Below are positions 1-39,911 of a stretch of DNA of 39,911 nt, one piece after another. A model generated the notes under the pieces. The model did no database searches, was not told the DNA's origin, and saw only the letters and a program-made list of their open reading frames with translations. Source of the stretch: a virus. The stretch spans positions 1-39,911 of IMG/VR virus record IMGVR_UViG_3300013230_000001; one strand, 5' to 3'. How positions within the stretch are numbered: the stretch's first letter is position 1; every line of letters begins with the position of its first letter. The position numbers were made by a program, and so were the translations under genes.

Positions 1-37
1 AAGTATATTTAATTAAACCTTTTTAATTATTAACATT

Positions 38-81
38 TTTTCCACAGTATTCCGTATCGTTATCAACAACCCTGTGGAAAA
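38..81. repeat. Inverted pair of DnaA-box-like sites in AT-rich end
   Basis: TTTTCCACAG (38-47) is repeated in perfect inverse as CTGTGGAAAA (72-81), with TTATCAACA (60-68), one base from the E. coli-type TTATCCACA box, between them. TTTTCCACA is, to my knowledge, the DnaA-box consensus used in cyanobacteria. Bases 1-40 are almost pure A/T, as expected of a duplex-unwinding element. Neither strand has a U-tract after the hairpin, so it is not a standard terminator. No gene is credible in 1-114. Replication-related function is inference; a structural RNA hairpin downstream of the oxygenase gene is the alternative. Confidence 0.45.
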
Positions 82-114
82 CGTAATCATATCAGTGAGT
101 GTGCTATTCCGCAA

Positions 115-669
115 TCATTTAAAGTCTGGTCCTAATACCCATCCAATTATACTATATCGTGTCCCTGATAATACTTCTTCTACTTCATGCATAGTATATG
201 ATGGGAATACAATTAGACTACCTTGTTTGCGTGTCATTCTCTCTGCATCTCTGTGTGTGTATACTACTAGGTCACCACCAACATATTCATCTGGGTCAGT
301 TAATTGAAAGATAAATGTTAGTTTACGTTGATACTCTGGTTTACCTAGGAAGTTGTCTAGGTGACGTTTAAAGTATGTCCCTTTGTTGTATTCAATGCAT
401 TGTAAGTCAGAGAATCCTACACAGTCAAACTCATAGTGATTAAAGTTAATTTCTGATAGTGCTTCTGATAGTAAGTTTTCAAACCATAATAGTTGTTGAA
501 ATGGTATGGTTGATGTCTTACAATTTCTTACCTCTTCATCATAGTAATCTGGTCTAGTTTGGTCACCTATCTTAGCATCATGAAATCCATTTGTTTTACC
601 TGCATTGATGAGTATGTTACATTGTGCTTTGGTGATTACATCATCATATTGTGTCCAGGTGTAATTCAT
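115..669 (-). CDS. 2OG-Fe(II) oxygenase (prolyl-4-hydroxylase/PKHD type)
   Basis: A 184-residue protein whose layout fits a single double-stranded beta-helix dioxygenase, coupling 2-oxoglutarate decarboxylation to substrate hydroxylation. Visible ligands are H103-x-D105 in YFKRHLDNF, the distal H161 in YTMHEVEEV, and R171 ten residues later for 2-oxoglutarate binding. YVGGDLVVY and the GSLIVFPS strand before the distal His are typical of PiuC-like and prolyl-hydroxylase-like members. It starts with ATG overlapping the stop of the upstream unknown gene as ATGA, so the two are probably translationally coupled. Substrate unknown. Confidence 0.85.
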   Translation of the reverse strand: MNYTWTQYDDVITKAQCNILINAGKTNGFHDAKIGDQTRPDYYDEEVRNCKTSTIPFQQLLWFENLLSEALSEINFNHYEFDCVGFSDLQCIEYNKGTYFKRHLDNFLGKPEYQRKLTFIFQLTDPDEYVGGDLVVYTHRDAERMTRKQGSLIVFPSYTMHEVEEVLSGTRYSIIGWVLGPDFK

Positions 670-1331
670 AACCAGCGTGAGAATAGTTGTTTAGAGAATG
701 TGTATGGACAAAACTTCTTCATCTTGAGGTTTCGTGCATTAGTATCTAGTATGTGTTGTGGTGGTGGTGTTTTCTTGAGTTTGATACGTTTAGATGATAG
801 TGCAGTGATAGTGGCGAGAGGTTGACCACGTTTGATGATAACTGGTTTAGTTTTATCTTTGATGACGATACCAATGGATGTGTTACGGGTGTAGTTGCCA
901 ATGGGTATCATGCCTGCTGTAATGTAGTAATTAGGCAGGGATTTAAGTGAGTAGAGTGGTGGGTCGTATAGAAATAATTGTGTGTCAGTTTGTTTATCTT
1001 GCCAGAAGAGATAATAGAAAGCAAACTGTAGAATAGGGACAGACTGGTCACCAGTGCCGAGAATAAGACTACTAGTCCCCTCAGGCACATTTGTCCTAAA
1101 TGTGTTAGTGAATGTATCGTAATCAATTCTAATATCTACAGGCGATTTGATGATAAATGATTGATTATCAAATGCCTGCATTGCTGGGCATGAGTTTACT
1201 AAAAGTTGTTTATCATCCTTATGCGGTGGGTTGTATGGTGTGAGTGGATATAACAAATCAAAGAGCGGATGCTCTTCAATCCGCTCTCCAGTATCATATG
1301 GTGTGTAAGGATAATAGTTTAGAATTGTCAT
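666..1331 (-). CDS. Unrecognised beta-rich phage protein
   Basis: A 221-residue protein of unknown function. The middle (about residues 60-175) alternates short hydrophobic strands and turns, suggesting a beta-barrel or jelly-roll. The strand PVIIKRGQPLATI near residue 165 resembles a turn seen in dUTPase-like barrels, but no dUTPase motif set is present. The C-terminus is basic (KRIKLKKT). It is flanked by ATGA overlaps with the helicase gene upstream and the 2OG oxygenase downstream, so the three form one unit. A role with either partner is inference from context only. Confidence 0.7.
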   Translation of the reverse strand: MTILNYYPYTPYDTGERIEEHPLFDLLYPLTPYNPPHKDDKQLLVNSCPAMQAFDNQSFIIKSPVDIRIDYDTFTNTFRTNVPEGTSSLILGTGDQSVPILQFAFYYLFWQDKQTDTQLFLYDPPLYSLKSLPNYYITAGMIPIGNYTRNTSIGIVIKDKTKPVIIKRGQPLATITALSSKRIKLKKTPPPQHILDTNARNLKMKKFCPYTFSKQLFSRWL

Positions 1332-2548
1332 GCTACGATGCTAGTGGGAGGGACACCTTTGACGAAGATAGCATCAACAACGTTTTGAAGACGCTTGACT
1401 GTGTGTGCGTTACGCTTGCCAAAGGTAGGGACAGTTACGAAACCGTAACTCTTACTATAGTTAGGCAAGTCACCTGCTGCTAGTGTGCCCTCTTGAATAC
1501 GTTTGATGTCATCAGTGGACATACGAATCACACGACCAACAGTTTGTGCCATCTCTACGATGTTAAGATTGCGGAGAAGAATACACTGTGTGAGACCAGG
1601 GCAGTTGATACCTTCAGAGAGAATAGAATAATGGAAGAGCACAAACTTACGCTGTTTGTCCTTACCATAGTTGGTGAGAGTGTCAAAGAATACCTCACGA
1701 TTGACCTTGGTTTTGTTGACATATGCACCCAGTTTGCTGGTGATGTGCAACACATCATAACCCAGGTCATTGAGTTGCTGAAGGATGTTTGTGTGACCGA
1801 TGATGTTAGCGAGCACCTTAGAAGATGGCACTGCAACCAATACTTTCTGGTTGTTGTCAGTGTTAGTGATAATCTCTACGATTGCACTAGCATTGATTTC
1901 ATGTGCATTTTGTTTGGTATACTCAGCATCAAGGTTAAACTCTTGCATCTGGGGAGGAATGATGCTGCCGTTGTTGATGAGATGAGGAGCAGGCACATTG
2001 CAGAGCACAGCACCATAAATCTCCTGATTATTCATGCCACGGGAGTATGGGTTACGCGAAGTGCGCGGCGTAGCAGTGAAGAAATATGCTTTCTTAGAGT
2101 GGAGGGAGGCAGCGGCGACACTAGTAAAGAAATGACGACCGACAGCATTGTGCGCTTCATCAAAATATACCACGTCGATGTCGATACCTGAGTCGATGAC
2201 TTTCGGTAGCGAATGATAGGTTGTAAAGATGAGTTGCTTACCATATGCTTGACGACTCCAGTTACCAATAATATCAGGTTTAGTTGTAGAGAAATGATGT
2301 GTCTCACCACTGTGGACATGCATCACAGCAACGTCAGTGTGAAACTCTAGAAACTCAGCACAGAGTTGATTAGCGAGAAGAATACGAGGAGCAACAACAA
2401 CAATAGTTTGAGCACCATTGTCAAGGTTACGAATCGAATCGAAAATCATGATGGGAGTCTTGCCGCCACCAGTGGGGCAGTAGACTTGTCCCTTGTCAGC
2501 AGTAGCGAGAGCGTCAAGTGCTTGCTGCTGGTGGTCGCGAAGTTGCAT
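1328..2548 (-). CDS. Superfamily 2 DEAH-box helicase
   Basis: A 406-residue nucleic-acid-dependent ATPase. Motifs in order: Q-motif-like LRDHQQQAL near the N-terminus, Walker A PTGGGKT (25-31), motif Ia VVVAPRILLANQL (about 51-63), DEAH (130-133), motif III FTATPR (157-162), and motif VI QTVGRVIRM in the C-terminal RecA-like domain. The order and the absence of accessory domains resemble UvsW-like and restriction-type SF2 helicases. In T4-like phages such enzymes act in recombination-dependent replication and R-loop or fork processing; which of these applies is not shown. It is first in a three-gene unit behind the terminator-promoter element at 2572-2609. Confidence 0.9.
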   Translation of the reverse strand: MQLRDHQQQALDALATADKGQVYCPTGGGKTPIMIFDSIRNLDNGAQTIVVVAPRILLANQLCAEFLEFHTDVAVMHVHSGETHHFSTTKPDIIGNWSRQAYGKQLIFTTYHSLPKVIDSGIDIDVVYFDEAHNAVGRHFFTSVAAASLHSKKAYFFTATPRTSRNPYSRGMNNQEIYGAVLCNVPAPHLINNGSIIPPQMQEFNLDAEYTKQNAHEINASAIVEIITNTDNNQKVLVAVPSSKVLANIIGHTNILQQLNDLGYDVLHITSKLGAYVNKTKVNREVFFDTLTNYGKDKQRKFVLFHYSILSEGINCPGLTQCILLRNLNIVEMAQTVGRVIRMSTDDIKRIQEGTLAAGDLPNYSKSYGFVTVPTFGKRNAHTVKRLQNVVDAIFVKGVPPTSIVA

Positions 2549-2571
2549 GGTGACTGCGTTTCAATACAAGT

Positions 2572-2600
2572 ATTATGCCATGAAAAAAGCACCCCGTCAA
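2572..2600 (-). promoter_or_regulatory. Sigma70-type promoter with -35 in a terminator loop
   Basis: Minus strand: TTGACG (2595-2600), a 17-base spacer, then CATAAT (2572-2577), 24 bases before the helicase ATG. The -35 hexamer is exactly the six-base loop of the terminator at 2583-2609, so one short element ends the upstream unit and starts the helicase unit. The same arrangement recurs at 7301-7335. Confidence 0.6.
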
Positions 2601-2609
2601 GGGTGCTTT
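2583..2609 (-). terminator. Intrinsic terminator
   Basis: On the minus strand a perfect 9-bp stem AAAGCACCC/GGGTGCTTT with loop TTGACG runs directly into TTTTTT. It lies 22 bases after the stop of the 53-residue gene and 35 bases before the helicase gene. The plus strand lacks a U-tract, so it acts on leftward transcription. Confidence 0.85.
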
Positions 2610-2630
2610 GATAAGTATTACTGATGAGAG

Positions 2631-2792
2631 TCAATCATAAGCATCATAGTCCTTAAACTTAGAAACTTTCTTTGTTTTAGGTGTACGACGTGCATTTTGC
2701 ACCTCATAACCGAATGTTTCGTAATCGTCCTCAAACATGTCCTTAACACTGTCGGACTGGGACTTGTTGTACTTCTTGAATGTTTTACCCAT
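2631..2792 (-). CDS. Small basic/acidic hypothetical protein
   Basis: A 53-residue ORF (MGKTFKKYNK at the start, FKDYDAYD at the end) with a charged N-terminal half and a basic PKTKKVSK patch. It contains no recognisable domain. Support as a gene: it fills the space between its neighbours, is preceded by a late-promoter-like CTAAATA 28 bases upstream, and is followed by an intrinsic terminator, so it appears to be an independently controlled single-gene unit. Confidence 0.65.
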   Translation of the reverse strand: MGKTFKKYNKSQSDSVKDMFEDDYETFGYEVQNARRTPKTKKVSKFKDYDAYD

Positions 2793-2820
2793 TGTGAATG
2801 TCAAAAGTGAATGACGTTTT

Positions 2821-2827
2821 TATTTAG
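2821..2827 (-). promoter_or_regulatory. Late-promoter-like CTAAATA
   Basis: Minus-strand CTAAATA followed by AAAA, 28 bases before the ATG of the 53-residue gene. It shares the TAAATA core of the T4 late promoter TATAAATA. A seven-base AT motif can occur by chance. Confidence 0.35.
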
Positions 2828-2832
2828 AATTA

Positions 2833-3069
2833 TCAATCAGTCAGCAGAGTGAGGTTACCTGCACTCACATTACTGTTGATAAACTTACCTACAGAGAAGT
2901 CCTGGTTGTCAAACTCAGACAGAAACTGCTGGTCAAACGAATCAGCATCCTCTGTGCTGTAAGTATAACTCTTTTCACTTGATTTGTAAACTACCTGCAC
3001 CTGATTGGTGTTGTTATCAATGATAACACGGTCGATAGCAGAAGAAGGAAGATTGTCGTAGGTTTTCAT
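2833..3069 (-). CDS. Small protein resembling the KTSC domain
   Basis: A 78-residue protein. The pattern SSAIDRVIIDNNTNQVQVVY, then SYTYS and a C-terminal SVGKFINSNV, matches the general layout of KTSC-type small domains (Ser-Ser-x-Ile, two strands ending in a Y-x-Y strand, a helix, then G-K-F-I-N). Function of that family is poorly known; an association with RNA or nucleotides has been proposed. Two bases separate it from the upstream gene, so they are likely co-transcribed. Confidence 0.6.
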   Translation of the reverse strand: MKTYDNLPSSAIDRVIIDNNTNQVQVVYKSSEKSYTYSTEDADSFDQQFLSEFDNQDFSVGKFINSNVSAGNLTLLTD

Positions 3070-3071
3070 AA

Positions 3072-3323
3072 TCAGCGAGTAACGATGAGTTTTAGTTGCA
3101 GGTGGTCATAAGATTGCAGAGTCGCACCTTCTGGTAGTTTAGAGACAAGAGCAGCAGCATAATCGGATGGGTACTTATCTCGTAGACGAAGATAACGGTT
3201 TCGTTTGTCTTCGTCGTCAAACGTAGGTGCGTACTTGGTGACATAAACATCACCCTCCAGAGTGAAGTCCTCCCATGTCAAGTCAGGGAGGATTGATTGA
3301 ATATCGGTCTTGATGAGATTCAT
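3072..3323 (-). CDS. Hypothetical protein
   Basis: An 83-residue soluble, charged protein with no recognised motif. The Arg/Asp-rich centre (DDEDKRNRYLRLRDKYP) predicts helix, and the C-terminus (LQLKLIVTR) a strand. Its ATG overlaps the upstream stop as ATGA, which supports the start and indicates translational coupling. Confidence 0.65.
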   Translation of the reverse strand: MNLIKTDIQSILPDLTWEDFTLEGDVYVTKYAPTFDDEDKRNRYLRLRDKYPSDYAAALVSKLPEGATLQSYDHLQLKLIVTR

Positions 3324-3652
3324 TTGGTGAAGATAGTTTCGGTGTATTCTTGAGTCAATGCCTCAATCTGGGACATGTAGTATTGCAGGTGAGCATAATA
3401 CTCTAGCGTATCTTCGTCCATGTCATCATCATCAATCTCAAAGGTTTGACCCTCTGAGCGACAGTGCAGAGCACCATCACGCATGAAATAAACATCATCA
3501 CCGATAGCGAGATAATTCATTGGGAGAGACTTAGGAGAAGTAATTAGTGTAGCAGTGATGGGTTGCATTGTCAAGTCAGTTTGAGAGGCATTAGAGACGC
3601 TTTCACGCGCCTTACAGGCATCATACCATGGATGCCATGACATATCAAGCAT
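3320..3652 (-). CDS. Hypothetical acidic protein
   Basis: A 110-residue protein, or about 82 if the internal ATG at MQPITATL is used. A beta-like section (NYLAIGDDVYFMRDGALHC) is followed by an acidic run (EIDDDDMDED) and a helical tail. Not recognised. The first ATG, 7 bases after the upstream stop, lacks a clear ribosome-binding site, so the start is uncertain. Its end overlaps the next gene as ATGA. Confidence 0.6.
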   Translation of the reverse strand: MLDMSWHPWYDACKARESVSNASQTDLTMQPITATLITSPKSLPMNYLAIGDDVYFMRDGALHCRSEGQTFEIDDDDMDEDTLEYYAHLQYYMSQIEALTQEYTETIFTK

Positions 3653-3659
3653 ATGTTAT

Positions 3660-3827
3660 TTAGAAGATTTCAGTGAATCTCTTGTGAGTTGCCTTAGTCA
3701 TTCTACCTTGTGTGAGCATGTTGTCACATACTCGACAGAATACTTGAAACTTTTGCTCTCGGGTCAGTTTGTCTGCATCATCACATTTTTTGATGATGTT
3801 GAGCATTTGACGCTTGGAAGTAATCAT
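3660..3827 (-). CDS. Small hypothetical protein
   Basis: A 55-residue basic helical protein (MITSKRQMLN at the start, THKRFTEIF at the end) with a CRVC pair near the middle that could bind metal or form a disulfide. No family recognised. Its ATG overlaps the upstream stop as ATGA and its stop is 7 bases before the next ATG, fitting the packing of neighbouring genes. Confidence 0.6.
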   Translation of the reverse strand: MITSKRQMLNIIKKCDDADKLTREQKFQVFCRVCDNMLTQGRMTKATHKRFTEIF

Positions 3828-4042
3828 TTGAGAATGTGGCGATAGTCAATAGAGTTAATGCACCAACCTGAATCACAACTAATCTCTTCGATTAAGTCTT
3901 CTTCACAATCTACTTCCCACACACTACCGATGTAATCTTGAGGCAATCTTTCCTCAGTTACACGTTGGTCATTAAGTGTCCAGTCACTATCATCTAGTGA
4001 GCAGTCAAAAGAAATGTCAGTAATTTGGAATTGCATTGTCAT
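3824..4042 (-). CDS. Hypothetical acidic protein
   Basis: A 72-residue strongly acidic protein (for example DCSLDDSDWTLND and DCEEDLIEE) with four cysteines, including SCDSGWC. Unrecognised. The start used is the ATG at 4042, which shares its A with the upstream stop (TGATG); a further ATG gives MQFQITD two codons in. Confidence 0.6.
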   Translation of the reverse strand: MTMQFQITDISFDCSLDDSDWTLNDQRVTEERLPQDYIGSVWEVDCEEDLIEEISCDSGWCINSIDYRHILK

Positions 4043-4248
4043 CAACCTCCGTAGACTTCTTCTGCCATGGGTGTGTCAGTGTAGGTGACATTTGTGCCAA
4101 ACATTTCCTCGAAGAGGTTGAGATTCTGGCGCTTGTACTGGTCGTTGACAATCCAGATTTCTTGCTTGACCCATGCTAACTCTGTTTCGAGTTTGTGCAT
4201 CTTAGCACGAAGGTCGTAGAGTTTTTGGTTGCGCTCGGTGATGGTCAC
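4042..4248 (-). CDS. Small coiled-coil protein
   Basis: A 68-residue protein. Residues 5-45 are a continuous charged helix with heptad-like hydrophobics (YDLRAKMHKLETELAWVKQE), so a coiled-coil dimer is likely. Function unknown. The chosen start is GTG (VTITERN); no ATG lies upstream in frame, and the GTG is placed 26 bases from the TATAAT of the promoter element at 4260-4293, as in two sister units. Confidence 0.55.
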   Translation of the reverse strand: MTITERNQKLYDLRAKMHKLETELAWVKQEIWIVNDQYKRQNLNLFEEMFGTNVTYTDTPMAEEVYGG

Positions 4249-4259
4249 TGGTGTGTCTC

Positions 4260-4293
4260 TCGATTACTTTGTAATTATAGCGCCTATCAGGCG
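4260..4293 (-). promoter_or_regulatory. Repeated hairpin/-10/operator-like element, copy 1
   Basis: Minus strand: hairpin CGCCT-GAT-AGGCG (4281-4293), then the 20-base block TATAATTACAAAGTAATCGA (4260-4279). The TATAAT is a consensus -10 placed 26 bases before the start codon. ATTAC-AAA-GTAAT inside the block is an inverted repeat over the expected start of transcription, suggesting an operator. The hairpin covers the stop codon of the upstream gene and occupies the place of a -35. Identical to copy 2 and one base different from copy 3. Confidence 0.55.
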
Positions 4294-4538
4294 TTGCGGA
4301 TGTCCCCTTTGACCACTACGTCAGCTGGCACACGGGAGATGGTGTAGCGACGAATCTGCTGAGAAAACGGACGCCAGGCATCGACAGTCTCGTTGACGAT
4401 GCGGTTGTGCTGGCGGTCCATGCCCTTAGCAGTGGTGCATTTTCCGCACTTGCGGAAGTAGATGATGGGGTGCTGCGGAGCATCCACGGTGTCAATCTCA
4501 ATTTTGTAGTAGGAGTGCTTGACGATGGTGGTGGTCAT
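4287..4538 (-). CDS. Hypothetical protein with C-x2-C motif
   Basis: An 83-residue basic protein. RKCGKCTTAKG contains a C-x2-C pair typical of half a zinc ribbon, with an H in RQHNR nearby; a second cysteine pair is absent, so a full zinc finger cannot be claimed. The gene is more GC-rich than its neighbours and is flanked on both sides by copies of the 20-base promoter element, so it behaves like a discrete cassette. Confidence 0.6.
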   Translation of the reverse strand: MTTTIVKHSYYKIEIDTVDAPQHPIIYFRKCGKCTTAKGMDRQHNRIVNETVDAWRPFSQQIRRYTISRVPADVVVKGDIRNA

Positions 4539-4547
4539 GCCTGTCTG

Positions 4548-4596
4548 TCGATTACTTTGTAATTATAGAGCATGGGAGCGCCTTGTGGACGCTCCC
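4548..4596 (-). promoter_or_regulatory. Repeated hairpin/-10/operator-like element, copy 2
   Basis: Minus strand: 7-bp GC hairpin GGGAGCG/CGCTCCC (4574-4596, loop of nine), six bases, then TATAATTACAAAGTAATCGA (4548-4567), all 20 bases identical to copy 1. The ATG of the 83-residue gene follows 24 bases from the -10. No U-tract follows the hairpin, so it is not a canonical terminator. Confidence 0.6.
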
Positions 4597-4608
4597 TGTG
4601 CCACTACC

Positions 4609-5073
4609 TCACCTGGCATACAGGTAACCACCAGCCCAGTCAGCGTGCTCCAGCAACCATTCACGCTCTTTAATCACCAGCAGGTTGAAACGTACACCTT
4701 TGGCAGGTGCTTTGAATGATGCTGGTTTGTACAACTCACCAGTCTTCTTATCAACAAATGCATGGACACTGCGCTGTCCAGTCTCATACTCCATCACAAT
4801 TTTGTGATACTTACGTCCACCTTCTGCAATGTAAAACTTATACTCAGGCGCAGCATGTCCACCGACAGTGCCACGATTGCGCGACTTGAAGTTGTCTGCG
4901 AGAGCATCACACAACATCAGCGTATATTTGCGGACGTTGAGTTGAATGTCATTGCGTGCCTGTTGAGTGGCAGCGAAGTCAGCGAAGTCCATGTCCTTTG
5001 TTGTTGTTACAGCAATCATAGCAGGGTTGTCGCCCTGTTGGGCAGCGAGGTGGACAGTCTGTGAATTGGTCAA
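4609..5073 (-). CDS. Hypothetical conserved phage-like protein
   Basis: A 154-residue protein of unknown function. The C-terminal two thirds form a compact, probably alpha/beta domain: a helix with LMLCDALADNF, strands YKFYIAEGG and RKYHKIVMEYE, then VHAFVDKKTGELYKPA and VRFNLL. No catalytic motif is clear. The TTG at 5073 overlaps the upstream stop as TTGA and gives the long form; an ATG at 5019 (MIAVTTT) would remove 18 residues. The same TTGA junction is supported by homology at 15384, so TTG is credible. Confidence 0.65.
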   Translation of the reverse strand: MTNSQTVHLAAQQGDNPAMIAVTTTKDMDFADFAATQQARNDIQLNVRKYTLMLCDALADNFKSRNRGTVGGHAAPEYKFYIAEGGRKYHKIVMEYETGQRSVHAFVDKKTGELYKPASFKAPAKGVRFNLLVIKEREWLLEHADWAGGYLYAR

Positions 5074-5210
5074 AACTTTACCGTAACTCCCATAACTTTG
5101 GCCGTAGGATTGCGAGCGAGTGCAGTTTCACGCGCATCTTGAGGATTAGCAGCAATAACTTCTTCCTCAAATACTTTACCAGCAACGTAAAGTCTTACAA
5201 TGTAGGTCAT
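5070..5210 (-). CDS. Small hypothetical protein
   Basis: A 46-residue ORF starting MTYIVRLYVAGKVFEEE and ending VMGVTVKF, with a beta-alpha-beta pattern (strand, helix ANPQDARETALARN, strand). This resembles short peptides that append or convert an amino-acid chain in phage operons, but no family is identifiable. It is coupled to the 154-residue gene by a TTGA overlap and starts 2 bases after its upstream neighbour's stop. Confidence 0.65.
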   Translation of the reverse strand: MTYIVRLYVAGKVFEEEVIAANPQDARETALARNPTAKVMGVTVKF

Positions 5211-5212
5211 GA

Positions 5213-5353
5213 TTAGAAAAGGGTAAGTTGCTCAAATTCGAGATGGTCACAGCATGAATCATCATCATGCAAATCAATCATTTCAACATCAGTCAAACTA
5301 GTTAGTTTGCCGAAGAGAAAATCGATGAAGTCTGTGTCTTCTTTAGTAAACAT
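5213..5353 (-). CDS. Small acidic hypothetical protein
   Basis: A 46-residue protein from ATG 5353 (MFTKEDTDFIDFLFGKL at the start) ending EFEQLTLF, with an acidic HDDDSCCDH centre. The upstream extension to 5398 begins within the putative -10 box at 5398-5403 and reads as an unlikely peptide, so the internal ATG is preferred. Function unknown. Confidence 0.55.
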   Translation of the reverse strand: MFTKEDTDFIDFLFGKLTSLTDVEMIDLHDDDSCCDHLEFEQLTLF

Positions 5354-5397
5354 GATGAGAAAAAAGAGTGAGGGGAGGTCTCGCGGATGGAGACACA

Positions 5398-5403
5398 ATT
5401 ATA
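5398..5403 (-). promoter_or_regulatory. Possible -10 box TATAAT
   Basis: TATAAT on the minus strand, 45 bases before ATG 5353, in the 63-base gap after the 79-residue gene. A 5-bp hairpin GTCTC/GAGAC follows it. No -35 hexamer is visible at 16-18 bases. Confidence 0.35.
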
Positions 5404-5416
5404 TAGACCCTCGTTA

Positions 5417-5656
5417 TCAGCACATCAGGGGAGAATAGTCATCCCCAGTATAAGCATGGACATGAAAATCAGTCACTTCAGCACCATTGGCAATGTAATT
5501 GTTCACATCATACATCACCTCAGACTTGACAATGGTGGAGAATGTGGTCGTGTTGGTGGCAGCACCAGGATGCCAGATAACACGCTTGACAAAACGCTTT
5601 GCAGAGGGAGTGCAAGGATAGTAGTCAATCTGCGTGGCAGGGGTGACGAGTTGCAT
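5417..5656 (-). CDS. Hypothetical protein
   Basis: A 79-residue protein with many Thr, Val and Tyr, probably a small beta fold (QIDYYPC, RVIWHPG, TDFHVHAYTGDD). No recognised family. It lies between the methyltransferase gene and a small acidic gene and has its own promoter element (copy 3) 24 bases before the ATG. Confidence 0.65.
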   Translation of the reverse strand: MQLVTPATQIDYYPCTPSAKRFVKRVIWHPGAATNTTTFSTIVKSEVMYDVNNYIANGAEVTDFHVHAYTGDDYSPLMC

Positions 5657-5665
5657 TGGTGTCTC

Positions 5666-5714
5666 TCGATTACCTTGTAATTATAGGGCATCAGGAGGCG
5701 CTGGAAACCGCCTC
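5666..5714 (-). promoter_or_regulatory. Repeated hairpin/-10/operator-like element, copy 3
   Basis: Minus strand: 6-bp hairpin GAGGCG/CGCCTC (5695-5714), then TATAATTACAAGGTAATCGA (5666-5685), 19 of 20 bases identical to copies 1 and 2. The hairpin lies in the last codons of the methyltransferase gene. Spacing from -10 to ATG (24) equals copy 2, and the AGAGACAC downstream is shared with copy 1. Confidence 0.6.
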
Positions 5715-6569
5715 TGTGCCACTTTCCTCGCTGTCCTCTAGGAAGGACGTGAGACGTGCTCCTAGGGTCTTGAGACGCGACTGGCATAGTTGATAGTATT
5801 CGTCATCAATCTCGAAACCAATGTAATTACGTCCCTGGTCAATCGCCATTGCAGCAGTAGTGCCACTGCCCATAAAAGGGTCAATAACAACATCGCCAGG
5901 ATTGCTCCAGGAGATGATATGGTCCCGCGCAAGTGCCTCTGGCATTGTTGCAGGATGCTTGTATGCTTCTTTGGAAGATTGACCGAAACCACCGCTATTG
6001 ATGACTCGCCAGATGTTAGTGCGAGCACCAAACTCTCGCGTTGCTTTACTCTTCTTGCCAGCATCTTCTAACTCTCCACTCTTCTTTCGTGCCTTAGCAT
6101 TGCCCCATGAGGAGATACCTGCCCACTTATTCTTCTTGTCCATGATGATATTGACAGTCTTGGGTTTGCCCTTGGACAGAATAAAACAATACTCAAATGC
6201 TTGTGAGTATCGCACACTATGTGGACCAGCAGCAAATGCAATACCAGACTTTTCGTAAATCATAGTATCGTGCAGACGCAATCCACACTCCTCCATGAAA
6301 TATAGTGCCTGACGGAAACTACTACCAGACTCACCACCTTTGATGGTTGCGTCACCAACATTCCACATGATTACACCACCTGGCTTGAGCACACGGGTGA
6401 GTGATTTAGCAACACGTTTGAATACTTCGTGGTCCCACTTGCTGCTGTCGTTGTATGTCCGCAGGTCATCATATGGTGGTGATGTTACACACAGGTCAAC
6501 AGATTCTGCATCCATAGAGTCCATACCATCGATACAGTTTTGATTGTAGACAGTGTTTAATTCAAGCAT
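5691..6569 (-). CDS. DNA methyltransferase, beta class (N4-cytosine or N6-adenine)
   Basis: From ATG 6569 a 292-residue enzyme. Catalytic motif IV TSPPY (29-33) precedes the AdoMet-binding motif I DPFMGSGTT (230-238), the order that defines the beta class. LKPGGVIMWNVGD (61-73) and KHPATMPEALARD (204-216) are family landmarks. SPPY is commoner in N4-cytosine enzymes, DPPY in N6-adenine ones, so N4-cytosine is favoured but unproven. The central lysine-rich part (about 140-200) is probably the target-recognition insert. Its ATG overlaps the stop of the candidate nuclease gene by 8 bases with an AGAAGA ribosome-binding site; the longer ORF to 6641 lies within that gene and was rejected. Confidence 0.92.
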   Translation of the reverse strand: MLELNTVYNQNCIDGMDSMDAESVDLCVTSPPYDDLRTYNDSSKWDHEVFKRVAKSLTRVLKPGGVIMWNVGDATIKGGESGSSFRQALYFMEECGLRLHDTMIYEKSGIAFAAGPHSVRYSQAFEYCFILSKGKPKTVNIIMDKKNKWAGISSWGNAKARKKSGELEDAGKKSKATREFGARTNIWRVINSGGFGQSSKEAYKHPATMPEALARDHIISWSNPGDVVIDPFMGSGTTAAMAIDQGRNYIGFEIDDEYYQLCQSRLKTLGARLTSFLEDSEESGTEAVSSAS

Positions 6570-7278
6570 TGATTTCTTCTTTGATGTAGTAAATCCAGAG
6601 GTCTTTGAGGTCGATGCTACCAGAATAGCACACAATATCATTTTTGTCTTTAACTTGTGCTTTCAGACTAGAGTAACTGCTGTCCTGGCGAATCTTGTTG
6701 CCGTTAGAATCAAGAAGAAACTGCTTAGTCTTCTTGTCTCGTTTGTATCGGACAGGGTTGTAATTCTTCCACTTGTCACTGCTATTCTTCATGCGAAACT
6801 GTTGCCAATGACTGAGACGATTGCCATTCAATTTGAATCGCATGACGATAGTATCATCCACCTTCACACTACTGCTGAGATTACCTAGACAAGCAATAGC
6901 ACCATCATCACCACCAGAAGTCTTCAATTCAATAGGAGTTTCAGTTGGCAAGTGCATATAATCCTTGCCACTACCTGCACCAGCACCAATAATATCTTGG
7001 AGATTGTAGTGCTCAATCAGGTCATCTAGGGCATCGTTAATATCATATTGCAGACGCTTTGTGACTGCCTGTGTTTGCTGCTTGGGGTCAGTTTCAATGC
7101 GTCGTAGATAAGATTCGTAGGTTTCTCGTCCTTCACGCAGACGCTTACGAGACTGCACGAAAGTATCAATGGTCTCCTGAATAAAACCAGGGAGTTTATC
7201 ATTGATGAATTGCCAAGTGACATCGAAGTCACTGAAGTCGTATGTGACAGTATCAATGACGCGGATGTAGTTAGACAT
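6562..7278 (-). CDS. Candidate PD-(D/E)XK endonuclease
   Basis: A 238-residue protein. After a helical N-terminal half with RKRLREGRETYESYLRR, residues 101-119 read AGSGKDYMHL then PTETPIELKT: D106 ten residues before E117-L-K119 matches the D-x(n)-(D/E)-x-K core of type II restriction enzymes. A lysine-rich beta section follows (WKNYNPVRYKRDKKTKQF). It directly precedes and overlaps a DNA methyltransferase gene, the usual arrangement of a type II restriction-modification pair, and has its own terminator-promoter element upstream. Activity and site are not visible; a different nuclease role is possible. Confidence 0.6.
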   Translation of the reverse strand: MSNYIRVIDTVTYDFSDFDVTWQFINDKLPGFIQETIDTFVQSRKRLREGRETYESYLRRIETDPKQQTQAVTKRLQYDINDALDDLIEHYNLQDIIGAGAGSGKDYMHLPTETPIELKTSGGDDGAIACLGNLSSSVKVDDTIVMRFKLNGNRLSHWQQFRMKNSSDKWKNYNPVRYKRDKKTKQFLLDSNGNKIRQDSSYSSLKAQVKDKNDIVCYSGSIDLKDLWIYYIKEEINA

Positions 7279-7300
7279 GATGTAAATTGATTATGGAATA

Positions 7301-7329
7301 ATTATAGTACAAAAAAAGAGGGGCGTCAA
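7301..7329 (-). promoter_or_regulatory. Sigma70-type promoter with -35 in a terminator loop
   Basis: Minus strand: TTGACG (7324-7329), 17 bases, then the consensus TATAAT (7301-7306), 23 bases before the candidate nuclease ATG. The -35 is the loop of the terminator at 7311-7335. This resembles the early-promoter/stem-loop cassettes reported in T4-type phages. Confidence 0.75.
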
Positions 7330-7335
7330 CCCCTC
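7311..7335 (-). terminator. Intrinsic terminator overlapping a stop codon
   Basis: Minus strand: GAGGGG/CCCCTC stem (7318-7323 with 7330-7335), loop TTGACG, then TTTTTTT. The first stem arm contains part of the stop codon of the 87-residue coiled-coil gene, leaving no spare sequence. Confidence 0.85.
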
Positions 7336-7597
7336 ACTCATTAGCAGACCTCATCATTGCCTCTAGCGTCGATAAGCGTGCCTTAACTTCAGTCATGTCT
7401 CTATCATGCCTGATAGATTCATTCAAGAAACTATCACGATATCCAGTCATTTCATCCTCAGTTTCTACATAGATGTTTTGCAACTTCTCGTAGTCATCAA
7501 GTAGCATCTCATAATTTTTCTTGAGTGCTTCATACCGCTCACGCCATTGTTTGGCGTCTTGAGTGGCAATCATCAGGTCCATTTCAATGTCACTCAT
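7334..7597 (-). CDS. Coiled-coil hypothetical protein
   Basis: An 87-residue protein that is almost entirely charged helix (residues 14-80, with ERYEALKKNYEMLLDDYEKLQ), so a coiled coil is likely. Start chosen at ATG 7597 (MSDIEMD), which overlaps the end of the preceding gene; a TTG two codons upstream is less likely. Function unknown; scaffolding or oligomerisation is the most that can be suggested. Confidence 0.65.
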   Translation of the reverse strand: MSDIEMDLMIATQDAKQWRERYEALKKNYEMLLDDYEKLQNIYVETEDEMTGYRDSFLNESIRHDRDMTEVKARLSTLEAMMRSANE

Positions 7598-7757
7598 TTT
7601 CAACCATCTCTTGGATTGCTTTTGCCATTATACGTTGTAATTCTTGCTCTGTCAACCCATTCGCCCATGCCCACTGTGGGTCATCTTTATCCCAAGATAT
7701 TTCTAGTCCACCGTCTTCAGTTTCCGTTACTTTGAATGAATCAGTTTGGTCTTTCAT
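7590..7757 (-). CDS. Small conserved-looking hypothetical protein
   Basis: A 55-residue ORF. N-terminal strands (SFKVTETEDGG, LEISWDKDDP) run into WAWANGLTEQEL and an amphipathic helix ending MVENE. The Trp-rich WDKDDPQWAWANG segment and absence of low complexity suggest a real protein. It overlaps its upstream oxygenase gene by 17 bases and the downstream coiled-coil gene by 8. Not recognised. Confidence 0.65.
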   Translation of the reverse strand: MKDQTDSFKVTETEDGGLEISWDKDDPQWAWANGLTEQELQRIMAKAIQEMVENE

Positions 7758-8397
7758 GAGGTTTGAAGTAATTGTTAATTAGGAATTGTGACATACAATA
7801 TCTGCCATTACTAGACATAGCACCAAAGTCATCAACAATAGGTTGAAACTTCATCATAACAGGTTTTACTTGATGCACAACACTAGACAGGAAATATAGT
7901 GTCATATTGTTTTTTATTTCCACAGTATAATCATATTCTGGGAAATACATATCACCACCATCAAATTGCTTTGGTTGCTTATAAAACCACGTCAGTGCAG
8001 TATATGATGACATGTCTCTATGTGCTTTGTAGTGGTCTCCCTCTTCATAATATGAAATGAGAGTGCTATCTGAATTGCAAGTTTCTAAGAGTTTAAATGA
8101 GAAATCTGTTTCAATAAGAGAATCCCACACTAAATCACCTAATGCTTTTCTATTGATTTGCAAGATAGATGATATTTCTCTTCTACTATACAAATCATCT
8201 AAATGCACACCAAGATTTTGTTTTAAATTCTCATTTGTATCCATATTCCACGCAGTGCCAGTTGCTCGCGGTCCTTGCAACTTAGTGGTATAAGTGAGGA
8301 AATCTAACTCTCTCCAAATATGGAATAATTCTTCCTCAGTATACATATCCTCAACAATTACATGAGGAAATGGTAATTTATTCTGGATTATTTTCAT
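7741..8397 (-). CDS. 2OG-Fe(II) oxygenase
   Basis: A 218-residue dioxygenase-like protein. H126-x-D128 (KAHRDMS) and distal H175 (SSVVHQVKPV) form the facial triad, with R199 in NGRYCMSQF at the place of the 2-oxoglutarate-binding Arg. FDGGDMYFPEYD between them matches the GG-D strand of prolyl-hydroxylase-like members. AT-rich and distinct in sequence from the other oxygenases in the window. Protein side-chain hydroxylation is usual for the wider family; the target here is unknown. Confidence 0.8.
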   Translation of the reverse strand: MKIIQNKLPFPHVIVEDMYTEEELFHIWRELDFLTYTTKLQGPRATGTAWNMDTNENLKQNLGVHLDDLYSRREISSILQINRKALGDLVWDSLIETDFSFKLLETCNSDSTLISYYEEGDHYKAHRDMSSYTALTWFYKQPKQFDGGDMYFPEYDYTVEIKNNMTLYFLSSVVHQVKPVMMKFQPIVDDFGAMSSNGRYCMSQFLINNYFKPHERPN

Positions 8398-8578
8398 TGT
8401 TTAGTCTGTCTAATTCCTCACGATTACGCATAGTATAGTTAGTCAATGCGTCAAGTTGTGATTGAAGACGATTTTCAATCTCATATAGTGCATTAGTTGT
8501 GCCAGTATTTTCTCTCTCAAGAATGGCAACTCTTTGCTCTAGAAATTCAATTTGTGCTTGCAATTCAGATTTTTTCAT
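8378..8578 (-). CDS. Small coiled-coil protein
   Basis: A 66-residue protein with a continuous heptad pattern (LQAQIEFLEQRVAILEREN), predicted to be a parallel coiled coil over most of its length, ending NNENNPE. Overlaps the downstream oxygenase start by 20 bases and the upstream stop as ATGA. Function unknown. Confidence 0.6.
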   Translation of the reverse strand: MKKSELQAQIEFLEQRVAILERENTGTTNALYEIENRLQSQLDALTNYTMRNREELDRLNNENNPE

Positions 8579-8730
8579 GCTGCCATGGACCTCACAAGAT
8601 ATTCAGTATATTTTTCCATTTTGTCTGGATGGACAGATGCTGGATGCAGATTGATTGCCTCACGAAGTGCTTTCATCTCTTCCTTTTCTTCTTTAGAAAG
8701 TGGTTGATTTGAGGATTTCTTGGAGGACAT
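8575..8730 (-). CDS. Small helical hypothetical protein
   Basis: A 51-residue ORF (MSSKKSSNQPLSKEEKEE at the start, YLVRSMAA at the end) with a Ser/Lys-rich N-terminus and a helix around KALREAINLHP. Coupled by ATGA to the coiled-coil gene. The 77-base gap upstream contains only a weak -10-like TATAGAT and no clear terminator. Confidence 0.6.
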   Translation of the reverse strand: MSSKKSSNQPLSKEEKEEMKALREAINLHPASVHPDKMEKYTEYLVRSMAA

Positions 8731-8807
8731 AGAAACTTGGTCTGGACTGTATCTATATTATCAGGAAATCCTGAAAAACTGGGTTTTCTTAATTATTGTT
8801 TTATATT

Positions 8808-10481
8808 CTATTCCCTCGATTCCCAGAATCTAGATAATAGCACATTTTTCTCGGGAAACCAAATGTGGTCTAGACAAGAATTATCAAGAGTGTTGACAGC
8901 ATCTCTTGGTGTCTCAACTAGAGGTTGACCAGCAAGATTGAAACTAGTATTTAATAGAATACCAATGTCATTTTCTGCCTTCACCATACACACTAGGTCA
9001 TACAATATAGAATCCTCATTGATAGTTTGGACTCTGCATGTGCCATCAACATGCACTACACCACTGAGCATGTCTCTGTATTCTTCCCTTACTCGGAAAG
9101 AATTTGTCATGTATTTATTACCTGACAACCCAATCATATCAAAGTATTTGTGTGCATCTTCTTCAAGACAGACAGCAGCGAATGGTCTATACCACTCACG
9201 TTTTTTGATTTGATTTACAATGTCTTTCGCATCTTTATTTGTAGCATCAAATAAGATTGAGCGATGACCTAATGCGCGTGGACCAGACTCAGACAATCCA
9301 TAGTATACACCAACAGATTGTTGCTTCAATATAATATCAGCAACATCTTCTACTGTTACAGTAGGACCAACAACACCATCCAAACTATGATGCACACCAT
9401 GATAGAAAGTATCACTCAGACCATAGTTGTTACTATCGTGTGTTAGTGTCTTGTATGTATACATTGCAGCACCAATGCTGTTTCCACTATCATCTGCTAG
9501 TGGCTCAAAGTAAAAGTCAACGCCTGGTATATTCTCAATATAATATGAGTTGGATACAATATTGAGACCATAACCACCAGTGACAACTACATTTCTAATA
9601 CCAGTTTGGTCAACATATTTTTGTATTAGTTTACATGCTTCTCTCTGTGTCTGTTTCTGCACAGTGTATGCATAATCAGCATACAATCCATAGTTATCAG
9701 GTGTTACCTCTGGTGTAGTATATTCATCCAAATCTAGATTAACTACACTGGCAACCTCTTCTGAAAAGTCTTTATTGATATGGGAGAAGTAAGTATCAAC
9801 AGGTATATTATTATCTAGAAATAGACTTGGATGATTTGTATCATGTCCATAAGATGATAGACCCATTGTCTTACCATTTTCTAACGCATCTTGAGAGATG
9901 AGTGTAGTAGCAGACTCATATACTTTGGTGATGTTATAACAACTACGACAAGTGTAGTTTGCGTGTGGATTAGATTGTTTTAGTCTATCGATAGACTCTT
10001 TAATATCATTACTACGGTCTTGTCCTATATTAAATGCCCAGAGATTTTGATGTATGATACCAAGAGTATATGGATGCTTGGTTGCTACAAACACTGTCTC
10101 TGATTCACGCATTAAATCATCAACAATGCTGCCATTTCTATCAATGACAAACACTAATGCTTTATCATAATTACTATTTTCAAAAGCAAGTGATGCATGT
10201 TGTAGATGATGTCTATCACCCATGAATCTAATTGGACAACGAAATAGTTTGCTGGCAAGCAGCACCATGCTCTCCATCCATCCTAGTTGTGGTGATGCAA
10301 TGACACATGTGTCAACTTTTTTATCACCTAGAAGTTTTGATACTTCTATCAAGGACAGATAAGGATAGTTGTCACGTTTGTGTTTAGTAAATCTTTCTTC
10401 CTTGAAGAAGTATTCAAGTTGTCCATCATTAATAACACAAACTGACGAATCATGCGCTGGACTGATACCAACAACTCTCAT
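8808..10481 (-). CDS. Carbamoyltransferase, NodU/CmcH/TobZ family
   Basis: From ATG 10481 a 557-residue enzyme, the usual length for the family, which transfers carbamoyl from carbamoyl phosphate via carbamoyl-adenylate to hydroxyls of sugars or small molecules. N-terminal Kae1-like domain: GISPAHDSS, then the metal-site histidines in RHHLQHASLAF (about 90-100), VVTGGYGLNIVSNS and DDSGNSIGAAM. C-terminal YrdC-like domain: SGPRALGHRSILFD (about 399), REWYRPFAAVCLEE and LLNTSFNLAGQPLVETPRDA. The family DG-x-G is replaced by IDRNGS near 115. Start: ATG 3 bases after the upstream stop; the TTG two codons before is rejected. Role may be glycan or DNA-base decoration; unproven. Confidence 0.92.
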   Translation of the reverse strand: MRVVGISPAHDSSVCVINDGQLEYFFKEERFTKHKRDNYPYLSLIEVSKLLGDKKVDTCVIASPQLGWMESMVLLASKLFRCPIRFMGDRHHLQHASLAFENSNYDKALVFVIDRNGSIVDDLMRESETVFVATKHPYTLGIIHQNLWAFNIGQDRSNDIKESIDRLKQSNPHANYTCRSCYNITKVYESATTLISQDALENGKTMGLSSYGHDTNHPSLFLDNNIPVDTYFSHINKDFSEEVASVVNLDLDEYTTPEVTPDNYGLYADYAYTVQKQTQREACKLIQKYVDQTGIRNVVVTGGYGLNIVSNSYYIENIPGVDFYFEPLADDSGNSIGAAMYTYKTLTHDSNNYGLSDTFYHGVHHSLDGVVGPTVTVEDVADIILKQQSVGVYYGLSESGPRALGHRSILFDATNKDAKDIVNQIKKREWYRPFAAVCLEEDAHKYFDMIGLSGNKYMTNSFRVREEYRDMLSGVVHVDGTCRVQTINEDSILYDLVCMVKAENDIGILLNTSFNLAGQPLVETPRDAVNTLDNSCLDHIWFPEKNVLLSRFWESRE

Positions 10482-10483
10482 AA

Positions 10484-10714
10484 TCAATCCCTTGGTTTGT
10501 GGTTTTTCATGCCATCATGATTTCCATCACCTGGCAGTTTACCATATGCTAGGTATTCTACTGCTTGTAGTGACCCTTCCAATCGTCTAAGGTCATCTTC
10601 AATCTTAACATATTCAGAGTATGCATTATACAACTCTTCCGCTCTAGCAGTTAATTGTGCAGTCCGTTTGGTGAATCGCTCAATCAACTGCTCATAGTTT
10701 TCTGTAGGTTTCAT
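10484..10714 (-). CDS. Small coiled-coil protein
   Basis: A 76-residue protein with long charged helices (LIERFTKRTAQLTARAEEL, then YVKIEDDLRRLEGSLQAVEYL) and a disordered basic tail. Coupled by ATGA to the upstream gene and 2 bases from the carbamoyltransferase ATG. Function unknown. Confidence 0.6.
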   Translation of the reverse strand: MKPTENYEQLIERFTKRTAQLTARAEELYNAYSEYVKIEDDLRRLEGSLQAVEYLAYGKLPGDGNHDGMKNHKPRD

Positions 10715-11007
10715 AGTTTACCACCAACAACGCCACTATTTACCACTCTAGTGTTATCATCAAGCGTGCCCTCTTGCAGGCACTTGAGATGCCAACGTGA
10801 CATAGCAAGCACTCCCTCTTCTGTGCCACCAGTGATAAAGTGCTGACCAAGAGGCTCTTTTAGAATAGATGTATAGAGACCAAAGCGAGTCTTTTTAATG
10901 TAGAAAGCATCATCAATCCACACTACATCATCAGGAATATCTTTCTCTACGGTGCCACCGAAAGAGTCAGATAGTTTTGCTTTACGCTTCTGCTGTGTCT
11001 CCGTCAT
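10711..11007 (-). CDS. Hypothetical protein
   Basis: A 98-residue protein from ATG 11007 (MTETQQKRKAK), preceded by AGAAGAAAG as ribosome-binding site. A basic N-terminus is followed by beta-like segments (DDVVWIDDAFYIKKTRFGLYTSI) and a helix with RWHLKCLQEG. Overlaps the upstream gene by 26 bases. The longer reading from TTG 11037 is less likely. No family recognised. Confidence 0.6.
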   Translation of the reverse strand: MTETQQKRKAKLSDSFGGTVEKDIPDDVVWIDDAFYIKKTRFGLYTSILKEPLGQHFITGGTEEGVLAMSRWHLKCLQEGTLDDNTRVVNSGVVGGKL

Positions 11008-11203
11008 CTTTCTTCTTGTTAAATCCAAATGGTGCAAGTTTGTCTTCGACTACAAGTTTCAGGGCAACAGTGCCAACTGCTTCCATAACTTTCAGGACTT
11101 GCTCAGGTTTAGCATCTTCACCCAATTCCTTGGCAACATACCAATACTTAGGCCAAAACTCTTCACCTGCGCGTTTGTAATCGTCTAGTGTAAGTGTCTT
11201 CAT
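10982..11203 (-). CDS. Hypothetical protein
   Basis: A 73-residue, mostly helical protein (LDDYKRAGEEFWPKYWYVAKELG at the start) with a charged KKKDDGD tail. Unrecognised. Its ATG overlaps the upstream stop as ATGA. Confidence 0.6.
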   Translation of the reverse strand: MKTLTLDDYKRAGEEFWPKYWYVAKELGEDAKPEQVLKVMEAVGTVALKLVVEDKLAPFGFNKKKDDGDTAEA

Positions 11204-11337
11204 TTCTTTGGTTTAGTAGGTGGTGCATGTAGTTTTGCCTCTGCTGAGGTCTTGTGCAATGCCTTGAGTGCTTTCCGAGTCTCTTCAGTCTCTTCCCACT
11301 CCCAAGTATTGCCATTCTTATCAACAAATTGTCTCAT
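11200..11337 (-). CDS. Small hypothetical protein
   Basis: A 45-residue ORF (MRQFVDKNGNTWEWEE at the start, PPTKPKK at the end). The FVDKNGNTWEW strand-turn-strand followed by a helix and a Lys/Pro tail is protein-like. ATGA-coupled to the downstream 73-residue gene. Unrecognised. Confidence 0.6.
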   Translation of the reverse strand: MRQFVDKNGNTWEWEETEETRKALKALHKTSAEAKLHAPPTKPKK

Positions 11338-11351
11338 AGTTACCCTCAGTT

Positions 11352-11762
11352 TCATTTAGTTTTCCTCCTACGCTTAGGTTTAGGAAGTCCTACCAACTCA
11401 ACACCATTGGTGCTAATAGTATAGTCTTTTGGTGTCAGTTGCTCGCGTAGGATTAGTTTATTCATGTGGTCTTCACACTCAAACCAGCATACACGTTTCT
11501 CCTTCTTGATGTCAAGTCGGATTGGAAACATTTCCCACGGAAACTTATCAGATGTCGCACTCTGTGTTTTTTCTGGCGTTGAAGCAGAAGTTTTGGGAGT
11601 CGATGCCAGTTTCTCCCATGCGGTATCTGTGGTGGCCTCCAGTTTCTTCTTTCTTGGTTTGCTTTGCGAGGTTTTCGATTTGCTCTCGCTTTTTCTTTTC
11701 GAGTTGGTAGAGCTCGTGCTCTTCTGTGATTTTGTAGCACGCATCGATGAAGCTTTCTTCAT
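11352..11762 (-). CDS. Second half of a probable frameshifted gene
   Basis: The reading frame gives 136 residues. Its first 40 residues are a Lys/Ser-rich run that coincides with the out-of-frame reading of a coiled-coil stretch of the overlapping gene. Only from about LEATTDTAWEKL onward does it look natural: a Ser/Thr-rich linker, FPWEMFPIRLDIKKEKRVCWFE and a basic KRRRKTK end. No good start codon precedes that part. The simplest reading is that it is the C-terminal half of the gene starting at 11946, joined by a +1 (or -2) shift within the A/G-rich stretch at about 11641-11660; 595 bases equals 198 codons plus one base. Confidence 0.5.
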   Translation of the reverse strand: MKKASSMRATKSQKSTSSTNSKRKSESKSKTSQSKPRKKKLEATTDTAWEKLASTPKTSASTPEKTQSATSDKFPWEMFPIRLDIKKEKRVCWFECEDHMNKLILREQLTPKDYTISTNGVELVGLPKPKRRRKTK

Positions 11763-11946
11763 GGTAACCCGCAGAAATAAGGAAACGCTGGAAATAATCC
11801 ATCATAGTATACACGGTTGCGTCCGTGCTGTCAATAGAAATCTCCACATCAACTCCAGGAAAATAGTCCCCGAGAGCAGAGAATCCATCGCGTCGGTGGT
11901 GGAGTGTAGTTTTGCTGTTACCGTCGTTCATGTGTGACATCATCAT
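11548..11946 (-). CDS. First half of a probable frameshifted gene
   Basis: The frame gives 132 residues. Up to about residue 100 it is protein-like: FSALGDYFPGVDVEISIDSTDA, FQRFLISAGYHEESFIDA, then a coiled-coil ELYQLEKKKREQIENLAKQ. The last 30 residues (from GGHHRYRM) have no such character and overlap 215 bases of the other ORF. A shift near 11650 would fuse it to the 11352-11762 frame and give about 197 residues. ATG choices are 11946, 11943, 11940 and 11931. Function unknown. Confidence 0.55.
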   Translation of the reverse strand: MMMSHMNDGNSKTTLHHRRDGFSALGDYFPGVDVEISIDSTDATVYTMMDYFQRFLISAGYHEESFIDACYKITEEHELYQLEKKKREQIENLAKQTKKEETGGHHRYRMGETGIDSQNFCFNARKNTECDI

Positions 11947-12307
11947 ACCCCATTAGTCTACCATATTTTATGTGTAATCGCAAGGTTGGTCTCTCATTCC
12001 ATGGTCCATCCCATTTGGATGGATAAACTTCAATATACTTTGTCAACAAATAAGGTGTGACTTTACCCTTGGTGCCGTTTGGTCTAATCTCCATTAGTGG
12101 GAGACGATACAACTCATCTCTCTCTTCTTTGAAATAATAATCCTGGGTGCCACTGTAATCAATGAGATAAAGATATCCTGCTGGGTCTAACCAATACTGT
12201 GACATTGTGCCACCAAGACAATCTTCCATGTCTTTAGTTTGGCACTCTACTTCTGTGCAATGTGGACCTAAATCGTATGATGACCGAAAGTAATCAAACA
12301 TTCCCAT
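11918..12307 (-). CDS. Conserved phage protein of the MGMFDY type
   Basis: A 129-residue protein opening MGMFDYFRSSYDLGP. This N-terminus is characteristic of a widespread family of tailed-phage proteins of unknown function that begin MGMFD(Y/T)(I/F) followed by a short Cys-containing segment (here CTEVECQTKDMEDC). The rest is beta-rich (YLYLIDYSGTQDYYFK, RPTLRLHIKYG). Cysteines at the start might bind a metal. Overlaps the downstream gene. Confidence 0.7.
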   Translation of the reverse strand: MGMFDYFRSSYDLGPHCTEVECQTKDMEDCLGGTMSQYWLDPAGYLYLIDYSGTQDYYFKEERDELYRLPLMEIRPNGTKGKVTPYLLTKYIEVYPSKWDGPWNERPTLRLHIKYGRLMGYDDVTHERR

Positions 12308-12311
12308 GCTC

Positions 12312-12929
12312 CTATACCTCTACAGTTGATGGATATTTGTCGCCCAATGTTATCTTTCCACGCATGAATGTATTAAATGCGATTACCTTTCTAGACTCAG
12401 TAGCAGACTGATTAGTAGCAACGTAATGCTCCATCCATGATGGAAATATAATCATCTCCCCTGTCTTTACTGGTATGTATACAGATTGTGTATTGTATTT
12501 GTTTGATTGACATTGATACTCAAACTGAAAGTTTGGAAACTGAAAGTGACCTGTCTCTATCACTATGCCAGAATACTCTTCACTCTGCTCTGGCACCTGC
12601 AAATACAATACACCACTCAACATACTATTAGGGTGTCTATGTCTATCTTGGTGATTACCTGGCACTGTTTCTCGATACCACGACTCAGTAATATCGAGCG
12701 TAGGATTATCTACATATCCACAAATATGCTTTTCATAATGTCTAAGATTTTGGACAACCTCCCAACGCAAATCAGCAAAGATGTCTTTATCAAGAAGACG
12801 CATCTCTTCACTCAACACAACATCTGAGATAGTAAGTTTATCTAGATATTCAAATTGCTCATCTGTTGTCTGATGAGCAATAGTATTTTTGTAAATTACT
12901 GTAGGATTTACTTCAATAATATCTGGCAT
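12312..12929 (-). CDS. 2OG-Fe(II) oxygenase-like protein (TIGR02466-like)
   Basis: A 205-residue protein from ATG 12929; a GTG one codon upstream is less likely. ESWYRETVPGNHQDRHRHPNSMLSGVLYL (about 82-110) resembles the N-x(n)-H-x-H-P...LSGV-YL signature of the TIGR02466 group of putative 2OG-Fe(II) oxygenases; EMIIFPSWMEHYV gives the distal His (H168) and ESRKVIAFNTF the Arg (R180). The group is known mostly from cyanophages and marine bacteria and has no assigned substrate. Four bases separate it from the downstream MGMFDY-type gene. Confidence 0.8.
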   Translation of the reverse strand: MPDIIEVNPTVIYKNTIAHQTTDEQFEYLDKLTISDVVLSEEMRLLDKDIFADLRWEVVQNLRHYEKHICGYVDNPTLDITESWYRETVPGNHQDRHRHPNSMLSGVLYLQVPEQSEEYSGIVIETGHFQFPNFQFEYQCQSNKYNTQSVYIPVKTGEMIIFPSWMEHYVATNQSATESRKVIAFNTFMRGKITLGDKYPSTVEV

Positions 12930-12938
12930 CACTCTCTT

Positions 12939-13097
12939 TTATTGCATCCTATAACGATAGTCTCTGAGTTTTTGGACGAGTCGTAGATGGTCTACAACTC
13001 CTGGTGCGATGTTTTCTCTTGCTCTTGCTACATCATGTGATGACATTGTTTCCAATGCCCGTAGGAGATGGTCAACTTCGTGGATTGATAGATTCAT
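12939..13097 (-). CDS. Small hypothetical protein
   Basis: A 52-residue helical ORF (MNLSIHEVDHLLRALE at the start, LRDYRYRMQ at the end). Shares one base with the upstream stop (TAATG), a typical coupling junction. Unrecognised; His- and Arg-rich but without a motif. Confidence 0.6.
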   Translation of the reverse strand: MNLSIHEVDHLLRALETMSSHDVARARENIAPGVVDHLRLVQKLRDYRYRMQ

Positions 13098-13315
13098 TAG
13101 AAACCTTTACCTTTTTGTTTGATGTCCAGCACCTCTACATGCGAGAGGACCATTGCTGGTGACTGAAACCATTTCGTAAACATGGATTCCCATGACTTAT
13201 GATACTCTTCCTTGCCTGTCTTGTAAACCAACTTGTAATGATGTCTGTCATATAATCCATCCGATGTCTGCTGGAAATACAGAGGGTCAGATGGGTCAAT
13301 GAGTTTCATATTCAT
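13097..13315 (-). CDS. Hypothetical protein
   Basis: A 72-residue protein with strands YDRHHYKLVYKTGKEEY and a helical centre (SWESMFTKWFQSP), ending in a basic KQKGKGF. Unrecognised. The ATG overlaps the upstream stop as ATGA, supporting this start over the ATG two codons later. Confidence 0.6.
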   Translation of the reverse strand: MNMKLIDPSDPLYFQQTSDGLYDRHHYKLVYKTGKEEYHKSWESMFTKWFQSPAMVLSHVEVLDIKQKGKGF

Positions 13316-13440
13316 GGGTGAGCATTTTTAAGTGTGGTTAGCAAGTGCATGTTACCATGAAAATACCCCGCCGCAATAGTGGCGAGGGTCAGTAAGAAAA
13401 GTGTCCCCAATGCTATGACATTTGGTATAGGTGGTTTCAT
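13312..13440 (-). CDS. Small single-pass membrane peptide
   Basis: A 42-residue ORF. After MKPPIPN, residues 8-26 are a hydrophobic stretch (VIALGTLFLLTLATIAAGY) long enough for one membrane helix, followed by a short polar tail with HGNMH. No signal-peptidase site is convincing. Flanked by ATGA overlaps on both sides, which makes it a likely gene. Membrane location is inferred from hydrophobicity; role (host takeover, lysis accessory or other) unknown. Confidence 0.65.
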   Translation of the reverse strand: MKPPIPNVIALGTLFLLTLATIAAGYFHGNMHLLTTLKNAHP

Positions 13441-14030
13441 TTTCTAATACCTAGCATGGGTCTCTTATCGTATATATGTGCTTTGTTGGGTCCGTCTTTT
13501 CTTACATAATGTAGAAACATTTGTAGATACCATTTATGGTCTTCAAACTTTTCGCGCCAGTGCCAAATGTCACATCCTTTGTAGATGACAATATCACTAG
13601 ACTCCAACAATACAGATGAAGCATCGGTGCCATCTTTATTCTTACTGAAGAATAGTGGACTTATATCACTACCTTTCGGTCTGGCGATTGCTAGACTAGC
13701 AGAGATTTCACATGCTTCTCTATCTCTATGCCTTACTAACTCATCGCCGCGGCCATACAATCTAGTATATGCATATGTAGGGACTACATCTTCACCGACG
13801 TAAGATGAAATTGCTTTTGTGCTTTTATCTAAGATAGTCTCTGATAATGGGTCAGCGTAGAATGAATGAGAGAATGGTGCTTGAAAATCTTGTTTTTCTG
13901 TAGCAGAATAATTTGCATGTCCTGCTTTAACTCGCAGAAACAAATAGTGTCTTAATAAAGACATAGTTGTATCATCAATGAAGTTAGGGACATGCAAATA
14001 TCCTTGCTTATTGAATAACTCACTCGTCAT
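13437..14030 (-). CDS. 2OG-Fe(II) oxygenase
   Basis: A 197-residue protein. H101-x-D103 in LVRHRDREACEISASLA and distal H157 in GCDIWHWRE match prolyl-4-hydroxylase-like dioxygenases; YTRLYGRGDEL just before the first His is the usual strand. The C-terminal WYLQMFLHYV strand follows. The expected Arg or Lys for 2-oxoglutarate may be K166 in EDHKWYLQ. N-terminal GYLHVPNFID is typical of the family. ATGA-coupled to the membrane peptide gene downstream. Confidence 0.82.
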   Translation of the reverse strand: MTSELFNKQGYLHVPNFIDDTTMSLLRHYLFLRVKAGHANYSATEKQDFQAPFSHSFYADPLSETILDKSTKAISSYVGEDVVPTYAYTRLYGRGDELVRHRDREACEISASLAIARPKGSDISPLFFSKNKDGTDASSVLLESSDIVIYKGCDIWHWREKFEDHKWYLQMFLHYVRKDGPNKAHIYDKRPMLGIRK

Positions 14031-14238
14031 TAGGATTTACCAATGTAAAACACACTGAGTTAAACTTACCCATCATACCTTTGAGAGATACTTTGGTGTG
14101 TTGTGAATGGACTTCAACATCAGTCACAGTATATATTCGACCAACAATGCATGGTGGGAAGTCATTATTTCCCCATCGTTGCTGCTCAATAGTGCAACCA
14201 AGGAATCTAACTCTATCGTTGGGTTGAAGGGTATTCAT
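14020..14238 (-). CDS. Small beta-barrel-like hypothetical protein
   Basis: A 72-residue protein. NDRVRFLGC, VGRIYTVTDVEVH, TKVSLKGM and SVCFTLVN are evenly spaced strands, as in SH3-like or KOW-like barrels (the DRV-x-F...G-x-x-Y-x-V pattern). Overlaps the downstream oxygenase gene by 11 bases. Function unknown. Confidence 0.65.
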   Translation of the reverse strand: MNTLQPNDRVRFLGCTIEQQRWGNNDFPPCIVGRIYTVTDVEVHSQHTKVSLKGMMGKFNSVCFTLVNPNDE

Positions 14239-14408
14239 TCAAATGACCACGCATCTAGTCCTTCATCCTTTGCACCATATGCATATGGATATAAATTATC
14301 TAGAATTTCAGTAAGCTCATTGTATCTGTCCTCATCAAACATTTCAAGCAAACCTTTCTGCTCACGTCTCACGATTGTGAAGACTTGCTGCCATTGTCTC
14401 TGTGTCAT
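14235..14408 (-). CDS. Small hypothetical protein
   Basis: A 57-residue ORF from ATG 14408 (MTQRQWQQVFTIVRREQ at the start) ending DEGLDAWSFE. The helical, charged sequence looks real along its length, although the start lies inside the upstream gene by 47 bases. A shorter start at 14342 (MFDEDRY) would avoid the overlap. Stop overlaps the downstream ATG as ATGA. Unrecognised. Confidence 0.55.
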   Translation of the reverse strand: MTQRQWQQVFTIVRREQKGLLEMFDEDRYNELTEILDNLYPYAYGAKDEGLDAWSFE

Positions 14409-14565
14409 TTTCATAGTCTGGTTCGTTATACTTTAGGTATTCCCAGAAAGTCATTTTTAATTCTTTCTGTGTCATGCCACAGTGTGCAGCTGCAGCGGGT
14501 AGATTCATTGTAGCACGAAATAATGCTTCGTGTGCCTCTTTTACATTTTCAGGCGTAGTTTTCAC
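14362..14565 (-). CDS. Small protein with helix-turn-helix-like segment
   Basis: A 67-residue protein starting at GTG 14565, which is preceded by GGAGAG; no in-frame ATG is available upstream. The stretch NLPAAAAHCGMTQKELKMTF has the spacing of a helix-turn-helix of the type that uses A-x-x-x-G in the turn (A..HCGMT). If correct it may bind DNA, but it lacks any further regulator domain. Confidence in function is low. Confidence 0.5.
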   Translation of the reverse strand: MKTTPENVKEAHEALFRATMNLPAAAAHCGMTQKELKMTFWEYLKYNEPDYENDTETMAASLHNRET

Positions 14566-14752
14566 TCTCTCCGACAAGCTCAATATCCTCAATACAGTCT
14601 ACAGTTACTTCGTGTGGTCCGATTCGATACCAGTGATTGTCTGCACCAGTAACATCTGGGCGGACTCCCAGATACTCTAACTCATTACAATTATTCTCAC
14701 GCAACCATGCTTGTAAACGATGGTGCATGAGGTCTGCTCTACTAATCATCAT
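14549..14752 (-). CDS. Small hypothetical protein
   Basis: A 67-residue protein from ATG 14752 (MMISRADLMHHRLQAWLREN). C-terminal beta segments (HWYRIGPHEVTVDCIEDIELVG). The longer frame to 14821 lies inside the upstream gene and has no ATG at its end. Start overlaps the upstream stop by 11 bases. Unrecognised. Confidence 0.55.
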   Translation of the reverse strand: MMISRADLMHHRLQAWLRENNCNELEYLGVRPDVTGADNHWYRIGPHEVTVDCIEDIELVGESENYA

Positions 14753-14945
14753 CCATCTCTGCAATTTTTTCGTCAAGTGTATCAAGAATACTATCCATAG
14801 ACCCGATACTTTCAATATCACTAATCAACTTAGCAATCTGTGTGCAAACAAGTGGACGCTCTTGCCTAGCAGCAAATGCCAGAGCATTGCGTAAGTTTGC
14901 TTCTGCCTCTGTGAGAGACTCTTCTACTGATTTAGATAGTGCCAT
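14742..14945 (-). CDS. Small helical hypothetical protein
   Basis: A 67-residue acidic all-helical protein (MALSKSVEESLTEAEANLRNALAFAARQE at its N-terminus, DEKIAEMDDD at its end). No family recognised. Overlaps the upstream oxygenase gene by 14 bases. Confidence 0.6.
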   Translation of the reverse strand: MALSKSVEESLTEAEANLRNALAFAARQERPLVCTQIAKLISDIESIGSMDSILDTLDEKIAEMDDD

Positions 14946-15384
14946 AGTTAAAAAGTGTTACTGTTAATCGTGAATCTTCTTTAGTTGACCCAAAGAAATT
15001 ATGTGGCGCATGTAATATGTCAGGCGAATACATTATAAAACGATTGTAAACATTGTCAATGTGATGTATTTTACCGTTGATAACAAACGATGTGCCAGTA
15101 TTTGGTGGTGGGTTAGGCGTCAAGTATATCACACCTGCTGCCAAAACGGTAGCATCACCTAGAGAATTGTCAACATGATACTTGTTTTGATTATATAGAC
15201 CACCACGAATAGTCTGAGCAAACAAAGGACCCCAATGAAAACAATAACAAGTATCATTTAATATGTGATTGTGTGACCTATATCCAACCCAATTTTCTTG
15301 TGGCAATGGACTATATGCAACATGCGATAGAGCATGTTGTCTTACCATGTCTGGCTCATCAAAGAAGTTGTCAATTATTTTCAA
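14932..15384 (-). CDS. 2OG-Fe(II) oxygenase-like protein, tandem paralogue B
   Basis: A 150-residue protein. H70-x-D72 (NKYHVDNS), distal H125 (ILHAPHNFFG) and R139 (DSRLTVTLF) form the dioxygenase core; TPNPPPNTGTSF lies between. It aligns over its whole length with the gene just upstream (QHA-x(n)-GYRS versus GFRS, NP-x(n)-GTSFV, DNV(Y/F)NR-x-IM, ILH-x-P-x-(N/D)FFG). The start is TTG at 15384, overlapping the stop as TTGA; alignment of the N-terminal KIIDNFFDEPDMVRQHA with the paralogue shows that translation must begin near here. The group looks like DUF6445-type proteins. Confidence 0.75.
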   Translation of the reverse strand: MKIIDNFFDEPDMVRQHALSHVAYSPLPQENWVGYRSHNHILNDTCYCFHWGPLFAQTIRGGLYNQNKYHVDNSLGDATVLAAGVIYLTPNPPPNTGTSFVINGKIHHIDNVYNRFIMYSPDILHAPHNFFGSTKEDSRLTVTLFNYGTI

Positions 15385-15923
15385 AACAATGAAATAACCT
15401 TTTCTGAAAAGAAAACAAAATTTAGTCTTGCATTAGTAATATCATCACCAAAGAAGTCTTGTGGTCCATGTAGAATTTTAGAATCAAACATAATCAAACG
15501 ATTGAATACATTATCAACCTTATGCTCTATATCATCTTTAACAAATGATGTGCCTGAATATTCAGTTGGATTTGGTGCTATAAAGTATAGACCAGCAAAG
15601 TTTGATTTGTAGTCACGATGAAATCGCAAAGACTCCCAAACTTCAGGACCAGCAAATTGTTGCGACACTAATGGACAATAATGAAAATAAGCATCAAACT
15701 TAAACTTGCTACCATGATAAAACTGATTGTCTAAATCTTTGACAATACGTCTACACAACTCACCAACCACATTATCATCTTTATCAGTATACATCTTGGA
15801 CCTAAATCCCAACCACCAGTCATTTATTGTTGGTGGATAGTATGTATCATGAATCGCATGTTGTCTGATAGCATCCACATCAGGCGAATAGTCATCAAAT
15901 ATTTTTAATCTGAAGCTCGCCAT
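15381..15923 (-). CDS. 2OG-Fe(II) oxygenase-like protein, tandem paralogue A
   Basis: A 180-residue protein. H102-x-D104 (RFHRDYK), distal H152 (ILHGPQDFFG) and R166 (NARLNFVFF). Paralogue of the downstream gene but 30 residues longer, with an insert around 50-75 (GELCRRIVKDLDNQFY). It is the first gene behind a sigma70-type promoter (15947-15975), so it probably opens an early accessory operon. Substrate unknown. Confidence 0.78.
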   Translation of the reverse strand: MASFRLKIFDDYSPDVDAIRQHAIHDTYYPPTINDWWLGFRSKMYTDKDDNVVGELCRRIVKDLDNQFYHGSKFKFDAYFHYCPLVSQQFAGPEVWESLRFHRDYKSNFAGLYFIAPNPTEYSGTSFVKDDIEHKVDNVFNRLIMFDSKILHGPQDFFGDDITNARLNFVFFSEKVISLF

Positions 15924-15946
15924 ATGTCACTGGTTACTACCTTGTC

Positions 15947-15975
15947 AGTATATAGCATGTGCTGAGATTTGTCAA
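15947..15975 (-). promoter_or_regulatory. Sigma70-type early promoter
   Basis: Minus strand: TTGACA (15970-15975), 17 bases, TATACT (15947-15952), 24 bases before the ATG at 15923. The -35 overlaps the TGA stop of the last structural-block gene and sits in a weak hairpin GATTTG/CAAATC (15966-15982). It marks the boundary between late structural genes and early accessory genes. Confidence 0.75.
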
Positions 15976-16922
15976 ACAAATCGTGGATGCTTGTCCCTAT
16001 CGTAGTAATTATACTGTTTGATTGTAAATTTCTTTGGTGATGACCACCTAAACTTCCAGGTCACATTAGATATATCTCTATCAAGTCCTTGCACAAATAG
16101 TGTCTTCATGTATGCAGATTCCTCCTCACCAATAATACCTAGTGATTGCATGGCATCTACACCACCCATTACATCATCATTCACTACATTAATGTCAATA
16201 CCAAAATAATTTTTAGTTGGTATAAATTGAAATCCTACCTCTGTAGTGTAATCAGATGCTCTCTCAAGGCATTCAAATACCTGTGGCATATGGATATAGT
16301 CACCATACACATCTTTCAAGTTACTTGCCACCACATCACCAATAGTGCTCCTATATCCCATCTTCCTTGGAATATTATTTGTATCAAATGCTAAGTAATG
16401 CACACTAAATGTATCTGGATTAGTATCTCTTAAATTTCTTAGAAATACTCTGCTCTTCTCAGACAACTCCATGCTGTCATATACTTGCTCAACAAACTCA
16501 GAATCTTTACCAAGAAGATTTTTTTCTGAGAATGAATAATAATATCCTTCAATAGAATTAGTGTTTTGAATATATGAAATTGCCCATGGCGATGCTAAGT
16601 CAAGCAATCCATCAAAATAATAATATGCTTTTTTGATTGATTGTATCTGTGTGGCAATTTTCTCATCTGCCAAAATACCCAACCATGCATAAGTATATCC
16701 TCTAATGTTAGAGAGATACTGACGCTTGAATACATCATACTCTTTCATCTCTGCTCCACAGAGATTTTTCTTAGACGATGCAATATGAAGAATCACAGAA
16801 TTTCTAATGACATCTTCTAGAGCATTAGATAATTCCTGCGGATTTTCAAATTCTAACTTAACGTTGTGTTTTGCAAATATATTGGTGATATATTGTTTCG
16901 CTTTACCAGAATATAAACTCAT
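15972..16922 (-). CDS. Unrecognised protein of the tail-fibre block
   Basis: A 316-residue protein from ATG 16922; a GTG at 16931 overlapping the upstream stop as GTGA is the alternative. N-terminal half helical (AKQYITNIFAKHN, LSNALEDVIRNSVILH), C-terminal half rich in aromatic strands (TEVGFQFIPTKNYFGIDINVV, NVTWKFRWSSPKKFTIKQYNYY). No signal peptide or transmembrane segment. I do not recognise the family. Position at the end of the fibre block, coupled to two more genes, suggests a virion or fibre-maturation role, by context only. Confidence 0.65.
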   Translation of the reverse strand: MSLYSGKAKQYITNIFAKHNVKLEFENPQELSNALEDVIRNSVILHIASSKKNLCGAEMKEYDVFKRQYLSNIRGYTYAWLGILADEKIATQIQSIKKAYYYFDGLLDLASPWAISYIQNTNSIEGYYYSFSEKNLLGKDSEFVEQVYDSMELSEKSRVFLRNLRDTNPDTFSVHYLAFDTNNIPRKMGYRSTIGDVVASNLKDVYGDYIHMPQVFECLERASDYTTEVGFQFIPTKNYFGIDINVVNDDVMGGVDAMQSLGIIGEEESAYMKTLFVQGLDRDISNVTWKFRWSSPKKFTIKQYNYYDRDKHPRFV

Positions 16923-16927
16923 AAATG

Positions 16928-17281
16928 TCACCCATTTACATTATGCACTCCTTCAGATACATTTATAACCTCAGCATAAATGTAATATCCCATTTCTTCA
17001 TCCAATAACTGTTTCTTCTGAGGAAACCACTCATGGAAAGCATTGTCTGCTGCTGTCTGTGTCCTAGGATAGTAATATGCTTCTCCTTTAGACTTCAAAG
17101 CATTAATAATATCCAGAGGACATTTACCAATATAAAAATCCCAAATGTCTTCCAACTGTGCAGCATCAGTAACTGATTTAGGACCGTCTGCTCTCATATA
17201 CATTACAGGTCCACCAGATTGCTTAGACAACTGATGCAACACAGATTCTGCGTAAAAATATTCTTCGTTATAATTCATCAT
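16928..17281 (-). CDS. Hypothetical protein of the tail-fibre block
   Basis: A 117-residue Tyr-rich soluble protein (NEEYFYAESVLHQLSKQ, IWDFYIGKCPLDIINALKSKG, MGYYIYAEVINVSEG). Unrecognised. ATGA overlap with the chaperone-like gene upstream, and its stop overlaps a possible GTG start downstream, so the three are one translation unit. A small fibre-associated or assembly protein is plausible by position. Confidence 0.6.
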   Translation of the reverse strand: MMNYNEEYFYAESVLHQLSKQSGGPVMYMRADGPKSVTDAAQLEDIWDFYIGKCPLDIINALKSKGEAYYYPRTQTAADNAFHEWFPQKKQLLDEEMGYYIYAEVINVSEGVHNVNG

Positions 17282-18408
17282 TCCTCACCTGTAAGTTCGT
17301 CGATTGTTAAATCTTCGAGTAATCTAGCAGCTTCAAGCGCAGCATCTTGCTCTTTTGCTTTTGCTTGCATGTCTGCTGCAATTTTTTGAATGATATCAGA
17401 CATCGTAAAGTCAGCAGAAAGTTCTTGAAGTTTATTGTTTACATACTCAACTTTATTGTCAACAGACTGTAGATAGTCATTCCAATTGTCTAACTGACCT
17501 TTAGTAGCAGCATCTAAATTTTCTAACTGCTCTTCAGGGACCAAATCAGTAGCACCATGAGGAATTAATTGGTCGATAGCAGATAACTCATCCGTCGTCA
17601 AACCTTCAGGCATTTTCAAAGAAGCAATACCCTTAAGGATTTGGACTTTGAGAGTAATTTCTGTCCATTTTTCAATGATACCACTGATACCAAGACCGTC
17701 AAGATTTTCTTGCACTTTCTCTAACAATGCAGGTGGCAAATCAGCAGCGTTTGAGTATGCACTGCCGACCATGTTAAACATGTCAACAATCTGGTCTTTT
17801 GGTCTAGGACTTACAGGGACCTTTACCGATTGATAATCAGCGTCTATCCATGCTTGTTGTGCAGGCATATCTCTTAACTCTTGACGATATTCACTCCACT
17901 GTTGTTTTTCTTCATCACTAAGTGGGTAATCTGGTAATACAAGATAATCAGTTTCTTTCAACTGCTTTTCTCTCATTTTTAGCAACTGATACTTCATGTA
18001 TGAAACATCAGCAACTTTTTCTATGATAGAATCATAGAAGTTTTCAGTCCTCTGAATCTTAAGATTAGTATAATAATTTGCAACAAATGAGACAAAAGCA
18101 TTCAACTCAGTTTCATTTGCTTCATCAAAGTTATATAATTTTTCTTCGGTTTCCCTAGTGCCGAAATTATATACGTCTTTGATTCTTTGTGCAAGATACG
18201 ACCTATCTTCAAATAATACAAAGTAAATCAATCTATCCTTATCAGAATTCCATAAAGATGGCATTTTTGATAAGAAATCATTAAATTCAGTTTCAGAGAA
18301 ATCTAATCTACTACCATTGTAGTTAATATATCTCTGTACGAGCTCTCCGTAATGCGTTTGCCTCTGTAATCGCACAGTAATTACGCGATCACCAACTGTA
18401 ATTGCCAT
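17278..18408 (-). CDS. Structural protein with tail-assembly-chaperone-like segment
   Basis: A 376-residue protein. Residues 138-195 (MKYQLLKMREKQLKETDYLVLPDYPLS, then W-x2-YRQELRDMP) match the pattern of the Phage_tail_APC domain (TD-x-LP-D-P-L...W-x2-YRQ-LRD) seen in tail-fibre assembly proteins and fibre C-termini. The N-terminus (MAITVGDRVITVRL) is close in style to fibre proteins. A proline-linked region is followed by a long helical C-terminus with DMQAKAKEQDAALEAARLL. It probably assists or caps the adjacent fibres. Preceded by a late-promoter-like CTAAATA. Confidence 0.65.
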   Translation of the reverse strand: MAITVGDRVITVRLQRQTHYGELVQRYINYNGSRLDFSETEFNDFLSKMPSLWNSDKDRLIYFVLFEDRSYLAQRIKDVYNFGTRETEEKLYNFDEANETELNAFVSFVANYYTNLKIQRTENFYDSIIEKVADVSYMKYQLLKMREKQLKETDYLVLPDYPLSDEEKQQWSEYRQELRDMPAQQAWIDADYQSVKVPVSPRPKDQIVDMFNMVGSAYSNAADLPPALLEKVQENLDGLGISGIIEKWTEITLKVQILKGIASLKMPEGLTTDELSAIDQLIPHGATDLVPEEQLENLDAATKGQLDNWNDYLQSVDNKVEYVNNKLQELSADFTMSDIIQKIAADMQAKAKEQDAALEAARLLEDLTIDELTGEE

Positions 18409-18430
18409 CGTGAATTCCTAGGGATAAAAG

Positions 18431-18437
18431 TATTTAG
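18431..18437 (-). promoter_or_regulatory. Late-promoter-like CTAAATA
   Basis: Minus-strand CTAAATA overlapping the TAA stop of the 1614-residue fibre gene, 22 bases before the next ATG. Similar position to the motif at 2821-2827. May be chance. Confidence 0.35.
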
Positions 18438-21400
18438 TATGCTTTAATCATGTATCTTAATCTAAAGTATGCTGCATTAACAGGGATTGCTTCATTGTTT
18501 CTAAGATAGAAACTAGTAGCATTGTCAAACAATTGTTTAGATTGTAAACTCATTCTTGCTGTGGTATCACTAATAAGCATACCACCTTCTTTAACCATAT
18601 CGAAACTGCCATTTAGACCAGATGCGGTATGTGTATGTAATTGACCAGACTGAGATTCTGATAAACCATATGGACCAGTAAGAATCTCACCAGCACCACC
18701 AGTAGTTGGTTTAAACGATCCTGGGAAACTACACTTATTCAAACACTCGTTGTTATCTCTACAGTTTTTATTGACAGCATAGTAACCATCAATAGCACCA
18801 ACAGCGATTGCACTATGAGCGTGGACTGGGTTTGCAGTGAAGACATCACCTGGACCAGGCAATGTATATGTAACTGTGCCTTGGAATTTAGGTTGAATAA
18901 ATCCTTCAACGGATTCCCATCCATTTGTTGCAAATGTGCCAATAGTAAATGTTTCTGCATTAATACTACCATCTGCTGTGCCATCTGGGTCGCCAGTAAT
19001 ACCAGTTGACCCTGGTGGTAACTGAGCAGACTTGATGTAATTATATACACCACCCATAGATCCAGGTAGTAATTTATCACCACCAGATGCGCCATTAGGA
19101 GCATATTCAGGGATAACAGAAACACTACCAGAATTACCACTAACATTACCAGTGCCCATCAATTTCTTACCATATGTAAGTGGCACTCTAAATGTATCTG
19201 AAGCATTATATGTTGGATACGATCCAGTAATATTTCCACCATATGTATTACCCAACATTCTTGCCAATTCAGGGAATTCAGAAGCGAGTAACTCCTGTCC
19301 TCTCATCTCAATGTAACCTTTGAATCTATTCTTAGAATCCAAATCTTTTGCTGCTTTGTAATTGGGATTACTTACCCAAGATGGTTTATTAGAATTAAAA
19401 ATTGACCCACTAGTTACCGCAGAAGATACATCTCCAGAATTAAATGCCTTACCATGGTGTCCAATTCCCCAAGCTCCACGGTCATCAAACGTAGCAGCAG
19501 GGTTATTTACATAACTATCAGGTTTTGGAATACAAATAACTGTACCAATAGATGCTCCACTCTTCTCAGTTTGCTGACTATAATATGTTGGTTTTTGTGC
19601 AGCACTTACAGTGCTAATAGTGACAGTTTTAGTATAATCGGTTGCATTAACAGACTCAACCACTACAGCATTATTTTGTGTATATGCATATTGATTACAA
19701 TCTGTTAATGTAATCTTGCATCTATAAACATTACCATTATATGTCGAATCGATATTTGGAATAATAAGTGAAGATGTTGTTGCTCCACTAATATCAGATC
19801 CTCCCTCTTGCCATTGGAATGATGGTGTGCCTCCAGTCCATGTTGGATTGATATCTATAACCAAAGTCGTGCCAATAGTAACTACTAGGTTATTAGGTGA
19901 TTTTACATATGTCAATCTTCTATTAACTGTAATAGTGCATTGATTAGTGTATACAGGGTTGGGAATACCAGCAGCACTAATTTTACATCTCAATTTAATA
20001 CCATTCTGACTTCTAATGAAAGCATCTGGTGTGTAGAATCTAGTATTATCTTCTGAATTATTGAATCCATCACCAGCAACTTGCCAAGACCCGCCTGGTG
20101 GCAAATACTCCCACTGATATGTAATTTCTCCACTATTAGAAGCGATTGCTTCTGTTTCAAATGTCCCTACTCCAGCAACTCCCTCCAATACTGTCAAACT
20201 AGTTGTGATGTTTTGAAGAATACTAATAGTTAATTCAACAACCGTCAATTCTGCTGCATTAGTAGCTTGCACTATACCACCAAAACTGGTAACTACACAT
20301 CTATAAAAAGCAGCGTCTGATAATGACGCACTAAGTATACTAAAGGTTGCTGATGTTTCACCACTAATGTTATTCCATGTTGCTGCGCCAGGATTATTTA
20401 CGTTAAAATTAGTGCTCTTTTGCCATTGATATGTGACTGCTGCAGCAGATAATGATGTAGCAACTACTGTCCAAGAAACTACAGAATTTTCTTCCACCTC
20501 TTGGTCATTCAAGTTTGTAATAGAAGTAAATAAATCTTCCTTTACAGTTAGTTCTGCTGATGCAGTAGTTACCGATGCTAATTGTTGTGGGATAGAAAGG
20601 ACACATCTATAATACAAGTATACCGCATTTGCAGGGACAGAAGAAATTTGAAGCAACGATGTAGTAGCACCTGAGAAAACTCCACCGTTATTAACATCAA
20701 CAAATGTTTCATTGTCCGTGCTATATTGCCATTGATATGAAATAGCAGCATCGGGTCCACTGGATGGTGTTGCAGTTACAGAGAAAGCAGCACCTTCATT
20801 AGGGAATGCAGAAGCATCGGATGGTTGGTTGGTAATATATACCGTGCGATATACATTTAATGTTGCTTCATTTGAATAAAATTCTGTTAATTCTTTAGAT
20901 GTGTTGGTATCCGTGCCAGCACTGGGAGCACCGTAAATGTCAATAACTTTAGAGCATGATGTGCCGCCTGGTTGTGCTGAGCAAGTTTGGTCAAACTGGA
21001 TAGGACCAGGAGCATCTGCAATGACACCAGTAACAGTATCTAAAGTATTAATCTTAGAAACAAGTTTACCACCTTGAGAGTGACCAAACAAATAGACATC
21101 ATTAACAGTTTTGCTTTCGCCTTGTGCTGCAATGTATGCGTCTAATGAATTTTGCACCCAAGCAACTGCCGCTCTTGCATAAGGTAAGTTATCTCCCATG
21201 AGGAAGTCTGCTTGCTCTACACCAGTTCCAGATATATCTAAGTTTCTTGCTTCAGAGATATGGTCTTGTGGATATGCAACAGAGAAGACAATCTTATCTC
21301 TAACATTGATGTTTGTGACAGAAGTATCTACAAATCTGTCAAGCATATCTGATGCTGAATCTGCAATAGTTGTAGTGCCTCCTTCGGGAAGAGTGCCATG

Positions 21401-23278
21401 GAATACAACTACAACATCAATCGAAGCAGCTGCCAAACCAGTAGGGACATATAACGAACCCATAACTGGATATGATGTGCCATCTACAGTATAAGTTTCG
21501 CCATCAGCGGGGACAATATCATATGTCTGATTTGTAATAGTGCCACCAGGATTGGTTGACCCAACAGCATTTCTAATTGCTGCTTGAAGTGTAGCATCTG
21601 TTTCAAATGCATTATGTCCACCTGTAGCAACTGTTGTTAGAGTTGCTGTAGCATTAGCAGGAATTGCCTGAATAGCAGTAACATAATCTTGCAACCAAGT
21701 TGGTTGATTACCACCACCTGTAGTATCGTCTAGTGCCTGGAGGAATTGTATTGGTGCATTATGTGTGCTGGTGTAACTTTCGAGACCGATGTTTTGGAAT
21801 ATTCTCGACCCCCAAACTGCAGAAGACGTTGCTTTAATTCTAAACTTGGCACCATTATCAACATCAACTCTAAGAGGAGGAGTTTGATATAACAATTCCG
21901 TGTTGTCAACATCATTTGATGGAAACTGTGTATACACTATCAGATAGTTATCTGTAGGTTCTTCTGTTCCTACAAGCACATCATTCCAAGTTGTTTCACC
22001 TGGATTCTGACGTTGCATGGTCATCTGGACATCGCCATTTAGTCCAGTATTTCTAGCAATATTTAATTCGGCAATAATTTCTGCTTTTTGCTCAGACTCA
22101 GGATAAATGTCTCTATTTGCAATATTTCCATACTTATCTTCAATATTTTCAAATGACGCTGGTAAAACTGGTTTAGTTATTACGTCTGTAGGATACACAT
22201 AATATGTGTTTGTAGTTACTGGAGGCTCACCTACAGACCCAGTAATTTGGCATCTAAAACCAATTGCATTATAAAAAATAAATCTATCTAATTCTAAAAC
22301 AGGTGATGTATGATTTGTGCCAGACTTTAATTTCCAAGAGTTTGTTAATGCTCCACCTGGATTAGTCCCTCCATTTGTGCCATCATCCGCGTCAACCCAA
22401 GCATCTACAAATAACTGCCAATTATAAGATAATGTTTGTCCTGCCGTAGAGACTGCACCAACACTGACTCTAAGTTGTCCACTGTTTGCAATACCAGTTT
22501 TATAGCATTGGAAAGTTTCTGTATCAAGTGGGTCAACGCCAGGTTGCTTGAAAATACTAATAACAGGCTCAACTACCAGAAGAATTGGAGAAGTATCTAC
22601 AGGAGTATTAGCTGCACCAGTATAACTTATTCTAGACCTATATTGATTTAAATTTCTTGAATAATCACTATTAGTTACTGTAAGAGTAGATTTTCTAAAA
22701 TATGCGTTTGTGCTACCAGTAGCAAATAACTCAGTTGTCGTAGTTACAGTAAAGTCTCCACCTGGAGTAATATTTGACCATGTACTACCGTCATCTGTAC
22801 TTTCTTGCCAAACAATAGTAATATTATTTACATTAGTAGTAGTTGAAATATCTACATTTTGTAGAGATGACGTTACTGTAAAATCAAATGTTTGGTTGAC
22901 ATCAATATTTTCAGAGACAGGATAATCATCGTTAGTGCCGTCAACTAATGCCAAAATAAGTGGAGCAGCAGTAACAGTAATAGACCTAGTGCCTACAGAT
23001 TCTTCATTACTGTAAATTGTGTCAACACCATTAGTGATAGCAACCCTTACAAGGAGACCATTACTACCACTATCTACTGGTCCAAAGTTAAAGAAACTAT
23101 TAGTATTAGAAATTAATCCAGTAGCAGAATAGTTTGTGCCCCCATCAGAAGAAACCTGCCACTCATAGATTAGAGATGCACCTCCATCATCACTTGCTGA
23201 TACAGAGAAAGCAATAGTATCTCCATCAGTTACAACAATGGGCTCCGCAGGAGTCAGTGAGCTAATAGTAATTGCCAT
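18434..23278 (-). CDS. Large tail fibre with Ig-like domains, hydrolase-like domain and tail collar
   Basis: A 1614-residue protein. Repeated Ig-like domains run from the N-terminus (YEWQVSSDGG, VRVAITNG) and again at about 815-1250 (SYQWQYSTDN, TYQWQKSTN, YRCVVTS), with the W and Y-x-C residues typical of this fold. Residues about 585-805 form an alpha/beta-hydrolase-like insert: VVVVFHGTLPEGG, VAYPQDH, and the nucleophile elbow FGHSQGG with S734, then VIADAPGP. A catalytic His after the last strand is not obvious. The C-terminus has a tail-collar domain (ASEFPELARMLGNTYGG, about 1325-1375), HAH and HTH metal-binding-like motifs, a Cys-rich loop, and ends RYMIKAY. Probably a host-binding fibre with possible esterase activity. 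Confidence 0.85.
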   Translation of the reverse strand: MAITISSLTPAEPIVVTDGDTIAFSVSASDDGGASLIYEWQVSSDGGTNYSATGLISNTNSFFNFGPVDSGSNGLLVRVAITNGVDTIYSNEESVGTRSITVTAAPLILALVDGTNDDYPVSENIDVNQTFDFTVTSSLQNVDISTTTNVNNITIVWQESTDDGSTWSNITPGGDFTVTTTTELFATGSTNAYFRKSTLTVTNSDYSRNLNQYRSRISYTGAANTPVDTSPILLVVEPVISIFKQPGVDPLDTETFQCYKTGIANSGQLRVSVGAVSTAGQTLSYNWQLFVDAWVDADDGTNGGTNPGGALTNSWKLKSGTNHTSPVLELDRFIFYNAIGFRCQITGSVGEPPVTTNTYYVYPTDVITKPVLPASFENIEDKYGNIANRDIYPESEQKAEIIAELNIARNTGLNGDVQMTMQRQNPGETTWNDVLVGTEEPTDNYLIVYTQFPSNDVDNTELLYQTPPLRVDVDNGAKFRIKATSSAVWGSRIFQNIGLESYTSTHNAPIQFLQALDDTTGGGNQPTWLQDYVTAIQAIPANATATLTTVATGGHNAFETDATLQAAIRNAVGSTNPGGTITNQTYDIVPADGETYTVDGTSYPVMGSLYVPTGLAAASIDVVVVFHGTLPEGGTTTIADSASDMLDRFVDTSVTNINVRDKIVFSVAYPQDHISEARNLDISGTGVEQADFLMGDNLPYARAAVAWVQNSLDAYIAAQGESKTVNDVYLFGHSQGGKLVSKINTLDTVTGVIADAPGPIQFDQTCSAQPGGTSCSKVIDIYGAPSAGTDTNTSKELTEFYSNEATLNVYRTVYITNQPSDASAFPNEGAAFSVTATPSSGPDAAISYQWQYSTDNETFVDVNNGGVFSGATTSLLQISSVPANAVYLYYRCVLSIPQQLASVTTASAELTVKEDLFTSITNLNDQEVEENSVVSWTVVATSLSAAAVTYQWQKSTNFNVNNPGAATWNNISGETSATFSILSASLSDAAFYRCVVTSFGGIVQATNAAELTVVELTISILQNITTSLTVLEGVAGVGTFETEAIASNSGEITYQWEYLPPGGSWQVAGDGFNNSEDNTRFYTPDAFIRSQNGIKLRCKISAAGIPNPVYTNQCTITVNRRLTYVKSPNNLVVTIGTTLVIDINPTWTGGTPSFQWQEGGSDISGATTSSLIIPNIDSTYNGNVYRCKITLTDCNQYAYTQNNAVVVESVNATDYTKTVTISTVSAAQKPTYYSQQTEKSGASIGTVICIPKPDSYVNNPAATFDDRGAWGIGHHGKAFNSGDVSSAVTSGSIFNSNKPSWVSNPNYKAAKDLDSKNRFKGYIEMRGQELLASEFPELARMLGNTYGGNITGSYPTYNASDTFRVPLTYGKKLMGTGNVSGNSGSVSVIPEYAPNGASGGDKLLPGSMGGVYNYIKSAQLPPGSTGITGDPDGTADGSINAETFTIGTFATNGWESVEGFIQPKFQGTVTYTLPGPGDVFTANPVHAHSAIAVGAIDGYYAVNKNCRDNNECLNKCSFPGSFKPTTGGAGEILTGPYGLSESQSGQLHTHTASGLNGSFDMVKEGGMLISDTTARMSLQSKQLFDNATSFYLRNNEAIPVNAAYFRLRYMIKAY

Positions 23279-23284
23279 AGGTCT

Positions 23285-24208
23285 TTAGTACTTGATTAGA
23301 TACTCACAGAGAATAAATTTTGGTGCAATATCATCCATTTTAAAAGTATTTTTTGTCTTCATATTGACAGTAGTTGTCAATCCAGCTGCTGTCATGGTAG
23401 TAGAAGGAATACTACCACTATATGATGTACTCAAACTAACACTACTCAATTGGTGTGCGTGTTTAGATTCTGTGCCAGATTCTGTAATATCAAGAGCAAC
23501 AAATGTCACACCATAGTTTGCGTCAGCAGTACAAACAGTTTTTGCTGGTTGATAGCACAAAACACCTCCACCATAAAAAGCGCCTGCCCACGCTGCTGAT
23601 GCCATACCTTGATTATTCTGGTTAATCGAGTGAGTGATAGTATGTGTGCCTCTATGACCGTGTGCAAGGAAGTTGTTAATAGTAATGGTAGTTTCTGGTG
23701 TTTTACTTGGTGGAGAAACAGCTTTCCACACACCAGTAAAAGTCAATGATGGCACACCATTTGCTTTAAAATCACCCTCATAAGTAAAATCAACTGTTTC
23801 ACCTGTTGCTGACAATTCAACAGCAATACCCGCACGTTGGACAGTAAGTTGTGTTGTTGGATTAATAGTGCTATCATTAGAGTAGACACCAGGATTAGAA
23901 GCAGTAGTAATATATTTACTACCTAAATCTGGTAATTGAAATGTGCCACCAGTGCCTTGCTCATTTCTATTTGCCAATACAGTATCAGTTTTTTTATAAA
24001 GACAAGAATCACCAACTCCTAGTAAATTAGCAAGTTGTGGAAATTGGTCAGCAGACAAAATCTGACCATTACACTTCAAATATCCCGCAGGAATAAAATC
24101 TTCATAGTCCTGCTCTGTAGGTAGTGTCCCTTGTATCTGCCTAAAAAACGGGAAAATCGACCCACAAGGTCCACCATATTTACCTTTTTCGTAAGAATAA
24201 CTTGCCAT
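23285..24208 (-). CDS. Tail-collar/short-tail-fibre-like protein
   Basis: A 307-residue protein. The tail-collar domain is clear: IPAGYLKCNGQILSADQFPQLANLLG (about 40-66) followed by FQLPDLGSKYI. The distal part contains HGHRGTH and KHAH, His-x-His motifs like those that hold metal ions in T4 gp12/gp37 receptor-binding tips, and ends ILCEYLIKY. Six bases separate it from the 1614-residue fibre gene. Likely a short tail fibre or adhesin, assembled as a trimer. Confidence 0.82.
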   Translation of the reverse strand: MASYSYEKGKYGGPCGSIFPFFRQIQGTLPTEQDYEDFIPAGYLKCNGQILSADQFPQLANLLGVGDSCLYKKTDTVLANRNEQGTGGTFQLPDLGSKYITTASNPGVYSNDSTINPTTQLTVQRAGIAVELSATGETVDFTYEGDFKANGVPSLTFTGVWKAVSPPSKTPETTITINNFLAHGHRGTHTITHSINQNNQGMASAAWAGAFYGGGVLCYQPAKTVCTADANYGVTFVALDITESGTESKHAHQLSSVSLSTSYSGSIPSTTMTAAGLTTTVNMKTKNTFKMDDIAPKFILCEYLIKY

Positions 24209-24212
24209 TTTG

Positions 24213-25064
24213 TTAGTATGCTCTGATGATAAAAACCATATCTAAGGTTGGTGTAAGAGTTGTGGCAGTAATTGTGCCAAAATTTACTCCAGCAGAATTA
24301 ATAATCTTAACTGTATTTATTTTCACATTATTAACAATACCAGGACTAATCACGTTAAATGAAGATTCAAAATCATATTGATTTGACTGGTGATTATGAG
24401 GCTCAGAATCTGCTTTTTCTTCGTTAGATAAACTAGTGAAAAGAATTTTATCATTTCCACCAAAAGAAGCACATTTCATGTTGCCGCCACATCTACCATC
24501 ACCAGGATAATAACCACCAGATGCAGTTTCACCACCTGGGACAGGTTGCACATCACCACCACCTGCTGCAGGAGAATCCCACTTAGAGAAAGAGTCGTTT
24601 AAGTCTCCACTATTATTTGCATATCTAACACCATTTCTGGTCCTCAAACATGGAGTTTGGGTGCAAACTAGTTTACATTCTGCTTCTGGCCAACCACCAC
24701 TAGGACACCTAACTGCTTGACCAGATTCATTATTATATGATGTCGTAGTGTCATCAGACTCATTTGCAACACCATGACTGTGCTGACTCAAATGTTGGTC
24801 TTCTAAGTAATACTTATTGTAAGTAGCAATACCAAAATAACTTCCCTCAGTTATAGTAATATCATCATATGTCGCTAGAAAATTGGGAGACCCATCAAAT
24901 TCACCGACTAAATCAAACGTTGATAACCAAGTGCTTTGTGTATTAGCAGATTGGTTTCCATTATCACCACCACCAATCAAACTCCACCATGGGTCAGCAC
25001 TTTTAGATGTATATTCTGGTTTACTAGCATCATAAAATTGACCACCAGCAGCACCAGTACTATT
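24213..25064 (-). CDS. C-terminal part of a frameshifted collar protein
   Basis: This frame is open for 283 residues before the stop but has no credible start: it begins NSTGAAGGQFYDASKPEY directly where the 93-residue collar ORF ends. It contains HSHGVANES and HNHQSNQ His motifs, a Cys-rich loop (AECKLVCTQTPC) and ends MVFIIRAY, matching the C-termini of the two neighbouring collar proteins. One skipped base at the AAAA run (25063-25066) joins it to the N-terminal part, giving about 375 residues. Either a sequencing/assembly indel, an inactivating mutation or programmed shifting. Confidence 0.7.
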   Translation of the reverse strand, partial: NSTGAAGGQFYDASKPEYTSKSADPWWSLIGGGDNGNQSANTQSTWLSTFDLVGEFDGSPNFLATYDDITITEGSYFGIATYNKYYLEDQHLSQHSHGVANESDDTTTSYNNESGQAVRCPSGGWPEAECKLVCTQTPCLRTRNGVRYANNSGDLNDSFSKWDSPAAGGGDVQPVPGGETASGGYYPGDGRCGGNMKCASFGGNDKILFTSLSNEEKADSEPHNHQSNQYDFESSFNVISPGIVNNVKINTVKIINSAGVNFGTITATTLTPTLDMVFIIRAY

Positions 25065-25341
25065 TTAACCACTCAAAATGTCCTTGATAGACATCAACAA
25101 TACCTTTCTGGTTATTTGTCAAGGAAGGGACTTTAAAAGTTGACCCTGCCGTGCCTCCATAAACATTACCAATACATTCATACAACAAAGGATATTCTTC
25201 AATATCATTATTGCGACCATTACAAACCAACCAACCAGTAGGAATCGCAGAAGATTCAGCTGCCCAGGGGACAATAGTCCCGATGGGCAACCCTCTCATT
25301 CTTCTTACTTCGTTATATTTTGCTGCGTCTGCAAATGCCAT
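25060..25341 (-). CDS. N-terminal tail-collar part of a frameshifted protein
   Basis: 93 residues starting MAFADAAKYNEVRRMRG. The collar signature is present: LPIGTIVPWA, IPTGWLVCNGRN, YPLLYECIGNVYGG, TFKVPSL. It stops at TAG right after FEWLK in a TTAAAATAG context, truncating a normal collar protein that continues in another frame. As it stands it would lack the distal receptor-binding region. Starts 3 bases after the end of the giant fibre gene. Confidence 0.75.
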   Translation of the reverse strand: MAFADAAKYNEVRRMRGLPIGTIVPWAAESSAIPTGWLVCNGRNNDIEEYPLLYECIGNVYGGTAGSTFKVPSLTNNQKGIVDVYQGHFEWLK

Positions 25342-25344
25342 CTA

Positions 25345-28300
25345 TTAAATCTCCATTAACCACCAACCTTGGAATGCATCGGGAATACCGTTGCCATCTA
25401 AATCTTGGTCACCGACATAAATTAGACCGAAAGCAGCGTTTGGAGTGTTGACAACCAACTCACCGCCAGGATAGTTAGAAACACCACCCAAGTTGCTACC
25501 CGTATCAGACCCTTGGACCTTAACACTAGATGGTGCTCTAACAACTAAGTTGTTAGCAAAGTTAAGAGCACCGCCACAATCTACAATTCTAATTGTGTCA
25601 CCAGTGATTGCATTGCTAGGCAATCTCAATACAAGTGTAGATGAAGGAATAACGAGATACTGCAAGTTAGGCTCTAGTGCAACAGCAGATGCATCTGTGT
25701 TACCCTGTGTGCTGACAAAGATTGTCTTTCTACCACCGTTTGCATTGTAGAAGTTTTCATGACCGAATGCCTCAATAGAAGCATTTTGTCTAAAGGTGAA
25801 TGGTTTAGCACCATTAACACCCAAGTTATTAATTTGGACAACCTCAGTAGCATCAGAAGGTGATGCAGAAGATACACCGTTAACTTCTAGATATCTACCA
25901 ACATATGTGTCACCAGTTTGTGCATCAACTGTAAATCTAGAGGTGTGAGCATTAGTGCCACTTTCAGCATTCGCAGGATTAGCAAGTGTGCCAACCGCAA
26001 GGTCATTACCAGTCCTTAATGTGCCAGCAATCTTAGTGTTACCAGATGCACCCAACACCTCAAGTGCGATATTGGTTGCGCTGTTAGTCCTGCCCTTATC
26101 AAATGACCCAGTTGCAAAGAAGGAATCTTTGAAAATCTTGAGGTCAGCGCCATTGTATAGACTTGTATCACCAGAAGCAGACTCAACATAGAATTTAGGT
26201 AGAGTGCCATTGGTAATAACAAAGTATTGCTTGGAAGGAGTAGAAGTAGAAGTATTACCACTCAACTCAATGGAGTTGTGGACTGTTAAATTACCACCGC
26301 CACTCGTTTCAATAGTTGCATCAGTTGCTTCACTGCTATTCTTACCATAAGCATCAGCAAGATTCTGGTCGTTTTCAGCATTGATGAATGGTTTCGTAAT
26401 ATCGTAACCAATTACAACATCACCACTGATTTGTGTATTACCAGTTGTAGAGATAGTCTTAAAGACTTCAAGTGGGTCCTTAGGCAAGACAGTGCTACCA
26501 AAGTCACCATTATTAATAGTGAAGGACTGAGCATCAGCAGGGTTAATTACCGTGACTTTTGCATATTCACCACCAGTATCTAAATCTGTCTTATTGAGAC
26601 GGAATAGGTCACCTGCTTTAATAGCAGCAGAGAATTCTGCAACGTTAATTGTGGTGCCATTAGCGGTGATTGGGTTGGGGAAGATATAAGAAGCATTTTG
26701 CTGCTCAATCAATCTTACAATCTTCTGACCATCTGCTTGTGCAGATTGACCAGTGCCTCTTTGCCCTCTAACAACCTCAACAGTATAAGGGACAGGAGAA
26801 TCTGGGACATAAGTTGTTGGGAAGTTGACGGTGCTGACAATCTCAGTGCCAACCAAATACAACTCATTAATACCAATACCAGATGGATTGCTGATTGGTA
26901 GCAAGTATGTCTGGACACCATTTAGAATCTGATTCTTGTATGAATCATCACCCCATGGTTGACCACCAACTGTATCAACAGTTGTCTCTGCGATAATCAT
27001 TCTGGCAGTGCCAGCATCAGTGCTACCTTGCTGTAGAGCAACAGTAATAGTATTATCATTAACGTCCTTGAGGACGAAACCAAGTGCATCTCTGCTCTCA
27101 ATGTAGTAAGTGCTAGTTGTATTAACACCAGTTAGATTACCAGTATCAATAAACTGGACGCCCTCATTAGTATTGAAGAAGTGTCCATCAGTATCAACAA
27201 TAATCTTATTAGCAGTTACTGTAGTGACGTTAACCACACCACTAAAGTCATCAACAACACTGAAGAAGTCAATGTTTAGATTTGCAAGTGAACCTGTTGA
27301 CTGATTTAGACCAACGCCAGTAATAACAGTACCTGTAGCAGCTGCAGGACCGAAGTCACTGCCAGTGCTGCTATAACTAAATGTAGTAGCGTCTAAAACC
27401 GTTACAGTTACTGCATTTACCGTATTGAAAGAATCAACGCTAGAATCAATCTCTGCGGTATCACCAGTTGTTAGACCATGTGCGGCAGTGGTAATAACTG
27501 TTGCAACGTTGTTGAGTCTTCTGATGGTAGCAATACGAATCGTGCCGAAGACGTTTCTATCAATACCAAGATTAGTATTCTTGAGTCCACCATTTTGAGT
27601 CATATCTGACTCGAAGAATGCAGATCCTTGGACTCTAATACCATTTCTGATTTGAGTCTCACCAGCAACACCACCAAGTGTCAATTCACCAACTGATAGA
27701 CCAATATTCAACTTAGTAATACCAGATGGGAATAATGTAAACTCATCATCCGAAGATGTGGTATTAATTTCTCCACCATTAATGGTAAGAGTGCCATCAA
27801 CAATAGTCTGGTAATTCTTAACGTTAAAGATACTTGCCTGCTTATTAGCAAATGCACCACCAAGAGTAATTCTGGAAATGTTTCCAGCGCCAGTATTTTC
27901 GACTGTGCCTACATTAACTGTAGAATTAATCGCATCTGTATGGATGTTAAGTGTGCTGGTGCCTGTTACTGCGGTGCCAATGTCGATTGTTTGGTCTGCA
28001 GTTGCTAGGTCAGCAATCGCTACGTTTACAGCGTAACCAGTGAGATTGAGTGATGTGGTGGTAGACTGATTAGCAATATTGAATGTTGCTGCGGTAGAGC
28101 GAATATCACCACCATCAACATCAATGTCAGTCTCAAAAGTGAAGTCGCCAGTGATTCTTGCATCACCAGAAACGACAAGGTTTTTATCTAGTGCAGCATC
28201 AGTTACGTTAATACCAACTCTACCATTATCGATGTCAGCAGTTGCACCCTCGGCGCGACCATCTTGTGACAGTGTTGTAGTTGCAACTCTGAATTCAGCA

Positions 28301-31300
28301 GTAGCATCTGGGTTATCGCTAGCTCCACCAACGATAAATGCATGTCTGCTTGCTACTGGGGTGCCACCACTACCATCAGATAGTGTAGTTTGCTTTCTAC
28401 CACTGATGAATGTGTTACCAACAACATCGAGGTTTGCTCTTGGATATGTTGCAGTAGAAACAAATCCATCCAAATAATCGGTAGACACTGCTCTAGCAAC
28501 TGTGTTAATACCTAGCTTATAGTCACCATAAACAGCAGTTTCTGTCCTTAATGCTTCACCACCAAGTAAACCTACTTCCTTCCATTGAGATTGTCCTAGA
28601 GAAATCTCGATAGTTGGTTGCGTGATTGTGGAGTTAACTGAGAATAGGTATGGACCATTTCCAGTTAAGACAGTTTCAGATGCTCTTTCAGTAATTAGGA
28701 ATACATAACCATTCGATTCTAGATACTCATATCCTTCAGCAGCATTATTATAAACAGTGTGGACACCGTTAATAGTTGCTAGCGTATCAATAGCACCAGT
28801 AATTCTAATCTGACTATTTAATGTAATACCAAGTGATGCACCTGGATTGCTTTCACTGAAGTTGACCTTACCAACCTGGAAGTATAGTTTGATAACATTC
28901 AGGTTGGGGAAGAATTCAATGCCAGTAATATCAATCGAAGACTCATTACCAGCCGTTGCAGTCAGTGTATATGGGACATAAGAGTTAGCATAAATCCAAC
29001 CAAGAGACCCAGTGCTACCAACTTCACCACCTTTGAATAGGATGTCACCAGATAATGGGACAGCAGACCCGAAGGAGATTGTTTGTGCAGAATTAAATCT
29101 TGCCTTAGTGCCAGTCGTATCTTGGTTAGGTGCCATGTTATCAACACCAGTCCTAACTGTGTATCTTTGAGTGCCTCTGGAGTTGAGGTCAAAGATAGCA
29201 GCTCTGACTCTATTCTTATCGATAATGATGTCACCACCTCTTGTAGTATCGAGTAGTGGGTCATCATCACCTGGAAGGACACCTTGTCTATCACCAGGAC
29301 GTGATACGATTCTGAGTGAAGGAGGAGTCATCTTCGCTTCAAACTCAGGGTCAACGTTGACGATGACAGGTGAGTTGAAGAAGTTAGTTAGATTAGGTGG
29401 AGCATTGAGAGTAATAATATTCTCAAACGTTACGGGGTCCTCAAAGACCGTAACGAGACTACCAAATTCTCCATCTTCGGAATCATCCTCTTCTAGAATT
29501 AGAGCATCTAGGAATTCCTCTTCACCAGTGATAGCGTTAATCTTACGATTACCGATATACAATTCACCGTTGGAGTTGATACCAGTGTAGAAGACGATAC
29601 CAGCATCTTCACGCTTAGACTGTGCATAGTAATCTTGGACATCAGTTAGGATAACTGTCTGTCTGACAGGGAAACCAGTTGAGTAGTTACCAGGACCGAA
29701 ACCAAGATATTCAAACGTGTGGTTACCAGCACGGGCGATAGACGGACGACGCAATTCAACGTAGAGTTTTTGCTCTAGTGGGAATCCAGAGTCACCTGCG
29801 ATAGGAATTAGTCTTTCCTCTGCGCCAGGTGCTGCTGCACCACTCTGTGCCTTAATCTCCGTAGATGGAGAAGCAAAAGTATATTCACCAGACCCAGGAT
29901 TAGAAATAAAGTCTAAGATTGCTTCCTTAGTAGCAGAATTCTTAGCATCGTTAATAGAAACTAAACCATGGACATAGTTATCAGCGGCACAGGATGCTGC
30001 TGGTGGGTCGAGAATTGTTGCATCTTGATTACCACCCTGCTCATCACTACCATCATACTGGAAGAGTAATGGGTCATTCTTATAAGTAAGGGGATAAAGT
30101 CTAGATACAGGTTGACTAAACTTGAAGTTTCTGAAGTTTTGACCAACACCAGACCCAAGAGGTAGAGGTGAAATATCACCACGGACAACAGTTAGATAGT
30201 AGACACCATCTTGCTGACGTGGGATTCTTCTCTGAATCTCTTCAATGCTGTAGATGTAGTATGTTTCAGTTAAATCAGATACATCTTCTACACTAATAAC
30301 TCTATATTGTCTAGCAGCATCGTCAGTGATAACATCACCAGGAGTGATGCAGTAGACATTAGATGCCTCAACACCATAGAGGAAGTTTTCTTTATCTTCT
30401 TTACCGAAGTTAGGTCTGTCTAATACTTCAGCGGTAACATCAGGTTGACCTGCAATAGTCTGTCTGATAAAGGTTTGCTTATTATCAGCAAAATCTAATT
30501 CACCTTGGACACCCTTAAGAATGAGATAGTTAAACTCTTCTAAACCACCCTCAACATTTTCGTTGCCAAACCATGCATGGACAGTTGCACTTCCAGTATA
30601 ATCGCCATACCATGTAACTGTAGACCCTTCAATAAAGTCACCATTGCCACCTTGAGGTTGACCAACCTTGACTGTTACAAATCTCTCTCCTTTGAGTGAT
30701 TCTAAATCTAGACCATGGTCAAAGACTGTCATTTCTAGATAACCATCAACATTAATCCTTGCAGATTGAATGGTGAATGATACATTAGATTCTGTCTTCG
30801 TGCCCTCAATGCGCTTGGCAAAGATAGGATTGTATGGGTCATACTCAGAGAAAGCATTAGAAATACCTAGTCTTTCTCTTGGTGATGGACCTTCTTCAAA
30901 GAATGTAGCATCCTTCTGGACACCAGTTGCAACTGGTTTGAGAAGTAGTTTCTGTGGTAGAAGTTTTCTCTTCTCGTCAGTCCTAATTCTAATTGCGAAA
31001 CCTTCGAGTGGGTCTCTAACATCATCACGATAGTTAGGAATGACATAACGTAGTTTGTATGACTTGTCTTCCTTCTCTCTAGAATCATCTGCTCTGTAGA
31101 AGAATGCATCTGGAGTGCGAGGTGGTTTGTTGACATATAGACTACCTCTCGATGCATCAGTCATCGTGATTCTTTCGTAAATCTCGTTGCCTGATTGTAG
31201 AGATTTGAGATACCAGCACTGCTGTGCGGCATCATAACCTAGAGGACTTCTCTTTCTAGTTGCGAAGACATGGAAATCTCCACCACTTGGGAAGTTAAAC

Positions 31301-34300
31301 TGGACAGCGTTTTGCTTATCAATAGCATTCTGGACAGTAAGATATAGCGAGAATTCGTTATTCTTAGTGTAAGTTGCTGGGCGACCAACATAGTATGGTC
31401 TATCAATCTCCAGTCTATTACCATTTGTCCTAGTTGGCAGAGTATCTAGAGCAGCACCAACTGCTTCACCATTGACTAGATTCTCTTCTAGTGGATAGAA
31501 GAAGACTTGCTGGATTTGGACACCATTGATAGCGGTATCGAAGACGTGATTTGTGGTAGTCTCAAATACTCTGGAGCTAACTAGTGAGCAAGTATAACGA
31601 TGTAGGTCATAATTGACATCAGTTAGATACTGATGAGCCTCAATCTTAATGTCTGGACTGATGCTAGTTGTCTCAGAAGAGTAGATGTAATTACCCGCAG
31701 TAGCATTCTCAATGCTAGTTGCAAGCATAAATGTCTGAGAATCATTAAACTGTGCCGTTGCACCACCAGCAGAGTAGTCTTCTGGTTGAGTGATTTTGCC
31801 AGGAGCAATGACATAATACTTAGTATTAGTGTCAAATCCTTTGGGTAGTCTGATGAGACGCTTATCTACACTATCATTTGCAGCAACTGGGACCAGTCTG
31901 ATTGGTGTGCCAGTTTCCATATTGTGTGGATTGCTACCACCAACACGGAATAGAGTTGCTCTAGTTGCAAAATCAGAAGTATTGACTAGTTGAGAAACTA
32001 GAGGCTCTGCGTCTACACCATTACGGATGATGCTGTCAATGACACGCATCTTCTCGATGATGGCATCTTTAGTGCTTGCACACTTGTTACTACCAGTATC
32101 AACAGTGATGCTATCATCTCTCTGTGGAGTATATCTAACAACATACTCATCACTACCACTGTTTCTAGGAGGTAGGGGACCAGTATTTTCTAGAGCATCG
32201 ATAAGAATATCAAACTCGGTGGAGATTGTATATGCAACATCTGCACAACGTGGGACACCAGCAGTAGATGTATCAATGGTATTGTCTAGTTGATAATCTA
32301 GAGTATTGCTTGGATCTTTAGTGTATAATGGGTCATTATCTGTGCCATCACCAGTCCTCCAATTACGCATTGCGAGGATAGCGAGGTCTCTAACCTTCTT
32401 GTATGCATATACGCTGATGTTTAGCTCACCAACTAGAGACTCAGCACCAGCATTGTAGTTGACTGCTGGAAGTGGAAGAGCAGAGTTATTAAGTTTATCG
32501 ATAAGAATGCCAAAGAGAGTGTCAATAGCATTTCTTACATCTAAACAAGCATTAGGATTGTCATTTGGAATATTTGGACCAGGGACACCTATTTGAGCAG
32601 GACCATCAGAAATATCAAAGTCTCTGACATTGAGTTGATTAGTTACTGCCTTGAAGCATAACTGTCTAGCTTCTTCAAATGCAACGACAGACTGTGCCAA
32701 TTCACCAGCAAGACCGTTATTGATGAGCGTATTGCCAGTGCTATCAAAATAAGATAGAGTCGATTGAATAATATTATAGTTACCACCTAGAGCAAGGTCT
32801 TCTGCGATTGCATCAACAACAATGCCGATGTCACGCTTACACTTCTCTTGGAATGCAGGTGCGCTTCCGTAGTTAATCTCTGGGAGTGCGGGATTAGTTG
32901 CTGTGCCAGTAACCATGTCACCCTGGCGAATTCTACCAAAAATAATCTCAGATAGAGTGTCTAGGGTTGCTTGGACATTTGAGCAAGACTGAGTGTCTTG
33001 ATTATTTGTAGTGACACCAGGCTGACCGAATACACTGATACCAGACCCAGCATTGCCAGGTTGTGGGTCACCAGTGAGAGTCAAGTCCTTAACAAACAAC
33101 TGGTTGGTAATAGCAAGTTTCATTGCTGCTACCGCTGCAGTATATGCAGTGATAGAAGGACCTTCTTCACCTTGTAAACCACCCGTAATCCATGCTACTT
33201 CACTGGTAGATACAGTGACAGTAATATCATCAGCAATGATGACACCACCAATAGAATCACCAGGAATGGTAACCAAGTCTCCATTTGCGTAACCATAACC
33301 ACCTTCTACAATCGTAACACTATCAACAACACCAGCAGAATCTCTGGTTACTTTAAATGTTGCACCAGCACCATTACCAGTAGTAGTGGTATCAATACCA
33401 TTGTAAATTCTATCTGCTCTATTTAAAAGTGTAGTGCCTGCTGTGTTGGTGAAGGTAAGAATCTTTCCATTGACATTATCACCAACAAAATATTGTCTGA
33501 TAAAATCAATAGAGTAAGAATTACCTAAAGTGGTAAGGTCTGTTGAAAGAGCGTCAACAAAATATCCAATGTCACGCTTACACTTGGTTTCACCATTTGT
33601 AATGATGCTGCCAACTGATTCACCAGGCAATGCACTTGTATTACCTGCTGCAATTACAGTAGTTACAATACTAGTTAGAGAATCAATTGTATTTTTAACT
33701 GTAGTGCAAGAGCCAGGACTTGTATTGTCTCCTGTTGCAGGGTCTGGAGTAATAGTTAAATCTTTGACTGTAAGTTGGTTAGTAACCGCTTCCTTCATCA
33801 AATCACGAGCTTTATTAAATGCTGTGATTGTCTCCGCTTCTTCACCAGTCAAAGACCCTGCACCAGGACCATTGAAATACTCTTGTGTGAAGAATCTTGT
33901 ATATCTATTACCACCTTGGAATACATCCAATGCAATAGAATCAATGAAAATACCGATATCTCTGATGCAAGATGCAGCATCAGGATTCACAAAACCAGGG
34001 TGCTGAATGGCAATTTCATCATATGCACCTTGGACAATTTCTGTCTTATTTTGTCTAATTAAACGATAACCATCCGCAAATCTAGACCCACCATCAGTTT
34101 GATTGTCATCAGGGAAATAGAAGTCTGGGTGCTCAACTGCAACTTCTGCCGTAGCAAAGTCTTGAATGTGCTGTTTGTTTTGTTGGATTAGACGATATGC
34201 ATCCTTATAACGTGAATATACGTTAGTTTGTGCATCTCCACCATTAGTGAAATCATTTCCACCATAGTAGAAGTCAGGGAATTCGATAGCAAGTTTTGCT

Positions 34301-37191
34301 GCTGCTTTGTCAATAATCTCTCTTCTATTGGAGAGAATTAGATTCTTAGCATCGAAGTAACGTGATGCTGCACCAACATAAGAAGTTGCTGCATCAACGA
34401 TACCAGCATTACCAAATGTCCTGAGGTCAGTAACAACACCATCGAGAATTAGACCGATGTCACGCTTACACTTAGTCTCATCGGGGACATTGGTTGAAGG
34501 GTCCCACTGCTTAGCAAGGATAAGTGCCTCTTCAGCAATGAAGTCTTTATTAAGAGTGATGAGTGTGCCAGCATCAAATGCTCTACCTGAAGAGCTAGCA
34601 AACTTGGGTTGATTTAACTCAAACTCTAAAGTAATGCCACCTGCTGTTGGACCAGTTGCCTGAATTGTAGCAGTAGCGTTGATAGTATCGGTATCGTTAG
34701 CATTGCCCAATCTAAACTGGGTGGTGCTAACAATTTCCTTAATATATGTCCCTGCTGGAATTGGATTTGATTGTCCTTGAGCAGGAGTTGCCGTGACAGA
34801 CATTCCTTCTACAAGACCAATTGTAGTAATAGTAGAAGAAACTGTGACTAAATCACTCTGATTGACCGTGCTACAATTCTCGATACGGAATTCCCAGTTA
34901 CGCATTGCAGCAACTGCGAGACTTCTAGCATAAGAGAATGCGTCTAGAGTTTCTTCTCTTTCGCCATCAATGAAGTCTAGTTGATTACCAGTGTAATATG
35001 CTTGACCTGCTTGGACGCTATTGACATTACCACCAACACGAAGGTCATTAGCAACTGCCTCTAGAATATATCCAACGTCACGACGGCATTTACCAATAGT
35101 AAGACCTTCTTTTGTGAGTAGATAAGGGAATTTACGAGTAATGTAACCATAGACTTCAGATGCAATAAAATCTCTGTTGAGGTCGATTAGATTTGCTGCA
35201 TCCTGGTCGTTATTAGAGACAACAGCATTGTTTGAAGTTGGCGATAGGATAGAGAGAGCAACATCATACTTTCTATAACCAGCAGGTGACAACTCAGCTT
35301 CACGAATAGACCCAGTAAATCCAGTAGCTGGGTCAAGTTTTACATAGATTTTATCATGAGATTGAGCACCAATTCTATAACCATTAACGGTTGTTGCTGG
35401 TTTCTGTAGTGGGTCATTCGCTTCATCATTAGCAAGATATAGTCTAATGATATTATAATTTGGATTACTAGTATCTAATGTACTGCTACCTCTAATCTTA
35501 ACTTGGTCAAAGGTAAAGTATTGATACTTAGTAGTAGAAGTGGTAACTTTCTTGGGTGGGACAATGTGTGAGATGTAACCACCTTGGTCCTGCGAGAATG
35601 CATATCCCTTGTAACCAATAGCATGTAGAGAGGTGTTACCGAAGTTGGAGTTAGAGTTGGTGATTGACATGTCACCACCTGATTCCATCAGGAAGTGGTC
35701 AGCAAAACCAACAGCGAAGATAGAAACGTTTTGGATAAACGCATCATTAGATGCCTTAACGTGGAAGTTTCTCCATTCATCTTTCCAATATGCATCACCC
35801 TTGGTGTGATATGGAGTAGTTGCAAATGCGTCAGTTAGAGGTGCCTGATTCCAAGTGTTAGAGAATTCATCATAACGGATAAACGCACGGTCGTCTCTCT
35901 GCAACGAAACACCCGTATACTGTGCGATAACCATCGACTTGAAACCAGTCGCCTTGCTACCATCAGCGTGGATACCACAAATACCCCAGGTGGAGCGAAT
36001 AGAGACGTTAAAAACATATGGTGATGCAGATTCTACAGAGTCAATTTCTGCCTGTGTAGATGCGTTGGTATCAAGGTCTGGTGGTGTAATTGGTTGACCA
36101 ACTTTATCACCCAAACCAACACCAGCAGCATTCTTGCCGATAACACGATAAGTAAATTCTTTGGGGTCAGTAATACTGATTGACCTAACAGAGAATACGC
36201 CTGTTAGAGGATCATTAGAAAGAGGAATGGGCTCGGTTGCCCCTGCTGGTAGCGTGGAGCGAAGACTAGCCACGGCAACCGCTTGTCCGACATAGTATCC
36301 ATGGTTTGTCTTCGTCTTGACAGTAACATCTAATGCTGAAGTGCCAGCAACATCATTGACTTCAATAGAATCAATACGAATAGCGTCCTGGAGAGGACCA
36401 ACAATTCTGTTTTCCTGTGGTCTCTGCTCGAATTCACCTGGGTCGTCAATCGTAGGTTGGAATTGTGAGAATGCGCGAGCAATTTTTCTATAAAGTAGAC
36501 CTAGGTCATCAGTGCTTGCATACTCAAAGTTACAAATCTTGTGGTGAGAATAATAAGGAATTGTGGTAAGAGTGTTTCCTGGTTGGTAGTAAACCTTACC
36601 AATATTCTCTTGAGTGTCAAATAGGGGAGAGTTAGGCTCAACGTCACCGTCTAGAATAGTAAACTGCCAGAAATAGCATCCACCAGTAACATTGAAGAGT
36701 GTTGTTCTGGGAACGTCAGAATCAGCAGGGTCAGGTACGTATAAAGGGTGAAGGCGAGTCCTACGAAGGTCCATACCCACCAAAGAGGTGCCTCTGGGAA
36801 TAGTGGCACCGCCAGACAGAGGATTAAACTTGTACAGAATGTTATCAGGATTGCTGAGGTCAACAATAGACTCATCTTCCCATTCTCCAGTCGCCTGATT
36901 ATAAGCAAAAGGGTTGATTTCTTCAGGATTTTCAATGCCAGGTCTGTTATCAATATAGTGATTACCAGGCGACAGCATGATAGTAAACTGGTCAAATCTG
37001 TCGTTTTCCTGACCAGGAACATACGAATATCTGCCTACTTCTAGGAATGCTCTCTGAATTGTTAAAAAGGGTCTCGTAGGAGAGTTACCTCTATTATCTA
37101 ATGCATCAGATGCATTAAAGTCGTCAGGTGAAACATATAAGTATCTACCAGTTTTACTGGAAATTAGATTCTCTAACTTAGTTAATGGCAT
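25345..37191 (-). CDS. Giant fibre-like virion structural protein
   Basis: A 3948-residue protein filling 11.8 kb. The N-terminus (MPLTKLENLISSKTGRYLYVSP) and the following IPRGTSLVGMDLRRTRLHP, FNVTGGCYFWQFTI and HAIGYKGYAF look like a right-handed beta-helix as in tailspikes. The middle (about 640-1640) contains repeated modules with C-(K/R)-RD-(I/V)-G and a triple A-(I/V)-x-(F/H)P-x-F repeat. The remainder is beta-rich with many Asn, Thr and Gly, and ends NGIPDAFQGWWLMEI. Proteins of this size and style are found in T4-like cyanophages as virion fibre or baseplate-associated proteins. It follows a perfect late promoter. Exact location in the tail is inferred. Confidence 0.8.
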   Translation of the reverse strand: MPLTKLENLISSKTGRYLYVSPDDFNASDALDNRGNSPTRPFLTIQRAFLEVGRYSYVPGQENDRFDQFTIMLSPGNHYIDNRPGIENPEEINPFAYNQATGEWEDESIVDLSNPDNILYKFNPLSGGATIPRGTSLVGMDLRRTRLHPLYVPDPADSDVPRTTLFNVTGGCYFWQFTILDGDVEPNSPLFDTQENIGKVYYQPGNTLTTIPYYSHHKICNFEYASTDDLGLLYRKIARAFSQFQPTIDDPGEFEQRPQENRIVGPLQDAIRIDSIEVNDVAGTSALDVTVKTKTNHGYYVGQAVAVASLRSTLPAGATEPIPLSNDPLTGVFSVRSISITDPKEFTYRVIGKNAAGVGLGDKVGQPITPPDLDTNASTQAEIDSVESASPYVFNVSIRSTWGICGIHADGSKATGFKSMVIAQYTGVSLQRDDRAFIRYDEFSNTWNQAPLTDAFATTPYHTKGDAYWKDEWRNFHVKASNDAFIQNVSIFAVGFADHFLMESGGDMSITNSNSNFGNTSLHAIGYKGYAFSQDQGGYISHIVPPKKVTTSTTKYQYFTFDQVKIRGSSTLDTSNPNYNIIRLYLANDEANDPLQKPATTVNGYRIGAQSHDKIYVKLDPATGFTGSIREAELSPAGYRKYDVALSILSPTSNNAVVSNNDQDAANLIDLNRDFIASEVYGYITRKFPYLLTKEGLTIGKCRRDVGYILEAVANDLRVGGNVNSVQAGQAYYTGNQLDFIDGEREETLDAFSYARSLAVAAMRNWEFRIENCSTVNQSDLVTVSSTITTIGLVEGMSVTATPAQGQSNPIPAGTYIKEIVSTTQFRLGNANDTDTINATATIQATGPTAGGITLEFELNQPKFASSSGRAFDAGTLITLNKDFIAEEALILAKQWDPSTNVPDETKCKRDIGLILDGVVTDLRTFGNAGIVDAATSYVGAASRYFDAKNLILSNRREIIDKAAAKLAIEFPDFYYGGNDFTNGGDAQTNVYSRYKDAYRLIQQNKQHIQDFATAEVAVEHPDFYFPDDNQTDGGSRFADGYRLIRQNKTEIVQGAYDEIAIQHPGFVNPDAASCIRDIGIFIDSIALDVFQGGNRYTRFFTQEYFNGPGAGSLTGEEAETITAFNKARDLMKEAVTNQLTVKDLTITPDPATGDNTSPGSCTTVKNTIDSLTSIVTTVIAAGNTSALPGESVGSIITNGETKCKRDIGYFVDALSTDLTTLGNSYSIDFIRQYFVGDNVNGKILTFTNTAGTTLLNRADRIYNGIDTTTTGNGAGATFKVTRDSAGVVDSVTIVEGGYGYANGDLVTIPGDSIGGVIIADDITVTVSTSEVAWITGGLQGEEGPSITAYTAAVAAMKLAITNQLFVKDLTLTGDPQPGNAGSGISVFGQPGVTTNNQDTQSCSNVQATLDTLSEIIFGRIRQGDMVTGTATNPALPEINYGSAPAFQEKCKRDIGIVVDAIAEDLALGGNYNIIQSTLSYFDSTGNTLINNGLAGELAQSVVAFEEARQLCFKAVTNQLNVRDFDISDGPAQIGVPGPNIPNDNPNACLDVRNAIDTLFGILIDKLNNSALPLPAVNYNAGAESLVGELNISVYAYKKVRDLAILAMRNWRTGDGTDNDPLYTKDPSNTLDYQLDNTIDTSTAGVPRCADVAYTISTEFDILIDALENTGPLPPRNSGSDEYVVRYTPQRDDSITVDTGSNKCASTKDAIIEKMRVIDSIIRNGVDAEPLVSQLVNTSDFATRATLFRVGGSNPHNMETGTPIRLVPVAANDSVDKRLIRLPKGFDTNTKYYVIAPGKITQPEDYSAGGATAQFNDSQTFMLATSIENATAGNYIYSSETTSISPDIKIEAHQYLTDVNYDLHRYTCSLVSSRVFETTTNHVFDTAINGVQIQQVFFYPLEENLVNGEAVGAALDTLPTRTNGNRLEIDRPYYVGRPATYTKNNEFSLYLTVQNAIDKQNAVQFNFPSGGDFHVFATRKRSPLGYDAAQQCWYLKSLQSGNEIYERITMTDASRGSLYVNKPPRTPDAFFYRADDSREKEDKSYKLRYVIPNYRDDVRDPLEGFAIRIRTDEKRKLLPQKLLLKPVATGVQKDATFFEEGPSPRERLGISNAFSEYDPYNPIFAKRIEGTKTESNVSFTIQSARINVDGYLEMTVFDHGLDLESLKGERFVTVKVGQPQGGNGDFIEGSTVTWYGDYTGSATVHAWFGNENVEGGLEEFNYLILKGVQGELDFADNKQTFIRQTIAGQPDVTAEVLDRPNFGKEDKENFLYGVEASNVYCITPGDVITDDAARQYRVISVEDVSDLTETYYIYSIEEIQRRIPRQQDGVYYLTVVRGDISPLPLGSGVGQNFRNFKFSQPVSRLYPLTYKNDPLLFQYDGSDEQGGNQDATILDPPAASCAADNYVHGLVSINDAKNSATKEAILDFISNPGSGEYTFASPSTEIKAQSGAAAPGAEERLIPIAGDSGFPLEQKLYVELRRPSIARAGNHTFEYLGFGPGNYSTGFPVRQTVILTDVQDYYAQSKREDAGIVFYTGINSNGELYIGNRKINAITGEEEFLDALILEEDDSEDGEFGSLVTVFEDPVTFENIITLNAPPNLTNFFNSPVIVNVDPEFEAKMTPPSLRIVSRPGDRQGVLPGDDDPLLDTTRGGDIIIDKNRVRAAIFDLNSRGTQRYTVRTGVDNMAPNQDTTGTKARFNSAQTISFGSAVPLSGDILFKGGEVGSTGSLGWIYANSYVPYTLTATAGNESSIDITGIEFFPNLNVIKLYFQVGKVNFSESNPGASLGITLNSQIRITGAIDTLATINGVHTVYNNAAEGYEYLESNGYVFLITERASETVLTGNGPYLFSVNSTITQPTIEISLGQSQWKEVGLLGGEALRTETAVYGDYKLGINTVARAVSTDYLDGFVSTATYPRANLDVVGNTFISGRKQTTLSDGSGGTPVASRHAFIVGGASDNPDATAEFRVATTTLSQDGRAEGATADIDNGRVGINVTDAALDKNLVVSGDARITGDFTFETDIDVDGGDIRSTAATFNIANQSTTTSLNLTGYAVNVAIADLATADQTIDIGTAVTGTSTLNIHTDAINSTVNVGTVENTGAGNISRITLGGAFANKQASIFNVKNYQTIVDGTLTINGGEINTTSSDDEFTLFPSGITKLNIGLSVGELTLGGVAGETQIRNGIRVQGSAFFESDMTQNGGLKNTNLGIDRNVFGTIRIATIRRLNNVATVITTAAHGLTTGDTAEIDSSVDSFNTVNAVTVTVLDATTFSYSSTGSDFGPAAATGTVITGVGLNQSTGSLANLNIDFFSVVDDFSGVVNVTTVTANKIIVDTDGHFFNTNEGVQFIDTGNLTGVNTTSTYYIESRDALGFVLKDVNDNTITVALQQGSTDAGTARMIIAETTVDTVGGQPWGDDSYKNQILNGVQTYLLPISNPSGIGINELYLVGTEIVSTVNFPTTYVPDSPVPYTVEVVRGQRGTGQSAQADGQKIVRLIEQQNASYIFPNPITANGTTINVAEFSAAIKAGDLFRLNKTDLDTGGEYAKVTVINPADAQSFTINNGDFGSTVLPKDPLEVFKTISTTGNTQISGDVVIGYDITKPFINAENDQNLADAYGKNSSEATDATIETSGGGNLTVHNSIELSGNTSTSTPSKQYFVITNGTLPKFYVESASGDTSLYNGADLKIFKDSFFATGSFDKGRTNSATNIALEVLGASGNTKIAGTLRTGNDLAVGTLANPANAESGTNAHTSRFTVDAQTGDTYVGRYLEVNGVSSASPSDATEVVQINNLGVNGAKPFTFRQNASIEAFGHENFYNANGGRKTIFVSTQGNTDASAVALEPNLQYLVIPSSTLVLRLPSNAITGDTIRIVDCGGALNFANNLVVRAPSSVKVQGSDTGSNLGGVSNYPGGELVVNTPNAAFGLIYVGDQDLDGNGIPDAFQGWWLMEI
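32826..35097 (-). repeat. Five copies of a C-x-RD-(I/V)-G module in the giant fibre
   Basis: Copies of (K/S)C-x-RD(I/V)G-x-(I/F/V)-(L/I/V)(D/E)-x-(L/V/I)A-x-D(L/V) fall near residues 700, 909, 1075, 1205 and 1452. Most are followed by GGN or LGN and, about 40-60 residues on, by a G-E-x(3)-(S/T)-x-x-A(F/Y) helix and (R/T)NQL-x-V(K/R)D. Three copies share the DNA string tgtcacgcttacactt (plus strand), indicating recent duplication or conversion. Between copies 2 and 3 lies a triple repeat of about 45 residues (R(Y/F)-x-D-x-YRLI-x-QNK...HP-x-F). Confidence 0.7.
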
Positions 37192-37236
37192 AGTCTTCAG
37201 GGACCCCTAAATGGCACAAAGAATTCTTTCTCAACT

Positions 37237-37244
37237 TATTTATA
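37237..37244 (-). promoter_or_regulatory. T4-type late promoter TATAAATA
   Basis: A perfect TATAAATA on the minus strand, 45 bases before the ATG of the giant fibre gene and 3 bases after the U-tract of the strong terminator. In T4-like phages this sequence is recognised by gp55/gp33-modified RNA polymerase. It probably drives the structural block down to about 16 kb. Confidence 0.8.
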
Positions 37245-37246
37245 AG

Positions 37247-37276
37247 AAAAAACCCCAGGGGTAACCTGGGGTTTTT
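37247..37276 (-). terminator. Strong, possibly bidirectional intrinsic terminator
   Basis: A 12-bp perfect stem AAAAACCCCAGG/CCTGGGGTTTTT with a five-base loop, followed by a T-tract on the minus strand; the other strand also ends in TTTTT. It lies just after tRNA-Thr and closes the operon that starts at the tandem promoters near 38.75 kb. Confidence 0.9.
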
Positions 37277-37295
37277 ATCACTTCCTTCACACGGA

Positions 37296-37369
37296 AGCCA
37301 CATGTCGGACTTGAACCGACGACCTACGGTTTACAAAACCGTTGCTCTATCCAGCTGAGCTAAAGTGGC
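37296..37369 (-). tRNA. tRNA-Thr(UGU)
   Basis: A 74-base cloverleaf. Acceptor GCCACTT/ATGTGGC with one T-T mismatch at pair 6-67, D-arm GCTC/GAGC, anticodon stem ACGGT/ACCGT with loop TTTGTAA (anticodon TGT), T-arm GTCGG/CCGAC with loop TTCAAGT. CCA is not encoded. Its 5' end overlaps the last codons of the upstream oxygenase gene by ten bases. It is the last product of the early operon and sits directly before the terminator. Confidence 0.93.
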
Positions 37370-37911
37370 ATAAAATTTAGATTAACAGATAATGTTTTCC
37401 TAGTAATATCACTGTTATGTGGTGAAACACCATGAAGCATATTACCAGGAAAAAACATTACATGTCCAGCAGAAACTTTTGGATACCAATGGTCATCAGA
37501 AATTTGTGGAAAAATATCAAACCAAACAGGATTGAGATTGTTACTATGCCTATTAAAAAAGAAAAAATCAGAAAAATTTTCTCCTTCATTCAAGAAAAAT
37601 ACACATGCTAAATGATTTTCAACATGGTCATGGACTTCTTGATAGTATCCACGCTCATACAAATTAATCCAAGGGTCAAATAACCTAAAATTAAATTTAG
37701 TCTTAAACTCTTTACAAAATAAATCTGTAGATGGTTTCAGAAGATGTGCAGTATCATCACGATTTAATGGAATTCTGTCTACTTTACATAGATTGCCCCA
37801 ATTAAATTTAGAATTATCAATTACGGTTTGCTTATCCACGAAATTCATAATTTCATCAAAATTGGGTATTTCGTATACCCAATACATATCAGAATTAAAA
37901 ATATTAATCAT
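37360..37911 (-). CDS. 2OG-Fe(II) oxygenase-like protein
   Basis: A 183-residue protein from ATG 37911; a TTG one codon upstream is less likely. RGYYQEVHDHVENHLACVFFLNEG (about 87-110) places an H-D-H where TIGR02466-like proteins carry H-x-H; HVMFFPGNMLHGVSPH gives the distal His (H160) and DITRKTLSVNLNF the Arg (R171). Strongly AT-rich compared with neighbours, suggesting recent gain. Its stop codon TAG lies inside the 5' end of tRNA-Thr, so message and tRNA must be separated by processing. Confidence 0.75.
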   Translation of the reverse strand: MINIFNSDMYWVYEIPNFDEIMNFVDKQTVIDNSKFNWGNLCKVDRIPLNRDDTAHLLKPSTDLFCKEFKTKFNFRLFDPWINLYERGYYQEVHDHVENHLACVFFLNEGENFSDFFFFNRHSNNLNPVWFDIFPQISDDHWYPKVSAGHVMFFPGNMLHGVSPHNSDITRKTLSVNLNFMPL

Positions 37912-38170
37912 CAACAGGTAGTAAGGCGGGGTTATCTACTTCTATATCAAACATTAGTGGATGGCACTCCTCCATAATAAGGTAGTTGCACACTTGATAC
38001 AATTCATCGTCATCGAAATCTCGATATTGCAATGCTTCTGCTTGTATCTCTGGATGGTCTTGTATAACTTTTGGTAATTCGTCAAAAGTATATGGCAGAC
38101 CTTGGACGAAATACATTCTAACTACTTGACCCAAGTAGAAAACGTAGGCTTGTGATAGTGTGTATTTCAT
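37904..38170 (-). CDS. Hypothetical protein
   Basis: An 88-residue acidic protein (MKYTLSQAYVFYLGQVVRMYFVQG at its N-terminus, DNPALLPVDD at its end), predicted helical with a hydrophobic first helix that is too polar to be a sure membrane anchor. Unrecognised. It overlaps the downstream oxygenase start by 8 bases and follows the hairpin at 38175-38203. Confidence 0.6.
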   Translation of the reverse strand: MKYTLSQAYVFYLGQVVRMYFVQGLPYTFDELPKVIQDHPEIQAEALQYRDFDDDELYQVCNYLIMEECHPLMFDIEVDNPALLPVDD

Positions 38171-38174
38171 AACA

Positions 38175-38203
38175 TTTCCACTAACGTTATTATTTAGTGG
38201 AAA
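38175..38203 (-). promoter_or_regulatory. Inverted repeat after tRNA-Leu with late-promoter-like core
   Basis: A perfect 10-bp inverted repeat TTTCCACTAA/TTAGTGGAAA (38175-38184 with 38194-38203, nine-base loop) begins two bases after the tRNA-Leu 3' end and ends five bases before the 88-residue gene. The minus strand reads CTAAATA (38191-38197) across arm and loop. No U-tract follows. Candidates: tRNA 3'-processing signal, protein-binding site, or late promoter for the two genes downstream. Confidence 0.5.
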
Positions 38204-38204
38204 A

Positions 38205-38288
38205 TAGGGCGAGAGAGACTTGAACTCTCACGACTGTACAGTCAACAGATTTTAAGTCTGGTGCGTCTACCGATTCCGCCACCGCCCC
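38205..38288 (-). tRNA. tRNA-Leu(UAA)
   Basis: An 84-base tRNA with the long variable arm of class II. Acceptor GGGGCGG/TCGCCCT (G-T at both ends), discriminator A, anticodon loop CTTAAAA (anticodon TAA), variable arm TGACTGTACAGTCG, T-arm GAGAG/CTCTC with loop TTCAAGT. It starts two bases after the stop of the 60-residue gene, so it is co-transcribed from the tandem early promoters. Confidence 0.95.
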
Positions 38289-38289
38289 A

Positions 38290-38472
38290 TTATCTGACGA
38301 TTACTTTGTCAGATTCGAGCATTTTCTTACATTGCTCGACTAACTCTATCAATTCGTTGATTGTAGAGCATTTGAAGGTAATTACGGAAGAATCCTCTCC
38401 TCTCACGATTACCTTCTTATTATACAGGTCTACTGTAATAATGTCAAGCAGTTTGGCGGTTTTATCAAGCAT
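38290..38472 (-). CDS. Small hypothetical protein
   Basis: A 60-residue protein with strand-strand-helix layout: IITVDLYNKKVIVRG, SVITFKCSTINELIELVEQCKKML. Unrecognised. Its stop abuts tRNA-Leu, and it overlaps the upstream gene's end by 8 bases. Confidence 0.65.
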   Translation of the reverse strand: MLDKTAKLLDIITVDLYNKKVIVRGEDSSVITFKCSTINELIELVEQCKKMLESDKVIVR

Positions 38473-38692
38473 CGCTCAGGCGGGGCATAAACAGATAACC
38501 AAGGTCATCACCTTCTTGGGCAGCACCCCACTCATGGAATTCCTGGCAAATGGACAGGATGTCGCGCCAAGACTCAGTTCCCTCAAGTTGCTTCATGCGT
38601 GCTTCCATCGTATCAAGGATGGGGTCAATAACCGACTCTACGTCGCGTGACTCCACTTCGTTGATTTGACCGTCTTGTCCGTAGTCGAGCAT
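38465..38692 (-). CDS. Small acidic hypothetical protein
   Basis: A 75-residue protein from ATG 38692 (MLDYGQDGQ), preceded by GGAAAG as ribosome-binding site. The ATG at 38716 is rejected because it lies at the -10 box of the proximal promoter. Helical and acidic (ESVIDPILDTMEARMKQLEG, WRDILSICQEFHEWG). First gene of the early tRNA operon; a host-takeover role is possible but not shown. Confidence 0.65.
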   Translation of the reverse strand: MLDYGQDGQINEVESRDVESVIDPILDTMEARMKQLEGTESWRDILSICQEFHEWGAAQEGDDLGYLFMPRLSDA

Positions 38693-38716
38693 AGTGCTTT
38701 CCGTTTGTGTCTTCAT

Positions 38717-38745
38717 ATTGTAGCAGAGTCTCTAGAGGCTGTCAA
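38717..38745 (-). promoter_or_regulatory. Sigma70-type early promoter, proximal of tandem pair
   Basis: Minus strand: TTGACA (38740-38745), 17 bases, TACAAT (38717-38722), 25 bases before ATG 38692. One base from consensus in the -10. Lies 54 bases downstream of the distal promoter. Confidence 0.88.
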
Positions 38746-38770
38746 CCCCCCTTCAACCGAGCACATCGTT

Positions 38771-38799
38771 ATTATAGCGGCGACAAGGGGTCTTGTCAA
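38771..38799 (-). promoter_or_regulatory. Sigma70-type early promoter, distal of tandem pair
   Basis: Minus strand: TTGACA (38794-38799), 17 bases, TATAAT (38771-38776): a full consensus promoter. The A/T tract AAAAAAGTTTTTATAC immediately upstream of the -35 resembles an UP element. Such a promoter would compete strongly for unmodified host polymerase right after infection. Confidence 0.92.
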
Positions 38800-38819
38800 G
38801 TATAAAAACTTTTTTAGGC

Positions 38820-38852
38820 AAAAAATTGGCGGGATTTTTTTGCGCCCATTTT
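38820..38852 (-). terminator. Imperfect terminator after the spike gene
   Basis: Minus strand: AAAATGGGCG (38843-38852) pairs with CGCCAATTTT (38822-38831) with one G-A mismatch and an 11-base A-rich loop, then two further T. Placed 20 bases after the spike stop codon and before the tandem early promoters. Weaker than the other terminators. Confidence 0.45.
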
Positions 38853-38871
38853 GGTAATCAAAGGTCGATTT

Positions 38872-39911
38872 TCAATTTAGGTTAATGCCTGAAGGTCCAT
38901 CAATATCCACTGTAGTGCCTGTAATCTTGATAGCACCAGAAGACTTGAGATTTAATGCGCCAGTGACATCAATGGTAGTAGCACCTGTGATTGTATTCTT
39001 ATATGCACCAGTAATCGTGTTAGTATATGCACCAGTTTGTGTGGTAGTGATAGCACCTGTAATAGTATTTGTAATAGCACCAGTAATGGTGTTTTTGAAG
39101 TCACCTGTCAGTGTTGATGTAAGTGTGCCAGTGCCTGTAACTGTCAGTGGTTTAGTGACCGTCAATGTTGATAGTTTTGGCTCAAACTTAATGAAGTCTG
39201 TGCTTACTGCTTCTTCACCGATGCCAAGCTCTGCACTCTTAATGCCTTTGAATTTAGCATCGAGTTTTGCGGTGCCTAGGAGACTCCCTGTCATCGAATC
39301 GAGCAGGATGTCGCCTGGTTTGCTGTCTGGCAACTCTGCCTCTCCAAGACCACCTGTGAGGGCAATAGAGCCTGTTGTGGTCATGATACCAGCGTTTCCT
39401 TTTCCAATGATAGATGTAGACCAGTCACCATTATGCACTTCAGTTTTAAATGCTGTTGTAGTAGGTGTGTTACCTTTGTTGACAGCAATCAATAAATTCT
39501 CAAGTTGAGTAGACCCCCAGACAGGTGGGACAGCAGGACCAGTTGGATTGACGACTGTGCCCTGCGCTTCGATACGCATCTTCTGACCAGCAGCAATCCA
39601 AACGTTACCTGATGTTGCTAGACTCAAATCACCAGACTGTCTAACAGAATTGGTGCCCATAGGTGACCCAGTTTCTGTTGTCTTAGCGCCAGTTGTTTTC
39701 TCTGTATTCTTTACAGCATTAGTTTCGATGGTAGTGGCATCGTTGACAAACTTACCTGCTTTGATGACAACTTCACCACCACCAGAGTCTGGCAATTCAA
39801 ATCCAAACAGTCCACCCAGCGCCGCTGCTGCTACCTGTGTTGGCTCGTATCCTGACAAGATATTGACTGCCCGTGTAGCATTGAGTGTAAGGGTCTCAGC
39901 AGCATTCATGG
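38872..39911 (-). CDS. Baseplate spike protein, gp5-like C-terminal part (partial)
   Basis: At least 345 residues; the frame is open to the window edge, so the true N-terminus is probably missing. The C-terminal 80 residues are octapeptide repeats of the x-x-TGA-x-x-x type (TITGAITN, TITGAITT, TQTGAYTN, TITGAYKN), as in the triple beta-helix of the T4 gp5 needle, and end VDIDGPSGINLN, the usual close of gp5/VgrG-like spikes. Upstream are GSIALTGG and other beta-rich stretches. No lysozyme domain is in the visible part. It forms the cell-puncturing tip of the contractile tail. Confidence 0.75.
   Translation of the reverse strand, partial: MNAAETLTLNATRAVNILSGYEPTQVAAAALGGLFGFELPDSGGGEVVIKAGKFVNDATTIETNAVKNTEKTTGAKTTETGSPMGTNSVRQSGDLSLATSGNVWIAAGQKMRIEAQGTVVNPTGPAVPPVWGSTQLENLLIAVNKGNTPTTTAFKTEVHNGDWSTSIIGKGNAGIMTTTGSIALTGGLGEAELPDSKPGDILLDSMTGSLLGTAKLDAKFKGIKSAELGIGEEAVSTDFIKFEPKLSTLTVTKPLTVTGTGTLTSTLTGDFKNTITGAITNTITGAITTTQTGAYTNTITGAYKNTITGATTIDVTGALNLKSSGAIKITGTTVDIDGPSGINLN
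38925..39110 (-). repeat. Octapeptide-coding repeat of the spike needle
   Basis: About eight tandem 24-base units coding x-x-(T/S)G-(A/D)-x-x-x. On the plus strand they show as recurring gcaccagt(a/t)at or gcacctgt blocks. One octad equals one turn's contribution of a strand in the trimeric beta-helix. Confidence 0.75.

Follow-up and report, generated by a model that had tools for sequence, protein, structure and literature searches.

Chloroviruses and marseilleviruses are already known to encode type II restriction-modification (R-M) systems, and a review of jumbo phages (PMC7824862) mentions phage-borne R-M systems; a system of this kind is thus not new in itself. The restriction enzymes that chloroviruses package are thought to start the degradation of host DNA within minutes (PMC7019647), and the marseillevirus system, which is transcribed nuclease first, has been proposed to exclude other viruses (PMC7253447). 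In the open-access literature searched, we found no paper describing R-M in T4-like cyanophages, and the paper on phage S-MS29 lists the methyltransferase (MTase) without a partner.

The window analyzed here, the whole of a 39,911-nucleotide stretch of viral DNA (IMG/VR record IMGVR_UViG_3300013230_000001), is that of a T4-like cyanophage, as its closest matches at the DNA level are myoviruses of Synechococcus and Prochlorococcus. Two overlapping genes of this phage probably constitute a two-gene, type II-like R-M system, which would mark the phage DNA and cut the unmarked DNA of the host or of rivals.

Organization of the locus and the methyltransferase

Both genes lie at the positions given in the preliminary description, and both are on the minus strand. 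The first, at 6562..7278, encodes a 238-amino-acid candidate PD-(D/E)XK restriction endonuclease, classified as type B and recognized from its open reading frame (ORF), an AlphaFold2 (AF2) model, structural matches and IMG/VR relatives; the second, at 5691..6569, encodes a beta-class DNA MTase of 292 amino acids. The stop of the nuclease gene and the start of the MTase gene have exactly 8 nt in common (ATGCTTGA, 6562..6569, minus strand), the overlap that had been reported before. The start of the MTase is most plausibly at 6569 (MLELNTVYNQ...), and a further ATG in the same frame lies upstream at 6641, within the nuclease gene. The same 8-nt overlap is present in Syn9, S-MS29, S-H35 and many IMG/VR loci, and the overlaps across the family (mostly 8-20 nt) suggest that translation of the nuclease and the MTase is coupled.

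The single promoter claimed for the pair is represented by a sigma-70-like sequence, TTGACG-17-TATAAT (7301..7329, minus strand), which precedes the nuclease gene and matches the consensus at 11 of 12 positions. Its -35 box is overlapped by a terminator-like hairpin of the preceding gene (7318..7335, minus strand), and five relatives (L001, L004, L071, L031 and L084) likewise have such a promoter ahead of the nuclease, its -35 box within the terminator hairpin of the upstream gene. The form TTGACR-17-TATAAT occurs four times in the window, as against 0.03 expected from shuffled sequences. Three more promoters, all perfect TTGACA-17-TATAAT, are found on the minus strand at 7627-7655, 38419-38447 and 38771-38799. 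Another promoter-like leader, CCCTATAATTACAA(G/A)GTAATCGAGAGACAC, is repeated (5656-5690 in the window; about 4590-4624 and 5111-5148 in L004) and lies in front of consecutive small genes that follow the MTase. Elsewhere, the window encodes a 2OG-Fe(II) oxygenase (7741-8397) and a NodU/Nol-like carbamoyltransferase (8808-10487), both within 7741-10487, two further 2OG-Fe(II) oxygenases (115-669 and 12312-12932), and a single ORF of 3,948 amino acids (25345-37191) adjoining tail-fibre genes.

The MTase (METHYLTRANSFERASE; 5691..6569, minus strand) matches the Pfam family N6_N4_Mtase (PF01555) with an E-value of 4.1e-43. Motif IV, TSPPY (amino acids 29-33; 6471..6485, minus strand), precedes motif I, DPFMGSGTT (amino acids 230-238; 5856..5882, minus strand), which is the beta-class order that had been noticed earlier, and assignment of the protein to the beta-class N4/N6 MTases is certain. 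N4-cytosine is favored as the target base because of the TSPPY motif and because the closest proteins of solved structure (8s9m/8s9n, 3e-18) methylate cytosine N4 in DNA. The closest named relatives, which are 67-69% identical, belong to Synechococcus and Prochlorococcus myoviruses. Comparison of the window with its relative L004 gives dN/dS ratios of 0.17 for the nuclease and 0.08 for the MTase, within a range of 0.06-0.17 over both genes; both are under purifying selection, and therefore neither is a chance ORF.

The 238-residue protein and its relatives

No significant sequence match to the 238-residue protein was detected in Pfam, NCBIfam, PHROGs, PADLOC or the PDB, nor to the profiles of known type II endonuclease families in Pfam, NCBIfam and PADLOC. 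That no characterized restriction enzyme in the libraries searched is matched at the sequence level counts against the R-M interpretation. The preliminary description had likened the protein to PD-(D/E)XK nucleases by its D-x10-ELK core, and had proposed structure prediction as one check, with a model lacking this fold as one outcome that would overturn the idea. The AF2 model, calculated from an alignment of 32 sequences, has a pLDDT of 90.4 and a pTM of 0.85 and shows the PD-(D/E)XK restriction-endonuclease fold; an earlier, poorer model (pLDDT 69) gave structural matches that agree with the later one. In comparisons with VIA-align, the top match is NaeI (Z 9.7 over 152 residues, rmsd 3.5), followed by ThaI, EcoRV, BglI, DpnI, SfiI, HincII, BcnI, MvaI and PvuII, and restriction endonucleases account for nearly all of the best 50 matches. 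Foldseek ranks PvuII, DpnI, Eco15I and NhoI at the top with weak E-values (0.035 and up), which counts against the R-M interpretation. Rep15 (8a4c) is also among the structural matches (Z 5.5), and the nuclease at L084:1016-1729 matches the Pfam family Rab15_effector below the threshold (4.8e-6; 26.5 bits, with a cut-off of 27); this vertebrate Rab effector possibly shares ancestry with the nuclease fold, or the matches are due to chance.

The putative catalytic core, D106-x10-E117-L-K119 (6922..6963, minus strand), is present in the protein as had been described. Alignment of 32 relatives of types A, B and C reveals ten invariant columns, among them D106, E117, K119, G132, N133 and K139, and the D, E and K of the core are retained even in relatives with approximately 20% identity, as the D...(D/E)xK signature of the superfamily demands. 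Because of the predicted fold and the conserved triad, we conclude that the protein is a PD-(D/E)XK nuclease of restriction-enzyme type, with a predicted cleavage activity.

In cultured cyanophages that encode the same MTase, the corresponding gene is annotated as a "hypothetical protein" of approximately 200 amino acids (gp61 of Syn9 and others). A tblastn search with the window nuclease found no match in named phages, and direct comparison of the profiles of the window type and the gp61 type is weak (hhalign probability 3%). The homology of the two types is settled by bridging sequences, namely L071, which matches the window protein in a pairwise BLASTP comparison (1e-6), and then L084, L087 and L112, which are intermediates detected by the profiles of both types. 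By these comparisons of sequence, the gp61-type proteins are remote homologues of the window nuclease, which belongs, with Syn9 gp61, to an unannotated superfamily of nucleases in T4-like cyanophages. Scans of cellular genome contigs yielded no convincing cellular homologue of the nuclease, and a search of plasmids was negative. The only two cellular matches, L159 in a Nonlabens xiamenensis assembly and L160 in the Euryarchaeota MAG TMED129, were treated as phage sequence because each carries the whole cassette among cyanophage-like genes; the presence of these contigs in assemblies of unrelated organisms is probably due to contamination or mis-binning.

Linkage of the two genes and turnover of the nuclease

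Among phage records, the same 17, several of which are near-copies of one phage, carry both a close MTase (60-80% identical) and a gp61-type nuclease. Proteins of the gp61 type are encoded at 56 loci in IMG/VR, most of which have the MTase directly downstream with an overlap of 8, 14, 17 or 20 nt; type C genes stop some 30-60 nt before the MTase and do not overlap it. When the best 80 of 397 MTase loci in IMG/VR were surveyed up to 0.7 kb upstream of the MTase, type A was found at 40, type B, that of the window, at 13, type C at 12 and an unrelated-looking nuclease, D, at 5. A member of the superfamily (A, B or C) is therefore present at 65 of the 80 loci, and with nuclease D a nuclease candidate of any kind is present at 70. 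As for the remaining ten, a superfamily nuclease lies elsewhere on the contig in at least four, a second MTase is next door in two (L139 and L151), and the remainder are fragments. In L139 and L151, this second DNA methyltransferase (ORFs of 540 and 289 amino acids, respectively) occupies the position upstream of the MTase in place of a nuclease.

A DNA MTase and a candidate endonuclease thus lie side by side, as in type II R-M systems, in an association that is reinforced by the overlap and recurs widely, which supports the pairing suggested in the preliminary description. Its further statement that complete R-M pairs are uncommon on lytic T4-like phages does not hold for the present group, as many T4-like cyanophages have this arrangement with the nuclease annotated as hypothetical. 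Nor is the nuclease-first order, which had been regarded as risky and in need of regulation, in itself a sign that a regulator is lacking, because the order is conserved across the family. Some contigs (L054, of 49.9 kb, and L072) carry the nuclease but no MTase within the fragment, which counts against the R-M interpretation. In L001-L003, a 135-amino-acid ORF (TTDYDLVVDVNGQLYKVQVKSS...; 4555-4962, plus strand), not found at that place in the window, directly follows the MTase and resembles an additional small nuclease of the PD-(D/E)XK type.

The MTase loci are not all independent, and removal of near-copies left 61 distinct MTases, including that of the window. On the tree of these MTases, the nuclease label changes 11 times, the minimum being 4, and the smallest strongly supported group around the window, of five members, already contains types A, B and C. 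The putative target-recognition region of the MTase was located by its position rather than by structure. In this central region, the MTases of L083-L087, which are near that of the window and have exchanged A, B and C nucleases, are 91-97% identical to the window MTase, whereas those beside nuclease D are only 48-49% identical; more distant MTases (68-75%) are not separable by nuclease type. Such a pattern would be expected if nucleases of types A, B and C were all bound to cleave the site protected by the MTase, and those of type D a different one. The loci with a divergent central region are L153-L157, in which a different nuclease-like protein (SGGDM..YEIKTGQGNDIQGATHSPKE) lies upstream of the MTase in place of the A/B/C family; a remote homologue of this protein is found in Synechococcus phage DSL-LC02. 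The dS between the window and L004 is 0.61 for the nuclease and 0.11 for the MTase, which points to recombination inside the cassette. The very different evolutionary rates of nuclease and MTase count against the R-M interpretation.

Proposed role and comparison with known systems

In the R-M model, a single promoter of the host sigma-70 type, probably active early, would drive both genes, and ribosomes would translate the nuclease and then, by coupling through the 8-nt overlap, the MTase. The MTase would methylate a specific site in the phage DNA, probably at N4-cytosine as its motifs indicate, and the nuclease, judging from its pairing, fold and active site, would cut the same site if unmethylated. 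By analogy with chloroviruses and marseilleviruses, the DNA destroyed may be the host chromosome, providing nucleotides and shutting off the host, or that of a co-infecting phage, or both, while the phage's own genome would be spared; incoming phage DNA may carry protective methylation from the previous round. A broader generalization is offered only tentatively: an R-M cassette of offensive function may be widespread in marine T4-like cyanophages, its conserved MTase of fixed site being repeatedly re-armed with divergent or replaced endonucleases of one uncharacterized superfamily, directed against the host chromosome and rival phages.

The two genes could instead have separate roles, the MTase protecting phage DNA against restriction by the host, in the manner of orphan phage enzymes, and the nuclease acting in replication, recombination, packaging or general breakdown of host DNA without matching of sites. 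In other phages, related MTases often occur with no nuclease of this sort (284 phage records have a match to the MTase and 17 have a gp61-type gene), one subclade has the nuclease approximately 8 kb from the MTase, and the type of nuclease turns over next to a constant MTase, all of which would fit this explanation. We nevertheless consider it unlikely, because the predicted fold is that of restriction enzymes and not of resolvases or RecB-type nucleases, co-inheritance and overlap are kept in diverse cyanophages, and a nuclease without sequence specificity would damage the phage genome too.

The presence of NhoI, Eco15I and DpnI among the structural matches raises the question of whether the upstream gene encodes a modification-dependent (type IIM/IV-like) nuclease, which would cut DNA modified by rival phages or by a host MTase and to which the neighboring MTase would be no counter; the 49.9-kb fragment that has the nuclease without the MTase could be read in the same way. 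The linkage and overlap with one particular MTase are strong, the best Z-scores belong to ordinary type II enzymes (NaeI, ThaI and EcoRV), and the separate nuclease D goes with a separate MTase recognition region, so this explanation appears quite improbable. A further alternative, in which the nuclease is inactive and the cassette a relic in decay, is very improbable indeed: a few copies are broken, such as the nuclease frame of L072, but the triad and motifs are intact in the window and its relatives, the dN/dS values cited above are low, and the promoter and overlap are conserved.

If the R-M model is correct, lytic cyanophages gain a means of eliminating DNA that lacks the modification from the cell they infect, and a likely function is provided for a gene that is still "hypothetical" in Syn9 and other well-studied phages. 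A cultured system would then allow a long-standing question to be tested, namely what lytic phages retain DNA methyltransferases for and whether they employ restriction offensively. The endonucleases would form a new, very diverse family whose members may share one target site, useful for studies of restriction-enzyme evolution and possibly as reagents. Within the searchable literature, what is new is that a group of T4-like cyanophages has such a cassette, that the partner endonuclease comes from an unannotated superfamily, and that this endonuclease has been repeatedly replaced or has strongly diverged beside a near-constant MTase.

The type II systems of chloroviruses (PMC7019647) resemble this cassette in being virus-encoded with adjacent MTase and endonuclease genes, and degradation of host DNA with sparing of viral DNA has been proposed for them as it is here. 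They differ in that chloroviruses infect eukaryotic algae and package their restriction enzymes in the virion, and their activities and sites are proven, whereas the cyanophage cassette is known from sequence and predicted structure. In the GATC system of marseilleviruses (PMC7253447), neighboring nuclease and MTase genes are likewise kept together in a viral clade with the nuclease first, but the MTase is an N6-adenine enzyme whose methylation is proven, the nuclease is similar to CviAI, and the DNA of the eukaryotic host is not degraded. The window nuclease has a predicted fold and a D...ExK active site in common with the type II PD-(D/E)XK enzymes NaeI, EcoRV, PvuII and ThaI; it differs from them in being encoded by a lytic phage and in lacking a sequence-level match to them. 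Orphan phage MTases, for example those of lactococcal 936-type phages (PMC4190342), are phage-encoded and can protect phage DNA, as the window MTase may, but the latter is overlapped by a candidate endonuclease gene that is conserved with it. The closest counterpart is the gp61/gp62 pair of Syn9 (NC_008296) and its homologues, which is the same cassette, with an MTase that is 69% identical, the same 8-nt overlap and a remotely homologous nuclease; Syn9 gp61, annotated as a hypothetical protein, differs in being of type A, about 20% identical to the type B nuclease of the window.
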